NCBI RefSeq assembly: GCF_011734195.1
Contig: NZ_JAANTH010000002.1
Location: 1,054,001-1,118,000 of the forward strand
DNA from: Halobacterium sp. R2-5
GTDB lineage: Archaea > Halobacteriota > Halobacteria > Halobacteriales > Halobacteriaceae
Length of the DNA: 64,000 nucleotides
Reading direction: 5' to 3'
The notes below the pieces were generated by a model. That model was not told the origin of the DNA and made no database searches. It saw only the letters and a program-made list of their open reading frames with translations. The translations under genes were made by a program, and so were the position numbers. This document shows, piece by piece, positions 1 through 64,000 of this stretch. Position 1 is the stretch's first letter. Each line of letters starts with the position of its first letter.

Positions 1-1
1 G

Positions 2-706
2 CTCGCGGGCGTCTCCGGCGAGGAGGCGTACGTAGCGGAACTCCACGACTACGAGATGCGAGGCGAGGGCTGGGTCGTCGGCGTCGACGCCGGTGGCGAG
101 GCCCGCTGGAGCGACGGCGGCGGCGACGGCTTCCACGCGGTCGCGCCGAGCGACGCGGGCGCGCTGCTCGCGGGCCGACGCGACGGTCGGGCGTGGGCAG
201 TCGAGTACGACGCCGAGGGCGAGCGGACAGACACGGAAGCCACGGAGGACGCACCCGAGAGCGTCTACGCGGGTGTCGCACGGACCACCGACGGTCACCT
301 CCTCGCGGGGTACGGCCAGCAGGACGACGAGACGAACGCGCTGCTCGCCGCGGTGGGAACCGAGAGCGAGGACACGGAGGACGCCGAGGCGGCCGAGCGC
401 CTGCTGGAGGTGGTGGTCACCGAGCGCGGCGAACTGAAGTACGAGTTCACCGCGGACGGCGCCGTCGAGGGCGTCAGGGTGAACGGACGCGTGAAGGCCG
501 AGCGCAACGACGACGTCATCGAGCACGACGACGGCACGGTCACCGTCTCGGGGTACACCGGGAAGCCCGGCTACGGCGACGCCGGGTTCGGGGACGCGTT
601 CCGGGTCACAGGCCCGGTGACGTCGTTCGCGCGGACGGGCGGGGACGCCGACTTCGTCCTCCGAGTCGACGGCGAACGTGTTCCACTCGAGGAACTCGTC
701 GAGTGA
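2..706 (+). CDS. PQQ-like repeat protein, C-terminal part (5' truncated by window)
   Basis: The reading frame is already open at base 2, so the N-terminus lies upstream of the window. The visible 234 residues start with two degenerate repeats of the pattern aromatic-x-hydrophobic-x-D-x-G-E-A-x-W followed by a short D-A-G-A-L-L-A-G type strand. This resembles the beta-propeller repeats of haloarchaeal exported PQQ-like proteins. A Glu/Asp-rich linker follows, then a C-terminal domain of about 80 residues (V-N-G-R-V, G-Y-T-G, V-D-G-E-R-V) that looks like a beta sandwich. No enzymatic motif is visible. The internal ATG at base 56 is unlikely to be the start because the repeat pattern extends upstream of it. 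Function unknown; an extracellular structural or binding role is inferred only. Confidence 0.6.
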   Translation, partial: LAGVSGEEAYVAELHDYEMRGEGWVVGVDAGGEARWSDGGGDGFHAVAPSDAGALLAGRRDGRAWAVEYDAEGERTDTEATEDAPESVYAGVARTTDGHLLAGYGQQDDETNALLAAVGTESEDTEDAEAAERLLEVVVTERGELKYEFTADGAVEGVRVNGRVKAERNDDVIEHDDGTVTVSGYTGKPGYGDAGFGDAFRVTGPVTSFARTGGDADFVLRVDGERVPLEELVE

Positions 707-766
707 GCGGGCTACTCGCAGTCGTTCGGACCCACGCTTAAGTGTCAGAGTGGCGTATCGTCTCGC

Positions 767-1240
767 ATGGTCTCGACAGGCGACTCCGCACCGGTGTTCT
801 CGGCGACGCTCGGCACGACCGACCACGAGGACTTCGACCTCGGCGACCACCTCGGCGACGGCCCCGTCGTGCTCGCGTTCTTCCCGGGCGCGTTCACGCC
901 GCCGTGCACGAACGAGATGGTCGCCCTGCAGGACCGCCTCTCCGAGTTCGAAGACGCGGGCGCCACCGTGTTCGGCGTGAGCGCGGACTCCCCGTTCTCG
1001 CAGGGCGCGTTCCGCGACGAACACGGCATCGAGTTCGACCTCGTCAGCGACACGGGCGGCGGCGCCATCCGGGAGTACGGCCTCGAGATGGACATCCCCG
1101 ACCTCGGGCTCTACGGCATCGCCAACCGCGCCGTGTTCGTCGTCGACGACGACGGCGAGGTGACGTACTCGTGGGTCGCCGACGACCCGACGAACGAACC
1201 CGACTACGAGGAGCTGCTCGACGCGGTCGAAGCGGCGTAG
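767..1240 (+). CDS. Peroxiredoxin (AhpC/TSA family, 1-Cys type)
   Basis: This 157-residue thioredoxin-fold peroxidase would reduce hydrogen peroxide and organic hydroperoxides in the cytoplasm. The peroxidatic motif P-G-A-F-T-P-P-C is present, with Cys47 as the only cysteine in the protein, so it must act as a 1-Cys enzyme resolved by an external thiol. The length matches the short BCP/AhpE-like group. It starts at an ATG (M-V-S-T-G-D) and is a single-gene unit: the upstream gene ends at 706 and the downstream gene runs on the opposite strand. Family is clear; the reductant is not known. Confidence 0.9.
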   Translation: MVSTGDSAPVFSATLGTTDHEDFDLGDHLGDGPVVLAFFPGAFTPPCTNEMVALQDRLSEFEDAGATVFGVSADSPFSQGAFRDEHGIEFDLVSDTGGGAIREYGLEMDIPDLGLYGIANRAVFVVDDDGEVTYSWVADDPTNEPDYEELLDAVEAA

Positions 1241-1253
1241 AGCGGGAGAGCCG

Positions 1254-1613
1254 CTACTCGCGCCCGGCGCTCGACTCGTTCTCGATTACGTCGACGGTGA
1301 TCGTCTGCCCGTCAGGTATCGCGCCGACGAGCGTGGCGTCGCCGTCGCTCGCGAGCGCGGTCGCGACGAAGCGCTCGCCCGTGTGGTTCGCGACTGCGTC
1401 CGCCGCGGTCGGTGCGTCGTCGGTGCTGTTCGTCCTGGTCGTGTCGTTCGTCTCCGTCGGCGTGCTCGTCGTGCCGGTCGCCGCGTCGCCGGGCTGGTCG
1501 GCGGGGCCCGACAGCAGCGGCCCGGTACCCGCGTCCAGCGGGCCCGCGACGACGCCGCCAGCGAGGAGGGCTGCGGCGACGAGCACGCACGCGAGGACCA
1601 ATCGTCGTCGCAT
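1254..1613 (-). CDS. Small exported hypothetical protein
   Basis: A 119-residue protein starting M-R-R-R-L, followed by a hydrophobic stretch rich in Ala, Leu and Val (about residues 4-24) that forms a signal peptide or N-terminal anchor. After it comes a Thr/Ser/Asn/Asp-rich linker of the kind that is O-glycosylated in haloarchaeal surface proteins, then about 50 residues of a small beta-rich domain (residues about 70-115). An upstream in-frame start at 1667 would add 18 residues before the signal peptide, so the ATG at 1613 is preferred. It is convergent with the peroxiredoxin gene and divergent from the aldo/keto reductase. No family recognised. Confidence 0.55.
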   Translation of the reverse strand: MRRRLVLACVLVAAALLAGGVVAGPLDAGTGPLLSGPADQPGDAATGTTSTPTETNDTTRTNSTDDAPTAADAVANHTGERFVATALASDGDATLVGAIPDGQTITVDVIENESSAGRE

Positions 1614-1752
1614 GCGAGTGGGGCAACGGAGCCCCGGCTTCAATCGATTTCGTTCCGCTGCAGCCACTGAGAACCCACCGGAAGCCGAACGGAGCCCGGC
1701 GTTGCCGCTTGCTGAATCCTTTTTCGGCCGGTGTGCGTATCACCGACCGACT

Positions 1753-2754
1753 ATGACCGACACTGACCTCCGGTTCGTGCAGTTCGGCGACACGGGCCTC
1801 CAGACCAGCGAGCTGCAGTTCGGGACGTGGCGCTTCGGCCGAGAGACCGAGGAAGGAAACGTGGAGATCGGCGAGAAGCGCGCGAAGAACCTGCTGGACG
1901 CGTACGCCGACGCGGGCGGCCGGTACATCGACACCGCGGACGTCTACGGCGGCGGCAAGAGCGAGGAGTGGATCGGCGACTGGCTCGCCGACCGGGACCG
2001 AGAGCGATACACCATCGCCTCGAAGGTGTACTGGCAGATTCGGGACGGCGACCCGAACAGCCGCGGGAACAACCGGAAGAACGTCCGCGACCGCGTCGAC
2101 GCCATCCTCGACCGCCTCGGCACCGACTACGTCGACGTGCTGTACATCCACCGCTGGGACGACCAGACGCCGACGCGGGAGCTCATGCGCACGCTGAACG
2201 GCCTCGTCGAGGAGGGGAAAGTCCACTACCTCGGCGCGTCGACGCTGCGGCCGAACGCGTGGAAGGTCGCGAAGGCCAACGAACTCGCGCGCAGCGAGGG
2301 CTACGAGCCGTTCACGGTCGTCCAGCCGCGGTACAACCTCGTCGACCGCGAAATCGAGGGAGATTACTTAGAGATGGCCCGCAGCGAGGGGCTCGCGGTC
2401 TGCCCGTGGAGCCCGCTCGGCCAGGGCTTCCTCACCGGAAAGTACGACCGCGAGGACGGTCTCACCGGCGAGTCCCGCGCCAGCGAGGACACGCGCTGGG
2501 AGAAGAACTACCTCACCGAGGAGAACTTCGACCTCCACGACGCCCTCGACGAAGTCGCCGACGAGGTCGACGCGACGCCCGCTCAGACCGCGCTCGCGTG
2601 GCTCAGCCACCGCGACGGCGTCACCGCGCCCATCGTCGGCGCGCGCACCGTCGAACAGCTAGAGGAGAACCTCGCGGCCGCCGACATCGACCTCTCCGAC
2701 GAACAGGTCGACCGTCTCACGGAGGCCAAGGAAGGCCCGTACGACGGGCTCTGA
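1753..2754 (+). CDS. Aldo/keto reductase
   Basis: A 333-residue NADPH-dependent (beta/alpha)8 oxidoreductase acting on aldehydes, ketones or sugars. The AKR catalytic tetrad is visible: Asp60 and Tyr65 in D-T-A-D-V-Y, Lys91 in I-A-S-K-V and His133 in Y-I-H-R-W. The cofactor-binding C-terminal section (P-I-V-G-A-R-T-V-E-Q-L-E-E-N) is also present. It resembles the YhdN / potassium-channel beta-subunit-like branch; the substrate cannot be told. The open frame extends far upstream, but homology starts at the ATG at 1753 (M-T-D-T-D-L-R-F). It stands as a single-gene unit. Confidence 0.88.
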   Translation: MTDTDLRFVQFGDTGLQTSELQFGTWRFGRETEEGNVEIGEKRAKNLLDAYADAGGRYIDTADVYGGGKSEEWIGDWLADRDRERYTIASKVYWQIRDGDPNSRGNNRKNVRDRVDAILDRLGTDYVDVLYIHRWDDQTPTRELMRTLNGLVEEGKVHYLGASTLRPNAWKVAKANELARSEGYEPFTVVQPRYNLVDREIEGDYLEMARSEGLAVCPWSPLGQGFLTGKYDREDGLTGESRASEDTRWEKNYLTEENFDLHDALDEVADEVDATPAQTALAWLSHRDGVTAPIVGARTVEQLEENLAAADIDLSDEQVDRLTEAKEGPYDGL

Positions 2755-2788
2755 ACCGGGAGAGCGAAGCGCCGTCTCCGGTCTGTCC

Positions 2789-3427
2789 TCAGTAGCCGGT
2801 GCCGAGGTAGGTGTGGACGTGGTCGCCGGATTCGAGTTCGTCCACGAACGCGACCGCGAAGTCCTCCATGGAGATGTAGCTCTCGCCGTCATCGTCGGCG
2901 ACGAGTTCGCCCTCCGCGGTCCGGTACTCGCCCGTGCGCTCGCCGGGTTCGATGAGCGCCGCGGGCGCGACGTACGTCCACTCCAGGTCGTCGGCCGCGC
3001 TAATCACGTCGTAGGCGTCGATGGCCGCGCGAGCAATCGGGACCCAGTCTTCGGGGAAGTCCTCCGTTTCGACCAGCCGGGTGTCCGGACCGACGTAGAG
3101 GCCGCCCGCGCCGCCCGTCCAGACGAGGCGGTCGACGCCCGCATCCCGCATCCCCGCGACGACCGCTTCGGACATCTCCACGAGCACGTCTACGTCCTCG
3201 TCTTCGCCGGGACCGAGCGCGGACGCCACCGCGTCGTGGCCCTCCGCGAGGTCCGCGACGTCGACCTCGTTGGTGGCGTCGATCGCGACGGTTTCGAAGT
3301 CCGGGTCGTCGATGCCGTCGACGTGGCCACTCCGGGAGACGCCAGTTACGGTGTGCCCGCGGGACAAGAGTTCGTCCGCGATCCGGTGGCCGATGCGTCC
3401 GCTCGCGCCCAGGAGGAGTACGTCCAT
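2789..3427 (-). CDS. NAD(P)-binding protein, NmrA/SDR-a5-like
   Basis: A 212-residue Rossmann-fold protein starting M-D-V-L-L-L-G-A-S-G-R-I-G-H, with the G-x-x-G-x-x-G dinucleotide-binding loop at residues 7-13. The rest (V-D-R-L-V-W-T-G-G-A-G-G-L about residue 90, and a C-terminal I-S-M-E-D-F-A-V-A-F) matches the atypical SDR group that includes YwnB and NmrA-like NAD(P)-binding proteins. These often act as redox sensors or flavin/quinone reductases. There is no classical Y-x-x-x-K site. An upstream start at 3457 exists, but the Rossmann strand begins at the ATG at 3427. Convergent with the aldo/keto reductase. Confidence 0.8.
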   Translation of the reverse strand: MDVLLLGASGRIGHRIADELLSRGHTVTGVSRSGHVDGIDDPDFETVAIDATNEVDVADLAEGHDAVASALGPGEDEDVDVLVEMSEAVVAGMRDAGVDRLVWTGGAGGLYVGPDTRLVETEDFPEDWVPIARAAIDAYDVISAADDLEWTYVAPAALIEPGERTGEYRTAEGELVADDDGESYISMEDFAVAFVDELESGDHVHTYLGTGY

Positions 3428-3498
3428 GTCGCGTCTACGTTCGTCGGGCACCGACATATGGGTTTGCGAAGCGACACGTAAGGTACGGTTCCGGCGCC

Positions 3499-3918
3499 CT
3501 ACTCCTCGCGGCGCGCCTGCCGGACCGCGTCAGCTATTTCGTCCGGGTGGTCGGCGGCGACCCGGAGCACAGCGTCGTGGAGCTCCCGTTTCTCCTCGTT
3601 CCGGATGCCGGCGTCTCGGAGCGAGCGCACGACGTCCAGGTCGAGCGCGTCCTCGAGCGCCGTCCACGCCTCCGGCCGCGCGTACATCGGGGACTGCTTC
3701 ACGTCGTCGTACTCGAACGCGGGCGTGTCGCTGACCGCCGGTTCCGGGGACTCCTTCTCGGGTTCCGAATCGGCCGTCTCCTCCGCCGTCGAGTCGGGCG
3801 TCGACGACCCGGCCGGAACCTCGGGCGCCGCGTCGGGTTCCGGCTCGCTCGCTTCCGTTTCCTCGTCCTGCTTGTCCGGGCGGTCCTGCTCGGCGGCTTC
3901 GAGGTCGTCGAACCCCAT
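3499..3918 (-). CDS. Acidic partner protein encoded with ParA
   Basis: A 139-residue protein whose first about 75 residues are almost entirely Glu, Asp, Pro, Ser and Thr (intrinsically disordered). The last about 60 residues (F-E-Y-D-D-V-K-Q-S-P-M-Y to the R-R-E-E end) form predicted helices with some basic residues. Its ATG overlaps the ParA stop codon (TAATG at 3916-3920), so the two are translationally coupled. No ParB domain or recognisable helix-turn-helix is present. By position it could be the centromere-binding or adaptor partner of this ParA. Function is inferred from coupling only. Confidence 0.75.
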   Translation of the reverse strand: MGFDDLEAAEQDRPDKQDEETEASEPEPDAAPEVPAGSSTPDSTAEETADSEPEKESPEPAVSDTPAFEYDDVKQSPMYARPEAWTALEDALDLDVVRSLRDAGIRNEEKRELHDAVLRVAADHPDEIADAVRQARREE

Positions 3919-4793
3919 TACCGGCTCACCTCCCCGCGCTCGACGATCTGCGCGAGCTCGTCGTAGGCCGCGAGCTGGTCGCACTCGGGGTCGTAGTCCC
4001 GCAGCGGCACGCCCTCCTGGTGGGCGTCGTCGATGGCCGCGCGGTACCGGACGCCCGGCAGGTCGCCGTCGTAGCTCCCGTCGTCGATGGCTTCCCAGTC
4101 GTCCTCGGAGAGGTACGCGAAGTTCGGGACGAGGTGGTCAATGGCGTCCCGCGTCGTGATCTCGCGGAGGAGCTTGCGGTCCCGGGTCGACTGGTCGATG
4201 CGCTTGCGGAGGTCCGAGGGGACGACCGCGAGGATGTCCAACTCGAAGTACTCGCGGGCCTCCTGGACGAGCCGGTCGAGCGTGTTCGACAGCCCGGTCT
4301 CGTAGCCGTTCTCAGGCCGCAGCGGGATGATGAGGTTCCCGGTGGCGTACATCGCGTTGTCGTTGAGCTTCCCGCGGTTCGCGGGGCAGTCGATGACCAC
4401 GTAGTCGTAGTCCTCGCCGAGCAGCGGGTCGACGAGGTCCTTCTTCAGTCGCGTCGTCCCCATCGTCGCCTCCTTGAGCGCGGACTGCACGCTCTCGAGG
4501 TCCTCGTGGGCGGGGAAGAGGTCCAGTCCCTCGGCGACGTTGACGACGTGCTCGCGCGGGTCCTCGCCTTCGAGGAGGACGGCCTCGGCGTGGTTGCTGC
4601 CGTCCTCGTCCGTGCTGTTGTACCGCTGCTCGAACCCGAGGTTGAGCGTCATGTGCCCGTTGTCGTCGAGGTCGACGACGAGCGCGCGCTCGTTGCGGTG
4701 CGCGAGTTCGCGCGCGAGGTTGAGCGCTGTGGTCGTCTTCGCGAATCCACCCTTCAGGATACCGACACTGACGGCGCGTGGTTCCGTTTGCAT
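3918..4793 (-). CDS. ParA-family partition ATPase
   Basis: A 291-residue P-loop ATPase of the ParA/Soj/MinD superfamily. The deviant Walker A motif K-G-G-F-A-K-T-T lies at residues 14-21, with the signature lysine in first position. The switch I region V-D-L-D-D-N-G-H appears near residue 45 and the Walker B-like strand V-V-I-D-C-P-A-N-R near residue 130. These proteins form ATP-dependent DNA-bound gradients that segregate plasmids or chromosomes. The start at 4793 (M-Q-T-E-P-R) puts the P-loop at the usual distance; the upstream extension to 4868 is Arg/His-rich and unlike haloarchaeal protein. No ParB gene is adjacent. A cluster of palindromes lies immediately upstream. Confidence 0.92.
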   Translation of the reverse strand: MQTEPRAVSVGILKGGFAKTTTALNLARELAHRNERALVVDLDDNGHMTLNLGFEQRYNSTDEDGSNHAEAVLLEGEDPREHVVNVAEGLDLFPAHEDLESVQSALKEATMGTTRLKKDLVDPLLGEDYDYVVIDCPANRGKLNDNAMYATGNLIIPLRPENGYETGLSNTLDRLVQEAREYFELDILAVVPSDLRKRIDQSTRDRKLLREITTRDAIDHLVPNFAYLSEDDWEAIDDGSYDGDLPGVRYRAAIDDAHQEGVPLRDYDPECDQLAAYDELAQIVERGEVSR

Positions 4794-4810
4794 TGTGTAC
4801 CTCGTCAGGG

Positions 4811-4974
4811 ATAGGCACCTATCGCGTCTGTGGTGCCTACGCTGAATCAGGTGGCCATTCCTCGCCACCAGGCATAAAACGACGGGAATAGGTAGCAGAG
4901 GTAGGTAAAATAGGTACCTAATCTACACCAACTACCTAAGGTAGTATAGGTAAGTAAGCTAGCTCAGCTAGCTT
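4811..4974. repeat. Cluster of TAGGTA-type palindromes upstream of parA (candidate parS/operator)
   Basis: Several inverted repeats occur within 164 bases. ATAGG-CA-CCTAT is at 4811-4822. GGTGGC-N8-GCCACC is at 4850-4869. The perfect palindrome TAGGTACCTA is at 4911-4920. ACTACCT-A-AGGTAGT is at 4931-4945. AAGCTAGCT-C-AGCTAGCTT is at 4956-4974. Single TAGGTA/TACCTA half-sites lie between them (for example 4889-4894, 4902-4906 and 4947-4952). The stretch from 4880 is much more AT-rich than the flanking genes. Partition loci often have such arrays as centromere and autoregulatory operator; that role is inferred here. Confidence 0.6.
4870..4880 (-). promoter_or_regulatory. Candidate parA promoter (TATA on minus strand)
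   Basis: On the minus strand the bases read GTTTTATGCC, a TATA-like element about 27 bases before a start site near 4849. This would give a leader of about 55 bases that contains the ATAGG-CA-CCTAT palindrome at 4811-4822, a layout suited to autoregulation. Confidence 0.4.
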
Positions 4975-5775
4975 GACTACCTTCAGCGGAATTCCGGCGG
5001 TAGTGACGGCACACAGATGTCGCTCCCGGTCGGCGTTCTACTCGCCAGCGAATCGACGAGCGGGCGAGTGCTGGTCGCCGAGGGAATTCACCGCCACTCT
5101 TCCGACTGCAGACCGACAGGCTGGGACCCTGTTCTCGGCGCGAGCGGACCTCCGATTCTACCCCTCTCGAGCCTGGTCTTCCACGTCTTCGCTGTCGGCT
5201 TCGGGCAACGGCTTCCGTATCACGGTATCCGATTTATCGACGCCGTGGGACCCGGTCCACTCGCGGTACGCACCTGCTGATTGCTCGGCATCGACTGAAC
5301 CGAAAACGGACCAGGCAACTTCCGGCGGATGGGGAGCTTGCTTCGCAGACGCGGTTCACACCTCGGTCTGGCGGCGAGTGGTGAGGGTCCCCTCCTTATT
5401 CGTGTGCCACATTCGCAGGCACCTCGGCGATGTGGATTTTGCGTAATTTCCGCCCATCGCTGGTCGGGCTTCGAGGACGAACTACTGGAACCCTCGGCGT
5501 CTGGCAGTAACTCTCGTGCTCGCGAGCGCGCACGCGAGGCGGCCCGGTTTGTCTACTCGATTCGACGACCGCCCGAGCGACAGCCTCGTCGACGAACAAG
5601 CGGGGGCCGAGAGATATTGTCGGAGGGAGACACGATCAGTGTGAGCCCTCAGATGCGAGCGAGTGACTGTGGTTGTCCCTCCCGTTTCGCCGCCGAGAGC
5701 GAAAATCAGTCCCGGAGCCACCATCGATAAACCGTATACTGGGATATCGAAAGTCGGCCGTCCGTGCCAGAGAGA
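4975..5775. other. Non-coding, less GC-rich stretch between parA and the AOR gene
   Basis: About 800 bases with no convincing gene. The open frames here (for example 4973-5446 plus and 5396-5599 minus) translate to Ser/Arg/Pro-rich sequence without the acidic bias of real genes in this genome, and they match no family I recognise. Base composition is visibly less GC-biased than on either side. It could be degraded plasmid or mobile DNA, or part of a replication/partition region. No tRNA or terminal inverted repeats were recognised. Confidence 0.5.
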
Positions 5776-5790
5776 CGTAGATTTTTGTAT
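5776..5790 (+). promoter_or_regulatory. TATA element of the AOR gene
   Basis: The T-rich element GATTTTTGTAT lies about 27 bases before 5806-5812, so the message is probably leaderless and starts at the GTG (5806) or ATG (5812). Confidence 0.5.
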
Positions 5791-5811
5791 CGCACCGCCC
5801 GATGAGTGAAC

Positions 5812-7479
5812 ATGCTCCACAGCAAGGGACCGCTGGTGTCCATCGACGTCGGCGAGCGCGAGGCGTCGGAGACCGACATCACACAGGTCCAACGGCAGTA
5901 CATCGGTGGGCGTGGCGTGGCGACGCGGCTCGCACACGAACGCATCCCGTTCGACGCGGACCCGTTCGGGCCGGAGAACCGCGCAGTGTTCACGACGGGG
6001 CCGATGCAGGCCTCTCAGATGAGCTTCACTGGACGGACGAACTGCACGGCGCTGTCGCCGCTGACGGACGGCCTGCTGTCCTCGAACGCGGGCGGGTTCG
6101 TCTCCAGGCACCTCGCGGCCACGGGCTACGGCGCCGTCGAGCTCGCGGGCGCGAGCGACGAACTACTCGCCGTCCACGTCACCGACGAGGGCGTGGAGTT
6201 CGAGGAAGTCCCCCAGTTAGAGGAAGCCACCGTCTCGGAGACGGTCGAGTACCTGGAGGACGAGCACGGCATCTCCAGCGACCAGACCGCAGTCATCGGG
6301 CCGGCGGGCGAGCACGAGGTGCGGTTCGCGTCGGTCATGACGACCGAGGAGCGCGCGTTCGGGCGTGGTGGGCTCGGTGCCGTCCTGGGCTCGAAGAACG
6401 TCAAGGCCGTCACGTTCGAGGGCGACTCCGCGCCGGACATCGAGGTGCCGGCGGGCCAGATGGACATCCACCGCGAGGCCGCCACTGACGACCACATCAT
6501 GAAGCGGCAGGGCACGGTCTCGGTGATGGACCTCGCCAACGAGATGGACGGCCTGCCGTCGTACTACTTCTCCGAGCGCTCCTTCGAGGGCGTCGAGGGC
6601 ATCAACGGCGCCGCCGTCGAGTCGAAGAAGTACAAGAAGGCGACGTGTTCGGCGTGCGCGTTCGCGTGCAAGCTCCCGACGCGGGACGAAGAGCGCGGCG
6701 TGGAGACGGAGGGCCCGGAGTTCGAGGTGGCGATGGCGTTCGGCTCTAATTCGGGCGTCGACGACATCGTCGACGTGATGCAGTCGAACGAGCTCTGCGA
6801 CGAGTACGGCCTCGACGCCATCTCCGCGGGGAACACCATCGCGGCGTACCTCGACGCCGAGGACGAGTTCGGGAACACCGACCTCATCTGGGAGCTCGTC
6901 GAGCAGATCGCGCACCGCGAGGGCGTCGGCGACCGGCTCGCGGAGGGCATCGGGCGCATCCACGACGACCTCGGCGTCGAGAACTGGTCGGTGAAGAACA
7001 TGGACTTCGCGGCCCACGAGGGGCGGCTCCTCCACGGGCAGGGGCTGTCGTACGCGGTGGCGAACCGCGGCGCCGACCACATGTACGCGACGTTCTACTC
7101 CGTGGAGTACCCGCTCGTCGACGAAGACGAAGCCATGGACCCCGCGGGCTTCGACGGGAAGCCCGAGCGCCTCGTCGAGCGCGAGAACCTGATGGCGCTC
7201 AACGACAGCGGCGTCGTCTGCAAATTCTCCCGGGACTTCATGTCCCCGGAGCGCTACGAGATGCTGTTCGGCGCGGACTTCCAGGACTTGCTGGAGGTGG
7301 GCGCGCGCACGGTGACGCTCGAACGTCACTTCAACAACCAGCGCGGCATCGACGAGGCCGACGACCGCCTCCCCTACGAGGACGAGCTCCCCGGCCTCGA
7401 CGACGCCATCCAGACGTACTACGACGTCCGCGGCTGGAACGACGACGGGACGGTCCCGGAGACGGCGCTGCCCGCGTAG
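5812..7479 (+). CDS. Aldehyde ferredoxin oxidoreductase (tungsten/molybdopterin)
   Basis: A 555-residue AOR-family enzyme oxidising aldehydes to carboxylates with reduction of ferredoxin. The N-terminal domain holds the tungstopterin-binding section (Y-I-G-G-R-G-V-A-T-R-L, T-G-P-M-Q-A and F-G-R-G-G-L-G-A-V-L-G-S-K-N-V-K). The [4Fe-4S] ligands are Cys279, Cys282 and Cys286 (C-x2-C-x3-C), with a C-terminal Cys470 in V-V-C-K-F. Length is slightly below the usual about 600 residues. The start is ATG 5812 or GTG 5806, both fitting the TATA position. The stop is directly followed by the convergent M20 gene. It may oxidise aldehydes released by the neighbouring aminotransferases and oxidases (inference). 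Confidence 0.88.
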   Translation: MLHSKGPLVSIDVGEREASETDITQVQRQYIGGRGVATRLAHERIPFDADPFGPENRAVFTTGPMQASQMSFTGRTNCTALSPLTDGLLSSNAGGFVSRHLAATGYGAVELAGASDELLAVHVTDEGVEFEEVPQLEEATVSETVEYLEDEHGISSDQTAVIGPAGEHEVRFASVMTTEERAFGRGGLGAVLGSKNVKAVTFEGDSAPDIEVPAGQMDIHREAATDDHIMKRQGTVSVMDLANEMDGLPSYYFSERSFEGVEGINGAAVESKKYKKATCSACAFACKLPTRDEERGVETEGPEFEVAMAFGSNSGVDDIVDVMQSNELCDEYGLDAISAGNTIAAYLDAEDEFGNTDLIWELVEQIAHREGVGDRLAEGIGRIHDDLGVENWSVKNMDFAAHEGRLLHGQGLSYAVANRGADHMYATFYSVEYPLVDEDEAMDPAGFDGKPERLVERENLMALNDSGVVCKFSRDFMSPERYEMLFGADFQDLLEVGARTVTLERHFNNQRGIDEADDRLPYEDELPGLDDAIQTYYDVRGWNDDGTVPETALPA

Positions 7480-8727
7480 CTACGCGTCCTCGTTCGCGAG
7501 TTCGAGCGTCGCGTTCGCGAACACGTGAGCGCCCGCGACGCAGTCGTCCCACTCCGTGAACTCCGCTTCGTTGTGCGTGCGGCCGTCGACGCTCGGCACG
7601 AACAGCATCCCGGCGTCCGTGACCCGCTGGAGGTGCTGGGCGTCGTGGCCGGCGCCGCTGACGAGGTGCGTCGCGGGTACGTCGGCGGTCTCGACCGCGC
7701 GGTCGGCGGCGTCGCGGACGCGCTCGCTGAACGCCATCGCCTCGTGGCGGGAGACGTAGTCGATCTCGTAGTCGGCGCCGTGGCGCTCACAGGCCGCTTC
7801 CACCTCGCGCTCGATGCGTTCGACGCCCTCGTCGACGACAGCGTCGTCGTAGCTCCGGATGTCGACGGTGAACGTCGCGCGCGCCGGGATGACGTTGATG
7901 GAGTTCGGCTCGACGTCGAGTTCGCCGACGGTGGCGACGGCGTCGTCGGCGAGCCGGCCGGGCAGCCGGTTGATCTCCGAGATGGCGTCGCTGGCGGCAG
8001 CGAGCGCGTCCTCGCGGCCGTGCATCGGTGTCGGACCGGCGTGGTCGGCGGCACCTTCGATCGTAATCCGGAGCCACGACAGCCCGTAGACGCCGTCGAC
8101 GACGGCGAGCGGGAGGTCGCGGTCGTCGAGCACCGGTCCCTGTTCGACGTGGAGTTCGAGGAAGCTGTGGACGCCTTCCTCGGGGAGCTCGCAGCGGGCG
8201 TCGCCGTCGTAGCCGATGCGCTCCAGTTCGTCACCGGCCGCGTTGCCGTCGCGGTCGGTCGCCGCGAGCAGTTCCTCGACCGTCTCGAAGCCGACGTACC
8301 CCGAGCTCCCCATCATCGAGGGCTGGAAGCGCGTGCCTTCCTCGTTCGTCCAGTTCACGACCTCCACGGGACGCGCGGGCTCGACGTCCGCTTCGGCGAT
8401 GGACTGGACGGCTTCGAGCGCGGTCAGGACGCCGAGCTGGCCGTCGAAGCGGCCGCCGTACGGCTGGGAGTCGAGGTGGGAGCCGACGAGCACGGGCGCG
8501 GCGGCCGGATTCTCGCCCTCGTACCTGCCGAAGATGTTGCCGAGTTCGTCCACGCGGACGTCCAGGTCGGCGTCTTCGAGGTCCTCGACGAATCGGTCTC
8601 GGACTCGTTTGTCGGCGTCGGAGAGCGCGAGCCGGTGGAGACCGTCGTTCTCGGTCGCGCCGATGTCGGCGTACGCCTCGAATCGCTCCCGGAACCGGTC
8701 GGCGTCGATGTCGACTGCGGCTGGCAT
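7480..8727 (-). CDS. M20-family Zn-dependent hydrolase (N-carbamoyl-amino-acid hydrolase / allantoate amidohydrolase type)
   Basis: A 415-residue dinuclear zinc amidohydrolase. Motifs of the HyuC/AllC branch are visible: G-S-H-L-D-S-Q-P-Y-G-G-R-F-D-G (metal ligands His and Asp), W-T-N-E-E-G-T-R-F (catalytic and metal Glu), E-L-H-V-E-Q-G-P-V-L and S-G-A-G-H-D-A near the C-terminus. This branch cleaves carbamoyl or ureido groups from N-carbamoyl amino acids, ureidoglycolate/allantoate or beta-ureidopropionate. The start at 8727 (M-P-A-A-V-D) is chosen because upstream sequence is Arg/Ser-rich non-coding. Divergent from the SDR gene and convergent with the AOR gene. The exact substrate is unknown. 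Confidence 0.87.
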   Translation of the reverse strand: MPAAVDIDADRFRERFEAYADIGATENDGLHRLALSDADKRVRDRFVEDLEDADLDVRVDELGNIFGRYEGENPAAAPVLVGSHLDSQPYGGRFDGQLGVLTALEAVQSIAEADVEPARPVEVVNWTNEEGTRFQPSMMGSSGYVGFETVEELLAATDRDGNAAGDELERIGYDGDARCELPEEGVHSFLELHVEQGPVLDDRDLPLAVVDGVYGLSWLRITIEGAADHAGPTPMHGREDALAAASDAISEINRLPGRLADDAVATVGELDVEPNSINVIPARATFTVDIRSYDDAVVDEGVERIEREVEAACERHGADYEIDYVSRHEAMAFSERVRDAADRAVETADVPATHLVSGAGHDAQHLQRVTDAGMLFVPSVDGRTHNEAEFTEWDDCVAGAHVFANATLELANEDA

Positions 8728-8790
8728 GCGTGTACCCTCTGCGCCCGCCGCCAAAAGTAGTCGGGACGCGGCGAGAGCGGCCCCGCGGGC

Positions 8791-8801
8791 GCGATTTAAG
8801 C
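8791..8801 (+). promoter_or_regulatory. TATA element of the SDR gene
   Basis: GCGATTTAAGC lies about 27-30 bases before the GTG at 8825, indicating a leaderless message that starts at this GTG. Confidence 0.5.
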
Positions 8802-8824
8802 TCTCCGCCGGAGTAGAGTGAGCC

Positions 8825-9637
8825 GTGACAGCAATCGACACGGAATCGGAGGCGCCGAACCTCGAAGGGAACACCGCGCTCGTCGCGGCGTCCAGCAGCG
8901 GCCTCGGGAAGGCCGCAGCGACGTCGCTGGCGGAAGCCGGTGCGAACGTCGTCCTGAACGGCCGCGACGAGGACCGCCTGCAGGCGGCCGTCGAGGACGT
9001 GGACGCCGTCGGCCCGGGGGAAGTTGTCGGCCGTGCCGCGGACCTCACGGACGGAGACGCCGTCGCGGGTCTCGTGGAAGCCACCGCCGAGCGCTTCGGC
9101 GGCGTCGACCACCTCGTGTTGAACACGGGCGACCCGACCAGCGGCGGCCTCTTCGACGTGAACGAGGACGACTGGTACCACGCGTTCGACCTGCTCGTGA
9201 TGAGCGCCGTGCGCCTCGTCCGCGAGTCCGCCGAATACCTCACCGACGGCGCCGGGTCTATCGTCGCCATCACGTCCATCACCGTCCGACAGCCAGTTCC
9301 CGACCTCGTGCTGTCCAGTTGCGTCAGGATGGCGGTGCTCGGCCTCGTGAAGACGATGTCCCGCGAACTCGCGCCGGCGGTGCGCGCGAACGCCGTGCTC
9401 CCCGGGCCGGTGGAGACGCCCGCACTCCGGAACATCGTCGAGGACGCCGTCGAGCGCGGCGAGTACGACACCTACGAGGAGGGGCTGGCGAGCTACTGGC
9501 CCGACGACATCCCCACGGGCGGCGTCGCTCAGCCCGATGAGCTCGGGGACGTGGTGGCGTTCCTCGCGAGTCCGGCGGCGAGCTACGTCAACGGGGCGTC
9601 GCTGCTCGTGGACGGCGGGGTCGTCCGGTCGGTGTGA
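8825..9637 (+). CDS. SDR-family oxidoreductase lacking the canonical Tyr-x3-Lys
   Basis: A 270-residue short-chain dehydrogenase/reductase starting with GTG. The dinucleotide loop A-A-S-S-S-G-L-G-K is near residue 26 and the L-N-T-G strand near 97 (a variant of N-N-A-G). The C-terminal G-A-S-L-L-V-D-G-G is typical of classical FabG-like SDRs. The active-site segment reads S164-S-C-V-R168-M-A-V-L-G-L, where classical enzymes have Tyr-x3-Lys before A-A/A-V-x-G-L. Both key residues are therefore changed, to Ser and Arg. It could use another general acid, act on an unusual substrate, or be non-catalytic. Substrate unknown. Confidence 0.82.
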   Translation: MTAIDTESEAPNLEGNTALVAASSSGLGKAAATSLAEAGANVVLNGRDEDRLQAAVEDVDAVGPGEVVGRAADLTDGDAVAGLVEATAERFGGVDHLVLNTGDPTSGGLFDVNEDDWYHAFDLLVMSAVRLVRESAEYLTDGAGSIVAITSITVRQPVPDLVLSSCVRMAVLGLVKTMSRELAPAVRANAVLPGPVETPALRNIVEDAVERGEYDTYEEGLASYWPDDIPTGGVAQPDELGDVVAFLASPAASYVNGASLLVDGGVVRSV

Positions 9638-9638
9638 G

Positions 9639-10742
9639 TCACTCGTAGACGGCGACCGGGTCGCCGAGCACGTCCATCCGCGGCTCGACGCCCAGTCCGG
9701 GGTCGGTCGGTGCGGCCATCGTCCCGCCCGCCGCTTCGGGCGCGCCGTCGGCCGTCGTGACGGCGTTGTAGTTGTGGAAGTCCGTCGCCGCGAACCGGGC
9801 CTCGGCGGGCGTGCTGTGCGCGAGGTGCGCGATGGCGGCGGTGGCTATCTCGCTGCCCCACGTGTCCTCCAGGATCATCGCGACCTCGAACTCCGCGCAG
9901 AGGTCGCGGACGGCACGGGCGCGCGTGAGGCCGCCGACCTTCGAAATCTTGACGTTCACCACGTCCATCGCGTCGTCCTCGTAGCCGCGGACGACCGAGT
10001 CCAGTCCCGTCATCACCTCGTCCAGCACGAACGGGAGGTCGGTCTGCCGCCGGACCGCGCGGCAGGCCTCGTAGCTGTCGCAGGGCTGTTCGAGGTAGAC
10101 GTCCACGTCGCTGACCGCGTTCGCGACGCGCACGGCCTCGTGGCGGCTGAGGCCGGTGTTGAAGTCCGCGTCGAGGACGTGGCCGTCGTCGAGCTCCTCG
10201 CGGGTCGCGCGGATGCGCTCCTCGTCTATCACCGGCCCCTCGCCGACTTTCAGCTGGAACTTCCCGTACCCCTCGTCGCGGTAGCGCGCGACGCTGCGGG
10301 CCATCGCCGCTGGCGTGTCCTGCGAGATGGCCCGGTAGAGTTCGACGGACTCGCCGAATCGCCCCCCGAGCAGGTCCGCGACGGGCGCGTCCCGCACCTT
10401 CCCCGTGAGGTCCCAGCACGCCACGTCGAACGCCGACTTCACGTACGGGTGGCCGCGGAGGCGGGCGTCGAGGTCCGCCGCCAGCACTGCCGGCTGTGTG
10501 GGGTCGGCGCCGAGCACGGCGCTGGAAAGCTCTTCGACGCCGGCGCGCGCGCCCTTCCCGAACGCCGGGAGGTACGACGACCCGAGCATCGACACCTCGC
10601 CCCAGCCGACCGGCCCCTCGTCGGTGCGGAGGCGGAGCACCGTGGAGTCGAACGTCGCGTAGGAGTTGCCGCCGGCCCAGTCGTACGTCCCCTCCGCGAT
10701 CGGCAGTTCGACGTTGTACACGTCGATACCGGTCACTTCCAT
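9639..10742 (-). CDS. Enolase-superfamily dehydratase/racemase (MR-MLE type, hydroxyproline dehydratase-like)
   Basis: A 367-residue enolase-superfamily enzyme with an N-terminal capping domain (about 1-115) and a TIM barrel. Key residues are visible: Lys165 in F-Q-L-K-V-G, metal ligands near Asp191/Asp193 (L-D-A-D-F-N), Glu218 (Y-L-E-Q-P) and Asp241 (D-E-V), and the second catalytic Lys265 in V-K-I-S-K. The N-terminal V-E-L-P-I-A-E-G-x-Y-x-W-A-G-G-x-S-Y segment is like that of cis-3-hydroxy-L-proline dehydratases and proline-betaine racemases. The gene is convergent with the SDR gene and divergent from a 2-hydroxyacid dehydrogenase. Superfamily certain, substrate inferred. Confidence 0.85.
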   Translation of the reverse strand: MEVTGIDVYNVELPIAEGTYDWAGGNSYATFDSTVLRLRTDEGPVGWGEVSMLGSSYLPAFGKGARAGVEELSSAVLGADPTQPAVLAADLDARLRGHPYVKSAFDVACWDLTGKVRDAPVADLLGGRFGESVELYRAISQDTPAAMARSVARYRDEGYGKFQLKVGEGPVIDEERIRATREELDDGHVLDADFNTGLSRHEAVRVANAVSDVDVYLEQPCDSYEACRAVRRQTDLPFVLDEVMTGLDSVVRGYEDDAMDVVNVKISKVGGLTRARAVRDLCAEFEVAMILEDTWGSEIATAAIAHLAHSTPAEARFAATDFHNYNAVTTADGAPEAAGGTMAAPTDPGLGVEPRMDVLGDPVAVYE

Positions 10743-10792
10743 GGTTCGAGTTCACACACCACGGCAGGGGGGATAAGGCTAGGGTCGGAGCG

Positions 10793-10804
10793 GGCAAACA
10801 TTGA
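10793..10804 (+). promoter_or_regulatory. TATA element of the 2-hydroxyacid dehydrogenase gene
   Basis: GCAAACATTGAT lies about 30 bases before the ATG at 10831, consistent with a leaderless transcript. Confidence 0.4.
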
Positions 10805-10830
10805 TGCCCCGGCCCGTGCCTCTCGGTAGC

Positions 10831-11772
10831 ATGGCAGTCGAACGCATCGGGGTCCACGAGTCGACGTCGATAGACTTCCCGTTCGAGGTGTTCCGCGACG
10901 AGCTCGCCGACCTCGGGCCGGAGCTCGTCCCGATTCGCGAGGACGGCTCGGGCGCGGACCCCGCGTCCTGCGACGCGTTCGTGACGTTCACCCACCAGCA
11001 GCGCCTCCTGGAGGCCGACCCGGAGTGGATTCACACGACGCTCGCGGGCGTCGAGGCGTTCCCGCTCGACGAGTACGAGGCCCGCGGCGTCGTCCTCTCG
11101 AACAGCACGGGCCTCCACGGCGACAGCGTCGGCGACACGGCGCTCGGCCTGATGTTGACGCTGGCGCGCCGGCTCCACGACTTCGTCGCCGCCCAGCAGC
11201 GCCGCGAGTGGGCGTTCCCCGACTGGGACGAGGGGTTCACGCTCCCCGGGGAGCGCGTCTGCGTCGTCGGCCTCGGCACCGTCGGGGGTGCGGTCGCGCG
11301 GCGCTGTAGCGCGCTCGGAATGGACGTCGCGGGCGTCCAGCGTTCCGAGGAATCCGTCGAGGGCGTCGACGACCTGTACCACCCGGACGACCTCGACGCG
11401 GCCATCGCGGACGCGCGTTTCGTCGTGCTCTGCGTGCCGCTGACCGACGAGACGGACGGATTGATCGGCGAGCCGGCGCTCCGGCGGATGCGCGAGGAGG
11501 CCTACCTCGTGAACGTCGCGCGCGGCCCGGTCGTCGACGAGGGAGCGCTCGTGGACGCGCTCGAATCGGGCGAAATCGCGGGCGCCGCGCTCGACGTCTT
11601 CGAGGCGGAGCCGCTGCCCGAGGAGTCGCCGCTGTGGGGGTTCGACGACGTGGTGATCACGCCCCACGCGGCAGTGGCGAACGAGGACTTCTACGTGGAC
11701 GTCGCGGCGCTCGTCCGCGAGAACTTCGCGCGGCTCGAAGCCGGCGAGGAACTGGAGAACCGCGTCGTCTAG
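10831..11772 (+). CDS. D-isomer-specific 2-hydroxyacid dehydrogenase
   Basis: A 313-residue NAD(P)-dependent enzyme interconverting 2-hydroxy acids and 2-oxo acids. The Rossmann motif V-V-G-L-G-T-V-G-G-A-V is near residue 150. The catalytic Arg (V-N-V-A-R-G-P-V-V-D), Glu (D-V-F-E-A-E-P-L) and His (I-T-P-H-A-A-V) are all in place. The start at 10831 is chosen over an ATG 30 bases upstream because M-A-V-E-R-I-G-V-H begins the first strand and fits the TATA spacing. It lies in a run of single genes acting on amino-acid-derived compounds. Substrate unknown. Confidence 0.87.
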   Translation: MAVERIGVHESTSIDFPFEVFRDELADLGPELVPIREDGSGADPASCDAFVTFTHQQRLLEADPEWIHTTLAGVEAFPLDEYEARGVVLSNSTGLHGDSVGDTALGLMLTLARRLHDFVAAQQRREWAFPDWDEGFTLPGERVCVVGLGTVGGAVARRCSALGMDVAGVQRSEESVEGVDDLYHPDDLDAAIADARFVVLCVPLTDETDGLIGEPALRRMREEAYLVNVARGPVVDEGALVDALESGEIAGAALDVFEAEPLPEESPLWGFDDVVITPHAAVANEDFYVDVAALVRENFARLEAGEELENRVV

Positions 11773-11925
11773 CAGCCGTCGCTAGCGTGTTGGTCTGTTC
11801 AGACCGAGCGCCGGCACTGTGACGGCTGGATCGGCGAAATGGGGTGCGTGTTCAGCGAAGCCGTCCCTTTGGACGGTCCCGTCGGCTGGAGAGACTTTCC
11901 GGATGCATCACCTACGTTCGACCAC

Positions 11926-12771
11926 ATGTTCGACCAAGATGTCACCCCCGACGTTGTAGAGTTCGGGCCGGGGGACGCGGACCTCGCCGTGGTCTGCAAC
12001 GTGCACGGGGACGAACCGACCGGCGCCCGCGCGATTCACCGTATCCTCCGGTCGTCCCCCGAGTTCGAGCGGGGGGTCAAGTTCATCGTCGCCAACCCAC
12101 CGGCGTCCATCTCACATCGGCGCTTCCTCGACGTGGACATGAACAGGGTGTTCCCGGGCGACCCGGAAGCCGACGACCGCGAGCGACGCCTCGCCGCTCA
12201 ACTTCTGACGGAGACGGCCGACTGCGATACCATCTCCTTCCACACGACCCACGCGACCCACGAGCCGGTCGCGTTCGTCTCGGAGGGGAACTCTCGCTCG
12301 CTGGAGATCGTCTCACAGCTACCGATCACGTACGTCGTCAACGAGGCGTCGGTCGTCGACGGCTCGTTCTGTTCGACTGGCCACGTCGTCTCGATAGAGG
12401 CGGGGAAGGTCCAGCAACCGAACGCGGTCGCGAAAGCCGAGATGCTGATCCGGGCGTTCCTCGACAACGAGGGCGCGCTCTCGGAGGAGCCGCCGATGCA
12501 CGCGCCCGTGACGAACTACTTCGAGATCGACGACAGAGTCGAGAAGCCGTCCGGGGACGAATCGTACGAACTGCTCGCGCGGAACTTCGAGCGAGTCGAG
12601 GCGGGAGAAGCGTACGCGAAATCGAAGGAGGGGTTCCTCCTCGCCGACGAGCCGTTCGTTCCGGTCCTGATGTCGCAGTCGGGGTACGGCGAGATATTCG
12701 GCTACCGGGGACGGAAGGTCGGCGAGTCGGTCGAGGACGCGAAGACGGCGTGGCTCGACGACGAGACCTGA
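11926..12771 (+). CDS. Succinylglutamate desuccinylase / aspartoacylase family hydrolase
   Basis: A 281-residue zinc hydrolase of the M14-like AstE/ASPA family that removes acyl groups from N-acyl amino acids. The zinc motif H-G-D-E-P is near residue 24, the third ligand His in S-F-H-T-T-H-A-T-H near residue 105, and the catalytic Glu in S-I-E-A-G-K about residue 165. The open frame begins at 11839, but homology starts at the ATG at 11926 (M-F-D-Q-D-V-T-P-D). The extra upstream residues include two hairpin-forming stretches and look like leader. The acyl substrate is not known; DoeB, the classical N-acetyl-diaminobutyrate deacetylase, belongs to this family, which is relevant because an ectoine-hydrolase-like gene lies downstream. 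Confidence 0.82.
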   Translation: MFDQDVTPDVVEFGPGDADLAVVCNVHGDEPTGARAIHRILRSSPEFERGVKFIVANPPASISHRRFLDVDMNRVFPGDPEADDRERRLAAQLLTETADCDTISFHTTHATHEPVAFVSEGNSRSLEIVSQLPITYVVNEASVVDGSFCSTGHVVSIEAGKVQQPNAVAKAEMLIRAFLDNEGALSEEPPMHAPVTNYFEIDDRVEKPSGDESYELLARNFERVEAGEAYAKSKEGFLLADEPFVPVLMSQSGYGEIFGYRGRKVGESVEDAKTAWLDDET

Positions 12772-12806
12772 CTGGTCGAAGAACCCGTCTCGGGGACGAC
12801 TGCCAG

Positions 12807-13607
12807 CTACTCCGCGGCGTCTGGCGGGTCGAGGCCGGCGAGCGCGTCCACGAGGTGCGTGATGTTCGCGACCGCGTCTTCGACCATCTCCGCGCCCTTC
12901 TCGCGGGTCGCGACCGTCGGGTCGCCGAGGTTGCCCGTGTGCGTGAGCGCGTTCATGCGCTCGGCGGACAGCGCCCAGCCGACGCGGTTGTCGCCGTACG
13001 CGTCGTAGTCGGTCAGCGGGAGCGCGTCGTCGGGCACGTCGACGGCCTCCGCGCGGTCCATGTCCACGAGCTCCGGGAACAGCTCCAGCATCAGGCTGGT
13101 CTCGAACTCGGAGGCGTGGAAGGAGACGTCGCTCGTGCGGACGGCCGTCGCGGCGTCCTCGAACACCGAAATCAGGGGGACGTGGAACGCCCGCAGCCCG
13201 TGCTCGGTGGTGAGCTCGCGGACGACCACGTCGAGTTCGGGGTCCTGTACGAGGTAGTGGCCGTTCACGAGCAGGACGTTCTCGACGCCCCACTCCGCCG
13301 CGGACGTGCAGACGTCGCGGACGTAGTGCTGGAACGTCTCGCTCTCGACGGTGAACGTCCCCGGTTTGAACGTGTGGTGGGGGCTGACGCCGTACCAGAC
13401 GGGGGGCGCGAGCAGGCAGCCCGTGCGCTCTGCGACGCGCTCGGCGATGGCCTCCGGCATGTAGACGTCCACGCCGAGGGGCATGTGGTGGCCGTGCTGC
13501 TCGGTGCTGCCGACCGGCAGGAGCATCGTCTGGGTCTCCTCGACGGCGGCCTCGACCTCCTGCCAGGTCATGTCCGCGAGCCGGCGGACGGCGTCGGCGT
13601 CTGCCAT
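12807..13607 (-). CDS. Creatininase-family amidohydrolase
   Basis: A 266-residue metal-dependent cyclic amide hydrolase. Motifs: G-S-T-E-Q-H-G-H-H-M-P-L-G-V-D (metal ligands Glu, His and Asp, about residues 33-45), V-N-G-H-Y-L-V-Q near residue 113, and S-E-F-E-T-S-L-M-L-E-L near 165. True creatinine amidohydrolases have N-G-H-Y-E-N here, while MftE/FAPy-deformylase relatives have N-G-H-G-G-N. This protein keeps the Tyr but replaces the following Glu metal ligand with Leu. It lies 3 bases downstream of the FAD oxidoreductase gene on the same strand and is probably co-transcribed with it. Creatinine or a related lactam is a possible substrate (inference). Confidence 0.83.
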   Translation of the reverse strand: MADADAVRRLADMTWQEVEAAVEETQTMLLPVGSTEQHGHHMPLGVDVYMPEAIAERVAERTGCLLAPPVWYGVSPHHTFKPGTFTVESETFQHYVRDVCTSAAEWGVENVLLVNGHYLVQDPELDVVVRELTTEHGLRAFHVPLISVFEDAATAVRTSDVSFHASEFETSLMLELFPELVDMDRAEAVDVPDDALPLTDYDAYGDNRVGWALSAERMNALTHTGNLGDPTVATREKGAEMVEDAVANITHLVDALAGLDPPDAAE

Positions 13608-13610
13608 CGC

Positions 13611-14813
13611 TCAGATGTTGTCGGCGGGCATCCCGTGGCCTGCGGGGTTCTCCTCGAAGCGGTCGAGCGCGAAGTAGTCGACGTCCACGAGGCCCGTATC
13701 CCCATCGACCACGAGGTCGCGGACGATGCGGCCGACCGCGGGCCCGTGCTTGAAGCCGTGGCCGGAGAACCCGCAGGCGAGATAGCAGCCGACGGGGCCG
13801 GCGTCGTCGATGACGAAGTCGTGGTCGGGCGTCGTGGAGTAGACGCCGCAGTACTGGCCCTGGATGCCGGCGTCCTCGAGGCCGGGCATCGTCTCCGTGA
13901 CGAGGTCCGTGAGCTCCAGCAGCGTCTCCTCGTCGGGCGTGTCGTCGTAGCTGTCGGGGTCGGTCTCCTCGGTGAGGTAGTGGGTGGCGACGAGGACGTT
14001 GTCCCCGAAGTCCGGGCGGAGGTACCACTCGCCGCCCGGCATGCTCGTCGTCGGCGTCAGGTCCGGGAACTCCTCGACGTAGTCGTCCGAGGGGTCGAGG
14101 ATGACGACCTGCTCGCGGGTCGGGGTAATCGGCACGTCCACGCCGACGTCCGCGGCGAGTTCGGGCGTCCACGGGCCGGCGGCGACGACGACGTCCTCGC
14201 ACTCGACGTAGCCGTTCTCGGTCTCGACGCCCGCGACCGCGCCGTCCTCGGTGTCGATGGATTCGACGCCGACGCCCGTGACGACCGTCGCGCCCTCCTC
14301 GGCCGCGCCACGCGCGAACCCGTTGGCTGCGTCCGTGCCGTCCGAGTACGCCGCGCTGTCGTCGCTGACCGCGAAGTCGTAGTCGTCGAGGCCGTCGTAC
14401 ATCGGGTACTGCTCGGGGAACTCCTCTGGCTCGACCCACGACACGGGGATGTCGCGCTCGGCGAGCACGTCGTAGCCGGCGGCCGCGTAGTCGCCGACCT
14501 CCGTGCCCTCCTCGCCGAAGCGCACGAGCGGGCTGCCGGCGTACGCGATGGGCTGGCCGGTCTCGTCCTCGAACGCCCGGAAGAACTCGTGGCTCCAGTG
14601 GGCCATGTCGGTGTAGATCTCGTCGTCGCCGTAGTGGTGGCGCAGAATCGCCGACGAGTCGCCCGTCGACCCCGAGCCGATGCTGTCGCGCTCGACGAGC
14701 GTCACGTCGCGGTCGCTGTCCGCCGCGAGGAAGTACGCCGCCGCGGCGCCCATGATGCCGCCGCCGACGACCACTACGTCCGTGCTGTCCGGCAGTGTCG
14801 GTCTCCCGCTCAT
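13611..14813 (-). CDS. FAD-dependent amine oxidoreductase (sarcosine oxidase-like, DAO family)
   Basis: A 400-residue flavoprotein of the D-amino-acid/sarcosine oxidase family. The FAD loop V-V-V-G-G-G-I-M-G-A-A-A-A-Y is at about residues 13-26. C-terminal motifs are Y-C-G-V-Y-S-T-T-P-D-H-D-F-V-I-D and A-C-G-F-S-G-H-G-F-K-H-G, as in sarcosine/dimethylglycine-type oxidases. The Cys before T-P-D is close to, but one residue off, the flavinylated Cys of monomeric sarcosine oxidase. It is first gene of an operon with the creatininase-like gene, with its own minus-strand TATA at 14831-14845. Likely role: oxidative N-demethylation or deamination of an amino acid. Confidence 0.86.
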   Translation of the reverse strand: MSGRPTLPDSTDVVVVGGGIMGAAAAYFLAADSDRDVTLVERDSIGSGSTGDSSAILRHHYGDDEIYTDMAHWSHEFFRAFEDETGQPIAYAGSPLVRFGEEGTEVGDYAAAGYDVLAERDIPVSWVEPEEFPEQYPMYDGLDDYDFAVSDDSAAYSDGTDAANGFARGAAEEGATVVTGVGVESIDTEDGAVAGVETENGYVECEDVVVAAGPWTPELAADVGVDVPITPTREQVVILDPSDDYVEEFPDLTPTTSMPGGEWYLRPDFGDNVLVATHYLTEETDPDSYDDTPDEETLLELTDLVTETMPGLEDAGIQGQYCGVYSTTPDHDFVIDDAGPVGCYLACGFSGHGFKHGPAVGRIVRDLVVDGDTGLVDVDYFALDRFEENPAGHGMPADNI

Positions 14814-14830
14814 GGTAGCACCATGCGTGA

Positions 14831-14845
14831 CCGGATATATGTCTC
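14831..14845 (-). promoter_or_regulatory. TATA element of the oxidoreductase/creatininase operon
   Basis: ACATATATCCGG on the minus strand is centred about 27 bases before the ATG at 14813, so the operon message is probably leaderless. Confidence 0.55.
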
Positions 14846-14907
14846 TTTGGTACGTGAAGACGTGACCTGGTACGGGCGCGAGCGAGCGGAGACGGCGGCT
14901 CAGCGAC

Positions 14908-15777
14908 TCACATGAAGTCGCTGATGCCGAAGAGGTACTCCATGACGAAGATGACGGTGAGCACGCCGGCCATCAGCAGCGTCGCGATGGCGGCCAGCGT
15001 CGCGGGCGCGGTGTTGTAGAACAGGCTGAACAACACCAGCGGCATCGTCGTCGTCTCCGACCCGGAGAGGAACAGGGAGATGATGTACTGGTTGAAGGAT
15101 AGAATGAACGCGAAGACGAACCCGCTCATCAGGCCGGGCTGAATCAGCGGCACCGTGACCCGGAGGTACGACTCCAGTTCGGTGGCGCCGAGGTTCTGCG
15201 CGGCCTCCTCCAGCGAGTGGTCGTAGTTCTGGAGGCTCGCGCCGATCGTCCGAATCGGGTACGGCAGCGTGAACATCACGTGGCCGACGAGCAGCGTCCA
15301 GAACGACAGCTCGATGGCAACGCCGAGGGCGGTGCCGATGCGGTTGATGAACAGCAGCAGCGACAGCCCGACGACGATCCACGGGTAGATGAGCGGCGAG
15401 ATGAGCACCGTCTCCAGGGTCGTCTGGTACTTGAAGTCGTACCGGACGATGGCGAACGCCGCGAGCGCGCCGAGCACCGTCGAGACGACGCCGGTGGCGA
15501 TCGCGAGCTCGAGGCTGGTGAGCAACGCCTCCTCGACGCCGAGGAAACCCAGTTGGCCCGGCAGCCCGGTGTAGTGGTCGAGCGTGAACCCCTGCGGCGG
15601 CCACGTCGCGTACGCGGACTCCTGGAAGGAGATGATGACGACGATGACCAGCGGCGCGAGCAGGAACAGGATGGTCCCGTACAGCAGCGCCTCGTAGCCG
15701 ACGGTGGTCGCCCGCTGGACCAGCCAGTCGACGCGCAGCGAGCGCGAGGAGTCGTCTGACGTCGCCATCTCAGACAC
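14908..15777 (-). CDS. ABC transporter permease, spermidine/putrescine (PotC) type
   Basis: A 289-residue inner-membrane permease with about six transmembrane helices and the cytoplasmic EAA loop (E-E-A-A-Q-N-L-G-A-T, about residue 192) that docks on the ATPase. It is the last gene of a four-gene importer operon (binding protein, ATPase, PotB-like, PotC-like) on the minus strand. Its start overlaps the end of the preceding permease gene by 8 bases. The family carries polyamines, and related members carry other small cationic or guanidino compounds or opines. Confidence 0.88.
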   Translation of the reverse strand: MSEMATSDDSSRSLRVDWLVQRATTVGYEALLYGTILFLLAPLVIVVIISFQESAYATWPPQGFTLDHYTGLPGQLGFLGVEEALLTSLELAIATGVVSTVLGALAAFAIVRYDFKYQTTLETVLISPLIYPWIVVGLSLLLFINRIGTALGVAIELSFWTLLVGHVMFTLPYPIRTIGASLQNYDHSLEEAAQNLGATELESYLRVTVPLIQPGLMSGFVFAFILSFNQYIISLFLSGSETTTMPLVLFSLFYNTAPATLAAIATLLMAGVLTVIFVMEYLFGISDFM

Positions 15778-16723
15778 CCCCCACGCCTTCCATCTGTTTG
15801 AGGACGCGCTGGTAGCCGACGATGACCAGCAGCGCGACCGCGACCAGTATCATCGACAGCGCGCTCGCGAACGGCCAGTTGCTCGTGGACGTGAACGTCT
15901 CCGTGATGACGACGGGGACGACCCGCACGCCGCCGCCGAGCAGGGCCGGCGTCACGTACGACGCCAGCGAGACGACGAACGTGATGAGCACGCCCGCGCT
16001 GATACCGGGGAGCGCGAGCGGCACGAGCACCCGCGCGAACACCGTGAAGCGGTTCGCGCCGAGGTTCTGTGCGGCCTCCTCCAGTTCCTTCGGGATGGTG
16101 TGCATCACGTTGATGATGGGGAACACCATGAACGGCAACATCACGTGCGAGAGCCCGATGATGATGCCCGTCTCGTTGAACAGCAGCTGGGGCGTGTTCC
16201 CCTGGGAGACGATTCCGAGCGCGACCAGCGTGGAGTTGATCACGCCGGACCCGTTCAGCAGGATGAACCAGCCGAACGAGCGCACGACCAGGTCGATGGT
16301 CAGCGGCGCGAGCGTCGCGATGACGATGAGCTTGCCCATCCAGCCGCCCTTCCGCACGGCGGCGTACGCGAGCGGGAAGCCGAGCGCGAAGTCGATGATC
16401 GTCACGGCGAGCGCGATCTTCACGGTGCGGATGAGCGTCTCCTGGTAGAGCGCGCTCGTGAACGCCCGCACGTAGTGCGCGAGCGTCACGCCCGCACCAA
16501 TCGCGCCCTGGTCGTAGGGGTTGAAGCTGTAGCTCAGCAGGATGAGCGTCGGGAATATCATCAGCACCGCGACGACGAGTAGCGTCGGGCCGATGAGCGC
16601 GTACTTCCCGAACCGGGTGTCGCTGTACTTCCGGAGCACGCCCGAGAGCCCCTCGTTGACGCGGCCGAGCGTCGACTCGGACTGGCCGCGGTTCACGCCC
16701 GACTCCGATTGTTTGCGTGCCAC
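15770..16723 (-). CDS. ABC transporter permease, PotB type
   Basis: A 317-residue permease with a cytoplasmic N-terminal tail of about 38 residues, about six transmembrane helices, and the EAA loop E-E-A-A-Q-N-L-G-A-N near residue 218. It forms the heterodimeric channel with the PotC-like protein. It starts 7 bases after the stop of the ATPase gene and overlaps the next permease gene by 8 bases, so all are expressed from one message. Confidence 0.88.
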   Translation of the reverse strand: MARKQSESGVNRGQSESTLGRVNEGLSGVLRKYSDTRFGKYALIGPTLLVVAVLMIFPTLILLSYSFNPYDQGAIGAGVTLAHYVRAFTSALYQETLIRTVKIALAVTIIDFALGFPLAYAAVRKGGWMGKLIVIATLAPLTIDLVVRSFGWFILLNGSGVINSTLVALGIVSQGNTPQLLFNETGIIIGLSHVMLPFMVFPIINVMHTIPKELEEAAQNLGANRFTVFARVLVPLALPGISAGVLITFVVSLASYVTPALLGGGVRVVPVVITETFTSTSNWPFASALSMILVAVALLVIVGYQRVLKQMEGVGGV

Positions 16724-16730
16724 GCGGGAA

Positions 16731-17828
16731 TCACCCGTGTGCGAGCCGCGTGTCCTCGATGCTCCACGCGAGCACGACGTCGTCGCCGGGCCCGTAGAGT
16801 GTCGTGGCGTGCTGGTTCGCGTCGTCGACGACGACCTCGCGGCCGCCGGAGTCGACGAAGTACCGGACCTTCGACCCGAGGAACAGCCGGCGTTCGATGC
16901 GGCCGGCGAGCGTGTTCAGCGAGTCGTCGCTGAACCCCGGCTCGCGGGCGTTCATCTTCTCCGGCCGGACGAAGACCGCACCCTCGCCGTCCGCCGGGAC
17001 GCCGGTCGTGTTCACGCCGATGTCGGTGTCCCCGACGGTGAGCACGACGCGGCCGTCGGCGGTCTCGCGGAGGTCGCCCTCGAGGAAGTTGGTGTCGCCG
17101 ATGAAGTCCGCGACGAACTCCGTGGCTGGCTCCTCGTACACCTCGATGGGGGGCGCGATCTGCTCGATCTGGCCCTCGTTCATCACCGCGATGCGGTCCG
17201 CGATGGTGAGCGCCTCCTCCTGGTTGTGGGTGACGTAGAGGGTGGTGATGCCGAGGTCTTTCTGGAGCTCCGTGAGCTCGACTTCGAGCTGGTCGCGGAG
17301 CTTCTTGTCGAGAGCGCCCAGCGGCTCGTCCATCAACAGCACTTCCGGCTGGATGGCGATGGCGCGTGCGGTCGCGACGCGCTGCTGCTGGCCGCCCGAG
17401 AGGTTCTTCGGGTTGCGGTCCGCGTACCCGCCGAGGTCGACCATCTCCAGCACCTCGCTGATGCGGTCCTGGATCTCGTCCTTCGGGAAGTCCTGTCGCT
17501 TGAGCCCGAACGCGATGTTCTCCCCGACGGTCATGTGGGGGAACAGCGCGTAGTCCTGGAACACCATCCCCGTGTCGCGCTTGTGCGTCGGGACGTGCGT
17601 GACGTCGTCGCCCGCGAGCGAGATGGTGCCCGACGTGGGCTTCTCGAAGCCGGCGAGCATCCGCAGCGTCGTCGTCTTCCCCGACCCGGACGGGCCGAGC
17701 AGCGCGAGGAGCTCGCCGTCCTCGACCTCGAAGGAGACGTCGTCGACCGCCGTCAGGTCGCCGTACTCCTTGGTGACGCCGTTGTACTCGATGGCGGCTC
17801 CGGTACCAGTGCCGTCGGGGGGTTCCAT
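16731..17828 (-). CDS. ABC transporter ATP-binding protein, PotA type
   Basis: A 365-residue ATPase of the spermidine/iron/opine importer group. Walker A G-P-S-G-S-G-K-T-T is near residue 46, the signature L-S-G-G-Q-Q-Q-R near 144 and Walker B E-V-L-L-M-D-E-P near 165. A C-terminal TOBE-type regulatory domain follows (about 250-365, containing V-F-V-R-P-E-K-M). The ATG at 17828 is preferred; a TTG four codons earlier is possible. It lies 27 bases downstream of its binding-protein gene. Confidence 0.9.
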   Translation of the reverse strand: MEPPDGTGTGAAIEYNGVTKEYGDLTAVDDVSFEVEDGELLALLGPSGSGKTTTLRMLAGFEKPTSGTISLAGDDVTHVPTHKRDTGMVFQDYALFPHMTVGENIAFGLKRQDFPKDEIQDRISEVLEMVDLGGYADRNPKNLSGGQQQRVATARAIAIQPEVLLMDEPLGALDKKLRDQLEVELTELQKDLGITTLYVTHNQEEALTIADRIAVMNEGQIEQIAPPIEVYEEPATEFVADFIGDTNFLEGDLRETADGRVVLTVGDTDIGVNTTGVPADGEGAVFVRPEKMNAREPGFSDDSLNTLAGRIERRLFLGSKVRYFVDSGGREVVVDDANQHATTLYGPGDDVVLAWSIEDTRLAHG

Positions 17829-17855
17829 GGTGGGTGTCAAAGCTGTGTGGAGAGG

Positions 17856-19055
17856 TCAGAAGATGGAGTTGTACCGCTCGGACCAGTCGCTGCGGTTCTC
17901 CCAGATGTACTGGAAGTCCGGGAACGCGAGCTGGTCGAACTCGTCGGACGTGGTCGCGCCGAACTCCTCGGCGGCGGGCGCGACGGTGGCGTCCTCGTGG
18001 GTGACACCGCAGCCCATCTGCTCGGAGGCCGTCTCCTGGAACGACGGGGAGAGGCACTCGTTGGCGTAGACGAGCGCGGCGTCCATGTTGTCGGCGTTCC
18101 GCGTGACGGCGACCGACTCCGCGAACGCGATGCCGGCCGGGTCGAGGCGGAACAGCGGGTCGATGGGCTGGTCGTTCTGGAACATGTCGAAGACCATGTA
18201 GTCCCAGAACAGGTTCAGCGTGTCGACGTTCCCGCTGGCGAGCTGCTGTTTCGCGGACGCGACGCCGCCGTACTCGGAGCTGACGTTCGGCGCGAAGTTC
18301 TCCTCGAGCCAGTCGAAGCCGGCGTCGACGTCGAGTTGGGAGTTGTACGGCTCGCCGGTGGCGATGGCGGACGCCATCAGCAGGAGGTAGGGGCCGCCGG
18401 ACCACGAGAACGGGACGACCGCCGTGGAGTTCGAGTTCTGCATCACTTCCGCGTGCGAGGACGGCGTCGAGTCCCACATCTGGGTGTTGATGACGGGCAG
18501 CACTTCGCCGACCTCCCAGGAGGCGCCGGCGCCGTCGTAGTGCACGAACTTGTCGTAGATCCCCTCCACGTTCGGGACCATGTCCGTGTGGTCCGTGAGC
18601 GGTTCGAGCCACTCCTCGCGGGACGCCCGCTCGATGCCGATGACGTCCGGAATGAGGACGTCCGGCGGGCTCTCCGGGTTCGCCTCCACCTGGGTCAGCT
18701 GCTCGGTGGTGACCGCGGTCGTGGTGTTGATGTTGAGGTTGTACTTCTCCTCGACGCGCGGGATGAGGTGCTCCTGGTGGACGGTGGAGATGGCGCCGAC
18801 GTTGAGCATGACGTCGAGCTCCGCGCCGCCGAAGTCCATCGCGTCGCCGTCGTCTTCGGTGGTCCCGTCGCCGCCGTTCCCGCCGCTGTCCTCGGTCGTT
18901 GTGTCGCCGTTCCCGTCGCCGTCGCCGGCGCCGTCACCGTCGCCGCCACCGGTGAGACACCCCGAGAGGGTGGCCATCCCGATGGCGCTGGCGCCACCGA
19001 CTTTGAGGAACGTCCGACGGTCGCTACTGTCGAGACCGGAATCACTGTCTGGCAT
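17856..19055 (-). CDS. Extracellular solute-binding protein, PotD type (Tat lipoprotein)
   Basis: A 399-residue binding protein. The Tat motif D-R-R-T-F-L-K is at residues 12-18 and the lipobox L-S-G-C has Cys33 as the lipidation site. A Gly/Asp/Asn-rich linker of about 40 residues precedes the two-lobed binding domain. The protein captures the substrate outside the cell and delivers it to the permeases encoded downstream. It is first in the importer operon, with a strong TATA on the minus strand at 19084-19096. The ligand cannot be read from sequence; polyamine, guanidino compound or betaine are candidates given the ureohydrolase next door. Confidence 0.88.
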   Translation of the reverse strand: MPDSDSGLDSSDRRTFLKVGGASAIGMATLSGCLTGGGDGDGAGDGDGNGDTTTEDSGGNGGDGTTEDDGDAMDFGGAELDVMLNVGAISTVHQEHLIPRVEEKYNLNINTTTAVTTEQLTQVEANPESPPDVLIPDVIGIERASREEWLEPLTDHTDMVPNVEGIYDKFVHYDGAGASWEVGEVLPVINTQMWDSTPSSHAEVMQNSNSTAVVPFSWSGGPYLLLMASAIATGEPYNSQLDVDAGFDWLEENFAPNVSSEYGGVASAKQQLASGNVDTLNLFWDYMVFDMFQNDQPIDPLFRLDPAGIAFAESVAVTRNADNMDAALVYANECLSPSFQETASEQMGCGVTHEDATVAPAAEEFGATTSDEFDQLAFPDFQYIWENRSDWSERYNSIF

Positions 19056-19083
19056 TGTCTCTCACACTGTATTGTTAGACCTG

Positions 19084-19096
19084 GTATATATAATTT
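19084..19096 (-). promoter_or_regulatory. Promoter of the Pot-type importer operon
   Basis: AATTATATATACC on the minus strand is a strong TATA, about 27 bases before a start site near 19062 and 7 bases before the ATG at 19055. Confidence 0.6.
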
Positions 19097-19212
19097 TGGC
19101 GCGAACTGGAGGGGAGGACGCGGGTTCGACGGGGAACCGAGAAACATTCGCAGTCCGGCGTCCAAATTTAACGCGGCGGCGCGGCCAATTACGGCGGTCG
19201 TCGAGCGCGCGC

Positions 19213-20214
19213 CTACCGGGAGGCGTCCTTGCGCGCGCCGAGGAACTGCGTCGCGACGGCCGCGCCGATGGCGGTCGTCGCGCCAGTCGAGTCCAGCGGC
19301 GGCGCGACCTCCATCAGGTCGCCGCCGCGGACGAGGTCGTGGCGGCCGAGCTGGTAGACGAGTTCGAGCAGCTGCCAGGGCTGTAGTCCGCCCGGACTCG
19401 GCGCGCACGTTCCCGCCGCGTCCCCGGCTTCGAGCACGTCGATGTCCACGGAGACGAACACCGCGTCCGTGCCGTCGGTCGCCGCGTCGAGTGCGCGCTC
19501 GGCGGCAGCGTCGACGCCGTCCTTGTGGACGTCGCGCGCGGAGATGACTTCCGCGCCGACGTCGCGCACCCAGTCGACGTAGTACTTCGAGTTGTGCCAG
19601 CCCGAGAGCCCGAGCTCCACGAAGTTCTCGCCGTCGAGCTGACCGCTGTCGTCTTCGAGTAGCCGCCGGAACGGCGTCCCCGAGGAGAGCTCGCCGCCGT
19701 GGGAGTGGCGGACGTCGTGGTGTGCGTCGACGTTGACGACGCCGACCTGGCCGTCGACGGCGTTCATCATCGCCTTCGCCGTCGGGTACGTCAGCGAGTG
19801 GTCGCCGCCGATACTGAACGGCACGACGCCGTCCTCGGTGACGGCGGTGAGCACGCGCTCGACGCGCTCGTGAGTCGGCAGCACCTCCGTGTGGACGACG
19901 TCCACGTCGCCGTAGTCGACGACGTCGATGCCCTCGCTGATGTCCACGTCGATTTCGGGGTTGTAGCAGGTGCCGTGCGTCATGTCCTCGCGGACGCCTT
20001 CTGGGCCCAGTCGGGAGCCTCGCGGTCCCGCCACGCAGGCCGTGTCGAAGGGAATGCCGACGAGCCCGACGTCGGCGCTGTCGGCCTCGCGGGCGTCGGT
20101 GATGATCTCGCCGACGTTCGTGTCGTATTCGTCCTCGACGCCGATACTGTACCCCGGATAGGGGGTGAGCAGGTCGGCTACCTCTGGGGGGACGACCCCG
20201 TCAGAACGTGCCAT
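19213..20214 (-). CDS. Ureohydrolase (agmatinase/arginase family)
   Basis: A 333-residue binuclear-manganese hydrolase that releases urea from a guanidino compound (or formamide from formimidoylglutamate). Manganese motifs: G-G-D-H-S near residue 140, N-V-D-A-H-H-D-V near 167, and S-V-D-I-D-V-L-E near 253. In the last motif the usual D-P after D-x-D-x-x is E-A. The start at 20214 (M-A-R-S-D-G) is chosen; the longer frame upstream is Ala/Arg-rich without family similarity. It lies upstream of the Pot-type importer operon on the same strand, 157 bases away. Agmatine, guanidinobutyrate or another guanidino acid are possible substrates. Confidence 0.87.
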   Translation of the reverse strand: MARSDGVVPPEVADLLTPYPGYSIGVEDEYDTNVGEIITDAREADSADVGLVGIPFDTACVAGPRGSRLGPEGVREDMTHGTCYNPEIDVDISEGIDVVDYGDVDVVHTEVLPTHERVERVLTAVTEDGVVPFSIGGDHSLTYPTAKAMMNAVDGQVGVVNVDAHHDVRHSHGGELSSGTPFRRLLEDDSGQLDGENFVELGLSGWHNSKYYVDWVRDVGAEVISARDVHKDGVDAAAERALDAATDGTDAVFVSVDIDVLEAGDAAGTCAPSPGGLQPWQLLELVYQLGRHDLVRGGDLMEVAPPLDSTGATTAIGAAVATQFLGARKDASR

Positions 20215-20290
20215 GAAGTACCGTACCGTGGACCGGTGTAATAGGTGTTGCGCCCGACGCGCCGGAACGACCAAGACACCACGGAATAGT

Positions 20291-21199
20291 GTGAGGTACG
20301 TGAACGCGCCGCTCGGAATCGCGCTCGCCGTCGCCGGCGCCGCCGGCTGGGCGCTGCAGTACGTCGCGGTCCGCCTCGCCACCGACCACGACGAGGGCTC
20401 GGTGGCCGCGGCGATGGTCGTCGCGCTCGCGACGAACGTCGTCGTCGTGGTTCCCGCCGCGGCGGTGTGGTTCTACCCCGACTACGGGCTGACGCCGCTC
20501 GCGGTCGGGTCGTTCGCCGCGGCCGGGTTCGCCGGGTCGCTGGTCGCGCGCGTCGCCCAGTTCGCCAGCACCACCGCCATCGGCGCGTCCCGGACCGCGC
20601 CCGTCGTCTCGACGGCGGCGCTGTTCTCCGCGGTGTTCGCGGTCGCGTTCCTCGGCGAGACGCTGACGCCCGTCCACGCCGCCGGCATCGTGTTCGTCGT
20701 CGTCGGCGTCGCGGTCGTCTCCTACGACACCGCCCGCGGCGGCGACGAGGTCGGCTTCCGGGAAGCCGGCGCGGCGCTCGTCCTGCCGCTGGTGTCGGCG
20801 CTCGCGCTCGGCGTCGAACCCGTCTTCGTGAAGACCGGGCTCGCGGAGGGGCCGTCCCCGTTCGTCGGCCTCGCCGTGATGTCGACGGCCGCCACAATCG
20901 GGTACGGCGCGTACGCCCGCGCCACCCACGCCGTCACGCTGCCGGACGTCCGCGCCGGCCCGGTGAGGCTGTACGTCGTCTGCGGGCTCGGCAGCACGCT
21001 CGCGCTCGCGGGCTACTTCGCCGCGCTCGCGCTGCTGCCCGTGGTCGTGGTCGTCCCCATCTTCCAGACCGCGCCGCTGCTCGTGCTCGCGTTCTCGGCG
21101 CTCGTGATCCCCCAGCGCCTCGAACGCGTCACGCCGCGGCTCGTCGCCGCCGCTGCCGTGGTCGTCGTCGGCACCACCATCGTCTCGCTGTCGACGTAG
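20291..21199 (+). CDS. EamA/DMT-family transporter
   Basis: A 302-residue integral membrane protein with about ten hydrophobic helices in two EamA-like halves (about residues 1-138 and 155-300), including G-W-A-L-Q-Y-V-A-V-R-L in the first helix and F-L-G-E-T-L-T-P-V-H-A-A-G at the end of the first half. Members export or import amino acids, nucleotide sugars or metabolites. The start is the GTG at 20291, or the next GTG at 20300. Divergent from the ureohydrolase gene. Substrate unknown. Confidence 0.83.
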   Translation: MRYVNAPLGIALAVAGAAGWALQYVAVRLATDHDEGSVAAAMVVALATNVVVVVPAAAVWFYPDYGLTPLAVGSFAAAGFAGSLVARVAQFASTTAIGASRTAPVVSTAALFSAVFAVAFLGETLTPVHAAGIVFVVVGVAVVSYDTARGGDEVGFREAGAALVLPLVSALALGVEPVFVKTGLAEGPSPFVGLAVMSTAATIGYGAYARATHAVTLPDVRAGPVRLYVVCGLGSTLALAGYFAALALLPVVVVVPIFQTAPLLVLAFSALVIPQRLERVTPRLVAAAAVVVVGTTIVSLST

Positions 21200-21225
21200 C
21201 GCGGGACGCCGGGATTAGCTGGCGC

Positions 21226-22500
21226 CTAAAGCCCGCCGTCGGCCACGCGCTCGATGGATTTGGCCAATACGTCCACGGCGACGGGGAGCGAGCGCTCGTC
21301 CACGTCGAACGTCGGCGTGTGGTGCGCGCCCGGGTGGTCAGTGCCGACGATTGCGTACGTCGCCAGCCCGCCCTGCTCCTGCACCGCTTCCATCAGGAAC
21401 GTGGCGTCCTCGCTGGCGCCGAAGTCCGCGTGCTTCAGCACGCTGTCCACGCGGTCGTCGCCGTCCGCGACGTCGGCGACGAGCGACGCCAGCGCGGGGT
21501 CGCTGTCCGCGCGCGGCGACTCGCTCACCACGTCGAAGTCCACCGTGCAGCCGTGCATCCCCGCGGCGCTCTCGAAGATTCGCTCCAGCTCGTCGCGGGC
21601 GTACGCCATCAGTTCGGTCGTCTCGCCGCGCGCCTCCGCGAGCAGGTTCGCGCGCTCGGCGATCACGTTGCTGGACGTCCCGCCCTCGATCCGCCCGACG
21701 TTCACGCGGGTCATCCCGTCGGCGTGCCGCGGGATTCCGTACGCGTTCTGGATGGCCGTCGCTGCGGCCTGAATCGCGTTCCGACCCTCGTTGGGCGCCT
21801 TCCCGGCGTGCGCGGACTCGCCCCTGAATGTGGCTTCCACGTGGCACATCGCGAGCGGCTTCCTGATGCCGCCGACCACCTCGCCCGTGGGGTGGCCGAG
21901 CCCGAGGTGGACCGCGAACAGGTAGTCGATACCCTCGACGTGCTCGCTCTCGGCCATCGGCTTCCCGCCGCCCGAGGCTTCCTCCGCGGGCTGGAAGAAC
22001 ACGGTCAGCGTCCCCGCGAAGTCGCTTTCTTTGACGGCTTCGACGACGCCGACGCCGATGGTCATGTGGCCGTCGTGGCCGCACGCGTGCATCGACTCGC
22101 CGGTCTCCGAGCGGAACCCTTCTCGGACTGGCGCGTGGCTGTCGCTCTCCGACTCCTCGATGAACAGCCCGTCGATGTCCACGCGCAGGCCGACGTGCGG
22201 GCCGTCGCCGCAGTCCAGGCGCGCGACGAGGCCCGTGTTACCCCCCGCTAATCGCTCCAGCACGGACTCGTCCACTCCCGCCTCGCGGGCGCGCTCGAAC
22301 CAGTCCGCGAGGTCGTCGTCGTCGGGGACGGCCATCCGTTCCTCGGTCGCCAGCGCGTCTGGGCCGACGTGGAGCTCGTCCACACCGACGGCTTCGAGTT
22401 CCTCGACGAGCCGGCAGGTCGTCCGGAACTCACGCCACGCTGGCTCGGGGAACCGGTGGAGGTCGCGTCTGAGCGCGCGCAGCCGCTCGGCGTCAGGCAT
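21226..22500 (-). CDS. M20 amidohydrolase (AbgA-like; candidate N-acetyl-diaminobutyrate deacetylase)
   Basis: A 424-residue M20D-type metallohydrolase. Motifs: [12 protein letters not shown] at the N-terminus, H-A-C-G-H-D-G-H-M near residue 138, F-Q-P-A-E-E-A near 170, and H-H-T-P-T-F-D-V-D near 405. An insertion between residues about 50 and 95 before G-L-V-A-R-L is as in AbgA-type hydrolases. It removes acyl or aroyl groups from amino acids. Its ATG lies inside the 3' end of the aminotransferase gene (8-base overlap), so the two are co-transcribed and probably act in sequence. With the divergent ectoine-hydrolase-like gene, N-acetyl-2,4-diaminobutyrate is a reasonable substrate (inference). 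Confidence 0.85.
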
Positions 22501-23863
22501 GGCCGTCCGCGGTCGCCTCGATGGCGTCCGCGATGATCTCCGTGCCGACCTCGGCCTGCTCCTGGGTGAGCACGAGCGGCGGGAGCAGCCGCAGGACGTT
22601 GCTGTACTGGCCCGCCGTCCACACGAGGACGCCGTGCTCGTAGCAGTACTTCTGGATCGCCTCCACGCGGTCGTCGTCGGGTTCCCCGTGCTCGTCGACG
22701 AACTCCGCGCCGACGAACAGGCCCTTCCCGCGGACCTCCCCGAGCCCCGGGTCGCCGTCGCCCGCGTCCCGCAGGCGACCGCGGATGTACTCGCCGACCT
22801 CCGTCGCGTGGTCGAGGAGGTCGTGGTCCTGGATGTACTCGATGGCGCGCAGGCCGCCGACCATCGCGGGGACGTGGCCGCGGTACGTGCCCGCGTGGTC
22901 GCCCGGCCCCCACGTGTCGAGGTCCTCGCGGTACATCGTGCCCGAGAGCGGCTGGCCGTTCCCGCCGAGCGCCTTCGCGGACGTCATGATGTCCGGCGAG
23001 ACGTCGAAGTGGTCGCAGCCCCACCACTCGCCGGTGCGGCCGAGGCCGACCTGGATCTCGTCGAACATCAGCGGCAGGTCGTTCTCGTCGGCGATGTCCC
23101 GCAGCCCCGAGAGGAACCCCTCCGGCGGGACGACGACGCCGCCCTCGCCCTGGATCGGCTCGACGAAGATGCCCGCGGGGTCGGAGAGGCCGCCGTACGG
23201 CTCCTCGACGATGGCCCGCACCTCTTCGAGCGCGCGCTCGACGGACGCCTCGGGGTCGCGGTCCTCCTGGAACGGGTACGGGAACGGCGCGTGCACGACG
23301 TCAGGGAGCAGCGGCGCGTACGGCTTCTTGAACTTCTTGTTCGACGTGATGCTCATCGCGCCCGACGTGGCGCCGTGGTAGGAGTTCCGGAACGCGAGCA
23401 GCCCGCTGCCGCCCGTGTTGTACTTCGCGAGCTTGATGGACGCCTCGACGGCGTCGCTGCCCGTCGGCCCGCCGAAGACGACGCGGTTGTTGCCCGCGAG
23501 GCCGTCGGGCGCGATCTCGTCGAGCTTGTCGATGAGGTCCATGCGGGGCTGGGTCGGGAAGTCGACGGCGTGCGTGAGCTTGTCGATCTGCTCGTGGACG
23601 GCGTCGTTGACGTAGGGGTTCGCGTGGCCGACGTTGTAGACGCCGATGCCCGCGAAGAAGTCCAGATAGACGTTGCCGTCGGCGTCCTTCAGCGTCGCGC
23701 CCTTCCCCTCCGCGAACGCGAGCGGGATGTTGTCCGGGTACGCGACCGCGCTGCTGTCGACGTCGACCTGCTTCTCCAGCAGTTTCCGGGACTGCGGCCC
23801 GGGGACCTCGTCGACGGACGGCTCCTGTGCGAAGTGCAGTTCGTGGATAGGCGGTCCTGCCAT
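22493..23863 (-). CDS. Class III aminotransferase (diaminobutyrate/omega-amino acid type)
   Basis: A 456-residue PLP enzyme of the acetylornithine/4-aminobutyrate aminotransferase fold. Motifs: [18 protein letters not shown] near residue 115, S-Y-H-G-A-T-S-G-A near 140, [12 protein letters not shown] near 262, and the PLP lysine in S-A-K-A-L-G-G near 293. The segment with D-A-V-E-A-x-I-K-L followed by K-K-x-x-A-P-L-L and P-Y-P resembles 2,4-diaminobutyrate:2-oxoglutarate aminotransferases. The start at 23863 (M-A-G-P-P-I) matches a TATA at 23886-23896. It is first in an operon with the M20 gene and divergent from the M24 gene. Confidence 0.85.
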
Positions 23864-23885
23864 ATCTGCGCTCACACAGTACGTC

Positions 23886-23939
23886 CACAAATAGCTTGGT
23901 AACGACAATCACGGCGGGCCCGCGGGCAAAGTTTATGCG
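23886..23939. promoter_or_regulatory. Divergent promoter pair between aminotransferase and M24 genes
   Basis: A minus-strand TATA (CTATTTGT, about 23887-23894) precedes the aminotransferase ATG at 23863. A plus-strand TATA (AAAGTTTATGC, about 23928-23938) precedes the M24 ATG at 23968. The two cores are only about 40 bases apart, so both units could be controlled from a common site in 23895-23927. Confidence 0.5.
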
Positions 23940-23967
23940 AACAGTCCGCGAGATTCGAGTGAGACAG

Positions 23968-25146
23968 ATGAGCGAGCTAGCTCCGTTCCCGACCAGCGAG
24001 TACACACGACGTGTCGAGCGGACCCGCGAGCGGATGCGCGAGGCGGGTCTCGACGCCGTCCTCGTCACCGACCCGGCGAACATGAACTACCTCACGGGCT
24101 ACGAGTCGTGGTCGTTCTACGTCCACCAGGGCGTGCTCGTCACGCTCGACCACGACCCCGTGTGGGTGGGCCGCGAGATGGACGCCAAGTCCGCGGAGGT
24201 GACGACGTGGATGGACGACGAGCACGTGCTCTCGTACACGGACGATTACGTCCAGTCCCCCCACGACAAGCACCCGATGGACTACGTCGCCGCCGTCATC
24301 GAGGAGTACGGTTACGACGACCGTACACTCGGTGTGGAGATGGACGCGTACTACTACACGGCGCGCTCGCACGCTCGGCTCACCGACCAGCTCCCCGAGG
24401 CCGACGTGCAGGACGCGACGCTGCTCGTGAACCAAGTACGCCTGAAGAAGTCCGACGCGGAACTCGACTACATGCGGCAGGCCGCGGAGCTCGCGGAGAC
24501 GGGGATGCAGGCCGCCGTCGACACCATCGCGGAGGGCGTCCGCGAGTCCGACGCCGCGGCCGCCATCTACGAGGGCCTCATCGGCGGCACCGAGGAGTTC
24601 GGCGGCGACTACCCCGCTATCGTCCCGCTGATGCCCTCCGGGGACTACACGGGCACCCCGCACCTCTCGTGGTCGGACCGCGAGTTCGAGGAGGGTGACC
24701 CCGTCATCGTGGAGCTCGCGGGCTGCAAGCACCGCTACCACTGCCCGATGGCGCGCACGCTCACCGTCGGCGAGCCCTCCCCGGAGATGGCCGAGACCGC
24801 CGAAGTCGTCATCGAGGGCCTCGAAACCACGCTCGACCGGATTCAGCCCGGGATGACCGCGGCCGAGGCCGAAGCCGTCTGGAGCGAGTCCATCGCGAAG
24901 CACGGCATCGAGAAGGATTCGCGGCTCGGCTACTCCACGGGCGTCGGCTACCCGCCGGACTGGGGCGAGCACACGGTCAGCCTGCGGCCCGAGGACGACA
25001 CCGTGCTCGAACCCGGGATGACGTTCCACGTGATTCCCGGCATCTGGTTCGACGACTTCGGCGTCGAGATCAGCGAGACCATCCACATCACGGAGAACGG
25101 CGCGGAGACGCTCGCGGACTTCGGCCGCGACCTCTTCGTCGTCTAG
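23968..25146 (+). CDS. doeA: M24-family ectoine-hydrolase-like enzyme
   Basis: A 392-residue pita-bread (creatinase/prolidase fold) enzyme. Stretches that recall ectoine hydrolase DoeA/EutD are V-T-D-P-A-N-M-N-Y-L-T-G-Y near residue 36, G-G-D-Y-P-A-I-V-P-L near 213, E-L-A-G-C-K-H-R-Y-H-C-P near 251, and Y-P-P-D-W-G-E-H near 331 followed by S-L-R-P. In metal-dependent aminopeptidases of this family, Asp residues occupy the positions taken here by Glu and Cys in that E-L-A-G-C-K-H-R-Y-H-C segment, so it is not a standard Xaa-Pro peptidase. DoeA opens the ectoine ring to N-acetyl-diaminobutyrate. Creatinase is the main alternative. The start at 23968 fits the TATA and begins the N-terminal domain. 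Confidence 0.72.
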   Translation: MSELAPFPTSEYTRRVERTRERMREAGLDAVLVTDPANMNYLTGYESWSFYVHQGVLVTLDHDPVWVGREMDAKSAEVTTWMDDEHVLSYTDDYVQSPHDKHPMDYVAAVIEEYGYDDRTLGVEMDAYYYTARSHARLTDQLPEADVQDATLLVNQVRLKKSDAELDYMRQAAELAETGMQAAVDTIAEGVRESDAAAAIYEGLIGGTEEFGGDYPAIVPLMPSGDYTGTPHLSWSDREFEEGDPVIVELAGCKHRYHCPMARTLTVGEPSPEMAETAEVVIEGLETTLDRIQPGMTAAEAEAVWSESIAKHGIEKDSRLGYSTGVGYPPDWGEHTVSLRPEDDTVLEPGMTFHVIPGIWFDDFGVEISETIHITENGAETLADFGRDLFVV

Positions 25147-26105
25147 GGGCGCAACACGACGTTTTCGAGGGCCGCGCCGGACTCCAGCGCGTCGTAGTTG
25201 TGCGCGAGGATGTCCGCGAGGCGGTCCCAGTGCTTCGGCGTGTGGCCGCCCGTGTGCGGCGTGATGAGCGCGTTCTCCAGCGTCCAGAGCACGTGGTCCT
25301 CGGGCAGGGGCTCGGGGTCGGTGACGTCGAGGGCGACGCCGCGCAGGCTCTCCGTCTGGAGGGCGTCCACGATGGCGTCGGTGTCGACAATCGGCCCGCG
25401 CGCCGTGTTCACGACGACCGCGTGCGGGGGAAGCGTCGCGATCTCCGCCTCGGCAATCAGCCCGCGCGTGAGGTCGGTGAGCGGGCACGCGACGACGAGG
25501 TAGTCGGTCCGTGCGAGCGCGTCGTGGAACGCGCGGTCCTCGAACCCGATGACCTCGTCCGTGGGGCCGCCCTTCTCGGGCGTGTACCGCACGCCGATGG
25601 TGTCAACCTCGAAGCCCTGGAGGCGCTGAGCGAGCGCCTGCCCGATGGAGCCGAGGCCGACGATGGTGACCGTCGAGTCCGTCAGCTCGTAGGACTGGAA
25701 GTGCCGCCACTCGCGGTGCTGCTTGCGCCGCCATCCCTCGTGGAGGTTCCGGGCGAACGCGAGGATGTTCCCGATTGCCTGCTCGGCGATGCCGGGCGCG
25801 TGAATCCCGCCCGCGTTCGTGACCGTGACGCCCGCCGCCTCCAGCGCCTCGTTGGGGAGGTGGCCGGTGCCGGCGAACGCGCAGGCGAACAGCTCCAGTT
25901 CTCCGGCGGCGTCCAGAACGTCCTCGTCGATGTCGACGCCCGTGACGACTGGCGCATTCTCGACGAGCTCGCGCTCCTCGTGGGGCGTGCGGGCGTGCCG
26001 GACGTCCGCGTCCGGGAGGCGCTCGCGGATGGCGTCGGCGTACTCGGCCATCCCGAGGCCCTCGGTGCCTTCGCGCAACACGACCACGTCGGGCGCGTCA
26101 CTCAT
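25143..26105 (-). CDS. D-isomer-specific 2-hydroxyacid dehydrogenase
   Basis: A 320-residue NAD(P)-dependent 2-hydroxyacid dehydrogenase. The cofactor motif I-V-G-L-G-S-I-G-Q-A-L is near residue 147. Catalytic residues lie in V-N-T-A-R-G-P-I-V-D, L-D-V-T-D-P-E-P-L and I-T-P-H-T-G-G-H, the last two giving it the flavour of the phosphoglycerate/erythronate or CtBP-like subgroups. It overlaps the preceding aminotransferase gene by 8 bases, so the pair is co-transcribed. A transaminase plus a dehydrogenase suggests amino acid to 2-oxo acid to 2-hydroxy acid conversion (inference). Convergent with the M24 gene. Confidence 0.86.
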   Translation of the reverse strand: MSDAPDVVVLREGTEGLGMAEYADAIRERLPDADVRHARTPHEERELVENAPVVTGVDIDEDVLDAAGELELFACAFAGTGHLPNEALEAAGVTVTNAGGIHAPGIAEQAIGNILAFARNLHEGWRRKQHREWRHFQSYELTDSTVTIVGLGSIGQALAQRLQGFEVDTIGVRYTPEKGGPTDEVIGFEDRAFHDALARTDYLVVACPLTDLTRGLIAEAEIATLPPHAVVVNTARGPIVDTDAIVDALQTESLRGVALDVTDPEPLPEDHVLWTLENALITPHTGGHTPKHWDRLADILAHNYDALESGAALENVVLRP

Positions 26106-27429
26106 CGTCGACCTCCGCGACGGCCTCGTTCAGCAGCGACGCGCCGAGGTCGACCTCTCGCTCGGTGACGTCCAGCGGCGGGAGCAGGCGCAGCGTCTTG
26201 TGCCCGCAGCCGAGCGTGAGCAGCCCGCGGTCTAAGGCCGCCGCGACCACGTCGTTCCGGCGCTCCCTGGTGTCGAAGTCGACGGCGACGAGCAGCCCGA
26301 GGTTCCGGACGTCCTCGACGCACGCGTGGTCGGCGTCGACGAGCCGGTCGGCGAGCTGGCCGCCGCGTACCTCGGCGTTCTCCATGAGGTCGTACTCCTC
26401 GATGGCTTCGAGCGTGAACACGCCCTGCATCGCGGAGACGATGTCGCCGCCGCCCCACGTCGAGCCTAAGCGATTCTTCTCCTCGGGGAACAGCTCCGAC
26501 TTCCCGACCGTTGCACCGACCCTGAGGGCCTTCGCGGACGTGATGAAGTCCGGCTCGAAGGGGTAGTGGTCCGAGGCCCACATCGACCCGGAGCGCCCGA
26601 CGCCGGTCTGAATCTCGTCGACGATGAGCGGGATGTCGTACTCCTCGGAGACGCGCCCGACCTCGCGGGCGAAGTCCTCGTTCGGGAAGCGGTAGCCGCC
26701 GACGCCCTGAATCGGTTCGAGCACGAGGAACGCCACCTCGCGCGGGTCGATGTGGCCGTTCGGGCCGAGCATCGCTTCGAGCCGGGACTCGTCGCCCGCC
26801 CAGAAGCCGCAGGTGCAGTCGCCGTCGCACGCGCAGAACGGCACCTCGCGGACGCTCGCGATCTCGGGGTACTTCCGGGTGTAGACGCTGCCCGAGCGCG
26901 TCAGCGACAGCGTGCCGAGCGTGCGGCCGTGGAACGCGCCCGTGAACGTGATGCCGTACTTCGGGGCCTCGCAGGCGTCGTAGGCCGCCTTCATCGCGTT
27001 CTCGATGGCCTCCGCGCCGGAGTTCGAGAGGAAGACGGTGTCGAGGCCGTACTGGCTCGACACCTCGGTGAGCTTCTGCATGAGCTGTGTCGACCCCGGG
27101 AACTCCGGGTCGTCGACCGTGCCGCTCCCGAAGTAGAAGTCCTGACCTGCGATCTTCAGCGGGTCGACGAGGTCGAACTCCCGGAGCTCGTCCATGATTT
27201 TGGGGTTGTTGTACCCGAGCGGCGCGGCGCCGATGTGGCACGTGAAGTCCATCAGCACGTTCCCGTCGAGGTCCGTGACGAACGGGCCCTCGGCGTCGGC
27301 GGTGACGTCCCAGACGAACTCGTGGGAGTGTTCGCTCGGCGCGGCGACCTCGCGGTGGGCGGCGATCCACTCGCGGGCCGCCTCGCCGGACGGTTCTGTG
27401 ACTGTCGGCTCGGCTGTCTCCCGGTCCAT
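26098..27429 (-). CDS. Class III aminotransferase (archaeal lysine/omega-aminotransferase or racemase type)
   Basis: A 443-residue PLP enzyme. Motifs: S-N-S-G-A-E-A-I-E-N-A-M-K-A-A near residue 138, F-H-G-R-T-L-G-T-L-S near 166, V-D-E-I-Q-T-G-V-G-R near 270, and the PLP lysine in T-S-A-K-A-L-R near 300. A Cys-rich insert (F-C-A-C-D-G-D-C-T-C, about 199-208) is unusual for the fold and may bind metal or an Fe-S cluster, or simply be a loop. The fold includes archaeal amino acid racemases, so the reaction could be racemisation. Leaderless promoter (TATA at 27450-27460). Divergent from an IclR gene that probably controls it. Confidence 0.83.
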   Translation of the reverse strand: MDRETAEPTVTEPSGEAAREWIAAHREVAAPSEHSHEFVWDVTADAEGPFVTDLDGNVLMDFTCHIGAAPLGYNNPKIMDELREFDLVDPLKIAGQDFYFGSGTVDDPEFPGSTQLMQKLTEVSSQYGLDTVFLSNSGAEAIENAMKAAYDACEAPKYGITFTGAFHGRTLGTLSLTRSGSVYTRKYPEIASVREVPFCACDGDCTCGFWAGDESRLEAMLGPNGHIDPREVAFLVLEPIQGVGGYRFPNEDFAREVGRVSEEYDIPLIVDEIQTGVGRSGSMWASDHYPFEPDFITSAKALRVGATVGKSELFPEEKNRLGSTWGGGDIVSAMQGVFTLEAIEEYDLMENAEVRGGQLADRLVDADHACVEDVRNLGLLVAVDFDTRERRNDVVAAALDRGLLTLGCGHKTLRLLPPLDVTEREVDLGASLLNEAVAEVDDE

Positions 27430-27449
27430 ACACGGAAAGCGTGGAAACG

Positions 27450-27532
27450 ACGTATAAGTCTTGCTTCCAGCCAGACGGACGCCGGCCAGTCGAAAATATC
27501 GCGCTCCGTTTGAGTGCGTCAAAAAGTATATG
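27450..27532. promoter_or_regulatory. Divergent promoters between aminotransferase and IclR genes
   Basis: Minus strand: ACTTATACG at about 27450-27458 is about 27 bases before the aminotransferase ATG (27429). Plus strand: AAAAAGTATATG at about 27521-27532 is about 27 bases before the IclR ATG (27556). Both messages are probably leaderless and share about 60 bases of control region. Confidence 0.55.
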
Positions 27533-27555
27533 TCGCTGCCCGCGAACGAACGTGT

Positions 27556-28350
27556 ATGGCAACGGACGACACGGAGCGGCGGACGATAACGTCGGTGGAC
27601 CGCGCCATCGGCGTCCTCGAGGAGCTCCGCCGCCTCGACGGCGCGACGCTCTCGGAGCTGGCCGACGAAGTCGAGCTCTCGAAGGGCGCGCTCCACACCC
27701 ACCTCGCGACGCTGCGCGAGCACGGGTTCGTCGAGCACCGCGGGGACAGCTACGCGCTCGGCCAGCAGTTCCTCACGTTCGGCGAGTACGTCCGGAACAG
27801 CCGGCCGCTGTACCGCGCCGCGAAGAGCGAGGTCGACGAGCTCGCGATGAAGACCGGGGAGTGCGTCCACCTCCACACCGAGGAGAACGGCATGGAGTCG
27901 CCGCTGTACGAGTCGTTCGGCGAGCGAGCGGTCGGCCGCGAACTCTTCATGAAGAACCGCGAGCAGATGGGACGGCACCTCCACTACTCGGCGGTCGGGA
28001 AGGCCATCCTCTCGGAGTTCGACGAGGACGAGCTAGACGCGCTACTCGACCAGCACGGGCTGCCGGAACGGACTCGCCACACGATCACCGACCGCGAGGA
28101 GTTCGAGGCGGAACTCGAACGCGTTCGCGAGCGCGGCTACGCCGTCAACGACGAGGAGGACCTGCTCGGGATTCGCGCCGTCGGCAGCCCCATCGTGGGT
28201 CCGGACGGCGAGGTGCTGGGCGGACTCAGCATCTCCGCGCCCGCGAGCCGGATGGAGGGCGAGCGGTTCACCGAGGAGCTTCCGAGAATGGTCAAGGAGT
28301 ACGCGAACATCATCGAGGTCAACCTCCAGACCGGCGACGGCTACGCCTGA
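27556..28350 (+). CDS. IclR-family transcriptional regulator
   Basis: A 264-residue regulator. An N-terminal winged helix (about residues 8-70: T-L-S-E-L-A-D-E-V-E-L-S-K-G-A-L-H-T-H) binds DNA. A C-terminal IclR effector domain (about 85-258, with G-K-A-I-L-S near 142 and a G-G-L-S-I-S-A-P-A-S-R core near 223) binds a small ligand. It is transcribed divergently from the class III aminotransferase/2-hydroxyacid dehydrogenase operon and is probably its local regulator. Effector unknown. Confidence 0.9.
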   Translation: MATDDTERRTITSVDRAIGVLEELRRLDGATLSELADEVELSKGALHTHLATLREHGFVEHRGDSYALGQQFLTFGEYVRNSRPLYRAAKSEVDELAMKTGECVHLHTEENGMESPLYESFGERAVGRELFMKNREQMGRHLHYSAVGKAILSEFDEDELDALLDQHGLPERTRHTITDREEFEAELERVRERGYAVNDEEDLLGIRAVGSPIVGPDGEVLGGLSISAPASRMEGERFTEELPRMVKEYANIIEVNLQTGDGYA

Positions 28351-28996
28351 CCCGTCGTCTGATCGCGCGTCGCACCGACCCATCTGCGTTTGTCCACGTC
28401 AAATACAGTCTCTTCCCTCGAAAACGCCGCTCCGGCTCGTCACGCCCCAGCCCGAGAAAAATCGCCCGTCATCTCCGAACAACGACAGGAACCATGTTTG
28501 TTATTGTCAACCGTTGCTTCGGTGTTTGTCCGATTCACTCCGTAGAAACTGTACGATCGGCGTCGATAGTCGCCCTCGATTGGATTATCGTCTCCTCTTC
28601 GCGTGTGTGAACACGGCCGGCATAAAATAACAAAAGTAACTCTGTTATCCTCATCTGTGGTTCTGGGATTTTGATTCGTATAATACGAATCGTGTCTGGC
28701 GGCTCGAACGCCGCTCTGATCGGGGTGGTCTGCCTTCCCGTAGTGATTCCGCGAAAGATTCCGATTCGGAGAACGCAAGACTGCGGAGCGGCGGAACGAC
28801 TACTCGGAGCCGTCCAGCCCGCGAGCTGAGGGGGTGCGTTCCGCCCGATACCCGTTTCCGAAATACGAATTACCGCGCCTCCGGATAAGTTTTTAACCCA
28901 TTCCGTCATCAAATTTCACGTTGTTACTTCAGAAACGCCGACTCACATCGTTCGTTGTTCGCATTTCGGTAATCCTCGGTCGGATTTCGCGAGTAG
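28351..28996. other. Non-coding intergenic region with palindromes and an orphan TATA
   Basis: About 650 bases between two IclR genes, less GC-rich than its surroundings. The frames seen here (for example 28535-28912 minus) are not acidic and match nothing. It contains the palindrome at 28673-28691, a related GAAATACGAA site at 28860-28869, and an AT-rich TATA-like element near 28880-28893 that serves no recognised gene. A small RNA or long regulatory region is possible. Confidence 0.5.
28673..28691. repeat. Perfect inverted repeat GATTCGTAT-A-ATACGAATC
   Basis: Nine-base arms with a single central A, a size and symmetry typical of a winged-helix dimer operator. The half-site ATACGAA recurs at 28863-28869 and 29807-29813 on either side of the downstream IclR gene. 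Confidence 0.6.
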
Positions 28997-29767
28997 CTAC
29001 GAGTGCGAGAGGTTGAGCTCGACGACGTTCTTGGCGTTCCGGAGCTGCTGTTTGAGCTCGCCCTCGATGCGGTCCTCGGACATCCGGCTCGTCGGTCCCG
29101 TGACGCTGATGGCGCCCGCCACCTCGTCGCCGTGGAACACCGGCGTCGCGACGCAGTTCAGCCCGCGGATGCGCTCCTCGTGGTCGTAGGCGAACCCCTC
29201 CGCGCGAATCTCCTCGAGCTCCTCGTAGAGCGCCTCGCGGTCCGTGATCGTGCGGTCGGTCTTCGCGGGGAGGCCGTGGCGGTCGAGGATCGCTTCCACG
29301 CGGTCCTCCGGGAGGTTCGCGAGGATCGCCTTCCCGATGGCGGTCGTGTGCAGGAGAATCTGCTGGCCGTTGTAGGAGTCGATCTTCACGGCGCTCTCGC
29401 CCTTCTTCCGGTAGACGAACGTGCCGCGGCCGTCCTGCTCGACGAGGAGGTTCGCGAGCTCCCCGGTCTCCTCGGCGACCGTCTCGAGTTCGGGCTCGGC
29501 GACCGGGTACAGCGGGACCTTGGTGCGCGCGAACGCGCCCAGGTCGAGGAAGCGCAGCCCGACCTCGTAGACGCCGTCGGTCTCCACGACGTAGCCGCGG
29601 TGTTCGAGGGTCTTCAGGTAGTTGTGGACGCTGCTCTTCGGGAGGTTGACGGCCTCGGTGGCCTCCGCCAGCGTCGCGCCGTCGGCGTCCTTCAGGAACT
29701 CCACGAGCTCGAACGTCCGTTCGGCCGTCTTCACGCGGGATTTCGGTCCCGTGTTCTCCTGTCCCAT
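28997..29767 (-). CDS. IclR-family transcriptional regulator
   Basis: A 256-residue regulator with an N-terminal winged helix (about 12-75, with T-L-A-E-A-T-E-A-V-N-L-P-K-S-S-V-H-N-Y) and an IclR ligand-binding domain (about 85-250, with A-I-G-K-A-I-L-A-N near 140 and G-A-I-S-V-T-G-P-T-S-R-M near 220). It sits just downstream of the 2-oxoacid dehydrogenase operon on the same strand (59-base gap) and may be co-transcribed or have its own promoter carrying the GTTCG-N7-CGAAC repeat. Regulation of the dehydrogenase operon is inferred from position. Confidence 0.9.
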   Translation of the reverse strand: MGQENTGPKSRVKTAERTFELVEFLKDADGATLAEATEAVNLPKSSVHNYLKTLEHRGYVVETDGVYEVGLRFLDLGAFARTKVPLYPVAEPELETVAEETGELANLLVEQDGRGTFVYRKKGESAVKIDSYNGQQILLHTTAIGKAILANLPEDRVEAILDRHGLPAKTDRTITDREALYEELEEIRAEGFAYDHEERIRGLNCVATPVFHGDEVAGAISVTGPTSRMSEDRIEGELKQQLRNAKNVVELNLSHS

Positions 29768-29797
29768 ACGTGGTAGAGCGGCGGCACCGAGAAAAGC

Positions 29798-29814
29798 GTT
29801 CGGGAAATACGAAC
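29798..29814. promoter_or_regulatory. Candidate operator GTTCG-N7-CGAAC upstream of IclR gene
   Basis: The inverted repeat GTTCG(GGAAATA)CGAAC lies 31 bases upstream of the IclR ATG (29767). It shares the 10-mer GAAATACGAA with 28860-28869, a recurrence that suggests one DNA-binding protein recognises both. Confidence 0.45.
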
Positions 29815-29826
29815 TCGCGGCGGGGC

Positions 29827-31245
29827 CTACCGATTGAGCGTGTGAATCGCCTGCCCCTGGGCGTGCTCGGCGGCCTCCATCACGGCCTCCGAGAGCGTCG
29901 GGTGGGCGTGAATCGTCGAGGCGACGTCCGCCAGCGTCGCGCCCATTTCGATCGCGAGCGTGACCTCCGCGACGAGTTCGCTGGCTTCCGGGCCGACGAT
30001 CTGCGCGCCGAGCACGAACCCGGCGTCGCCGCCGGCGATAATCCGCACGAAGCCGTCGTCGTTGCCCGTCGTCAGCGACCGGCCGTTCGCGCGGAACGGC
30101 ATCTCGCCGACGACTGGGTCGAAACCGGCCTCTGCGGCCTCCGCTTCGGTCAGCCCGGCGGTCGCGATTTCGGGGTCCGTGAACACCACTTTCGGGACGG
30201 CCTGGTAGTCCAGCGCCGTGGGTTCGCCCGCCGCGACCTCCGCCGCGACGATCCCCTCGTGGCTGGCCTTGTGCGCGAGCATCGGCTCGCCCGCCACGTC
30301 GCCGACGGCGAAGACGTTCTCGACGTCCGTCCGCGCCCGGTCGTCCGTCTCGAGGAAGCCCTGCTCGTTCGGTTCGAGTCCGATGGCGTCCAGTTCGAGG
30401 GTGTCCGTGACGGGCTCGCGGCCGACCGCCACGAGCACCTTCGCCGCGTCGTACGTCGACTCCTCACCGGCTTCAGTTTCGGTGGTGACGGTGAGGTCGC
30501 CGTCCTCGCCCTCCCAGCCGGCGGCGCCCTCGCCGAACTGGAAGTCGATGCCGAGGTCCTCGGCGCGGGACTTCACGACGTCCGTGAGGTCCGCGGGGTA
30601 GGCCGGGAGCACGTCGTCGAGCATCTCCACGACCGTGACGTCGGCCCCGGCTTTCGCGAACGTCGTCGAGAGCTCCATCCCGATGTAGCCCGCACCCACG
30701 ACGACCAGTTCCTCGGGGACTTCGTCGGTCGCGAGCGCGTCCTTCGACGACCAGACGGCGTCGTCGGCGTACTCGAAGCCCGGAACCTCGATCGGCCGGG
30801 AGCCGGTCGCGACGATGGCGTGCTCGAACTCGATGGTCTCCATCCCCTGTCCGCTGCCGCCGTGGGCGATGCGCGCGGTGTGCTCGTCCTCGAACGCCGC
30901 GGTGCCCTCCACGAGGTTGACGCCGTTGGCCTTGCAGAGCTTCTCGACGCCGCTCGTGAGCTGGTCGACGACGTCGTCCTTCCAGTCGGCCATGGCGGCC
31001 ATGTCGACTTCCGTCTCCGCGCGGACGCCCATCGCCTCGGCGTTGTCCGCCTCGTGCGCGAGGTCCGTCGCCGTGATGAACGCCTTCGAGGGGATGCAGC
31101 CGTAGTTCAGGCACGTCCCGCCGTACGCGTCGCGCTCCACGAGCGTCGCGTCGAGGCCGTGCTGCGCGGCGCGGATCGCCGCGACGTAGCCGCCCGGCCC
31201 GCCGCCGACGACGAGGACGTCTGTGCCAGTCGCTATGTCGCCCAT
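29827..31245 (-). CDS. lpdA: Dihydrolipoyl dehydrogenase (E3)
   Basis: A 472-residue FAD/NAD disulfide oxidoreductase that reoxidises dihydrolipoamide on E2. The FAD loop V-V-G-G-G-P-G-G-Y-V-A-A is at about residues 11-22. The redox-active disulfide G-G-T-C-L-N-Y-G-C-I-P-S-K is near residue 40. The NAD domain has G-A-G-Y-I-G-M-E near 178, and the C-terminal H-A-H-P-T-L-S-E supplies the catalytic His-Glu. ATG 31245 is used; an ATG two codons upstream is equally possible. Last gene of the E1alpha-E1beta-E2-E3 order, 53 bases after E2. Confidence 0.95.
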   Translation of the reverse strand: MGDIATGTDVLVVGGGPGGYVAAIRAAQHGLDATLVERDAYGGTCLNYGCIPSKAFITATDLAHEADNAEAMGVRAETEVDMAAMADWKDDVVDQLTSGVEKLCKANGVNLVEGTAAFEDEHTARIAHGGSGQGMETIEFEHAIVATGSRPIEVPGFEYADDAVWSSKDALATDEVPEELVVVGAGYIGMELSTTFAKAGADVTVVEMLDDVLPAYPADLTDVVKSRAEDLGIDFQFGEGAAGWEGEDGDLTVTTETEAGEESTYDAAKVLVAVGREPVTDTLELDAIGLEPNEQGFLETDDRARTDVENVFAVGDVAGEPMLAHKASHEGIVAAEVAAGEPTALDYQAVPKVVFTDPEIATAGLTEAEAAEAGFDPVVGEMPFRANGRSLTTGNDDGFVRIIAGGDAGFVLGAQIVGPEASELVAEVTLAIEMGATLADVASTIHAHPTLSEAVMEAAEHAQGQAIHTLNR

Positions 31246-31298
31246 TACCATACCACTCGCTTCGCAGCCCCCCGCTAAAAGTCCCCGTGTTCCCCGAG

Positions 31299-32759
31299 CT
31301 ACAGCAGCAGGCGCGCGGGGTGCCCGAGCAGCTCCTGCACGCGGTTCGTGAACTGCGCGGCCTCCGCGCCGTCGACCAGCCGGTGGTCGAGGGACATCGA
31401 CAGCCGCATCGTCTCGCGGGCGACGACCTCGTCGTCGACGACCCACGGGCGCTTCTCGACGGGGCCCATCGCGAGGATCGCGGCCTCGGGGTGGTTGATG
31501 ATGGGCGCGGAGAACTCGCCGCCGATGACGCCGATGTTCGTGATGGTGAACGTCCCGCCCTGCATCTCCGAGCGGGCGAGCTCGCGGTTTCGCGCGCGAG
31601 TCGCGAGGTCGTCGATTTCCGCGGCGAGCTCGACGAGGCTCTTCTGGTCGGCGTGTTTCACGACCGGGACCATGAGGCCCGCGTCGGTCGCCACCGCGAT
31701 GCCGATGTTGTACTCGTCGTGGAGGACGATCTCCTCGGCGTCCTCGTCGAGGCTGGCGTTCAGGTACGGGAACTCCTGGAGCGCGCGCGTCACCGCCTTC
31801 ACGACGAACGGCAGGTACGTGAGGTTCACGCCCTCCGCCTCGGCCGGGCCGCGGAGCTCCTCGCGGACGGCGACGAGGTCGGCGGCGTCGAACTCGTCGT
31901 GGTGGGCGACGTGGGGCGCGGTGTACTTCGAGCGCGCCATCTGCTCGCCGATGGTCTTCCGAATGCCGCTGTACGGCACGCGCTCGCCCGACGACGCCCC
32001 AGACGCAGCCTCGCTCGCGGTCGAGCCAGCGGCAGCCTCGCCGTCGGATTCGACGTACGCCCGGACGTCCTCGGGCGTGACGAACGCCTCCCCGTCGCGC
32101 TCCTCGCTCGCGGGCACGTCGTTGAGGTCGACGCCCTCCTCGCGGGCGAGCCGGCGGGTCGCGGGCATCGCGAGCGTCCGGTCGCGGGACCCGTCGCCGC
32201 TCTCCACGACGACCGGCTCCTCGTCCGTCGACTCCCCTCGTTCTGCTGCGGCGGGCTCCGCGGGCTCGGGCGTCCCGCCGGATTCGGCGTACGCGCGCAC
32301 GTCGGCGGCCGTGACGCGGCCGCCGGGACCGCTGCCCGACACGTCCGCGAGGTCGACGTCGAGTTCGCGCGCGAGCGTTCGCGTGCTCGGCGACGCGAAC
32401 ACGCGCTCGTCCGATTCGTCGCCCGCCTCGTCGTCGACCTTCTCGACGGCGGACTCCACGTCGTCCTCGCCTCCGGCTTCGGTTTCGGCCTCGGCTGCTC
32501 CCTCGTCGTCCGGTGCGCCCTCCACGTCGAAAGTGACGATGACGGAGTCGACGGGCACCGTCTCGCCCTCCTCGGCGTGGAACTCTTCGACGGTGCCGTC
32601 GTACGGGGACGGCACCTCCACGAGCGCCTTGTCGGTCTCGACTTCGGCGATCGTCTGGTCGGCTTCGACCGTCTCGCCGACCTTGACGAGCCAGGAGACG
32701 AGTTCGCCTTCAGCGATACCCTCACCGAGGTCCGGTAGCTCGAACGTCTGCTCGGCCAT
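31299..32759 (-). CDS. Dihydrolipoamide acyltransferase (E2) with two subunit-binding domains
   Basis: A 486-residue core of the 2-oxoacid dehydrogenase complex. An N-terminal lipoyl domain (1-80) carries the lipoylated Lys44 in E-T-D-K-A. Two peripheral-subunit-binding domains follow, at about 122-158 and 197-236, each of the form P-x-T-R-x-L-A-R-E...V-T-x-x-D-V-R-A-Y. The catalytic domain (about 258-486) ends with D-H-R-L-V-D-G. Acidic Glu/Asp/Ala-rich linkers separate the parts. Most bacterial and archaeal E2 chains have one such binding domain, so the duplication is noteworthy. Acyl specificity (pyruvate, branched-chain or other) cannot be assigned. Confidence 0.93.
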   Translation of the reverse strand: MAEQTFELPDLGEGIAEGELVSWLVKVGETVEADQTIAEVETDKALVEVPSPYDGTVEEFHAEEGETVPVDSVIVTFDVEGAPDDEGAAEAETEAGGEDDVESAVEKVDDEAGDESDERVFASPSTRTLARELDVDLADVSGSGPGGRVTAADVRAYAESGGTPEPAEPAAAERGESTDEEPVVVESGDGSRDRTLAMPATRRLAREEGVDLNDVPASEERDGEAFVTPEDVRAYVESDGEAAAGSTASEAASGASSGERVPYSGIRKTIGEQMARSKYTAPHVAHHDEFDAADLVAVREELRGPAEAEGVNLTYLPFVVKAVTRALQEFPYLNASLDEDAEEIVLHDEYNIGIAVATDAGLMVPVVKHADQKSLVELAAEIDDLATRARNRELARSEMQGGTFTITNIGVIGGEFSAPIINHPEAAILAMGPVEKRPWVVDDEVVARETMRLSMSLDHRLVDGAEAAQFTNRVQELLGHPARLLL

Positions 32760-32819
32760 ACCCTGTACGCGTCGGCTGTCCCTTTCAGTATTTCCGTCTG
32801 TCTAAGAACTGGTAGGAGT

Positions 32820-33785
32820 TCAGGCGGAGAGCGCGCGCTCGATGGCGTCGAGGATGCGCGGCGGGTGCGGGAAGTAGTAGTCCTCCATCGACAGCAGCGG
32901 TACGGGCGTGTCGAAGCCCGTGACGCGCTCGACGGGGGCTTCGAGGTACATCAGCGCCTCGTCGTTGATGCGCGCGACGACGTCCCCGCCCACGCCGTTG
33001 CTCCGCGGGCCCTCGTGGACGACCACTGCGCGCCCCGTCTTTTTGACGGACTCCACGACCGTTTCGGTGTCCAGCGGCGAGATCGTACGCAGGTCGACGA
33101 CCTCCGCGTCGGCGTCGAGTTCGTCGACCGCTTCCAGCGTCGCGGGCATCATCGACCCCCAGCTAATCACCGTGACGTCCTCGCCCTCGCGCCGGACGGC
33201 GGCCTCGCCGAGCGGGACCTCGTAGTCCTCCTCGGGGACCTCCTCGCGGAACGACCGGTAGATGCGCTTGGGTTCCATGAACAGCACGGGGTCGGGGTCC
33301 CGGATCGACGCGAGCAACAGCCCCTTCGTGTCGTGAGGCGTGCTCGGCGCGACCACCTTCAGGCCGGGGATGTGGGCGTACGCGCCCTCCATGCTCTCGG
33401 AGTGGTGTTCGAGCGCGCGCACGCCGGCGCCGTACGGCATCCGCACGACCATCGGCGCCGTGAGCTCGCCGCGGGTGCGCCACCTGATCCGGCTCGCGTT
33501 CGTCACGAGCTGGTCGAACGCCGGCGGCAGGAACCCCGAGAACTGGATCTCGGCGACCGGCCGCAGACCGTACATCGCCAGCCCCGTCGCGGCGCCGACG
33601 ATGGCGATCTCCGACAGCGGCGTGTCGACCACGCGGTCGCCGCCGAACTCCGCTAAGAGCTCGTCGGTCGCGCGGAACACCCCGCCGCTCTCGGCGACGT
33701 CCTCGCCGAAGACGACCACGTCGTCGTCGGCCGCCATCTCCGTGTGCAATGCGTCGTTGACTGCTTCTACGATGGTTGCCTGCAT
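32820..33785 (-). CDS. 2-oxoacid dehydrogenase E1 beta subunit
   Basis: A 321-residue transketolase-like beta subunit with the usual V-F-G-E-D-V near residue 26, D-T-P-L-S-E-I-A-I-V-G near 53, and V-V-H-E-G-P-R-S-N-G near 255. Together with E1 alpha it forms the alpha2beta2 thiamine-diphosphate decarboxylase that transfers the acyl group to lipoyl-E2. It starts 3 bases after the alpha-subunit stop; a 60-base gap before E2 contains a possible internal TATA (about 32784-32795). Confidence 0.93.
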   Translation of the reverse strand: MQATIVEAVNDALHTEMAADDDVVVFGEDVAESGGVFRATDELLAEFGGDRVVDTPLSEIAIVGAATGLAMYGLRPVAEIQFSGFLPPAFDQLVTNASRIRWRTRGELTAPMVVRMPYGAGVRALEHHSESMEGAYAHIPGLKVVAPSTPHDTKGLLLASIRDPDPVLFMEPKRIYRSFREEVPEEDYEVPLGEAAVRREGEDVTVISWGSMMPATLEAVDELDADAEVVDLRTISPLDTETVVESVKKTGRAVVVHEGPRSNGVGGDVVARINDEALMYLEAPVERVTGFDTPVPLLSMEDYYFPHPPRILDAIERALSA

Positions 33786-33788
33786 GAG

Positions 33789-34952
33789 TCACCCCTTGGG
33801 TCGCTGCTCGATGTAGTCGTACAGCTCCGGGCGGCGGTCGAGGAGGTCCACGAACTCCTCGTACTGGCGCTGGAGCTCCGGCGGCATCTCCTCGTAGACG
33901 TGCGCGAAGATCTCCACGATCTCGCGCTCCGCGAACTCGTTGGCGGCCTCCAGCGCGGCGTCGAACTCCGCCTCGATGTCCGCCACGATGGCGTCGTGGT
34001 CGATGTCCTCCCAGAGCCCCTCGGCTTTCAGGAACTCGCGGTAGCGCTCCAGCGGGTCGTTCTCCTCCCACGCGTCGACCTCGTCGTCGCTCCGGTAGCG
34101 CGTCGGGTCGTCGCTCGTGGTGTGGGCGTCCAGCCGGTACGTGACGGACTCCACGAAGACGGGCTCGCCCTCGCGGACGCGCTCGCGGGCCTCCGAGACG
34201 GCGTCGTAGACGGCGAGGACGTCCTGGCCGTCGACGCGGATGGCGTCCATGCCGTAGGCGAGGGCCTTCTGCGCGAGCGTGTTCGCGGCGGTCTGTTCGT
34301 CCGCGGACAGGGAGATGGCGTACTGGTTGTTCTGACAGAAGAACAGCGCCGGCACGCCGAGCGCGCCCGCGAAGTTGATGGCCTCGTGGGCGGCGCCCGT
34401 GGAGGTCGCGCCGTCGCCGAGATAGGCGGTGGCGATGGCGTCGTCGCCGCGGATGTCCATCCCCCACGCGAGACCTGTAACCAGCGGAAGGTGCGAGCCG
34501 ATAGAGATGGCGACCTGGGAGTTCTGCTCGGCGAACGCCTGCTGGCCCTCCTCGATGCCGCGCCAGAACAGGATCATGTCCTCCATCGAGGCGCCGCGCA
34601 TGAACATCGGCGTCCACGCGCGCCCGACGTACAGCCAGTCCTCGGGCCGGAGCGTGTACGCGCTCCCGATGATGCTGGCCTCCTGGCCGCGGGTGGACCC
34701 GAAGGTCCCGAGTTCGCCGCGACGCTGGATGCTCACCATGCGTCGGCTGAACACGCGGTCGGTGACCATCCAGCGGTAGAGGTCACGGAACTGCTCGGCG
34801 TCGAGGTCGGGGACGTCGTCGGCGTCGTACGACCCGTCCGGCCCCACGATCTGGTGGGTGTCGACCGCGAGGTCGTCCTGCGTGAGGAACCGGGGGTCGC
34901 CAGCGCTGACGGCAGCGTTGGCTGGGTGGTCGGTTGGTTCGTTCTCGGTCAT
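33789..34952 (-). CDS. 2-oxoacid dehydrogenase E1 alpha subunit
   Basis: A 387-residue subunit binding thiamine diphosphate through the G-D-G...N-N motif (Y-L-G-D-G-A-T-S near residue 180, then C-Q-N-N-Q-Y-A-I-S). The phosphorylation-loop region Y-R-L-D-A-H-T-T-S-D-D-P is near residue 272, as in pyruvate and branched-chain E1. First gene of the operon, with a TATA on the minus strand at 34978-34990. Haloarchaeal genomes carry several such operons whose physiological substrate is often unknown, and most oxidise pyruvate with ferredoxin instead, so a catabolic branched-chain or acetoin-like substrate is plausible. Confidence 0.93.
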   Translation of the reverse strand: MTENEPTDHPANAAVSAGDPRFLTQDDLAVDTHQIVGPDGSYDADDVPDLDAEQFRDLYRWMVTDRVFSRRMVSIQRRGELGTFGSTRGQEASIIGSAYTLRPEDWLYVGRAWTPMFMRGASMEDMILFWRGIEEGQQAFAEQNSQVAISIGSHLPLVTGLAWGMDIRGDDAIATAYLGDGATSTGAAHEAINFAGALGVPALFFCQNNQYAISLSADEQTAANTLAQKALAYGMDAIRVDGQDVLAVYDAVSEARERVREGEPVFVESVTYRLDAHTTSDDPTRYRSDDEVDAWEENDPLERYREFLKAEGLWEDIDHDAIVADIEAEFDAALEAANEFAEREIVEIFAHVYEEMPPELQRQYEEFVDLLDRRPELYDYIEQRPKG

Positions 34953-34977
34953 TCGACGAGTAACGTGTTGTGAAGGG

Positions 34978-34990
34978 GGATAAATAAATT
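34978..34990 (-). promoter_or_regulatory. Promoter of the 2-oxoacid dehydrogenase operon
   Basis: TAATTTATTTATC on the minus strand is a strong TATA; start site near 34957, 5 bases before the E1 alpha ATG. Confidence 0.6.
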
Positions 34991-35066
34991 AGTGGGTGGG
35001 CGCGGCCGGCACTCCCGGCGGCCGTCGGCAGCGAACAAATTCGGCCGCCGTCGCGAGAACTTGGCT

Positions 35067-35083
35067 AAAGATTTATTATAAAC
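35067..35083 (+). promoter_or_regulatory. Promoter of the amidohydrolase/Rieske unit
   Basis: AAAGATTTATTATAAAC is a strong BRE/TATA element, centred about 27 bases before the ATG at 35102 that opens an 11-codon leader ORF. Confidence 0.6.
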
Positions 35084-35101
35084 CGTCTCTACTCCACACC
35101 C

Positions 35102-35137
35102 ATGCTACCCGTTCATACGGCGGTGGTCAGCGGATGA
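35102..35137 (+). CDS. 11-codon leader ORF overlapping the amidohydrolase start
   Basis: ATG at the predicted transcription start opens M-L-P-V-H-T-A-V-V-S-G, with TGA at 35135-35137 overlapping the amidohydrolase ATG (ATGA). The amidohydrolase has no obvious ribosome binding site, so a leaderless ribosome finishing this micro-ORF could re-initiate on it. It could be chance: eleven codons is short. Translation is not demonstrated. Confidence 0.35.
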   Translation: MLPVHTAVVSG

Positions 35138-36222
35138 TCGACCCCAGCGAGCACCGCGTCGTCGACTGCGACTGGCACTACGCGGACACCTTCACGCAGG
35201 TCGCGCCGTACATGCCCGAGCCCTGGAAGACGAAGTTCCAGAAGAGCGGCTGGGGCGGCACCGGCGTCAAGCAGAACCTCGCGGCGTTCTTCCCGGCGTC
35301 TACGGGGAACCGCTTCAACTACGGGAAGATCGAGCGGGAGTTCTCCGAGTACCCCGACGGCGGCGACGAGAAGGCGGACGTCGTCGAGGGGATGGACCAC
35401 CTCGACATCGACGAGACGCTCCAAATCTCGCACCTGATTCTGGCGATGGGCGGCGTCAGCGCCGACGACCGCCGCGTCGAGGCGTTCGTGAAGGGGTACA
35501 TCGAGTACATGCTCGAAGAAGTCCTCGACCCGGACGAGGGCATCTACGGGCTGGCGCCGATGCCGTACCAAGACATCGACGCGTCGCTGGACGTTCTCGA
35601 CCGGATCGAGGACGAAGAGGCGTTCAAGGGCGTCGTGATGGTGACCGCCGGCGCGAGTCCGCCGCTGGGCAACCGCAAGTACGACCCCATCTACGAGCGC
35701 TGCGAGGAGGAGGGCTACCCGGTCGTCTACCACACCGGCGGCTCCGGGCTGGACGACTACGTCCGCGCGGGCTACCAGGACATGATCGAGACGCACACGC
35801 TGGGCTTCCTCGAATCGAACATGTCCCAGATCGTGAGCGTGGCGTGCCAGGGCGTCGCGGAGAAGTTCCCGGACCTCGAAATCGTGTTCATGGAGTCCGG
35901 CGTGACGTACATCCCGGGGCTGGTCAGCCGCATCAACGAGGAGTACCTCAAGCGCTCCGAGGAGGCGCCGCTGCTGGAGAAGAAGCCCGGCGACTACATC
36001 ACGGACTTCTACTTCGGCACACAGCCCCTGGAGATCTCCGCGCGGAACGACCTCCTCGAACTCTGCTTCGACATGGTCGGCACGGAGAACATGCTGTACG
36101 CCTCCGACTACCCGCACTGGGACTTCGACAGCCCGAGCGTCATCACGGACCTCCCGATGCTCAGCGACGAGGACAGGAAGAACATTCTCGGGCAGAACGC
36201 CGTGGAGGTGTTCGACCTGTGA
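35134..36222 (+). CDS. Amidohydrolase-2 family metal-dependent hydrolase/decarboxylase
   Basis: A 362-residue TIM-barrel protein of the amidohydrolase_2 (ACMSD/decarboxylase-related) family. Probable metal ligands: V-D-C-D-W-H at the N-terminus (an altered form of the usual D-x-H-x-H), Y-H-T-G-G near residue 207, and the catalytic Asp in Y-A-S-D-Y-P-H-W near 325. Members hydrolyse or decarboxylate aromatic and cyclic acids. The start at 35134 follows the leader ORF. Its stop overlaps the GTG of the Rieske gene by 4 bases, so the two proteins are made together. Substrate unknown, but a transporter of the NitT/TauT type follows. Confidence 0.82.
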   Translation: MIDPSEHRVVDCDWHYADTFTQVAPYMPEPWKTKFQKSGWGGTGVKQNLAAFFPASTGNRFNYGKIEREFSEYPDGGDEKADVVEGMDHLDIDETLQISHLILAMGGVSADDRRVEAFVKGYIEYMLEEVLDPDEGIYGLAPMPYQDIDASLDVLDRIEDEEAFKGVVMVTAGASPPLGNRKYDPIYERCEEEGYPVVYHTGGSGLDDYVRAGYQDMIETHTLGFLESNMSQIVSVACQGVAEKFPDLEIVFMESGVTYIPGLVSRINEEYLKRSEEAPLLEKKPGDYITDFYFGTQPLEISARNDLLELCFDMVGTENMLYASDYPHWDFDSPSVITDLPMLSDEDRKNILGQNAVEVFDL

Positions 36223-36596
36223 GCGCCGAGGAGCGCGTCGAGGTCGGTCCCGCCGCCGACTTCGACGACGGCGACGCGGAGATCGTGCAGGTCGGGCGCG
36301 CGGAGGTCGGCGTCGTCAAGGCCGACGGCGACTTCTTCGCGATGCGCAACGAGTGCCCCCACGACGGCGGCCCGGTCTGCAAGGGGAAAGTCGAGCCGCG
36401 GCTCGTCGGCGAGTGGGGCGGCTCCGGCGAGCGCGTCGACCAGCACTACAGCGACGACCAGTGCATCATCTCGTGCCCGTGGCACGGCTGGTCGTTCGAC
36501 ATCGAGACGGGCGAGCACATCGGGGACGACCGGTACGTCGTCCCGACGTACGAGGTCGTCGTCGAGGACGGCGTCGTCTACGTGAACAACGAGTAG
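36219..36596 (+). CDS. Rieske [2Fe-2S] ferredoxin with long inter-motif insert
   Basis: A 125-residue soluble Rieske protein starting with GTG. Cluster ligands are Cys46 and His48 (N-E-C-P-H-D-G) and Cys86 and His89 (S-C-P-W-H-G-W-S-F-D). The spacing C-x-H-x37-C-x2-H is about 20 residues longer than in usual Rieske ferredoxins, and the insert contains two extra cysteines (Cys54 and Cys82). No oxygenase catalytic subunit is in the window, and its only coupled partner is the amidohydrolase (ATG/stop overlap GTGA). It may pass electrons to an unlinked oxygenase or help the amidohydrolase; unknown. Confidence 0.9.
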   Translation: MSAEERVEVGPAADFDDGDAEIVQVGRAEVGVVKADGDFFAMRNECPHDGGPVCKGKVEPRLVGEWGGSGERVDQHYSDDQCIISCPWHGWSFDIETGEHIGDDRYVVPTYEVVVEDGVVYVNNE

Positions 36597-36645
36597 AGCC
36601 CGGCAGACCCGACTCCTCTTTCGTTCTCGACGAAACTATAGGATA

Positions 36646-36671
36646 CGATATATACATGTATCTTTTTGTAA
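36646..36671 (+). promoter_or_regulatory. Promoter region of the NitT/TauT-type binding protein
   Basis: The AT-rich stretch GATATATACATG (36647-36658) and the following CTTTTTGTAA (36662-36671) both have TATA character. The second is about 27 bases before the ATG at 36694, giving a leaderless message. Confidence 0.5.
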
Positions 36672-36693
36672 CTTGAGCGTGGTGGATGGTACG

Positions 36694-37728
36694 ATGGCAC
36701 GCACGAGCACTAACAGGCGCACGTTTCTGAAGAGTGGCACCGCCGCAGCCGCGGCGGTCGGACTCACGGGAGTGACAGGCTGTCTCGGTGGCGGCGGTGG
36801 CGGCGGCGCGTCGGACCTCTCGCTGGCGTTCACCGTCCCGGTCGAGAACCTCGGGTCGCTGTTCGACATCGAGGCGATCCGCGACGAGATGCCAAACGCC
36901 GGCGACGGCTACGAACTCAGCGTCACGCGCAACGAGAGCACGCCGGACTCGCTGAACGCGATGGCGGCCGGCGAGGTCGACCTCGCGCTGCTCACCACAG
37001 TGAGCTACGGGTCCGCGGTCCGCGAGGAGGCGGTCCCCGGGAACATCTCGATGATCGCGACGGACTTCTGGGACGCCCACCCCGAGTGGTACGGCTTCAC
37101 GCTGTTCTCCGGGCCGGACACGGGCATCACCGAGGCAGCAGACCTGGAAGGCGCGAACATCGCGATGAACTCCCAGGGGACGGGCGTTCACGCGGTCGTC
37201 CAGAAGGCGCTCACCGACGCCGGCCTCGACCCCGACAACGACGCCGAGATCGTCGAGATCCCGTTCCCGTCGATCACGTCGGCCATCAACGACGGCCGCG
37301 TCGACGTCGGCATCTACCCGGCGCTGTTCGCGGGCGGCGCGCGCGCCGAGGGGTTCAACGAAGTCATCACCAGTCAGGACCTCTGGGACGAGGCGTACCC
37401 GTTCGCGTACACGGTCGCGTCCAACGACTCTCTCGACAACAAGTCCGACGCCATCGAGCTGTTCGGCGAGGACCTCGCGCAGCTCGTCGAGTACAGCTAC
37501 GACAACCGCTCGGAGGTCGTCTCGATGGCCGCCGAGCACTTCGAGCTCCCGGAGGAGGTCGTCGACGGGTTCTTCCTGACGAACGACGACTACTACCGCC
37601 AGAACATCAACATCGACATGGACCGCCTCCAGGCCACGATGGACGAGCTCGTCGAGATGGGCTTCCTCGAAGAGAGCTTCGACGTCACCGAGTACGCCAC
37701 CAACGAGTACGTCCCGTCCAGCAACTAA
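36694..37728 (+). CDS. ABC transporter substrate-binding protein, NitT/TauT type (Tat lipoprotein)
   Basis: A 344-residue binding protein. The Tat motif N-R-R-T-F-L-K is at residues 7-13 and the lipobox V-T-G-C has Cys30, followed by a poly-Gly linker. The mature part has the SsuA/TauA/NMT1-like two-lobed fold (M-A-A-G-E-V-D-L-A near residue 90, A-N-I-A-M-N-S-Q-G-T-G near 155). The family binds nitrate, sulfonates, taurine, aromatic acids or thiamine precursors. The matching permeases and ATPase are encoded convergently at 37791-40137. The ligand is probably the substrate of the upstream amidohydrolase. Confidence 0.88.
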   Translation: MARTSTNRRTFLKSGTAAAAAVGLTGVTGCLGGGGGGGASDLSLAFTVPVENLGSLFDIEAIRDEMPNAGDGYELSVTRNESTPDSLNAMAAGEVDLALLTTVSYGSAVREEAVPGNISMIATDFWDAHPEWYGFTLFSGPDTGITEAADLEGANIAMNSQGTGVHAVVQKALTDAGLDPDNDAEIVEIPFPSITSAINDGRVDVGIYPALFAGGARAEGFNEVITSQDLWDEAYPFAYTVASNDSLDNKSDAIELFGEDLAQLVEYSYDNRSEVVSMAAEHFELPEEVVDGFFLTNDDYYRQNINIDMDRLQATMDELVEMGFLEESFDVTEYATNEYVPSSN

Positions 37729-37790
37729 CGCGAGGCACAGCCGGTTTCGGCCCGACTCACTTTTCGCGAACGCCGAGAGGAAGAAGCCGC

Positions 37791-38570
37791 CTACGTCCAG
37801 CGCAGCAGCCGGCCGCGCGCTGCCCGCAGCAACCTGTCGAGGAACAGGCCGACGAGCATGATGGCGATGATGGCGGCGTACGTCTGCGTCGACTGGAACG
37901 ACCGCACGCCCTCGATCTCGAGCGCGCCGAGGCCGCCGCCGCCCGCGATCATCTCGAAGACGAACGTGATGATCAGCGACAGCGGCAGCGCGATCTGGAT
38001 GCCGGTGACGATGCCGGGCGCCGCAGCGGGCAGGACGACCCGCCACAGCAGCCGCGTGTCACTGGTCCCCATCATGCGCGCCGCCCACACGAGGTTCTTC
38101 TCGACCTGCTTGGTCGACTCCCGGGCGTTCACCGCGATGGGCCAGAACGTCCCCACCGCGACCATGATGATCTTCGACATGTCGCCGATGCCGAACCACA
38201 GCATGAACACCGGGATGAGCGCGATGATCGGCACCGGGTAGCCGATCTTGATGATCGGGTCGAAGAACCAGTCCGCGAAGCGGTTCCGCGCGCTCAGCAC
38301 GCCCACGGTGACGCCGAAGACGATGGCGAGCGCGAGCCCGACGAACGCGCGCTTCAGCGTGAGGTACGCGTTCTCCAGCATCTCGCCGTTCGCCGTGAGC
38401 TCGTAGAACCGCGCGAGCACGTCCGACAGCGGCGGCAGGAAGTAGTAGTGGATCATCCCCAGCTGGGTGACGACCTCCCAGAGCACGAGGAGGATGACCA
38501 GCGAGTACACCGATTTGAGGACGTCGACGACGACCGACGCGTCGAACTCGCGGGGGCTGGTCACGTCCAT
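37791..38570 (-). CDS. ABC transporter permease, SsuC/TauC type
   Basis: A 259-residue permease with about six helices and the BPD_transp_1 EAA-like loop (V-W-A-A-R-M-M-G-T-S near residue 160). Second of two paralogous permeases. Its ATG (38570) lies inside the end of the other permease gene (10-base overlap). It works with the 38561-39352 permease and the ATPase, taking cargo from the 36694 binding protein encoded convergently. Confidence 0.87.
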   Translation of the reverse strand: MDVTSPREFDASVVVDVLKSVYSLVILLVLWEVVTQLGMIHYYFLPPLSDVLARFYELTANGEMLENAYLTLKRAFVGLALAIVFGVTVGVLSARNRFADWFFDPIIKIGYPVPIIALIPVFMLWFGIGDMSKIIMVAVGTFWPIAVNARESTKQVEKNLVWAARMMGTSDTRLLWRVVLPAAAPGIVTGIQIALPLSLIITFVFEMIAGGGGLGALEIEGVRSFQSTQTYAAIIAIMLVGLFLDRLLRAARGRLLRWT

Positions 38571-39352
38571 ACTAACACCCGTTCACGGAGCAGTTCGAAC
38601 CCGCGGACGGCGAAGTACGCCACCGCGGAGATGACGACGATGTTCGCGAACATCGTCGCGTAGTTACCGATCTGTCCGGCGGTCAGGATGAGGTAGCCGA
38701 TGCCCTGGTCGGAGGCGATGAGCTCCGCGCTCACCAGCGCGATGAACGCGATGGGGACCGCCTGCCGAATGCCGGTCATGATCTCGGGGACAGTGGCGGG
38801 AATGACGACCTTGACGAACAGCCGGCGGCCCTCCGTCCCCATCATCTTCGCCGCCCACACGAGGTTCTGGTCGACGTTCTCGGCGGCGTTGTACGCGTTC
38901 ATCACGATGGGCAGCAGGCACGCGAGGAACACGATGAGAATCGCGGTCTGGGTGCCGACGCCGAGCCAGAGAATCGCGAGCGGCACCAGCGCGGTCTTCG
39001 GAATCGGGTAGGTGAGCGCGAGCAGGACCTCGAAGAAGTTCTCGACGGGGTCGAGCCGCGCCATCCCGATGCCGAGCAGCACGCCGATGCCGATGGAGAG
39101 TGCGAGACCGACGCCGATTCGGTACAGCGAGACGAACAGGTGCGAGTACATCGTCCCTTCCACGATGAGCGTCTGAATCTCGCCGGCGACGATAGTCGGC
39201 GACGGCAGCACTTCCGCGGGGACGACGGTGCCGCTGGCGTACTCCCAGAGGAGCGTGAGGATGACGAGCGGAATCCAGTCGAAGACGAACCTGCCGGCGC
39301 GCTGGAGCGGCCCCGGGACGTTCTCGAACGAGCGGACCGTGGCGTTGCTCAC
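38561..39352 (-). CDS. ABC transporter permease, SsuC/TauC type
   Basis: A 263-residue permease paralogous to the next gene (shared P-I-P-x-x-A-L-V/I-P, L-P-I-V-M-N-A near residue 130 and V-W-A-A-K-M-M-G-T-E near 148). It begins with a GTG two bases after the ATPase stop codon; no ATG is available at the right place. The downstream gene overlaps its end. Two different permease subunits suggest a heterodimeric channel, unlike the homodimeric SsuC. Confidence 0.85.
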   Translation of the reverse strand: MSNATVRSFENVPGPLQRAGRFVFDWIPLVILTLLWEYASGTVVPAEVLPSPTIVAGEIQTLIVEGTMYSHLFVSLYRIGVGLALSIGIGVLLGIGMARLDPVENFFEVLLALTYPIPKTALVPLAILWLGVGTQTAILIVFLACLLPIVMNAYNAAENVDQNLVWAAKMMGTEGRRLFVKVVIPATVPEIMTGIRQAVPIAFIALVSAELIASDQGIGYLILTAGQIGNYATMFANIVVISAVAYFAVRGFELLRERVLVWT

Positions 39353-39354
39353 GG

Positions 39355-40137
39355 CTACGGTTGCACCTCCGGTTGGGTCTCCTCCCGTAACGACTTCCAG
39401 ACCTGGTTCTTCGTCTCGTTGAACTCGTCGCTCGTGATGATGTCCGCCCGTGTTTTCGAGTGGTCGAGGTCGACCTCGGTGACGGTCTTCTTCGTGCCGG
39501 GGTGGCGAGTCATCACCATCACGGTGTCCGAGAGGTAGACGGCCTCCTCGACGTCGTGGGTGACGAAGATGACGGTCTTGTTGAGGTCGCCCCAGATGTC
39601 GATGAGCTGGTCCTGGAGGTCCTCGCGCAGCGGCTGGTCGAGCGCGCCGAACGGCTCGTCCATCAGCAGAATCTTCGGGTCGTAGGCGAGCGTGCGCGCG
39701 AGCCCGACGCGCTGTTTCATCCCGCCGGAGAGCTCCTTCGGGTAGTTGTCCTCGAAGCCCGTGAGGTCCATCATGTCGATGTACTTCTGGGCGGTCGAGC
39801 GGCGCTCTTCCTTGCCCATGTCCTGTTCCTCGAGGCCGTAGGTGACGTTCTCCATGACGGTCCGCCACGGGAACAGCGCGTAGTCCTGGAAGACGACGCC
39901 GCGGTCGGTGCCGGGGCCGTCGATGGGCGTGCCGTCGACCTCGATGGTGCCCGAGGTCTCGTCGAGGAAGCCGGCGACGAGGTACAGGAGGGTGCTCTTC
40001 CCGCAGCCGGAGGGCCCGACGACGCTGACGAACTCGCCGCCGTCGATGTCGAAGGAGAGGTCCTCGACGGCGGTCGTACGCTCGCCGCCGTCGTCGTACA
40101 CCTTCTCGAGGTTGGATATCGTTACGTTGCCGTCCAT
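39355..40137 (-). CDS. ABC transporter ATP-binding protein, SsuB/TauB type
   Basis: A 260-residue ATPase. Walker [11 protein letters not shown] is near residue 42, the signature [10 protein letters not shown] near 137 and Walker [14 protein letters not shown] near 157, with the D-loop and H-loop V-T-H-D-V-E-E-A after them. First gene of the ATPase-permease-permease operon. ATG 40137 is chosen; the upstream frame to 40287 is Arg/Pro/His-rich leader. The leader of about 160 bases contains two palindromes close to the predicted start of transcription. Confidence 0.9.
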
Positions 40138-40267
40138 GCTAGGCAACCACCAGTTTCCGCAGATGCGTCGCAGTCGCGGGGGATGCGCGACCGGGGGCGG
40201 TGCGTTCGTCGAGTGGGCGAGCGCGGACTGACTGACTCGTGTTCGGGGATGTGAGGGGGCGCCCGTG

Positions 40268-40338
40268 GGGTTGCAACCCACTCTCACTGTGGTGGAGTGT
40301 CACACTCCAGTTGAAGTAGTAACCGTATAAAAAATTTT
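40268..40338 (-). promoter_or_regulatory. Promoter with operator-like palindromes for the SsuB-type operon
   Basis: The minus-strand TATA (TTTTTTATACGG, about 40324-40335) predicts a start near 40300. The perfect inverted repeat TGGAGTGT-C-ACACTCCA (40293-40309) sits exactly there, and the 12-base palindrome GGGTTGCAACCC lies at 40268-40279. A repressor bound at the first would block initiation. The regulator is not identified; IclR proteins are encoded elsewhere in the window. Confidence 0.55.
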
Positions 40339-40375
40339 CCCGTAAGGCGCCCCTCTCGGCGCGCTGGCTGCCGAT

Positions 40376-42598
40376 TCAGCGCGTCCGTGGCACGCGCTCG
40401 ACCGCCGGCGCGACGAGCTCGACCGGGTGCGTGGAGTCCTGCGGGAGCAGGGACTCCAGCTGTTCGTGACAGGACGCGCCGCTGGCCACGAGGCGGCGCT
40501 GGTCGACGTTCTGTGCCTCGAACTGGTCGGCGAGCGTCTCGCCGACGTCGACGCTGAGCTCGTAGTACTCGGACTTGTAGCCGAAGCTCCCGGCCATCCC
40601 GCAGCACTCCACGTCCGAGGTCACCACGTCGTAGTCGAGGCGCTCGAACACCGCCTCCGTGTACTGGTCGACGTCGAGCGTGCGCTGCTGACAGTGGCTG
40701 TGGTAGGCGATGTCACCACCTCCCGCGAGCACGTCGGGGTCGGCGCCGTTCTCCAGCAGGCCGTAGACGTACTCCATGACCTCGTAGCTGTTTTCGGCGA
40801 GCCGCTGGGCGCGCTCGCCGTCGAGCAGGCGCTCGTACTCGCGGCGGAACGCGGCGAGGTCGGAGGGCTCGATGGCGACGACGTCCCGGCCGGCGTCGAG
40901 GTGGGGGTCGAGGCTGTCCGCGACGCGCTCGGCGTTCTCGCGGGCCGTCGCGATCATCCCCTGCGAGAGCGGTGCGCGCCCGCTCTCGTGGCACGGCGCG
41001 ATGCTGACGTCGACGCCCAGCGCTTCCAGCGTGCGGACGGCGGCCTTCCCGCGGTCGACGAGCACGTAGTTGGTGTACGTGTCCGGGTAGAGGACGGCCT
41101 CGCGGTCGGCGTCGCCGGCGGTCGCGAGCGGCTCCCGCGACTCGAACCAGTCCACGAGCGTCTCCCGCTGGAACTCGGGGAGGTCGCGGCGGCGGTCGAC
41201 GCCCGCGACGCGCTCCATGACCGCCCGCGAAGGCCCCCAGTCGGCGAGCCAGTTCGAGACCGGTGCGGTCGCGGACCCGAGTTTCGCGAGCGTCCCGAAG
41301 TTCCCGAACAGGCGCTTCTGGAGGTCCACGCCACCCGGGTCCGCGTCCGGTGTGAGCCCCTCGACGAGCCAGTCGAACTCCTCGTCGGTGCCGCGGTTGA
41401 CGCGGTCGCGGACGACCGTGTTGATCCACGGGATGTCGATTTTCACGGGGCAGGCGTCGACGCAGCGCGAGCAGCCCGTACAGAGGTCGTTGAACTCCGC
41501 CGCGGAGTCCATGCCGTGGACGCCGGCCTCCCAGCCGGTGGCGATGCCGCCCGTGTACGTCTCGCCGCCGAAGGCGTGCCCGCCGACGTGCTGGAAGTTC
41601 GCACAGGAGTTCGCGCACGCGCCACAGCGGATGCAGTACAGCGTCTCCCGGAGCTCGTCGTCCTCGCGCATCTCCGTGCGGCCGTTGTCCAGCAGCACGA
41701 GGTGGAACTCGCGGTCGTCGGTGCTCCGGTCGAGGGGTTCGTCGGGGTTCTCGAAGTCGACGACCGGCGAGTCGACGGGCGGCGAGAGCAAGGAGAGGTA
41801 CGTCGCGATGTCCTGCCCGCCCGCGGCGCGCGCGATGAGTTCGGCGAACGGCGGGAAGTCGTCGATGCTCGGGATCAGTTTCTCGACGCCCGCGACCGCG
41901 ACGTGCGTGTCGGGCGTGACCGCGCACTTCCGCGCGTTGCCCTCGTTGGTAACGAGCGAGATGGTGCCCGATTCGGCGAACACGAAGTTCGCGCCCGTCA
42001 TTCCAACGTCGGCGTCCATGATCTTCTCGCCGACGTGGTCGCGCGCGAACTGCGTGAGGTCCTCGGCGGTCTCCAGGGTTTCGTCGGTGTCGAAGTGCGC
42101 GTTGAACAGTTTCGCGATGTCCTCGGTGGACTTGTGGAACGCCGGCCCGACGAGGTGCGAGGGCGCCTCGTCGGCGACCTGCACGACGAACTCTCCGAGG
42201 TCCGTCTCCGTGACGTCGACGCCCGCGTCCTCCAGCGCGTCGTTGACGTCGATCTCCTCGGTGGTCATCGACTTCGACTTCGTGAGCGTCTCGGCGTCCT
42301 TGGACTCGGCGACCTCGGTGATGTAGCGGTTCGCGTCCGCGGCGTCCTCGGCGACGTACACCTCGCCGCCGTTCGCCTCGACGGACTCCCGGACCGTCTC
42401 GACGAGCTCGGGGAGGCGCTCGATGGCGTCCTCCTTGATTTCGCGAGCCCGCGTGCGGAGCTCGTCGATGTCGTCGCGGTGACTGTTCGTCTCGTAGCGG
42501 CCCGCGTTGACGTGCGTGGTGTTCTCGAAGACGGCGTCACCCTCCGTCTCGAGGAGGTGGCGGATCTTCGCGGCCTTGCGCTCGCGGTCGGCGCTCAT
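40376..42598 (-). CDS. LutB-LutA type fused Fe-S protein (LUD + 4Fe-4S + CCG domains)
   Basis: A 740-residue fusion. An N-terminal LUD domain (about 1-300) is followed by a bacterioferredoxin-type pair C-I-R-C-G-A-C-A-N-S-C (near residue 320) and C-T-G-C-S-R-C-V-D-A-C-P (near 377). The C-terminal LutA/GlpC-like part has the cysteine-rich motif V-E-C-C-G-M-A-G-S-F-G near 675. In bacteria LutA, LutB and LutC are separate and oxidise L-lactate to pyruvate; here A and B are joined. It overlaps the LutC-like stop codon (ATGA arrangement at 42595-42598). Role in L-lactate or related 2-hydroxyacid oxidation is inferred. Confidence 0.88.
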   Translation of the reverse strand: MSADRERKAAKIRHLLETEGDAVFENTTHVNAGRYETNSHRDDIDELRTRAREIKEDAIERLPELVETVRESVEANGGEVYVAEDAADANRYITEVAESKDAETLTKSKSMTTEEIDVNDALEDAGVDVTETDLGEFVVQVADEAPSHLVGPAFHKSTEDIAKLFNAHFDTDETLETAEDLTQFARDHVGEKIMDADVGMTGANFVFAESGTISLVTNEGNARKCAVTPDTHVAVAGVEKLIPSIDDFPPFAELIARAAGGQDIATYLSLLSPPVDSPVVDFENPDEPLDRSTDDREFHLVLLDNGRTEMREDDELRETLYCIRCGACANSCANFQHVGGHAFGGETYTGGIATGWEAGVHGMDSAAEFNDLCTGCSRCVDACPVKIDIPWINTVVRDRVNRGTDEEFDWLVEGLTPDADPGGVDLQKRLFGNFGTLAKLGSATAPVSNWLADWGPSRAVMERVAGVDRRRDLPEFQRETLVDWFESREPLATAGDADREAVLYPDTYTNYVLVDRGKAAVRTLEALGVDVSIAPCHESGRAPLSQGMIATARENAERVADSLDPHLDAGRDVVAIEPSDLAAFRREYERLLDGERAQRLAENSYEVMEYVYGLLENGADPDVLAGGGDIAYHSHCQQRTLDVDQYTEAVFERLDYDVVTSDVECCGMAGSFGYKSEYYELSVDVGETLADQFEAQNVDQRRLVASGASCHEQLESLLPQDSTHPVELVAPAVERVPRTR

Positions 42599-43101
42599 CG
42601 GTCGGTCAACACCACCGCGTGGACGCGCTGTGGGCCGTGAACGCCCGAAACGAGTTCGCCCATGTCGGCCGTGGCGCTGGCGCCCGTCGCGAGCACCGCG
42701 GAGTCACGGCCCGCGTCGAACTCCTCGCCGAGCCACGACGCGGTTTCGTGGACGTTCTCGCGGAGGTCGCTGGCGCGCACGACGCCGACGTGCGTGGTCG
42801 GGTAGAGGCTCACGGGCTCGGCGCCCGCCTCGTCGGCCTGAATCACGAAGGTCCCGTAGTCGACGATGCCGTGCACGCGCGTCACGCCAGTCTCGGCCTC
42901 CCGGAGCAGGCGCGGGGTCGGCGGCACCTCGACGTCGGTGTCGTCGAGGGAGACGCCGTCGATGTCGAGCGGAACGCCGACGGCCGGCTGCTCGACCACG
43001 TCGTCGAGCGCGTCCGCGAACGCTCCGGCCTCGACGCGCGTGCAGGCGACGTCGGCACCGGACAGCGAGTCCGCGAACCGGTCAATGGTGTCCGTTCGCA
43101 T
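42595..43101 (-). CDS. LutC-like LUD domain protein
   Basis: A 168-residue LUD-domain protein starting M-R-T-D-T-I-D-R-F, with the conserved G-I-V-D-Y-G-T-F-V-I near residue 78 and D-M-G-E-L-V-S-G-V-H-G-P near 146. It is the third component of the LutABC-type lactate oxidation system and lies directly upstream of, and overlapping, the LutBA fusion. A longer frame to 43143 has no support. Confidence 0.85.
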   Translation of the reverse strand: MRTDTIDRFADSLSGADVACTRVEAGAFADALDDVVEQPAVGVPLDIDGVSLDDTDVEVPPTPRLLREAETGVTRVHGIVDYGTFVIQADEAGAEPVSLYPTTHVGVVRASDLRENVHETASWLGEEFDAGRDSAVLATGASATADMGELVSGVHGPQRVHAVVLTDR

Positions 43102-43139
43102 GGCACGTACTCCGTCCACGCCGGGCTTATGTCTACCGG

Positions 43140-43631
43140 TCACTCCTCCGTCATGACCGTCACGACGGGAATCTCGGCGTTGAGGAGGAACGACTGCGTG
43201 GCGCTCCCGAACACCGCCTTCCCGACGGGCGTGCGCTTCCGGCCGCCCACGACGAGGTAGGACGCGTCGTCGAGGCCGTCGACGACGCCCAGCACTTCGC
43301 CGACGGTTTCGCCGACGCGCCCCTCGTAGCTGACGTTCTCGGGGAGCACGTCGAGCGTCTGCTCGGTGACGTCCTCGGCGACGCCCGCGGCGTCGCGGTT
43401 CGCCTGGTCGACGGTGTAGGTGTCACCGCCGGTGCTGCCGTAGTCGGTGCCCGACGCCGTCGGGAACCCGAAGTTCGCGGTCGAGCCGCTGTCCGAGCGC
43501 TCCTCGTAGGCGTCCTGAGACATGACGTGGACGACGACGAACTCCTCGCCGTACTGGTCGGCGAGGTCGGCGCCGACTTCGACGACGCGGTCGGGAATCT
43601 GCTCTCCGTCGACTGCTGCGACGATTGCCAT
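43140..43631 (-). CDS. Universal stress protein (UspA family)
   Basis: A 163-residue single Usp domain starting M-A-I-V-A-A-V-D. The nucleotide-binding motif near the C-terminus is L-V-V-G-G-R-K-R-T-P-V-G-K-A-V-F-G-S-A-T-Q-S. Such proteins bind ATP and respond to stress or metabolic state. It lies 38 bases upstream of the LutC-like gene on the same strand and may be co-transcribed. Divergent from the DUF3237 gene across a region holding an imperfect direct repeat. Confidence 0.88.
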   Translation of the reverse strand: MAIVAAVDGEQIPDRVVEVGADLADQYGEEFVVVHVMSQDAYEERSDSGSTANFGFPTASGTDYGSTGGDTYTVDQANRDAAGVAEDVTEQTLDVLPENVSYEGRVGETVGEVLGVVDGLDDASYLVVGGRKRTPVGKAVFGSATQSFLLNAEIPVVTVMTEE

Positions 43632-43642
43632 GCGCGGCGATT

Positions 43643-43713
43643 CACGGCCGGGGCACAAAAACGTGTACCCGGCTCCCGCGGCCGCACGGCCGGGGCAGCA
43701 CCTATGTACCCGG
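43643..43713. repeat. Imperfect tandem direct repeat in the Usp/DUF3237 divergent promoter
   Basis: CACGGCCGGGGCA occurs at 43643-43655 and again at 43685-43697, and TGTACCCGG occurs at 43664-43672 and 43705-43713 with nearly the same offset. The whole is a roughly 30-base unit duplicated about 42 bases apart. It overlaps the promoters of both genes and may be a paired binding site. Confidence 0.5.
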
Positions 43714-43731
43714 AGCCGCGTGTTGGCCCCT

Positions 43732-44217
43732 ATGGGAGTCATCGACGAGCACGACAACGAACACCTGACGCCGTCGCTCGAACACGTCCTCGACCTCGAC
43801 ATCGAGGTCGCCGAACCACTCGTCATCGGCGAGACGGGGGACGGCGAGCGCCGCATCATCGAGATTACGGACGGCACTATCTCCGGCCGCGTCGACGGCC
43901 ACGTGCTGCCGGGCGGCGCGGACTACCAGCTCTACAGAACTGAACGCCCGACCGAACTCGTCGCGAAGTACGCCTTCGAGACGGACTCGGGCTCGCGGGT
44001 GTACGTGGAGAACCGCGGCATCCGCTGGGCGCCGCCCGAGGTCAGCCGCAAGCTCCGAGACGGCGAGGAGGTCGACCCCGACGACGTCTACTTCAGGTCC
44101 GTTCCGCAGTTCGAGACGGCGGACCCCGACCTGGAGTGGCTCACCCAGAGCGTGTTCATCGCCACCGGCGTGCGCCAGCCGTACGGCGTGAAGCTCGCCG
44201 TGTACCGGGTCGCCTGA
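43732..44217 (+). CDS. DUF3237 family protein
   Basis: A 161-residue protein whose pattern (I-S-G-R-V-D-G-H-V-L-P-G-G-A-D-Y-Q near residue 50, A-K-Y-A-F-E-T-D-S-G near 79, V-Y-F-R-S-V-P-Q-F-E-T near 122, L-T-Q-S-V-F-I-A-T-G near 140) corresponds to the DUF3237 beta-barrel family, often found with catabolic genes for aromatic or cyclic compounds. No catalytic motif is known. The start is ATG 43732, with a TATA-like CCTATGTAC about 30 bases upstream. Confidence 0.75.
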   Translation: MGVIDEHDNEHLTPSLEHVLDLDIEVAEPLVIGETGDGERRIIEITDGTISGRVDGHVLPGGADYQLYRTERPTELVAKYAFETDSGSRVYVENRGIRWAPPEVSRKLRDGEEVDPDDVYFRSVPQFETADPDLEWLTQSVFIATGVRQPYGVKLAVYRVA

Positions 44218-44736
44218 GGCGGGCGTGTGACAGCCGGTCGGGCTGACGGCCCGGACCTCTCGAATGTATCAGGATACGTGATACCTTCACGGAAACGTAT
44301 CTTCGATGATTAATCCTACCACGCGTGCTGACCCCGAATGAATTCTCGGCTGGTCGCCACCGACGAGTACTCCGGGGTACTTCCCCGTCAACTTTAGCGT
44401 GTGATATCGGTGTATAAGAAGTGTATTTTCGCCCGCTAGTAAACGCTCGTGTGGGTGAGATCCCGAATACTGTCTGATACGAAGCCAGACGAGATCCCCA
44501 TCGTGAACCACGGTGATGTGGAACCCATCCACGCGAGTTCCCCTTTCCACGAAAGGGTGCGTGGTTCGTCACGAACAATCACCTCGATACAGTGTGTTCC
44601 TAGGAGACTGTTCCATCGAGGGATGCGTTGCGGTTATCGATTGATCCGGACCGAACCCGACCGAATTCACCGCGGGACATATACTGGTAAGAATATAGTT
44701 GCAATCAACTCACAGACGAGTCTTCAACAACGGAAA
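44218..44736. other. Long non-coding region with hairpins upstream of the Liv-type binding protein
   Basis: About 520 bases, less GC-rich than its neighbours, with no convincing gene. It contains GTATCA-N7-TGATAC (44266-44284), a hairpin CCCTTT-CCACG-AAAGGG (44541-44557) and GTTCGT-C-ACGAAC (44564-44576). Short frames here (for example 44287-44550 minus) lack acidic bias. It may be a regulatory region or remnant DNA. Confidence 0.45.
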
Positions 44737-44750
44737 CGTTTAACATAATG
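44737..44750 (+). promoter_or_regulatory. TATA element of the Liv-type binding protein gene
   Basis: CGTTTAACATAATG lies about 27 bases before the ATG at 44768, so the message is probably leaderless. Confidence 0.5.
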
Positions 44751-44767
44751 TTCGTGTAGTGGGGAGT

Positions 44768-46012
44768 ATGGGCACGTTTGACAATGACAGTACGCGGCGG
44801 TCGTACCTGAAGACCGTCGGCGCAGCGGGCGCCCTCGGAATGAGTAGTCTGGCAGGCTGTACCGCCTTCGGTGGCGGCAGCAGCGACAGCGGAACCATCA
44901 CCGTCGCGGCCGCGGTCCCCGAGACCGGCCGGCTGTCGTCGGTCGGCAACGAGATGCTGCGCGGCTACGAGCTCGGTGTCGACGTCATCAACGAGAACGG
45001 CGGCATCGACGGCCAGGAGGTCGATCTCGTCGTGAAAGACGACGAGAGCGACCCGACGGTGCTCCGGCAGGTGCTCCAGGAGACCCTGAGCAACAACGAC
45101 GTCGACATGATCTGGGGGAGTTTCTCCAGCCCGCTCGTGATGGCCGGGAGCGCCCTCGCCGAGAACGAGGGGCTGCCGTTCCTCGCGGTCGCGACCTGCT
45201 ACGAGGCGCCGCTGACCGACGAAGGCAAGGAGTGGACGTACACGCCGTTCCCGAAGACCCGGGACGTCACGCGCGCGACGACCGGGATGCTGGAGCTCGT
45301 CCCGGAGAGCGACCGGCCGGAGACGGTCGGTATCTGGGAGGAGAACTCCGGCTGGGGCGAGGAGATGGCCGAAGCCTGGGAGACGAAGCTCTCCGAGGCG
45401 GGCTACGACGTCGCCCTGCGGGAGACGTACAACACCGGCAACCAGGACTTCTCCTCGCTCATCTCGCAGTCCGAGAGCGCGGGCGTCGAGGCGCTGGTCG
45501 CGTGCCCGCAGCCCCCGGACGGCATCACCGCGATGAACCAGATCAGCAACAGCGGCTACACGCCGGAGTTCATCGAGTTCGTTCGCGCGTCCGACCCGCA
45601 GGCGTGGTGGTCCGCGCTCGGCGACCAGGGCAGCTACGTGACGATGTGCCCGGGCTGGGCGCCCGGAATGACCGGGAACGGCAACGACACGCTGCTGGAG
45701 ACCTACCGCGCGAACAACGAGGACGCGGGCGAGGACGCCGTTCCGCGCGTGATGGTCGGCGTCGGCTACAACCTCGCCCAGACCGCCGAGCAGGCGTTCG
45801 CGGGCGCGGAGTCCACCGACCCCGGGGACGTGCAGTCGTCGCTCGACGAAACGGAGTTCCAGACGGTCATCGGCGACTTCGCGTTCGACGAGTACGGAAT
45901 GCCCCAGAAGGGCCAGCTCTCCGCCGCGAGCGCGCAGTGGTGGGACGGCCAACAGCAGCTCGTCTACCCGCAGACGGAGAACGCCGCGGACCTGCGGTTC
46001 CCCATCGAGTAG
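44768..46012 (+). CDS. ABC transporter substrate-binding protein, LivK/amide type (Tat lipoprotein)
   Basis: A 414-residue binding protein of the Peripla_BP_6 group. The Tat motif T-R-R-S-Y-L-K is at residues 9-15 and the lipobox L-A-G-C has Cys31. The mature start T-I-T-V-A-A-A-V-P-E-T-G-R is near residue 42, and E-L-G-V-D-V-I-N-E-N-G-G-I-D-G is typical of Liv and aromatic-acid or amide binders. It is a close paralogue of the partial protein at 63286 (nearly identical D-M-I-W-G-S-F-S-S segment). No permease is adjacent; only an unlinked LivG ATPase is in the window. Aromatic acid uptake is plausible. Confidence 0.87.
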   Translation: MGTFDNDSTRRSYLKTVGAAGALGMSSLAGCTAFGGGSSDSGTITVAAAVPETGRLSSVGNEMLRGYELGVDVINENGGIDGQEVDLVVKDDESDPTVLRQVLQETLSNNDVDMIWGSFSSPLVMAGSALAENEGLPFLAVATCYEAPLTDEGKEWTYTPFPKTRDVTRATTGMLELVPESDRPETVGIWEENSGWGEEMAEAWETKLSEAGYDVALRETYNTGNQDFSSLISQSESAGVEALVACPQPPDGITAMNQISNSGYTPEFIEFVRASDPQAWWSALGDQGSYVTMCPGWAPGMTGNGNDTLLETYRANNEDAGEDAVPRVMVGVGYNLAQTAEQAFAGAESTDPGDVQSSLDETEFQTVIGDFAFDEYGMPQKGQLSAASAQWWDGQQQLVYPQTENAADLRFPIE

Positions 46013-46036
46013 CGGCGAAGAACGGGCAGCGCGCGT

Positions 46037-46048
46037 ACCTTTATCTAA
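46037..46048 (+). promoter_or_regulatory. TATA element of the aldehyde dehydrogenase gene
   Basis: ACCTTTATCTAA lies about 30 bases before the ATG at 46073; leaderless start likely. Confidence 0.5.
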
Positions 46049-46072
46049 GTCGGTCCGTAAGTATAGAGCGTT

Positions 46073-47581
46073 ATGGCGCAAGCACAAGCGGAGGGGCTGG
46101 AGCTCTCGATCGACGGCGACTGGAGCGAACAGTACATCGGCGGCGAGTGGGCCGGCTCGGAGAGCGGCGAGACCATCGACGTCGAGGACCCCTCGACGCG
46201 CGAGACGGTCGCGCAGGTGCCGTCGAGTACCGAGACCGACGTGGACGCGGCCTACGAGGCCGCCGCAGAGGCACAGGAATCGTGGGCAGAAGCGCCGCCA
46301 GCGCAGCGCCAGGAAGTCCTGAGCAACGTCGTCCACCTGCTCGAAGCCCACGAGGACGAAATCGTCGAGCTGCTCGGCCACGAGGCGGGCGGCTCCGCCA
46401 TCATGGGCGGGACGTCCGTCCACCTCGCGACCGACCAGGCCAGCGAGGCTTCGACGCTGCCGCGGCGGATGAAAGGCGAGCACGCCGAGTCGAACATCCC
46501 CGGCAAGGAGAACATCGTCGTGAAGGAGCCGCAGGGCGTGGTGACGGTCATCTCGCCGTGGAACTTCCCGCTGAACCTCTCGATGCGCGCGGTCGCACCC
46601 GCTATCGCCGCGGGCAACAGCGTCGTACTCAAGCCCGCGACGAACACGCCCATCGTGGGCGGGCTCCTCCTCGCGAAGCTCTTCGAGGAGGCCGGCCTCC
46701 CCGGCGGCGTGCTGAACGTGGTGACGGGCCGGGGCTCGGAGATCGGTGACCGCGTCGCCAGCCACCCCGAGAGCGACGTGGTAGCGTTCACCGGCTCGAC
46801 GCCCGTCGGTCGGCGCGTCGCCGGGCTCGCCGCGGAGAACCTCGCGGTGCCCGCGATGGAACTCGGCGGCAACAACGCGCACATCGTCACCGCCGACGCC
46901 GACGTCGGCCAGGCCATCGACGCGGCGACGTTCGGTTCGTTCGTCCACCAGGGCCAGGTCTGCATCTCCATCAACCGCCACGTCGTCCACGAGGACGTCT
47001 ACGACGAGTACGTCGAGAAGCTCACCGAACGCGCCGAATCACTGCCCGTCGGGAGCGCCCACGACCCGGAGACGGTCGTCGGCCCAATCATCGACGAGTC
47101 CCAGCGCGACCAGATGCTCGAATACGTCGAGGAGACGATCGACGCCGGCGCCACCCTCGAAACCGGTGGCGAGACCGTCGACGTGGAGGGCGTCGACGAC
47201 TCCCTGGTCGTGAAGCCCACCGTGCTCTCGGACGTCACCAACGACATGTCCGCGGCGTGCTTCGAGCACTTCGGTCCCATCGCGCCCGTGATTCCGTTCT
47301 CGGACGTCGACGAGGCCGTCGAAATCGCCAACGACACCGAGTACGGCCTCTCCGGGTCCGTCCACGCCGGCGACCTCGGCACGGGCCGGGAGATCGCCGA
47401 CCGCATGGACACCGGGATGGTTCACGTCAACGACCAGCCCATCAACGACGAGGCCCACGTGCCGTTCAGCGGCACGAACGCGTCCGGTCTCGGCGGCTAC
47501 AACACCACGGACTTCCTCGACGAAGTGACGGAGACGAAGTGGATCTCCGTCCAGCACGAGCCCCGCGAGTACCCGTTCTGA
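46073..47581 (+). CDS. NAD(P)-dependent aldehyde dehydrogenase
   Basis: A 502-residue ALDH-superfamily enzyme oxidising an aldehyde to its acid. Motifs: V-I-S-P-W-N-F-P-L-N near residue 160, F-T-G-S-T-P-V-G near 241, the general base in M-E-L-G-G-N-N near 263, and the nucleophile Cys297 in G-Q-V-C-I-S-I. The overall look is of the benzaldehyde/vanillin/salicylaldehyde branch. It follows the Liv-type binding protein gene by 60 bases but has its own TATA. Aromatic or semialdehyde substrate is inferred. Confidence 0.9.
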   Translation: MAQAQAEGLELSIDGDWSEQYIGGEWAGSESGETIDVEDPSTRETVAQVPSSTETDVDAAYEAAAEAQESWAEAPPAQRQEVLSNVVHLLEAHEDEIVELLGHEAGGSAIMGGTSVHLATDQASEASTLPRRMKGEHAESNIPGKENIVVKEPQGVVTVISPWNFPLNLSMRAVAPAIAAGNSVVLKPATNTPIVGGLLLAKLFEEAGLPGGVLNVVTGRGSEIGDRVASHPESDVVAFTGSTPVGRRVAGLAAENLAVPAMELGGNNAHIVTADADVGQAIDAATFGSFVHQGQVCISINRHVVHEDVYDEYVEKLTERAESLPVGSAHDPETVVGPIIDESQRDQMLEYVEETIDAGATLETGGETVDVEGVDDSLVVKPTVLSDVTNDMSAACFEHFGPIAPVIPFSDVDEAVEIANDTEYGLSGSVHAGDLGTGREIADRMDTGMVHVNDQPINDEAHVPFSGTNASGLGGYNTTDFLDEVTETKWISVQHEPREYPF

Positions 47582-47639
47582 CGGGGTTCGGGGGTCGTCA
47601 ACCAGTAGGAATTTGACGGCCCCCGCCCGAGTGAGGGGC

Positions 47640-48191
47640 ATGCCAGCGAACGGGCCAGACCCGGTCTCCCCCCGCAACATCGTCATTCTGAAAGTGCGGG
47701 TGGCGAACCCCACCGCGTCGACGCGCGAGCTCAGCCGCATCCTCGACGACGAGTACGGCATCGACCTCTCGCACAACCGCATCAGCGAAATCCTGCGGGA
47801 GATGGCCGAGGACGGCCTCTACCGGGAGACCGTGATTCCCGACCAGAGCATCTTCAACCACTACCTCTTCCGGGTATCGTTCTACTACCCGAACTTCGCC
47901 GACCAGTGGGAGGACTGCTACTGGGCGCTCCGCGACGACCCGCACGTGCTGATGTTCTTCAACGCGGACTCGGAGTACCACTGGCAGTTCATCACGCAGT
48001 TCCGCGACAACGAGCGCATGCAGCGCTGGATCCACGAGTTCTTCAAGGAGTTCGGCGAGTTCATCTCCGGGTTCCACAACACCGTCCTCCACCAGGTCCA
48101 CAAGTTCCAGACGGACGCCGCGGTGTTCGACGAGATGCTCAGCGAGACCGAAGAGGGGCGGCAGTACCTCGCGGAGAACGGCCGCGACTAG
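47640..48191 (+). CDS. Winged-helix regulator of Lrp/AsnC-like type
   Basis: A 183-residue protein with an N-terminal helix-turn-helix (about residues 10-60: I-V-I-L-K-V-R-V-A-N-P-T-A-S-T-R-E-L-S-R then N-R-I-S-E-I-L-R-E-M) and a C-terminal domain rich in aromatic residues (H-Y-L-F-R-V-S-F-Y-Y-P-N-F near 80) with a ferredoxin-like, ligand-sensing look. It differs from standard Lrp/AsnC by the aromatic content. Convergent with the GlcD-GlcF fusion gene and 58 bases after the ALDH gene; probably regulates one of them. Assignment is from HTH pattern only. Confidence 0.65.
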   Translation: MPANGPDPVSPRNIVILKVRVANPTASTRELSRILDDEYGIDLSHNRISEILREMAEDGLYRETVIPDQSIFNHYLFRVSFYYPNFADQWEDCYWALRDDPHVLMFFNADSEYHWQFITQFRDNERMQRWIHEFFKEFGEFISGFHNTVLHQVHKFQTDAAVFDEMLSETEEGRQYLAENGRD

Positions 48192-48192
48192 T

Positions 48193-51100
48193 TTAGTTCT
48201 GCACGGCGGCGGCGAGCAGCTCCACCGGCGTCGGCGGGCTGTCTCGGTCCTCGGGGACGATGTCGGCGGCGTCGCGCTGTTCTTCGTCGAGCATGTCGCC
48301 GAGCTGGGTGCGGCAGGACGCGCCCGGCGCGACCGCGAGTTCGCCGTCGCTGTCGTCGAGCTGGTCGACGAGGATGTCGCCGATGGACGTGCTCATCGCG
48401 TGGTGCTCGGCCTCGTATCCGAACGAGCCCGCCATCCCGCAGCACGTCGAGTCGACGGCGTCGGTGGCGTAGCCCGCGCGCCGCAGCACGCCGACCGCGT
48501 GGTGGTCTTTCTTCGTCGCCTTCTGGTGGCAGTGGCCGTGGTAGGACAGCGACGCGTCGGGCGCGCTCCAGTCGACGCCGTCGTCCAGCTGGAAGCGGTC
48601 GAGGTACTCGCAGACGCCGTACGTGTTCGCCGCGACGGCTTCTGCCGACGCTCCCGACAGGAGGTCGAGGTAGTCGGACTGGAACATCACGGCGTCGGAG
48701 GGCTCGACGAGCACGACGTCCCAGCCCTCGGCGACGCGGGGTTCGAGCGCGTCGACGTTCGCCTCGGCGGCCTCCCGTGCGGCGTCGAGGAACCCCTTCG
48801 AGTGGGCGGGCCGGCCGCTGTCAGTGCGATCCGCGAGGTCGACGTGGACGCCCGCTGCTTCGAGCACCTCGACGGCGGCGCGGCCGATCTCCGGGTGCGC
48901 GTAGTTCGTGTACGTGTCCGGGAACAGCACGGCCTTCCGCTCGGCGTCCGCGGCGGACACCGCGCTGCCGCCGCGCGCGTCGAACCAGTCCTGCAGGGTC
49001 TCGCGCTCGAACGTCGGGAGCGTGCGCTCGCTCGCGATGCCGACGGTCTTCTCCATGATTGTGCGCGCTCCTGGGAGTTCGGGCAGGAGGTTCGAGACGG
49101 GCGCGGTCGCGGAGCCGAGCTTCGCGAGCGCGTCGACGTTCGCGAACAGCTTGTCGCGGAAGCTCGCGCCGTGCTCCTGGTGGCGCTCGTGGACGACCTC
49201 GGCTTTGAGCTTCGCCATGTCGACCTCGCTCGGACAGTCGCGCGCGCATCCCTTGCAGCCGACACAGAGGTCGAGTACTTCGTCGACGAACTCGTCGCTC
49301 GTCGGGTCGTCCGGGAGGTCGCCGCTCATCGACTGCCGGAGCATGTTCGCGCGGCCCCGCGTGGACGTGACCTCCTCGTCGGCGGCGCGGTACGTCGGGC
49401 ACATCACGCCGCCGCCGGTCTCCTGTTCGGTGCGGCAGCCGCCGCAGCCGTGGCAGAGCTCGACCATCCCCTGGAAGCCGTTCTCGTTCTCCCAGTTGAG
49501 CTCGGGGTCGAGGCCAGCGTCGAAGTCGTATTCGGGGTCGAAGCGGAGGTTCTCGGTCATCGAGACGTCCCCGCAGACCTGCCCGGGGTTCAGCAGCCAG
49601 TCCGGGTCGAAGGCGGTCTTCAGGTCGCGGAACGCGCCCCAGAGCTGGTCGCCGTACAGCTTGCGGTTCCACTGGGTTCGCGCGCGGCCGTCGCCGTGCT
49701 CGCCGGACACTGAGCCGCCGAACTCCACGACCATGTCGGTGACGCGGTCGGCGATGTCCTCCATCGCCGCGAGGTCGGTCTCGGACTTCGTGTTCACGAG
49801 CGGGCGGACGTGCAGGACGCCCGGGCCGGCGTGCGCGTAGAACGACGCGAACGTGTCGTTGTCCTCGAGAATCTCCTGGAAGCGCGTGACGAACTCCGGG
49901 AGGTGCTCGGGCGGAATCGCGCAGTCCTCGATGAACGAGATGTGTTTGGCGTCGCTCGTGCGCCCGAGCAGGATCGGGAGCCCGGACTTCCGGAGCTTCC
50001 AGTAGGTCGCGCGCTCGGCGTCGTCGTGGGCCTCCAGCGCGTCGAACGCGAAGTGGTCGTCGCTATCGCCGACGCGGTCCTCGACGAGGTCCGCGGTCTT
50101 CTCGCGGCCGTCCTCGTCGTCCTCGGCGTAGAACTCCACGAGCAGCGCGGCCCGCGTGCCGTCCGGGAGCAGGGCGACGACGTCGGAGAACTCCGCGGTC
50201 TCGCTCGCGAGGTCGATGAGCGTGTCGTCGATGAGTTCGACCGCCGCGGGGTCGTGTTCGAGGACGTGCTGGACGTCCGTGACGGCGTCCACGACGCTCT
50301 CGTAGGTGAGCAACGCCACGGACTTCGTCTCCGGGACGGTCTCGAGGGAGACGGTGGCCTCCGTGATGACCGCGAGCGTCCCCTCGCTGCCCGCGAGCAG
50401 CCGCGCGAGGTTCACGGTGCCGTCCCGCGCCTCGTCGACGAGCCGGTCGAAGTTGTAGCCGGAGACGTTGCGCTTCATGTCCGGGAAGCGCTCCTCGACC
50501 TCGTCGCCGTGGTCGTCGATGACCGAGACGACGCCCGCGTAGATTCGCGGCAGCAGGTCGTCGGCGTCCGCGTCGGCGCGCTCGCGGAGCTCGTCGACGT
50601 CCATCTCGCCGAGCGTCGCAGTCGAGCCGTCCGAGAGCACGACCTCGCACTCTTCGACGTAGGCGTCCGTCTTCCCGTACTTCAGGGAATGCGCGCCCGT
50701 GGAGTTGTTCCCGATAGCGCCCGCGACGACGCTCCGGTTCCCGGCTGCGGGGTCGGGCGCGAACTTCAGGTCGTGGGGCGCCAGCCGCTCGTTCAGCTCT
50801 TCGAGGACCGCGCCCGCCTGCACGTGTGCTTCGCGGGCGCCGGGGTCGACGCTCTCGATGCCGTCCATGTAGCGCGCGAACTCCAGGACGACGGCCTCGT
50901 TGACCGCCTGCCCCGCGAGGCTCGTGCCGCCGCCGCGGGGCAGCACGGGAATCTCGTTGTCGGCGCAGTACTCGACGACCGCCGCGACGTCGTCGGTGTC
51001 CGCGGGGAAGACGACGCCGATGGGCGTCACCTCGTACGCGGAGGCGTCGGTCGCGTACATCTGACGCGTGTACGTGTCGAAGCGCACGTCGCCGTCGACG

Positions 51101-51228
51101 CGCGCTTCCAGGTCCGCGACGAGGTCCGGCCGCTCGACGTCGCCGCTGACGTAGTCGTAGTCCGACCGCTCGTCGGCCGCCGGAGGCGTTACCTCGCTCC
51201 CCGGCGCCCCGTGTTCGTTGGATGCCAT
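48193..51228 (-). CDS. Fused FAD-linked 2-hydroxyacid dehydrogenase and Fe-S subunit (GlcD-GlcF / D-lactate type)
   Basis: A 1011-residue fusion. An N-terminal FAD domain (about 60-280: P-R-G-G-G-T-S-L-A-G-Q near residue 98) is followed by a FAD_oxidase_C domain (about 290-530, with S-G-E-H-G-D-G-R near 510). The C-terminal half carries C-H-G-C-G-G-C and C-V-G-C-K-G-C-A-R-D-C-P (about 600-690) and a CCG motif D-S-T-C-C-G-M-A-G-S-F-G near 930. It would oxidise D-lactate or glycolate and pass electrons to the respiratory chain. The start at 51228 drops a 22-residue extension with no support. It complements the LUD-type system upstream. Confidence 0.9.
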   Translation of the reverse strand: MASNEHGAPGSEVTPPAADERSDYDYVSGDVERPDLVADLEARVDGDVRFDTYTRQMYATDASAYEVTPIGVVFPADTDDVAAVVEYCADNEIPVLPRGGGTSLAGQAVNEAVVLEFARYMDGIESVDPGAREAHVQAGAVLEELNERLAPHDLKFAPDPAAGNRSVVAGAIGNNSTGAHSLKYGKTDAYVEECEVVLSDGSTATLGEMDVDELRERADADADDLLPRIYAGVVSVIDDHGDEVEERFPDMKRNVSGYNFDRLVDEARDGTVNLARLLAGSEGTLAVITEATVSLETVPETKSVALLTYESVVDAVTDVQHVLEHDPAAVELIDDTLIDLASETAEFSDVVALLPDGTRAALLVEFYAEDDEDGREKTADLVEDRVGDSDDHFAFDALEAHDDAERATYWKLRKSGLPILLGRTSDAKHISFIEDCAIPPEHLPEFVTRFQEILEDNDTFASFYAHAGPGVLHVRPLVNTKSETDLAAMEDIADRVTDMVVEFGGSVSGEHGDGRARTQWNRKLYGDQLWGAFRDLKTAFDPDWLLNPGQVCGDVSMTENLRFDPEYDFDAGLDPELNWENENGFQGMVELCHGCGGCRTEQETGGGVMCPTYRAADEEVTSTRGRANMLRQSMSGDLPDDPTSDEFVDEVLDLCVGCKGCARDCPSEVDMAKLKAEVVHERHQEHGASFRDKLFANVDALAKLGSATAPVSNLLPELPGARTIMEKTVGIASERTLPTFERETLQDWFDARGGSAVSAADAERKAVLFPDTYTNYAHPEIGRAAVEVLEAAGVHVDLADRTDSGRPAHSKGFLDAAREAAEANVDALEPRVAEGWDVVLVEPSDAVMFQSDYLDLLSGASAEAVAANTYGVCEYLDRFQLDDGVDWSAPDASLSYHGHCHQKATKKDHHAVGVLRRAGYATDAVDSTCCGMAGSFGYEAEHHAMSTSIGDILVDQLDDSDGELAVAPGASCRTQLGDMLDEEQRDAADIVPEDRDSPPTPVELLAAAVQN

Positions 51229-51303
51229 CTGGTTGCACGCGTCTACGTGTGACACCCTCCTTGTGCTTTCGGATGCGTCGAACGTTCGGGTCAATCCGCC
51301 GTC

Positions 51304-51312
51304 AACATTTAT
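51304..51312 (+). promoter_or_regulatory. TATA element of the ACMSD-like amidohydrolase gene
   Basis: AACATTTAT lies about 30 bases before the ATG at 51339. Confidence 0.45.
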
Positions 51313-51338
51313 GGGGCGCGTCCGCGACGGACAGTTCG

Positions 51339-52301
51339 ATGACAGTCATCGACGCGTACACGCACGCGCTCACCGAGGACTTCTACGAGACGCTGCTCGA
51401 CGAGTACGACTTCCAGGGGCTGAGCGGCGACCCGTCGTTCCTCTGGAATACGGACCGGCGGCTCGACCACATGGACGAGTTCGGTATCGACAAGCAGGTC
51501 TTGACGCTCGCGCTCCCGCCGCTGTGGCGCGGCATGGACGACGACACAGCCCTCGAGCTGACGCGGCTCGCGAACGACGAGATTCGACGGCTCGCCGACG
51601 AGCACCCCGACCGGTTCGTCGCCGTCGGGACGGTCCCGCGGGCCGGCGACGAGTTCCTCGCGGAGTTCGACCGCTGCGTCGAGGACCTCGGGATGGCGGG
51701 CGTCCAGATCTTCTCCAGCATCGAGGGCGAGCCGCTGGACCGCCCGAAGTTCCACGGGCTGTTCGAGCGCGCCGAGCGCCACGACGCCCCGCTGTGGATG
51801 CACCCGCAGCTCCACGAGTGGTACGAGTGGGCGAGCGAGTACATGGAACACCGGCTGTTCGGGTGGCCGTTCGACACGACGCTGGCGCTCTCCCGGCTGG
51901 TGTTCGGCGGCGTCGTCTCCGAGTACGACTTCGACCTGCTCGCCCACCACGGCGGCGGCATGGTGCCGTTCTACGGCGGCCGCATCGACTCGTTCTACCA
52001 GACGCGGTTGGACTACCCGGAGAACTACGCGGACACCGACCTCCCCGAGTTGGACCAGCCGGTCACGGACTACTTCAAGCAGTTCCACGTCGACACCGCG
52101 GTCAGCGGCTCCGTCGCGGCTCACGACTGCGCGCACTCGTTCTTCGGCGACAACGTCGTGTTCGGCACGGACTACCCGTTCGGGCCGGGCCGCGGCCGCG
52201 CGTGGATCGAACAGGGCCTCGACGCCGTCGGGGAGATGCGCGCGGACGACGCGGCCCGCGACGGCATCCGCAGCGGCAACCTCGAAGCGCTGCTGGACTG
52301 A
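51339..52301 (+). CDS. Amidohydrolase-2 family protein, ACMSD/aromatic decarboxylase-like
   Basis: A 320-residue TIM-barrel enzyme. Metal and catalytic motifs: V-I-D-A-Y-T-H at the N-terminus (reduced form of D-x-H-x-H), L-W-M-H-P-Q near residue 152, L-A-H-H-G-G-G-M-V-P-F-Y-G-G-R-I near 204, and F-G-T-D-Y-P-F-G near 275. The H-G-G-G-x-x-P-x-x-x-x-R segment is characteristic of the 2-amino-3-carboxymuconate semialdehyde / 6-methylsalicylate / resorcylate decarboxylase group. It precedes an IclR gene and an aromatic-acid block, so non-oxidative decarboxylation of an aromatic acid is possible (inference). Confidence 0.83.
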   Translation: MTVIDAYTHALTEDFYETLLDEYDFQGLSGDPSFLWNTDRRLDHMDEFGIDKQVLTLALPPLWRGMDDDTALELTRLANDEIRRLADEHPDRFVAVGTVPRAGDEFLAEFDRCVEDLGMAGVQIFSSIEGEPLDRPKFHGLFERAERHDAPLWMHPQLHEWYEWASEYMEHRLFGWPFDTTLALSRLVFGGVVSEYDFDLLAHHGGGMVPFYGGRIDSFYQTRLDYPENYADTDLPELDQPVTDYFKQFHVDTAVSGSVAAHDCAHSFFGDNVVFGTDYPFGPGRGRAWIEQGLDAVGEMRADDAARDGIRSGNLEALLD

Positions 52302-52360
52302 CCGGCCGGTCCGCCCGCCGCCCCCGATTCTGCGGCTCCGTCCGCGGCGGCCAGTAGCCA

Positions 52361-52370
52361 AACGTTTAGT
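52361..52370 (+). promoter_or_regulatory. TATA element of the third IclR gene
   Basis: AACGTTTAGT is about 27 bases before the ATG at 52393. Confidence 0.45.
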
Positions 52371-52392
52371 GGCCACGGGCGAACGCTCACGT

Positions 52393-53160
52393 ATGCCGAA
52401 CGGACCCACGAGCCGGACGGGGGTGAAGTCAGACGAGACGCTGTTCGCCGTGCTCGCGGCGCTGCGGGAGGCCGGCGGCGCGGGGGTGACGGAGCTCGCG
52501 GACGAGCTCGACGTCGCGAAGAGCACCGTCCACAACCACCTCGCGACGATGCGCGAGCACGGCTTCGTCGTGAAGGCGGGCGACGAGTACCGGCTCGGCC
52601 TGGAGCTGTTCCACTACGGTCAGGAGGTCCGCAACGAGTTCGACGTCTACCGCGCGGCCCGCCCCGTCGTCGACGACCTCGTCGAGACCACGGGCGAGAT
52701 GGTGTGGCTGTTCACGCCGGAGAACGGCCGCGTGATGTACCTCTACGGGGGCGCCGGCGGCACCGGCATCGACGTGGACACGATACTCGGCTCGTGGGAG
52801 TACATGCACTGCACGTCCGGCGGGAAGGCGATTCTCGCGCACTACGGCGAGGACGAGGTCGACGCGGTCGTGGAGCGCCACGGGCTGCCCGCGCGCACCC
52901 CGAACACGGTGACGAGCCGCGAGGAACTGGACGCGGAACTGGAGGCGGTCCGCGAGCGCGGGTACGCGCTGAACCTCGGCGAGGACTTAGAGGGCGTCCA
53001 CGCCGTCGCCGTGCCGCTACACTACGAGGACGAGCTCGTCGGATCGCTCGCTGTCGCGGGACCGGCCCACCGCGTGAGCCGCGAGCGCTGCGAGAGCGAG
53101 CTCGTCGACCAGCTGCGGGCGTCCACGAACGACATCGAACTCAACCTCGCGTACGCCTAG
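52393..53160 (+). CDS. IclR-family transcriptional regulator
   Basis: A 255-residue regulator. Winged helix about residues 10-72 (V-T-E-L-A-D-E-L-D-V-A-K-S-T-V-H-N-H-L) and effector domain about 85-250 (S-G-G-K-A-I-L-A-H near 140, G-S-L-A-V-A-G-P-A-H-R-V near 217). The ATG at 52393 is preferred to upstream starts by TATA spacing. Placed between the ACMSD-like amidohydrolase and the acyl-CoA synthetase/gentisate block; probably their regulator. Confidence 0.9.
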   Translation: MPNGPTSRTGVKSDETLFAVLAALREAGGAGVTELADELDVAKSTVHNHLATMREHGFVVKAGDEYRLGLELFHYGQEVRNEFDVYRAARPVVDDLVETTGEMVWLFTPENGRVMYLYGGAGGTGIDVDTILGSWEYMHCTSGGKAILAHYGEDEVDAVVERHGLPARTPNTVTSREELDAELEAVRERGYALNLGEDLEGVHAVAVPLHYEDELVGSLAVAGPAHRVSRERCESELVDQLRASTNDIELNLAYA

Positions 53161-54008
53161 AGGGCGGCGAGCGCGGCACAACCTCTCGCGAGACAGTGCG
53201 CACCGAGCAACGCCGCCGTGAACGGGTACGCGAGCGCCATCTGCAGTCGGACCGACCACCGCGGCGCGAGGGAGGCGGCGATTGCGGCGTCCGCGAGCGC
53301 GACGACTGCGGCCACGAGCGCGAGCGGGGAGAGCATCCCGCTCGCGACGAACGCGACGACGAGCAGGGCCGCGAGCGCGTGGACAGCCGCGGAGACGCGC
53401 GTGCTCGCGTCGTCACCGAGGAGGACCGGGAGCGTGCGCTTGTCGACGGTCCGGTCGAACTCCCGGTCGAGGCGGTCGATGGAGACTTTCAGCCCGGAAA
53501 GCGAGACGGCGAGCGCGAGCGCCACCGCGGCGACGCCCGGGGCGAGCACGTCGGTCTGCGCGAGGAAGCCGCCGGCGAACGCGAGCGCGACGCCGACCGG
53601 GTAGTCGACGGTGACGGTCAGCGGGTGCTTGTCCAGCACGGGGGCGTGCAGGACGGCGAGCGCCCACAGCGGGAGCGTCGCGGCGACGGCCGCGCGAGCG
53701 CCGACGGCCCAGAGCAGGGCGACGAGCGCGAGGAACGTGAGCGAGGCGCTGGCAGCCGCGGTCTTCAGCAGACCGGGAGGGAGCACGGGATCGTGCTCGC
53801 CGCGGACGTGGGCGTCGACGTACTCGTCGACGACGTGCGCGGTGTAGAGGGCGGCGCCGACGGCGGCGGCGTGCGTGGTGGCGAGCGGGATGTAGACGGC
53901 GGGCGCGAGCGCGGCGCCGGCGAGCGCGACGCCGACCGCGGGGAGCATGAACGTCGGCTTGACGCCCGCGAGCAGACCGTCGACGGCGCGGCCGGGGTCG
54001 GCGACCAT
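53157..54008 (-). CDS. UbiA-family prenyltransferase
   Basis: A 283-residue membrane protein with about eight hydrophobic helices. Two Asp-rich motifs for prenyl-diphosphate binding are near residue 62 (V-V-D-E-Y-V-D-A-H-V-R-G-E-H-D) and 171 (S-I-D-R-L-D-R-E-F-D-R-T-V-D-K-R). The family makes quinones, hemes and archaeal ether lipids. The first motif lacks the usual Asn-Asp start. It overlaps the IclR stop codon tail-to-tail. The start at 54008 is chosen because upstream residues are basic and polar. Acceptor substrate unknown. Confidence 0.85.
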   Translation of the reverse strand: MVADPGRAVDGLLAGVKPTFMLPAVGVALAGAALAPAVYIPLATTHAAAVGAALYTAHVVDEYVDAHVRGEHDPVLPPGLLKTAAASASLTFLALVALLWAVGARAAVAATLPLWALAVLHAPVLDKHPLTVTVDYPVGVALAFAGGFLAQTDVLAPGVAAVALALAVSLSGLKVSIDRLDREFDRTVDKRTLPVLLGDDASTRVSAAVHALAALLVVAFVASGMLSPLALVAAVVALADAAIAASLAPRWSVRLQMALAYPFTAALLGAHCLARGCAALAAL

Positions 54009-54090
54009 GTCGACCGTTGACCGGGCCGCGGGATAAACCTGGTCGCCAGTCGGTAAATTCAGCCGACGGCGCTCCGAACGATTAACCGAC

Positions 54091-54123
54091 ACTGTTATTA
54101 TCTGGTGTGGGCTTTCCTCACAC
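54091..54123 (+). promoter_or_regulatory. Promoter and small inverted repeat of the acyl-CoA synthetase gene
   Basis: ACTGTTATTATC (54091-54102) is the likely TATA. GTGTG-N9-CACAC (54105-54123) follows and covers the predicted start of transcription near 54125, 12 bases before the ATG. Confidence 0.45.
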
Positions 54124-54136
54124 AGCACAGTAACGC

Positions 54137-55684
54137 ATGCATTACTTGGAAGCATTCGAGCGGAGCGTCCGCGTCCACGGCGACGAAACCGCCATCGTCA
54201 CCGACGACGGCCGGTCGTTCACGTACGAGGAGTTCGACCGCCGGAGCACCGAACTCGCGAACGCCGTCGTCGACGCCGTCGGCGACTCGCCGGTGGCGGT
54301 GCTCGCGTTGAACAGCCCGGCGGCCGCCGAGGCGATGATCGCCGGTCACAAGCGCGGCACGCCGACAGTCCAGCTCTCCTTCCGCGGGTCCGCCGGCGAG
54401 CTCGTCGACATGGTCGAGACGGGGGGCGCCGAGGCGCTCGTCTTCGACGACGCGAACGCCGAGCGCGCCGTCGAGGTCATCGACGGCGCCGACCTCTCCG
54501 TGGGGTTCCACGCAGGGTCGGCTGACGTCGACCACCCGGACGTGGTGGAGTACGAGGACGCCCTCGGTGACGCGTCCTCGACGCTGCCCGACCACCTCCC
54601 CGCGGACGGCAAGACCAACGTCTTCTACACGAGCGGCACGACGTCCACGCCGAAGGCCGTCGCGTTCGACGGCGAGCAGATGTGGACCGGCGCCTACCAG
54701 GGCATCATGGAGCACGGCATCGACCAGACGGACCTCGCCATCGTGACGACGCCGTGGTACCACATGGTCACGTCGGACGCGTGGCTGTACCCGCACTGGA
54801 TGGCGGGCGCGACGACGTGCCTCCAGTCGGACTTCGACCCCTCGGAGGTGCTCGAACTCGTCGAGGACCACGACGCCACCGGCCTGCTCGCCGTCCCCAC
54901 CCAGCTGTCGCTGCTCAACGACGTACAGGAGAACGAGAGCGACCCCTACGACACGAGTTCGCTGTCGTACATCCGCACCGGCGGCTCGGTGGTCACCGAG
55001 GAGCTCGTCGAACGCACGTCCGAGCTCCTCTCGGAGAACCTCTACAACACGTACGGGATGACCGAGGGCGGCCCGAACTTCACGTTCGCGCACCCGTCCG
55101 TGCAGGACGAACACCCGGGCACCATCGGCAAGGAGTCGTTCTCGTGGGAGCTCCGCGTCGTGGAGACGGCGCCCATCACCGAACACCCCGACCCCGAGGC
55201 GGAGGTCGGGCCGGGCGAGCAGGGCGAGATCATCGCCCGCGGCCCCGGCGTCCCGGACGGCTACATCGACAACCCCGAGGCCGAGGAGAAGACGTTCTTC
55301 GGCGAGTGGCTGCGCACGCGTGACGTCGCAGAAGTCGACGAGGACGGCTTCCTCTACATCACCGACCGCGTGGACAACATGTTCATCAGCGGCGGGGAGA
55401 ACATCTACCCCGCGGAGGTCGAGCGCGCCATCGACGGCCACCCGGCGGTCGCGGAGACGCTCGTGTTCGGGCAGGACGACGAGGAGTGGGGCCAGAAGGT
55501 CACCGCCATCGTCGTCGCCGAGATGGACGTCGACGCCGACGAAATCGACACGTTCTGCCGGAAGCACGACTCGCTGGCGAACTACAAGCGCCCCCGCGAG
55601 TACGTCGTCCGCGAGGAGCCGCTGCCGCGCACTGACACCGGCACGGTCCAGCGCCAGGAAGCCATCGACCAGCACTTCGACTGA
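54137..55684 (+). CDS. AMP-forming acyl-CoA synthetase, variant A10 motif
   Basis: A 515-residue ANL-superfamily ligase that would activate a carboxylic acid to its CoA thioester. Motifs: the P-loop Y-T-S-G-T-T-S-T-P-K at 164-173, Y-G-M-T-E-G-G near residue 307, G-E-W-L-R-T-R-D-V-A near 393, and G-G-E-N-I-Y-P-A-E-V-E near 420. The C-terminal P-R-T-x-T-G-K motif reads P-R-T-D-T-G-T503-V-Q-R, so the adenylation lysine is replaced by Thr. Fatty or aromatic acid (for example benzoate-type) substrate is suggested by the gentisate block. If the Lys is truly absent, the first half-reaction may be weak or supplied otherwise. Confidence 0.88.
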   Translation: MHYLEAFERSVRVHGDETAIVTDDGRSFTYEEFDRRSTELANAVVDAVGDSPVAVLALNSPAAAEAMIAGHKRGTPTVQLSFRGSAGELVDMVETGGAEALVFDDANAERAVEVIDGADLSVGFHAGSADVDHPDVVEYEDALGDASSTLPDHLPADGKTNVFYTSGTTSTPKAVAFDGEQMWTGAYQGIMEHGIDQTDLAIVTTPWYHMVTSDAWLYPHWMAGATTCLQSDFDPSEVLELVEDHDATGLLAVPTQLSLLNDVQENESDPYDTSSLSYIRTGGSVVTEELVERTSELLSENLYNTYGMTEGGPNFTFAHPSVQDEHPGTIGKESFSWELRVVETAPITEHPDPEAEVGPGEQGEIIARGPGVPDGYIDNPEAEEKTFFGEWLRTRDVAEVDEDGFLYITDRVDNMFISGGENIYPAEVERAIDGHPAVAETLVFGQDDEEWGQKVTAIVVAEMDVDADEIDTFCRKHDSLANYKRPREYVVREEPLPRTDTGTVQRQEAIDQHFD

Positions 55685-55707
55685 ACGGCGCTTCCCCGTC
55701 TCTCTTC

Positions 55708-57120
55708 TCAGAACGCGAGCGCGAAGATGCCGATTTGAATCGGGAGCAGGAGTACGAGCGTCGCGAGCGAGCAGAGCGCTGCCATCTTGATGAGCTCCAT
55801 CGAGTCGACGACGTCGAGGCCGAGGATGGCGACGAGGACGGCGGACTGGTAGGGGAAGAAGTACGTGTTGAGCGCGACGGCTTCCGTCATCGCGACGGGC
55901 ACGAGCGGGAGGCCGGCGCTCTCGGCGAACGCGACGAGCACGGGCGTGAGCACGCTCGCGACCGCCAGCCCCTCCATGAGGAACGTCAGCGCGATGGACG
56001 CGATCGCGAGGAACCCGAGCGCGACGGCCAGCGACGCGTCCTGCGGGAACGACGCGAGGATGCCGTCGGCCGCGACGTCCGTGAACCCGGTCTGCTGGAG
56101 ACCGGCGGCGATGGCGAAGATGGCGCCGAGGAAGAACACGATGGAGAAGTTCGCCTCCTCGACGGCGTCCACGCCCACCACGCCGATGCGGGGGGTGAAC
56201 GCGAGGATGGCGACGACGAGCGCACCGTACAGGGGGTGGAGGCCGTGGACGGTGTCGGTCGCCCAGATGGCGACGCCGACGAGGAGGAACGCCATCATGC
56301 GGCGCGCCTCCGAGGGCGCAGCAGCGGACTCGCGGACGGCGTCGGTTTCGCGCATCGCGTCGGCGTCCCGCGGCCGGTAGAGGAAGTAGGCGATGGCGGT
56401 GATGACGGCGGCGCGCCCGACGGCCATCACGGGGCCGAGCCAGACCGCCCACTCCACCCAGCCGATGGAGACGCCGGCGTTCGTCTCGACGAGTCCCGTG
56501 ATGATGATGTTCGCGAGCGACCCCGTGAGGATGCCGGTGCCGGCGTAGTAGGTGACGAACAGCGGCCCGAGGAAGAGGCCGACGCGGGTGCGGCGCTCGG
56601 TGAAGCGCTCGCCGACGGAGATGAGGATGGGGCCGAGGATGAGCACGCGCACGAGCGACGACGGCACGAGCACGACGAAGCCGAGCGCGGCAGCGCAGAG
56701 GACGACCAGGAGGTTCCGGTACGTGGTCTTCGCGTCGGACGTGGCGTCGCCCGGGATGACGCTCAAGGCGGCGCGCTCGACGGCCGCGGCGAGGCCGCTC
56801 TGGCGGGTGGCTTCGCCGAGTAGGATGCCGAGGACGACCAGCCACGTCGCGGCCGATCCGAAGCCGGTGAGCGCGAGGTCCGTGGAGAACGCCACGCCGA
56901 CGAGCCCGATGGCGAGCAGGCCCGTGAGCCACGGTTCGACGGGCGACCCGACCCACAGCGCGATGGAGAAGACGGTGATGGCGAGCATCCGCGCCATCTC
57001 GGCGTCGATGGGGGCGAACAGGAGGACGGCCGCCCCGGCCGCGGCGCCGACCGGCAGCGACAGCCACGCGGGGTCGACGTCTCCGCGGAGGGCGTCCGAC
57101 CACGTCGAGTCAGTCGTCAC
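55708..57120 (-). CDS. SLC13/DASS-family anion transporter
   Basis: A 470-residue membrane protein with about eleven helices and two internal repeats, the first holding G-I-L-T-G-S-L-A-N-I-I-I-T near residue 195 and the second A-L-N-T-Y-F-F-P-Y-Q-S near 425, which are the substrate/sodium-site regions of the family. It carries dicarboxylates, sulfate or related anions. It begins with GTG (57120), the only suitable start after the non-coding divergent region. Aromatic or dicarboxylic acids are plausible cargo here. Confidence 0.83.
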   Translation of the reverse strand: MTTDSTWSDALRGDVDPAWLSLPVGAAAGAAVLLFAPIDAEMARMLAITVFSIALWVGSPVEPWLTGLLAIGLVGVAFSTDLALTGFGSAATWLVVLGILLGEATRQSGLAAAVERAALSVIPGDATSDAKTTYRNLLVVLCAAALGFVVLVPSSLVRVLILGPILISVGERFTERRTRVGLFLGPLFVTYYAGTGILTGSLANIIITGLVETNAGVSIGWVEWAVWLGPVMAVGRAAVITAIAYFLYRPRDADAMRETDAVRESAAAPSEARRMMAFLLVGVAIWATDTVHGLHPLYGALVVAILAFTPRIGVVGVDAVEEANFSIVFFLGAIFAIAAGLQQTGFTDVAADGILASFPQDASLAVALGFLAIASIALTFLMEGLAVASVLTPVLVAFAESAGLPLVPVAMTEAVALNTYFFPYQSAVLVAILGLDVVDSMELIKMAALCSLATLVLLLPIQIGIFALAF

Positions 57121-57226
57121 GTTGGAACACCGTTTGCTCGCACGCAGGGAAACCGGCCTATTCTTTCTTCCGGAACCGGGCACCGGGCGGAAGATGTTTG
57201 GCGGTCGCCGTTCCACTCTCGACGCG

Positions 57227-57853
57227 ATGATTTCGGAGCCAGCAAGCGGCGTGTACGACGTGACGCTCGCGGAGCTGAACGGCGGCCGGTACCGCGTGTT
57301 CGTCTTCGACGGAGAGACGCCGACGCTCGTGGACGCCGGCCTCGAAGGAACGGTCGACGCCGTCGAGGAGGGCCTCGACGAACTCGGTGTCGAGCCCGAG
57401 CGCGTGGTCGTCACGCACGGCGACGGCGACCACGTCGGCGGCCTCCCCGGGCTCGCGGAGCGCTACGACCTCGAAACGTGGCTCCCGGAAGGCCTCGACG
57501 TGGACGGCCACGAGCCCGATTACCGGTACGGCGACGGCGACGAGGTCGGCCGCTTCACGGCCGTCCACACGCCCGGTCACACGTCCGAGCACCACTCGCT
57601 CGTCGACGAGGACAGCGGCGTCGCGGTGATCGGCGACGCGCTGTTCGGCGCGGACGCCCGCGGCCTCCCGGAGGGGTACTTCGTGCTCCCGACGGGGTAC
57701 TACTCCGCGGACCTGAACGAGGCCGACGAGTCACTGGCGAAGCTCGCCGAGTACGACTTCGACGTCGGCCTCGTCTACCACGGGGAGAGCGTCACGGAGG
57801 ACGCGAGCGAGAAACTGGAGGCGTTCGTGAACTTCGCCGGGAAACCCACCTAG
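57227..57853 (+). CDS. MBL-fold metallohydrolase with altered metal motif
   Basis: A 208-residue metallo-beta-lactamase-fold protein. The metal motif reads T-H64-G-D66-G-D68-H69-V-G-G, so the second His of H-x-H-x-D-H is Asp. Other ligands are H-T-P-G-H-T-S near residue 120 and V-I-G-D-A-L-F near 142, and the C-terminal V-Y-H-G-E is present. The variant may still bind one or two metals. Hydroxyacylglutathione-hydrolase-like or thioester hydrolase activity is possible. Convergent with the LivG gene, whose stop it overlaps. Confidence 0.82.
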   Translation: MISEPASGVYDVTLAELNGGRYRVFVFDGETPTLVDAGLEGTVDAVEEGLDELGVEPERVVVTHGDGDHVGGLPGLAERYDLETWLPEGLDVDGHEPDYRYGDGDEVGRFTAVHTPGHTSEHHSLVDEDSGVAVIGDALFGADARGLPEGYFVLPTGYYSADLNEADESLAKLAEYDFDVGLVYHGESVTEDASEKLEAFVNFAGKPT

Positions 57854-58611
57854 TCGGCGCCGGCGCCCGCGCTCGCGCCGTCGTCTATCGCGTCGCCGGC
57901 GTTCTCGCCGAGGTACGCCTCGATGACGCGCTGGTTGTTCTGAATCTCGTCGGGCGTCCCGGTCGCGATGAGGTTCGCGTTGTCGAGGACGAGGACGCGG
58001 TCGCTGACGGACATCAGCGCGCGCATCACGTGGTCGATGAGGAAGACGGTCTTCCCGCGGTCGGCGATGTCGCGGATGAGGCCGACGATGGCCTCGGTCT
58101 CCTCGGTGTCGAGGCCGCCCGCGACCTCGTCGAACAGCAAGACCTCGGGGTCGGTCGCGAGCGTCCGGGCGATTTCCAGTCGCTTGAGCGCGCCGACGCT
58201 GAGCTCGTTGGGGGTGGTGTGGGCCATCTCCTCGAGGCCGACGAACTCCAGGGCCTCGTACGCGCGCTCCTCGGCGTTCTTCGAGCTGCGGCCGCCGAAC
58301 TCCGCGCCGACGGCGGCGTTCTCCACGAGCGTGAGGTTCTCGAACGGGTGGACGATCTGGTGGGTGCGGACGAGCCCGCGGTGACAGATCTCGTGCGGAC
58401 TCATCCCGGTGATGTCCTCGCCGTCGAGGTAGACGGTGCCCTCGTTGGGCTCCTGGACGCCGGAGATGAGTCGGAACAGCGTCGACTTGCCGGCGCCGTT
58501 CGGCCCGATGAGGCCGACCGTCTCCCCGCGCTCGATGGAGAACGAGACGTCGTCGACGGCGACGATGCCGCCGAATCGCTTCGTGAGGTGCTCGCCTTCG
58601 AGTACGGCCAT
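57850..58611 (-). CDS. ABC transporter ATP-binding protein, LivG type
   Basis: A 253-residue ATPase. Walker A G-P-N-G-A-G-K-S-T-L is near residue 38, the signature L-S-V-G-A-L-K-R-L-E near 142 and Walker B E-V-L-L-F-D-E-V-A-G-G-L near 163. The signature L-S-x-G and the G-L-V-R-T-H-Q-I-V segment match branched-chain amino acid / urea type importers. No Liv permeases are in the window; the Tat binding proteins at 44768 and 63286 are of the matching type, and the rest of the transporter probably lies beyond base 64000. Confidence 0.88.
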   Translation of the reverse strand: MAVLEGEHLTKRFGGIVAVDDVSFSIERGETVGLIGPNGAGKSTLFRLISGVQEPNEGTVYLDGEDITGMSPHEICHRGLVRTHQIVHPFENLTLVENAAVGAEFGGRSSKNAEERAYEALEFVGLEEMAHTTPNELSVGALKRLEIARTLATDPEVLLFDEVAGGLDTEETEAIVGLIRDIADRGKTVFLIDHVMRALMSVSDRVLVLDNANLIATGTPDEIQNNQRVIEAYLGENAGDAIDDGASAGAGAD

Positions 58612-58702
58612 CTTGGTTGTCGTTACCTACCCACCCGCATAAATGTAGCCCTCGCGGGAACGGACCCGAAAGCATGTCCCCGCCCGCCCCGACGTTGCGG
58701 AC

Positions 58703-59224
58703 ATGCTTCGAGCGTACGACGGTGTGACTCCCGACGTCGCCGAGTCGGCGTACGTCGACGAGCGGGCGACGGTCATCGGGGACGTCGAAATCGGGCCGGA
58801 GGCGAGCGTGTGGCCGGGCGCGGTGCTGCGCGGCGACCACGGGCGAATCGTGCTCGGCGAGCGCGCGAACGTCCAGGACAACGCGACCCTCCACGAGCAC
58901 GCGGTCCTCGAAGACGGCGCGACCGTCGGCCACAACGCGGTCGTCCACGACGCGACGGTCGGCGAGCGCAGCGTGGTCGGCATCGGCGCGGTCGTCCTCG
59001 ACGACGCGGAAGTCGGGCCTGGGAGCGTCGTCGCCGCGAACGGCACGGTCACCGAGGAGTCCGAGATTCCCGGCGGCGTGCTCGCGGTCGGGACGCCCGC
59101 CGAAGTCCACCAGGAACTGGCGGGGGACTTCTGGGAAGGCACGGGCGACCGGTACGCCGAACTCGCGAAGGAGTACGCCGGCACCACGCGCGTCGTCGAG
59201 GACGGCCCCGTGCTCCCGGAGTGA
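58703..59224 (+). CDS. Gamma-carbonic anhydrase family protein
   Basis: A 173-residue left-handed beta-helix protein with hexapeptide repeats. Zinc-binding region: R-G-D-H-G-R-I-V-L-G near residue 45, Q-D-N-A-T-L-H-E-H near 59, and G-H-N-A-V-V-H-D-A-T-V-G near 76. It may interconvert CO2 and bicarbonate or act as a CoA-related acetyltransferase-like protein (PaaY-type relatives are linked to aromatic CoA pathways). It lies immediately before the ADP-forming acyl-CoA synthetase genes. Confidence 0.87.
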   Translation: MLRAYDGVTPDVAESAYVDERATVIGDVEIGPEASVWPGAVLRGDHGRIVLGERANVQDNATLHEHAVLEDGATVGHNAVVHDATVGERSVVGIGAVVLDDAEVGPGSVVAANGTVTEESEIPGGVLAVGTPAEVHQELAGDFWEGTGDRYAELAKEYAGTTRVVEDGPVLPE

Positions 59225-59247
59225 GCGCGAGGTTGACGGGAGGAAAA

Positions 59248-59257
59248 CCGTTTTAGT
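59248..59257 (+). promoter_or_regulatory. TATA element of the ADP-forming acyl-CoA synthetase operon
   Basis: CCGTTTTAGT lies about 27 bases before the GTG at 59280 and decides that start; the transcript is probably leaderless. Confidence 0.55.
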
Positions 59258-59279
59258 GGCATTCCCTGTACATCGAGGC

Positions 59280-60656
59280 GTGAACTTACAGCGCCTGTTC
59301 CGGCCCGAGCGTATCGCAGTCGTCGGCGCCTCCGCGACCGAGGGGAAACTCGGCTACGAGGCGATGGCGAACGCCGTCGAGTTCGACGGTGAGGTGTACC
59401 CGGTGAACCCGTCCGGCGAGGGCGAGGTCTTCGGCGAGCCGTTCGTGGAGTCCGTCACGGACATCGAGGAGACCGTCGACCTCGCGCTGCTGGCGGTACC
59501 GGCACACGTCGTGCCGGACGTCGTCGAGGAGTGCGGCGAGGCCGGCGTCGGCGGCGCGGTCATCTACGCTGGCGGCTTCGCGGAGGCCGGCGGCGAGGGC
59601 GAAGAACTTCAGGAGGCCGTCGTCGCGGCGGCCGACGAGCACGACGTCGCGCTGCTCGGCCCGAACACGAGCGGGTTCGTCGCGCCCGCGAGCAACCTGC
59701 TGGCGTCGTTCGCCGGGGGCGTCGAGCGCCTGCGCCCGGGCGGCGTGACGATCCTCGCGCAGAGCGGCGGGGTCGCCCACCAGTTGGCGTTCAGCGCACA
59801 CCGCGAGGGCCGCGGCATCGCGACGATGGTCGGGCTCGGAAACCGCGCGAACGTCGGCTTCGAGGAGGCCATCCCGTACTTCGATTCGGACCCGAACACG
59901 GACGCCATCGTGCTCCACGTCGAGGGCACCGACGACGGCCGCGCGCTCCTCGAAGCGTGCCGCGAGTCGGACACCCCCGTAATCGCGTACAAGGTCGGCC
60001 AGGCCGACGTCGGCGACTTCGCGGAGTCCCACACGGGCGCGCTCACCGGCGACCACGCGCTCTACACTTCGGGGTTCGCCCAGTACGGCGTCCCGACGGT
60101 CGAATCGACGACCGAGCTGTTCGACGCGGGGCAGGCGCTCGCGAACTCCCCGGAGCCCGATGGCGCGAACGTCGGCGTCGTCACCGCGCAGGCCGGCCCG
60201 GGAATCATCATCGCGGATCGCCTGCAGCGAGCGGGCGCGACGCTCCCGGACCTCGCGGAGGACACGCAGGACCGCGTCGGCGAGATTCTCCCCGGCATCA
60301 CGTACGCCGAGAACCCCGTGGACACGGGCCGGCCGATGCCCGAGTTCGGCGACGTGGTCGAAGCGGTCGCGGAGGACGACAACGTGGACGCGGTGCTCGT
60401 CTACGAGCTGTTCGAGGAGGCGCTGGGCTTCCCGCAGGAGACGCTGGACGGCCTCGCGGAGCGCGTGGACAAGCCCGTGCTGTTCGCGACCGAGGGGCCG
60501 GCGGAGTCGATGGCCGACGACCTCGCCGCGCTCCGCGAGGCCGACGTGCCGGTGTTCACGTCGCCGGAGCGCGGCGCGGACGCGGCCGCGGTGCTCGCTC
60601 GGTACGCGACGCTCGACGACGCCGCCGCGGACGAGGAGGTGAGCGCCGATGTCTGA
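59280..60656 (+). CDS. Acyl-CoA synthetase (ADP-forming), alpha subunit
   Basis: A 458-residue NDP-forming CoA ligase. The CoA-binding Rossmann domain starts at once (F-R-P-E-R-I-A-V-V-G-A-S near residue 6). The phosphohistidine loop E-S-H-T-G-A-L-T-G contains His251, the residue phosphorylated during catalysis. It makes acyl-CoA from acid, ATP and CoA with release of ADP and phosphate, and runs reversibly to save energy. The start is a leaderless GTG. The beta subunit overlaps by 8 bases. Aryl, acetyl or other acid substrate is unknown; the gentisate block suggests an aromatic acid. Confidence 0.9.
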   Translation: MNLQRLFRPERIAVVGASATEGKLGYEAMANAVEFDGEVYPVNPSGEGEVFGEPFVESVTDIEETVDLALLAVPAHVVPDVVEECGEAGVGGAVIYAGGFAEAGGEGEELQEAVVAAADEHDVALLGPNTSGFVAPASNLLASFAGGVERLRPGGVTILAQSGGVAHQLAFSAHREGRGIATMVGLGNRANVGFEEAIPYFDSDPNTDAIVLHVEGTDDGRALLEACRESDTPVIAYKVGQADVGDFAESHTGALTGDHALYTSGFAQYGVPTVESTTELFDAGQALANSPEPDGANVGVVTAQAGPGIIIADRLQRAGATLPDLAEDTQDRVGEILPGITYAENPVDTGRPMPEFGDVVEAVAEDDNVDAVLVYELFEEALGFPQETLDGLAERVDKPVLFATEGPAESMADDLAALREADVPVFTSPERGADAAAVLARYATLDDAAADEEVSADV

Positions 60657-61350
60657 GGACCCCATCGCGGCCGCGCAGGCCGACGGCCGCACGACGCTCA
60701 CGGAGGCGGAGGCGAAGTCGCTGCTCGCGGGCGCTGGCATCGAGACGCCCGCGTTCTCCGTCGCCGCGGACGCCGACGCCGCAGTGGCGGCCGCGGAGGA
60801 AATCGGTCTCCCGGTTGTCGTGAAGGTCTCCTCGCCGTCGGTCACGCACAAGAGCGAGTGGGCCGAGGGCGCGGGCGTCGCGGTCGGCCTCGACTCCGCG
60901 GACGCGGTGCGGGAGGCCGCCGCGGAAATCTTCGACGCGGCGGACGCGCGCGGCATCGACGCCGACGTGCTCGTGGAGGAAGCGCGCGACGTGGACGCCG
61001 GCACCGAGGTCATCGTCGGCGGCCTCCGCGACCCGTCGTTCGGTCCGGTCGTGCTGACGGGGCTCGGCGGCATCTTCACGGAGGTCTACGAGGACACCAG
61101 CCACCGCATCGCGCCCATCGACGCCGCGGAGGCCCGCGAGGCCATCGAGGAACTGACCGCCATCGAGTTGCTGGAGGGCTATCGTGGCCGCGAGCCCGCG
61201 GACGTCGACGCGCTCGCGGAGGTCGTGGCAGCAGTCGGCGACCTCGTGAACGAACACGAAGCCATCTCGGAGGTCGACGTGAATCCGGTGCTCGCGACCG
61301 AAGAGGGCGCTGTGGCGCTCGACGCGCTCGTCGTGCTGGGGGGTGAGTGA
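60649..61350 (+). CDS. Acyl-CoA synthetase (ADP-forming), beta subunit (ATP-grasp)
   Basis: A 233-residue ATP-grasp subunit. Motifs: L-P-V-V-V-K-V-S-S-P near residue 55, H-K-S-E-W-A-E-G-A-G-V near 65, and G-L-G-G-I-F-T-E-V near 141, all typical of the beta chain that phosphorylates the alpha His with ATP. Co-transcribed with alpha (8-base overlap) and with the following thioesterase gene (1 base apart, or overlapping if its GTG is used). Confidence 0.9.
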   Translation: MSEDPIAAAQADGRTTLTEAEAKSLLAGAGIETPAFSVAADADAAVAAAEEIGLPVVVKVSSPSVTHKSEWAEGAGVAVGLDSADAVREAAAEIFDAADARGIDADVLVEEARDVDAGTEVIVGGLRDPSFGPVVLTGLGGIFTEVYEDTSHRIAPIDAAEAREAIEELTAIELLEGYRGREPADVDALAEVVAAVGDLVNEHEAISEVDVNPVLATEEGAVALDALVVLGGE

Positions 61351-61351
61351 G

Positions 61352-61759
61352 ATGGCGGGCTACGAGCGCACGTGGACGGTGCGCTTCTCGGACACGGACC
61401 CGTTCGGCATCGCGCACTACCCGCGCATCGTGGACGCGCTCCACGAGACCTCCGACATGTTCATGCAGGAGCTCGGCTTCCCGTTCTGGGAGATCTCCCA
61501 GGAGCACGGCTTCGGGCTGCCGCTCGTGGAGATGGACTTCGAGTTCCAGAACCCCGTGGAGGCCGGCGACGAGGTCACCATCGAGCTCACGCCGGACGTC
61601 GGCGGGCGGAGCGTTCGCTTCGAGTACGAGGCGCGCTGCGACGGCGAGGTGGCGTTCTCGGGGTACGAGCAGCGCGTCTGCGCGCACCACGGCGGCGGCG
61701 GGTCGATGGAGATTCCCGACGACCTCCGCGAGGCCTTCGAGGAGTACGCCGACGACTGA
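61352..61759 (+). CDS. 4-hydroxybenzoyl-CoA thioesterase-like acyl-CoA thioesterase
   Basis: A 135-residue single hotdog-fold protein. The catalytic segment F-S-D-T-D-P-F-G-I-A-H-Y-P (about residues 11-23) has the Asp of the 4HBT family. It hydrolyses aryl- or acyl-CoA. An alternative GTG at 61343 adds three residues. In archaeal and bacterial routes to gentisate through CoA thioesters, such a thioesterase releases gentisate from gentisyl-CoA; the gentisate dioxygenase encoded two genes away fits that (inference). Confidence 0.88.
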   Translation: MAGYERTWTVRFSDTDPFGIAHYPRIVDALHETSDMFMQELGFPFWEISQEHGFGLPLVEMDFEFQNPVEAGDEVTIELTPDVGGRSVRFEYEARCDGEVAFSGYEQRVCAHHGGGGSMEIPDDLREAFEEYADD

Positions 61760-61813
61760 GCAGGCGCCTCCGCGGACGGTACGCTTTTGCTGTTCGCCGC
61801 GCGACCTAGTGGC

Positions 61814-61993
61814 ATGGCCGAGTTCACGAACCCCTACGCGGAGGCCGACCCGTTCGTCGAAGCGCACTTCGACTGCCTGAACTGCGGCGGGAAGCTCTGG
61901 GAGTACGCTATCCAGGGCGCGATGGTCTGCGAGGACTGCCGCGCGCTGTTCCGCTCGAAGGACGTCTTCGCCGACCAGGTCGCCGAAGCCTAA
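61814..61993 (+). CDS. Zinc-ribbon microprotein
   Basis: A 59-residue protein starting M-A-E-F-T-N-P-Y, with two C-x2-C knuckles (C-L-N-C near residue 20 and C-E-D-C near 39) 15 residues apart, a zinc-ribbon pattern. The protein lies between the thioesterase and gentisate dioxygenase genes, 54 bases after the former. A TATA-like CGCTTTTGC about 30 bases upstream may give a leaderless message. Haloarchaea have many such proteins with regulatory or chaperone-like roles. Function not known. Confidence 0.8.
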   Translation: MAEFTNPYAEADPFVEAHFDCLNCGGKLWEYAIQGAMVCEDCRALFRSKDVFADQVAEA

Positions 61994-62027
61994 CACGTTC
62001 GCGTCCGCTGCTGGACCGCTCCAGTAG

Positions 62028-62040
62028 ACTTATGATAATT
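62028..62040 (+). promoter_or_regulatory. TATA element of the gentisate dioxygenase gene
   Basis: ACTTATGATAATT lies about 27 bases before the ATG at 62059; leaderless start likely. Confidence 0.5.
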
Positions 62041-62058
62041 CTGTGCTAATGTAACACC

Positions 62059-63138
62059 ATGGCAACGCAAGATACAGAGGACCTCCTAGAGATGAGTGCC
62101 GACACCAGGAGCCTCCTCGACGAGAACGACCTGGTGCCGCTGTGGGAGGTCGAGGACGACATGGGCAACCTCCTCGACGACATCGGCGCGAACATCTGGA
62201 GGTGGGAAGACATCCAGGCCGCCATCGACGGCATCGAAGAGGACGTCCCCATCAACGACCTGCCGCCGGGCTTCCAGCGACGGGTCGCCGTCCCGCTGAA
62301 CGCCCCGCACGCGATCTCGAACACCATCTACGTGGGCGTCCAGACGGTCTCCCCGGGCGAGACCGCGCCCGCGCACCGGCACGCGTCCAGCGCGCTCCGG
62401 TTCACCATCGACGGCCACGAGGACATGAAGACGGTCGTGGCGGGCGAGGAGTTCCCGATGCACGACCAGGACCTCATCACCACCCCGCAGTGGGAGTGGC
62501 ACGACCACGTCAACGACGGCGACGAGACGGCGACGTGGCTGGACGTCCTCGACCTGCCGCTGTTCCTCGACACGCTGAACAACAGCCACGTCTTCGAGAA
62601 CCACGAGCTGGAGCGCCAGCCGGTGACGAAGTCCCAGGGGTACTGGGCGTCCCAGTACGGCCGCGGCCGGCCGTCGAACGACGACGGCGACGACTCGATT
62701 CCCGGGCCGTTCGAGGGGAACGTGGCGGCGACGCCGCCGTTCCGCTTCGGTTGGGACGAGATGCTGGAGGCGCTCCGCCAGCGCGCCGAGAACGACGACC
62801 CGGACCCGAACGACGGCTACAGCCTCGAGTACGTCAACCCGGCGACCGGCGAGCCGCCGGTGACGCCGACGATGTCGTTCCGCGCGCAGCTCCTCCAGGA
62901 GGCGACCGACGACCACTTCCACAACTCCACGGAGGTGTACTTCGTCATCGAGGGCGAGGGCGTCACGCACGTCGGCGACGAGGCCCTGGAGTGGGGCGAG
63001 AAGGACATCTTCGTGGTTCCGCCGGACGAGATTCACCACCACGAGCCGGACGACGAGGAGGCGATCCTGCTGGGCATCACCGACGAGCCGGTGCTGCGCT
63101 CGCTGAACTTCTACGCGGAAGCCGAGCCGTCGTCGTAA
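62059..63138 (+). CDS. Gentisate 1,2-dioxygenase (bicupin)
   Basis: A 359-residue bicupin that opens gentisate to maleylpyruvate with Fe(II) and oxygen. The N-terminal cupin has A-P-A-H106-R-H108-A-S-S-A-L-R-F, with the partner His in P-Q-W-E-W-H-D-H near residue 152. The C-terminal cupin (about 270-350) has D-H-F-H-N-S-T-E near 290 and I-H-H-H near 321. Length and motifs match archaeal and bacterial gentisate dioxygenases. Maleylpyruvate isomerase and fumarylpyruvate hydrolase are not in the window. Confidence 0.92.
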   Translation: MATQDTEDLLEMSADTRSLLDENDLVPLWEVEDDMGNLLDDIGANIWRWEDIQAAIDGIEEDVPINDLPPGFQRRVAVPLNAPHAISNTIYVGVQTVSPGETAPAHRHASSALRFTIDGHEDMKTVVAGEEFPMHDQDLITTPQWEWHDHVNDGDETATWLDVLDLPLFLDTLNNSHVFENHELERQPVTKSQGYWASQYGRGRPSNDDGDDSIPGPFEGNVAATPPFRFGWDEMLEALRQRAENDDPDPNDGYSLEYVNPATGEPPVTPTMSFRAQLLQEATDDHFHNSTEVYFVIEGEGVTHVGDEALEWGEKDIFVVPPDEIHHHEPDDEEAILLGITDEPVLRSLNFYAEAEPSS

Positions 63139-63245
63139 GCACGGCCCGCTCCCGTTCGGCACTCGCTTCCGCTCTCGTTTTCGCACACTGACGGACAGTC
63201 CCGGGTTCGATTCACCACCTAATTGACAGAAAACGTACGATTACC

Positions 63246-63258
63246 ACATCTTTTATGA
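63246..63258 (+). promoter_or_regulatory. TATA element of the second Liv-type binding protein gene
   Basis: ACATCTTTTATGA lies about 30 bases before the ATG at 63286. Confidence 0.45.
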
Positions 63259-63285
63259 TGTACGTGATATAGGTGTGGGTATAGC

Positions 63286-64000
63286 ATGGTGGACAGTGAC
63301 AGCCCACAGAGCAGGCGTACGTATCTCAAAACACTCGGCGCAGCGGGCGCGGTCGGCATGTCCGGACTCTCCGGTTGCACGCTCCTCGACGGGGGCGGCG
63401 GGGGCAGCGAGACCATCACGATAGCGGCCACGGTGCCCGAGACCGGGCAGTTCTCCTCGCTCGGCGAGGCCGTCAAGCAGGGCTACGAGCTCGGTGTCAC
63501 GCTGATGGACGAGGAACTCGACCAGGAAGTCGAGCTCCTCCTGTCCGACGACGAGAGCGACCCCGAGGTCGTCCGGCAGGAGCTCCAGCAGATGACGAGC
63601 AACAACGAGGTGGACATGATCTGGGGGAGCTTCTCCAGCCTCCTCGTCACCGCGGGCAGCGCGTACGCGGAGAACCAGGGGATTCCGTTCCTCGGCGCGT
63701 TCTTCGCGTACGAGGGCCCGCACCGCAACGAGGGCTACGAGTGGACGTACTCGCCGTTCCCGAAGTCCCGGGACGTCGCGCGCTCGACGTCGGGCTTGCT
63801 CGATCTCATCCCCGAGGGCGAGCGCCCGTCGAACGTCGGCATCTGGGAGGCCAACTCCGGGTGGGGCGAAGAGCAGTCCGACTACTGGGAGGAGACGCTC
63901 TCCGAGGCGGGCTACGACGTCGTCCTCCGGGAGACCTACCAGCTCGGCTCCGAGGACTTCTCCTCGCTCATCTCCCAGTCCGACAGCGCGAACGTCGAAA
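63286..64000 (+). CDS. ABC transporter substrate-binding protein, LivK/amide type (3' truncated by window)
   Basis: The first 238 residues of a Peripla_BP_6 binding protein; the frame is open at base 64000. The Tat motif S-R-R-T-Y-L-K is at residues 9-15 and the lipobox L-S-G-C has Cys31, followed by a Gly-rich linker. It closely follows the 44768 protein throughout (T-V-P-E-T-G, D-D-E-S-D-P, D-M-I-W-G-S-F-S-S, W-T-Y-S-P-F-P-K-S-R-D-V, S-L-I-S-Q-S), so the two are paralogues. Beside the gentisate dioxygenase gene, an aromatic acid is a likely ligand. Permease genes probably follow downstream. Confidence 0.88.
   Translation, partial: MVDSDSPQSRRTYLKTLGAAGAVGMSGLSGCTLLDGGGGGSETITIAATVPETGQFSSLGEAVKQGYELGVTLMDEELDQEVELLLSDDESDPEVVRQELQQMTSNNEVDMIWGSFSSLLVTAGSAYAENQGIPFLGAFFAYEGPHRNEGYEWTYSPFPKSRDVARSTSGLLDLIPEGERPSNVGIWEANSGWGEEQSDYWEETLSEAGYDVVLRETYQLGSEDFSSLISQSDSANVE

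Follow-up and report, generated by a model that had tools for sequence, protein, structure and literature searches.

The par locus and its genes

The window analysed here, a stretch of 64,000 nucleotides from Halobacterium sp. R2-5, contains on its minus strand the gene of a ParA/Soj-type ATPase, which is followed by the gene of a small acidic protein and preceded by a cluster of short repeats (Table 1). In ParA, an N-terminal DNA-binding extension or HTH domain is absent: the deviant Walker A motif KGGFAKT occupies residues 14–20 and the AAA_31 match starts at residue 7 of the 291 residues. The nearest solved chains are 4pfs, whose deposited name is cobyrinic acid a,c-diamide synthase, and a number of ParA and Soj proteins, and a search of viral_contigs gave no match for ParA. 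An earlier note on this DNA had described parA as an orphan. This cannot be upheld, since a coupled partner gene starts in the parA stop codon. A ParB-family gene was not found downstream of parA.

Table 1. Positions of the genes and sequence elements of the par locus, counted from the first base of the window
Feature	Position	Strand	Basis
Coupled partner gene, 139-aa acidic protein (candidate centromere-binding protein)	3499–3918	-	Start overlaps parA stop by 1 nt
Partner C-terminal DNA-binding-type domain, residues 72–139	3502–3705	-	AlphaFold models
Partner residues 73–81, predicted DNA-reading strand	3676–3702	-	In the best contiguous column block predicting iteron class (starts at residue 72)
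FDDL motif, partner residues 3–6 (candidate ParA-contact peptide)	3901–3912	-	Conservation; function putative
parA, 291-aa ParA/Soj-type ATPase	3918–4793	-	AAA_31, E 7.1e-29
Perfect palindrome GATAGG-CA-CCTATC in the parA leader, half-sites of the array type (probable operator)	4810–4823		Sequence, conservation
Single half-site TGCCTA in the leader (GTAGGCAC on the minus strand)	4834–4839		Sequence
TATA-like box of the par operon (TTTTAT on the minus strand)	4874–4879	-	Assigned by eye
9-bp iteron array, core nAGSTA on the plus strand (candidate centromere and operator)	4889–4983	-	Sequence, periodicity, genome pattern search

The leader of parA harbors a perfect palindrome, which has a mean pairwise conservation of 0.88 across the seven loci of the genus. 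The earlier note had correctly placed this repeat in the leader, but it extends by one base more on each side than the 4811–4822 given there. Around the single half-site of the leader, GCGTAGG is present in six of the seven genus loci and GCGAAGG in L043, and the TTTAT of the TATA-like box is identical in all seven. The array is located just upstream of this box. Past a gap of about 0.8 kb upstream of the array lies an aldehyde ferredoxin oxidoreductase-type gene (5812–7479, plus strand; AFOR_N and AFOR_C).

A 9-bp iteron array upstream of parA

Nine units follow each other at exact 9-bp steps, with starts from 4902 to 4974 and the last unit ending at 4982. Read in phase these are TAGGTAAAA, TAGGTACCT, AATCTACAC, CAACTACCT and AAGGTAGTA (units 1–5), followed by TAGGTAAGT, AAGCTAGCT, CAGCTAGCT and TGACTACCT (units 6–9). 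Two extra units start at 4889 and 4898 and are shifted in phase by 4 against the main nine. The 100 bp at 4891 reach a 9/18/27 periodicity score of 9.9, which is rank 1 of the 6390 windows scored across the 64 kb (mean −0.01, SD 1.21). The second-best 9-bp periodicity, at 61081–61140, lies inside a coding sequence (60649–61350, plus strand) and is therefore probably a periodicity on the protein level and not an iteron array.

A pattern of four units with at most two mismatches matches eight times in the 2.98-Mb genome, and seven of these eight matches fall into 4889–4983, which is the only such array found in this genome. The reversed pattern gives 17 genome matches, but its composition differs (TSSAT inside), so that it is not a close control. 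The first search motif, TASSTANNNNNTASSTA, gave no match; its spacing was wrong.

The earlier note had read the region as a dense cluster of palindromes. The repeats themselves are real, and the perfect palindromes at 4911–4920, 4931–4945 and 4956–4974 are exact in the sequence. Within 4800–4980, four palindromes (arm length ≥5, loop length ≤2) are present in comparison to 0.71 ± 0.89 in dinucleotide shuffles, and four or more were obtained in 7 of 1000 shuffles. However, the underlying order, namely the iteron array, had been overlooked. As separate features the palindromes were rejected; they arise as a by-product when a quasi-palindromic unit recurs every 9 bp. TACCT/AGGTA occurs in nine copies within 100 bp (4886–4985) versus 58 over all 64 kb. 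A looser inverted repeat is found at 4850–4855/4864–4869, and the A+T content around the repeats is higher than in the flanking DNA.

The same note had proposed that the repeats, and not the intervening bases, should be conserved. Within the genus this is weakly borne out: in the genus alignment, conservation is highest at phases 1 and 4 of the 9-bp unit, but a phase-dependent (9-bp periodic) conservation of the array is not significant there, with 550 of 5000 permutations reaching the observed phase variance.

Distribution of the parA-partner pair

When genome contigs were scanned with ParA, 33 loci were obtained, 29 of them haloarchaeal. The partner family was detected in 200 of 391 haloarchaeal genomes, searched as the class genomes with the partner. 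All 29 loci fetched via the partner (own locus excluded) carry a ParA of the same family adjacent to it, with an identity of at least 45% for most and 35–37% for the rest. Together with the haloarchaeal loci of the ParA scan, six plasmid loci and the window, a set of 65 loci was obtained. Here, a coupled small acidic ORF is present in the window and in all 64 fetched loci, among which the near-duplicates L001/L041, L002/L038 and L015/L057 were kept.

In PLSDB, ParA matches 135 of 72,556 plasmids at E 1e-20. When 60 rows were sampled across the ranking, 59 were haloarchaeal by organism name and one was bacterial. The partner matches 91 plasmid records. Among 14 annotated haloarchaeal plasmid stretches, which include pNRC100/pNRC200 of Halobacterium salinarum NRC-1 (L067, L068), orc1/cdc6 lies within nine (L067, L068, L069, L072, L108, L112, L113, L115 and L116) and was not found within the other five (L070, L071, L109, L110 and L114). 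In L070 (Natrialba magadii pNMAG03, 3977–5138), which has a distant ParA, a match to PHROG 26668 covers the full length of the partner (E 1.1e-88), which places such a pair in a viral or plasmid-prophage element too. L108 and L109, both on Haloprofundus plasmids, are outgroup operons with a gap of 101–173 nt between parA and the partner gene.

Conservation of the array across haloarchaea

The earlier note had suggested a search for the repeats at homologous parA loci, and this search was successful. The periodicity was counted in 64 of the 65 loci, window included, one locus with less than 150 bp upstream being left out. Over the 300 bp preceding parA, lags 9, 18 and 27 have mean z values of 4.4, 4.1 and 3.1 against dinucleotide shuffles, while all other lags from 4 to 33 remain between −0.8 and 0.9; the signal fades farther upstream and downstream of the operon. 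A 9-bp array (combined z > 3) is present in 58 of the 64 testable loci. The six failing loci are L020, which fails clearly (0.4), and L070, L043, L065, L057 and L015, which reach 2.1–2.9. None of the 64 loci passes for the period triples of 7, 8, 10 or 11; the 6/12/18 triple, which shares lag 18, is passed by nine.

Arrays are also found in seven of eight more distant plasmid loci with enough upstream DNA. The exception L108 has lag 17 instead, and the repeat pitch may thus differ between subfamilies. ParAs outside the family served as negative controls (the bacterial loci L030–L033 and L117, and L036 of the own genome), and a 9-bp array was found in none of these six. The bacterial relatives L030, L032 and L117 have a ParB-like protein and no 9-bp array.

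The letters of the unit change by clade. Besides the TAGGTA/TAGCTA types, of which TAGGTA is the class of the window, TTCGTACGA is found in Haladaptatus, as in L006, TCTACTCTG in L011/L067, CTATTC in L027–L029/L068 and TGTACAA in L005/L012. Across haloarchaea, the array is conserved as a form and not as a sequence. Systems of the same cell usually differ in class, as do L002/L011, L008/L027, L006/L028, L010/L029 and L067/L068. Against this tendency, one contig of Halogranum amylolyticum (NZ_FODV01000011.1) harbors two closely related operons, L024 and L025, with similar iterons and with ParAs that are 58–59% identical to that of the window.

The sequences thus show that the ParA gene, the overlapping gene of the acidic partner and the upstream 9-bp array are kept as a unit across haloarchaea.

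The acidic partner protein

The partner displays an FDDL N-terminus, an acidic linker and a conserved C-terminal domain. F3, D5 and L6 are each shared by at least 90% of 50 partners, and a conserved arginine column was not found in the N-terminal part of these 50. For the window partner, no family match was obtained in Pfam, NCBIfam or PHROGs and no match in 'phages'. The 50 partners give scattered Pfam matches to unrelated families, none of which is ParB.

AlphaFold predicts helices at residues 82–102, 110–123 and 125–138 with a pLDDT mostly above 90. Residues 11–60 are of low confidence, and an uncertain extended segment precedes the helix at 82. In the single-chain models this pre-helix strand is left as coil, which is not decisive because an intermolecular ribbon needs more than one chain. 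Foldseek gave no confident fold match among PDB or viral structures. The best PDB row of a second look, and the single one above Z 2, is the plasmid gene regulator Reg576, whose values (Z 2.2, rmsd 8.9 over 55 residues) are too weak to count.

On the profile level, neither hhalign nor hmmsearch detected a relation of the partner domain to 26 haloarchaeal RHH_1 proteins, and a profile built from the 50 partners matched no related PDB chain and no SegB by sequence. The outgroup partners L070, L108 and L109 align to the family at 95.8% probability with a query that excludes them, and weakly, at 21%, to RHH_1. We infer that the C-terminal domain may have a ribbon-helix-helix-like fold. RHH proteins read DNA via alternate residues of the strand that directly precedes the helix.

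The iteron sequence varies with the partner

The similarity of upstream 5-mer profiles was compared with protein identity in 61 loci with distinct partners. Iteron similarity correlates with the identity of the partner C-terminus (rho 0.62) and less with that of ParA (0.32); as partial correlations these become 0.58 and 0.15, respectively, and none of 999 label permutations reaches the partner value. Pairs of loci with ParAs 60–80% identical and partner C-termini below 42% have no common iteron signal (282 pairs, median 0.03). In contrast, pairs with ParAs below 50% and partner C-termini of at least 50% identity have an iteron signal in common (80 pairs, median 0.28).

A column scan of 60 loci (L070 left out), with overall identity removed, revealed partner residues 75 (0.52) and 77 (0.42) as the best columns predicting the iteron class, with residue 73 at 0.31. 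Outside of the segment 72–81, columns 124, 118 and 108 exceed 0.3. Columns 72–81 have a mean partial value of 0.23 versus 0.05 elsewhere, which is reached in 2 of 20,000 column permutations; these treat related loci as independent, and phylogenetic relatedness is partly left in the covariation tests. The concentration persists for pairs below 70% and below 55% identity (2 and 5 of 20,000), and it is not seen with control DNA inside parA or downstream of the partner gene (1915 and 13,532 of 20,000).

These statistics indicate that the iteron sequence follows the C-terminal domain of the partner, most strongly its pre-helix strand-like segment, and not ParA. The earlier note had expected the DNA-binding partner to be a new protein. 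It need not be looked for away from the operon: the covariation between the iterons and the C-terminal domain of the coupled acidic protein makes the latter a strong candidate.

A probable chromosomal copy in Halobacterium

The window is located at about 1.06 Mb of contig C2, at a distance of about 172 kb from the nearest orc1/cdc6 gene of that contig. In six of seven distinct Halobacterium loci, an NAD-binding gene (2789–3430 in the window) follows the partner gene, suggesting that the site is old and was inherited in place. Contig size and synteny together indicate that the Halobacterium copy is probably chromosomal. The partner is present in 8 of 13 Halobacterium genomes, own included; segregation in the genus therefore cannot depend on this operon alone.

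A second ParA of the same genome, L035 (G000:C3:198140-198736 and downstream), is 31% identical and is encoded on a contig with two orc1/cdc6 genes. It has its own coupled acidic protein with a different C-terminal type, and its upstream repeats occur at lags 13, 9 and 26. L035 had been scripted as a negative control and, with a similar acidic partner and S9 = 2.9, was counted apart. It is likely a sister partition system.

Comparison with known partition systems

Type Ib systems (TP228 ParFGH, pSM19035 delta-omega and pCXC100 ParAB) are described in PMC5016525 as having a small ParA without HTH domain, a small binding protein with a disordered N-terminus and a C-terminal DNA-binding domain, and repeats upstream of the par operon, the binding protein doubling as repressor. 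The module described here is similar in its deviant Walker A ParA without N-terminal HTH domain, in the small partner gene directly downstream (window and 64 of 64 fetched loci) and in the upstream repeats, whose presence is known from the sequence in 58 of 64 loci. The iterons of pCXC100 are reportedly 9 bp long as well. On the contrary, this module is haloarchaeal, its partner has an acidic linker and a sequence unrelated to any Pfam or NCBIfam family, and an arginine conserved in the N-terminus, as in type Ib partners, was not seen among the 50 partners. Furthermore, the RHH fold is putative here, and the iteron letters diversify into several classes.

For SegAB of the Sulfolobales and others, a ParA-type SegA, an overlap of the segA 3' end with segB, and an archaea-specific RHH protein SegB with sites upstream of the operon are reported (PMC5120986, PMC12284271, PMC9178275). 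The SegB sites are presented as isolated imperfect palindromes of 13 bp with the consensus STAGASTCTAKAG, dispersed on the chromosome (PMC12284271). The operon layout is shared; however, the contiguous nAGSTA iterons are, compared by eye, unlike STAGASTCTAKAG and form one array in the genome, and the partner profile, run against PDB chains, matched no SegB. Also, ParA resembles bacterial ParAs more closely than it does the SOJ chain 7dut, which we take to be SegA.

The AspA-ParB-ParA system of pNOB8 is an archaeal plasmid partition system with a centromere-binding protein other than ParB, according to its description in PMC9178275. It is set apart by its gene count, three genes in contrast to two here. 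With canonical ParABS, whose ParB is a CTPase, the module has the ParA-type motor and the operon layout in common. It differs in that no ParB-family gene lies downstream and that, by Pfam, the partner has no ParB-family N-terminal or HTH domain.

The module would work like type Ib partition and resembles SegAB in layout, and it is placed in neither, because the N-terminal arginine was not found and the SegB type of site is not present.

A proposed partition system and its alternatives

We consider it probable, as far as the sequences tell, that the locus is a DNA-partition operon comprising two genes and a cis site of its own. In this system, ParA would be the motor, the partner the binder and repressor, and the array both centromere and operator. 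The centromere/operator proposed next to parA by the earlier note is the best-supported reading, but with the iterons as the element rather than the palindromes. Here, partner dimers with an RHH-like domain would line up along successive 9-bp units and form the centromere as a complex with the DNA. By also covering the promoter, the partner would repress the operon. Its disordered acidic N-terminus with the FDDL motif may contact nucleoid-bound ParA-ATP and trigger hydrolysis, by which the replicon would be moved. For plasmid-borne copies this would mean partition of the plasmid. The Halobacterium copy may help to place the chromosome, or may represent a domesticated plasmid module.

It is unlikely that the array is an operator only, with the partner as an autorepressor which sets the expression of the parA operon and has no centromere role, although the TATA-like box adjoins the array, the leader holds a palindrome and a single array in the own genome is as expected for an operator. 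The arrays are often well over 100 bp long, with up to at least 20 units in the best-scoring iteron stack, which is beyond the need of an operator, and the operon adjoins orc1/cdc6 on many plasmids. This latter neighborhood would fit to iterons of a replication origin, bound by Orc1/Cdc6 or another initiator. Such an origin is very improbable, since the array persists in the window at about 172 kb from the nearest orc1/cdc6 of the contig and since the repeats track the C-terminal domain of the partner.

Type Ia ParA proteins read repeats at their own promoters, and the repeats here are likewise found at the parA promoter. Nevertheless, that ParA itself reads them and the acidic protein merely stimulates its ATPase is hardly conceivable, with no N-terminal DNA-binding extension in ParA and with iteron similarity following the partner C-terminus in the pair comparison (medians 0.03 versus 0.28). 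Chance or composition, as in a low-complexity promoter which is A+T-richer than its surroundings, has a negligible probability, since in 58 of 64 loci the periodicity is above that of dinucleotide shuffles, and the letters differ by clade.

Beyond the partition operon itself, the chances appear evenly balanced for a wider proposal. The loci would represent a single, as yet unnamed haloarchaeal partition family with a new class of centromere binder, which reads contiguous 9-bp iterons via residues 73, 75 and 77 of one strand. The domain and the iterons would change together, giving rise to compatibility groups which allow several plasmids per cell, and the chromosomal copy of Halobacterium would segregate or position the polyploid chromosome.

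Significance

The nature of the centromeres on archaeal chromosomes and plasmids is named as an outstanding question in PMC5120986, and soj genes on pNRC100/200 are reported to respond to a deletion of cdrS (PMC7439475). Among the papers listed by a full-text search, judged from titles and abstract openings, none was on this partner family or on haloarchaeal 9-bp arrays.

How large plasmids and polyploid chromosomes are shared out in haloarchaea is poorly understood. The loci described here would provide named candidates for the motor, the adaptor and the centromere, including those on pNRC100 and pNRC200 of Halobacterium salinarum NRC-1, together with a hypothesis of specificity that is testable by an exchange of three residues or of nine bases.

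Follow-up and report, generated by a model that had tools for sequence, protein, structure and literature searches.

Ectoine breakdown in bacteria is encoded by doe or eut operons (doeABXCD; eutABCDE-asnC-ssd-atf), and structures are available for the DoeA enzyme of Halomonas elongata (PDB 6TWJ, 6TWK, and 6YO9). The precise activities of EutABC have been stated as not known (PMC8739950), and the bacterial route for hydroxyectoine is unsettled. More recently, Boas Lichty et al. 2026 (PMC13188858) described putative ectoine clusters in Bacillota, Thermodesulfobacteriota, and Halobacteria, without biochemical proof. These clusters combine an EutD homologue with an amidohydrolase or aminopeptidase and an aminotransferase, with a BCCT transporter in Halobacteria and no EutE reported in Bacillota; haloarchaeal EutD was recognized by >55% identity to a Bacillus EutD and by proximity to aminopeptidase, aminotransferase, and BCCT genes. 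Genes annotated as 'ectB' in the absence of ectA and ectC have also been reported in Haloarcula and Natrinema (PMC12029414). Here we analyzed a 64,000-nucleotide stretch of the Halobacterium sp. R2-5 genome (the window), in which a set of five genes at 21226-27429 is likely to constitute a haloarchaeal module for ectoine catabolism. The module appears to be a variant of the putative haloarchaeal clusters put forward in 2026 (PMC13188858).

At the center of this locus, an ectoine hydrolase-like protein with an M24 fold, belonging to the DoeA/EutD clade (23968-25146, plus strand, ATG at 23968 and stop at 25146, 392 aa), diverges from a class III aminotransferase, AT1 (22493-23863, minus strand, ATG at 23863 and stop at 22493, 456 aa), whose reading frame overlaps by 8 nt that of an AbgA-like M20 amidohydrolase on the same strand (21226-22500, minus strand, 424 aa). 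All three genes, including the overlapping AT1-M20 operon, had been recognized in the original prediction, and they have the acidic composition and high GC3 that genuine haloarchaeal genes typically show. The three-gene extent given there was nevertheless too short: a D-2-hydroxyacid dehydrogenase, HDH (25143-26105, minus strand, with 2-Hacid_dh and 2-Hacid_dh_C domains), and another class III aminotransferase, AT2 (26098-27429, minus strand, Aminotran_3), are contiguous and equally conserved, giving a module of at least five genes. HDH and AT2 form one operon, with reading frames that again overlap by 8 nt on the same strand. The divergent promoter region between AT1 and the M24 gene (23886-23937) holds two TATA-like cores ~43 bases apart, close to the 40 or so bases anticipated: TTTATG occupies 23932-23937, and CTATTTGTGG lies around 23886-23895 on the minus strand. 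Both cores are kept in two congeners, where the spacing is ~19 bases longer, and a fixed distance is therefore not a conserved feature. An IclR-family gene (27556-28350, plus strand, IclR_C and HTH_IclR) diverges from the AT2-HDH operon and is a candidate regulator of the module; IclR-family genes occur near DoeA at 11/46 loci, with relatives 77% and 57% identical to this one at loci L039 and L042, respectively. No EnuR or AsnC regulators were found among the window genes scanned.

The M24 protein is a member of the DoeA/EutD ectoine-hydrolase clade, being DoeA-like rather than a curated DoeA. It shares 46% identity with Halomonas DoeA over its full length (PDB 6TWK/6YO9) and 55-57% with several Bacillaceae DoeA proteins. 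Four of the five prolidase metal ligands are absent from it, exactly as in DoeA (alignments to 6TWK and 1PV9), while the glutamate at DoeA position 255, which we take to be catalytic, is retained as E249. The motifs SFYVxQ, GGDYP, E249, RYHxP, and YPPDWGE, which are invariant or nearly so across the clade, are likewise kept. In NCBIfam profile searches the protein reached 456.5 bits on the DoeA model TIGR02993, under the cut-off of 613, with 269.8 bits on an alternative DoeA model and 129.3 on PepQ. No protein exceeded the TIGR02993 cut-off among 391 Halobacteria genomes, and the two Bacillota DoeA homologues scanned (508-523 bits) also fell under it. A tree nested the protein with H. elongata DoeA, apart from prolidases; it was built by a quick method with SH-aLRT support only, left out creatinases, and is weakly rooted, as its outgroups were three M24 proteins of the same genome on long branches, two of them partial and one of these misplaced. 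The M24 protein is predicted to hydrolyse ectoine to N-alpha-acetyl-2,4-diaminobutyrate.

The window also holds a creatininase-family gene (12807-13607), an amine-oxidase gene (13611-14813), and a ureohydrolase gene (19213-20214), and the M24 protein shares its fold with creatinase, which could suggest a creatinase or prolidase acting with these neighbors on creatinine-like guanidino compounds. We regard this explanation as scarcely credible. Sequence matches in the PDB favored DoeA (386 bits) over prolidase (117.6) and creatinase (69), and the predicted structure gave Z scores of 50.1 to DoeA 6YO9, 40.7 to creatinase, and 39.7 to prolidase, so that a grouping with prolidases or creatinases appeared neither in sequence and structure nor, for prolidases, in the tree. 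Furthermore, the creatininase-family gene is itself under the creatininase cut-off (139 versus 235 bits) and is found again at a single further DoeA locus (L039, from the same genus), whereas M20, HDH, AT1, and AT2 recur across families. Score, structure, and the lack of recurrent linkage speak against a creatinase/creatininase module, which we reject, and the reading as a DoeA-clade enzyme stands.

Within this module, the M20 protein appears to replace the AstE-type DoeB as the N-alpha-acetyl-diaminobutyrate deacetylase, judging by locus context and phyletic profile. Its dinuclear-metal ligand motifs are intact, it scored 254.8 bits on TIGR01891 (cut-off 153.75), and its closest solved relative is an AbgA-like protein (PDB 3io1; 280 bits, Z 40.5, 36% identity). 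An M20 was present at 39/48 haloarchaeal DoeA loci and an AstE-type DoeB at none; among 70 bacterial DoeA loci, 42 had an M20 and seven an AstE-type DoeB, but never both. This mutual exclusion, together with the co-occurrence described below, backs the earlier proposal that an operonic M20 stands in for DoeB. The protein is not the curated M20-type DoeB2 mentioned alongside, with a score of 111.8 bits on NF038260 against a cut-off of 550, and the haloarchaeal M20 and the M20 of Bacillota DoeA loci are different subfamilies (25-30% identity). Nor is it a general M20 paralogue, as it joined HDH-adjacent M20s in a tree (SH-aLRT 96), separately from its own paralogues at C1:747836 and C3:14463. 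The motif SESPRxDS also sets DoeA-linked M20s apart from these paralogues.

That the deacetylase might instead be an AstE-family enzyme, with the M20 serving another role, is highly improbable, although such genes are present in the genome. The AstE-like gene reported near 11926 is real (11839-12771; AstE_AspA_cat, 57 bits), but neither its product nor the M20 protein matched the AstE-family DoeB/EutE model TIGR02994, and it has no counterpart in the 48 DoeA loci, ruling it out as a DoeB. The best scores on this model genome-wide, 103 and 98 bits (C1:1509141 and C2:67117), are far under the cut-off of 402.7, and both genes are unlinked to the module. This alternative is further opposed by the mutual exclusion of M20 and AstE-type DoeB at DoeA loci.

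Co-occurrence of the five genes is near-perfect. In a phyletic profile of 116 Halobacteria genomes, 37 with and 79 without DoeA, orthologues of M20 were present in 37/37 versus 2/79, of AT1 in 36/37 versus 0/79, of HDH in 37/37 versus 6/79, and of AT2, scored at a threshold of at least 623 bits, in 37/37 versus 3/79. Across seven genera containing species both with and without DoeA, the presence of M20, AT1, HDH, and AT2 follows DoeA almost without exception. Physical linkage is conserved as well, with HDH at 39/48 haloarchaeal DoeA loci, including 36 divergent HDH/M20 pairs, and AT2 at 28/48. HDH and AT2 are therefore core members of the module that lie outside the textbook ectoine route. For AT1, we propose the role of 2,4-diaminobutyrate transaminase (DoeD) purely from context: its best NCBIfam match within Aminotran_3 is PRK05769 (407 bits), and it is under every diaminobutyrate-transaminase cut-off (TIGR00709, 324.5 versus 401.6; TIGR02407, 293.6 versus 552.2; PRK06938, 375.7 versus 671; and 332 bits, also below cut-off, for a further subfamily). 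Locus context and profile nonetheless agree with the class III aminotransferase having been named as the pathway transaminase.

We infer the substrates and reactions of all module enzymes, as well as the aldehyde-oxidising enzyme and the importer. The DoeA-like enzyme would open ectoine by hydrolysis of its ring, giving N-alpha-acetyl-2,4-diaminobutyrate; the M20 amidohydrolase, taking the place of AstE-type DoeB, would remove the acetyl group; and AT1, with 2-oxoglutarate as amino acceptor, would transaminate diaminobutyrate to aspartate semialdehyde. As a prediction from genes, this order of ring opening, deacetylation, and transamination, already put forward in the original prediction, is supported by context and phyletic profile. 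The aldehyde would then be oxidised by an aldehyde oxidoreductase. One tentative candidate is an aldehyde ferredoxin oxidoreductase, AOR (5812-7479, plus strand), which is 77-86% identical to AOR genes adjoining DoeA at five other loci and whose relatives adjoin AT1 in further genomes; it is not a universal module member, as DoeA-containing genomes G003, G039, and G031 have no AOR at that identity level. An aldehyde dehydrogenase is the other candidate, but no DoeC-type enzyme adjoins the module, the nearest (46073-47581) being 34% identical to the enzyme of a Bacillota cluster. For import, a Pot-type ABC transporter of two permeases, an ATPase, and a binding protein (14908-19055, minus strand) is a tentative candidate. 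An orthologous cluster lies immediately upstream of DoeA in the sister genome G039, at 67-76% identity, and clusters 37-60% identical adjoin DoeA in G380 and G308. The ABC ATPase of the window scored 176 bits on the EhuA model (cut-off 345.4), and no window gene scanned was assigned to an Ehu, Ueh, or Tea transporter.

The obligate members HDH and AT2 would work on a 2-oxo acid derived from diaminobutyrate. In one scheme, which we consider rather unlikely, they form a second, reductive branch by which ectoine carbon would enter the TCA cycle via malate/oxaloacetate instead of aspartate. One aminotransferase would take the C2 amino group of diaminobutyrate, giving 4-amino-2-oxobutyrate, which EutB might make from hydroxy-diaminobutyrate in genomes that carry it; HDH would reduce this to D-4-amino-2-hydroxybutyrate, the other aminotransferase would yield malate semialdehyde, and an aldehyde oxidoreductase would produce D-malate, to be oxidised by an FAD D-2-hydroxyacid dehydrogenase like that at 48193-51228. 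The genomic context is suggestive: 15 haloarchaeal DoeA loci have genes 63-71% identical to this FAD dehydrogenase close to HDH, and HDH is accompanied by a tartrate/D-malate-type dehydrogenase in two DoeA clusters from Oceanobacillus.

These same two genes, unneeded by the textbook route, could also be taken to mean that the substrate of the DoeA-like enzyme is now a different cyclic amidine or N-acyl diamino acid, which the module would degrade in place of ectoine. A shifted substrate is made conceivable by the sub-cut-off TIGR02993 score, and no EutC was found near any haloarchaeal DoeA gene. We consider this unlikely given the conserved DoeA-clade residues and the confinement of EutB-like dehydratase orthologues to DoeA-containing genomes (26/37 versus 0/79). 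A DoeA cluster of Bacillota that shares the M20/HDH/EutB/RidA set has an EutB over the curated cut-off (422 versus 413 bits), and ectoine is plentiful in brines. An EutB orthologue was not found in the Halobacterium sp. R2-5 genome itself (best match 50%), ruling out an EutB-dependent hydroxyectoine route in this organism.

If ectoine is its substrate, the module would have an ecological meaning. Ectoine is a major osmolyte of brine bacteria, whereas most haloarchaea use salt-in osmoadaptation, and a DoeA-type catabolic module was present in 144/391 sampled Halobacteria genomes; together, these imply a substantial, if putative, route of solute cross-feeding. The module very probably lets Halobacterium sp. 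R2-5 consume ectoine from neighboring bacteria, and the data assign a proposed DoeB-replacing gene outside Proteobacteria. The 'ectB' genes of Haloarcula and Natrinema (PMC12029414) may be catabolic transaminases of the AT1/AT2 type.

Compared with H. elongata DoeA, the M24 protein shares the fold, the loss of metal ligands, and the family motifs, but it is under the NCBI equivalog cut-off, belongs to an archaeal/Bacillota-like branch, and is partnered by an M20 rather than an AstE-type deacetylase. That M20 resembles DoeB2 (NF038260) as an M20 amidohydrolase in a DoeA context, though far below its cut-off, and differs from AbgA, a p-aminobenzoyl-glutamate hydrolase subunit, in a context of ectoine breakdown rather than folate catabolite use. 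The locus appears to be of the kind described in PMC13188858, with adjacent aminotransferase and M20 genes, but the BCCT orthologue of other haloarchaeal clusters is absent (best BCCT of this genome, 28%); the main text of that study neither identifies the M20 as a stand-in for DoeB nor mentions the co-occurrence of HDH and AT2. Like bacterial doe/eut operons, the haloarchaeal module brings together the predicted functions of a hydrolase, a deacetylase, and a class III transaminase, and many haloarchaea also possess an EutB-like dehydratase. Unlike them, it has an M20, two class III aminotransferases, and a D-2-hydroxyacid dehydrogenase, with, among the genes scanned, a nearby IclR-family gene in place of EnuR/AsnC and BCCT or Pot-type ABC transporters as candidates in place of Ehu, Ueh, or Tea.

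In this 2.98 Mb Halobacteria genome, the M24-fold gene (23968-25146, + strand; 392 aa) lies divergent from an operon of the class III aminotransferase AT1 (22493-23863, - strand) and an M20 hydrolase (21226-22500, - strand), the last two genes overlapping by 8 nt; this arrangement agrees with the original prediction. The two TATA-like cores claimed for the divergent region are present, approximately 43 bases apart rather than 40; two congeners keep both cores but not the spacing between them. The module itself had been closed too early, at 25146, leaving out a second operon of a D-2-hydroxyacid dehydrogenase (HDH; 25143-26105, - strand) and another class III aminotransferase (AT2; 26098-27429, - strand), which overlap by 8 nt. 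This operon runs toward the M24 gene, overlapping it by 4 nt, and lies back to back with the gene of an IclR regulator (27556-28350, + strand).

The best NCBIfam match of the M24 protein was the ectoine hydrolase model TIGR02993 (456.5 bits), followed by an alternative DoeA model (269.8) and PepQ (129.3); the top score is under the curated TIGR02993 cut-off of 613 bits, which no match reached in the 391 Halobacteria genomes searched. Among solved structures, Halomonas elongata DoeA was the best match (386 bits; prolidase 117.6, creatinase 69), and the AlphaFold model (pLDDT 87) aligned to DoeA with Z 50.1 (1.8 A, 387 residues), to creatinase with Z 40.7 and to prolidase with Z 39.7. Four of the five metal ligands of prolidase 1PV9 are gone, the same pattern as in DoeA, while E249 aligns with the retained glutamate at DoeA position 255, which we take to be catalytic. 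The protein also groups with H. elongata DoeA and bacterial homologs, away from two well-placed M24 outgroups of its own genome, in a tree used for clade membership only, as the method was quick and the own-genome outgroups weak (long branches, two partial sequences, one partial misplaced).

DoeA-like matches above 415 bits occur in 144 of the 391 Halobacteria genomes, with a clean gap below them (M24 matches of approximately 1e-30 or weaker in the remainder), and are scattered, being patchy inside genera. The neighborhoods of DoeA in haloarchaea (48 loci, each 20 kb at most) held orthologs of M20 and HDH at 39 loci each (36 as divergent HDH/M20 pairs), AT2 at 28, AT1 at 21, an EutB-like dehydratase at 31, a BCCT transporter at 25 and RidA at 12. 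Across 116 whole genomes (37 with DoeA, 79 without), co-occurrence was near-perfect: 37/37 versus 2/79 for M20, 36/37 versus 0/79 for AT1, 37/37 versus 6/79 for HDH and 37/37 versus 3/79 for AT2 (Fisher p approximately 1e-24 to 1e-29, ignoring relatedness). Within the seven genera containing species of both kinds, DoeA was tracked in 43/43 genomes by M20 and HDH, 42/43 by AT1 and 41/43 by AT2. Orthologs were separated from paralogs by thresholds on identity and bits, set after inspection of bimodal scores.

Some haloarchaea have two DoeA-linked M20s, as a second subtype (62-64% identical to ours) lies near a BCCT gene in six of these clusters (L060, L063, L068, L072, L096 and L097). A second, divergent DoeA paralog (51-54%) occurs at three loci (L086-L088; genomes G328, G297 and G247), with IclR neighbors and, in two, BCCT neighbors; immediately 3' of it are genes 55-57% identical to an FAD amine oxidase of the window (13611-14813, - strand). 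A cis-3-hydroxy-L-proline dehydratase gene (9639-10742, - strand; NF043002, 504.4 bits, cut-off 500) apparently has no ectoine link.

The M20 protein exceeds the cut-off of a general amidohydrolase model (254.8 versus 153.75), falls under that of DoeB2 (111.8 versus 550) and fails the DoeB model in the NCBIfam scan. Its nearest solved relative is AbgA-type (3io1; 280 bits, Z 40.5), and its metal-site motifs are intact. Among 70 bacterial DoeA loci, 7 carry an AstE-type DoeB, 42 an M20 and none both; the 21 with neither are uninformative, as some are short contigs. AstE-DoeB was not found at haloarchaeal DoeA loci, and the bacterial M20s belong to another subfamily (25-30% identity to the haloarchaeal one). 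This complementary pattern is our main argument, from genomes, that M20 enzymes perform the DoeB step outside Proteobacteria.

A BCCT ortholog is absent from the Halobacterium sp. R2-5 genome (best own BCCT 28%). In place of the missing BCCT, a Pot-type ABC cluster (14908-19055, - strand) is a candidate for ectoine import; an orthologous cluster is the immediate upstream neighbor of DoeA in the sister genome G039 (locus L042), and orthologs also adjoin DoeA in G380 and G308. No DoeC adjoins the module genes. An aldehyde ferredoxin oxidoreductase (5812-7479, + strand), 77-86% identical to genes adjoining DoeA or AT1 elsewhere in haloarchaea, is a candidate replacement, although not all such modules share it.

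Since HDH and AT2 accompany DoeA just as obligately as M20 does, genomes without EutB included, they probably act on ectoine-derived material itself. We speculate that they form a reductive branch, from a diaminobutyrate-derived 2-oxo acid to D-malate, based on their enzyme classes and two further observations. A YdiJ-like FAD/Fe-S D-2-hydroxyacid dehydrogenase in the window (48193-51228, - strand; 22 kb away) is 63-71% identical to genes near HDH at 15 haloarchaeal DoeA loci, and a tartrate/D-malate-type dehydrogenase accompanies HDH, M20 and EutB in two DoeA clusters of Oceanobacillus (L117, 19802-20896; L118, 12460-13533), the first of which also encodes an alanine racemase and a D-amino-acid transaminase.

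A 2018 paper described ectoine consumption as confined to Proteobacteria (PMC5924519). The main text of Boas Lichty et al. (2026) reports more than 100 archaeal EutD matches exceeding 55% identity, whose clusters, marked as provisional, also hold genes for an aminopeptidase, an aminotransferase and a BCCT transporter (PMC13188858); the core of the original prediction is therefore already published, as a prediction. Relative to the main texts of published work, the DoeB/M20 complementarity, the near-perfect co-occurrence of module genes with DoeA, and the identification of two obligate partners, HDH and AT2, appear to be new. Textbook ectoine breakdown proceeds from EutD/DoeA through EutE/DoeB, a transaminase and a semialdehyde dehydrogenase to aspartate (PMC5924519; PMC8739950). 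M24, M20 and AT1 fit its first three steps, whereas HDH and AT2 of the haloarchaeal module stand outside that route.
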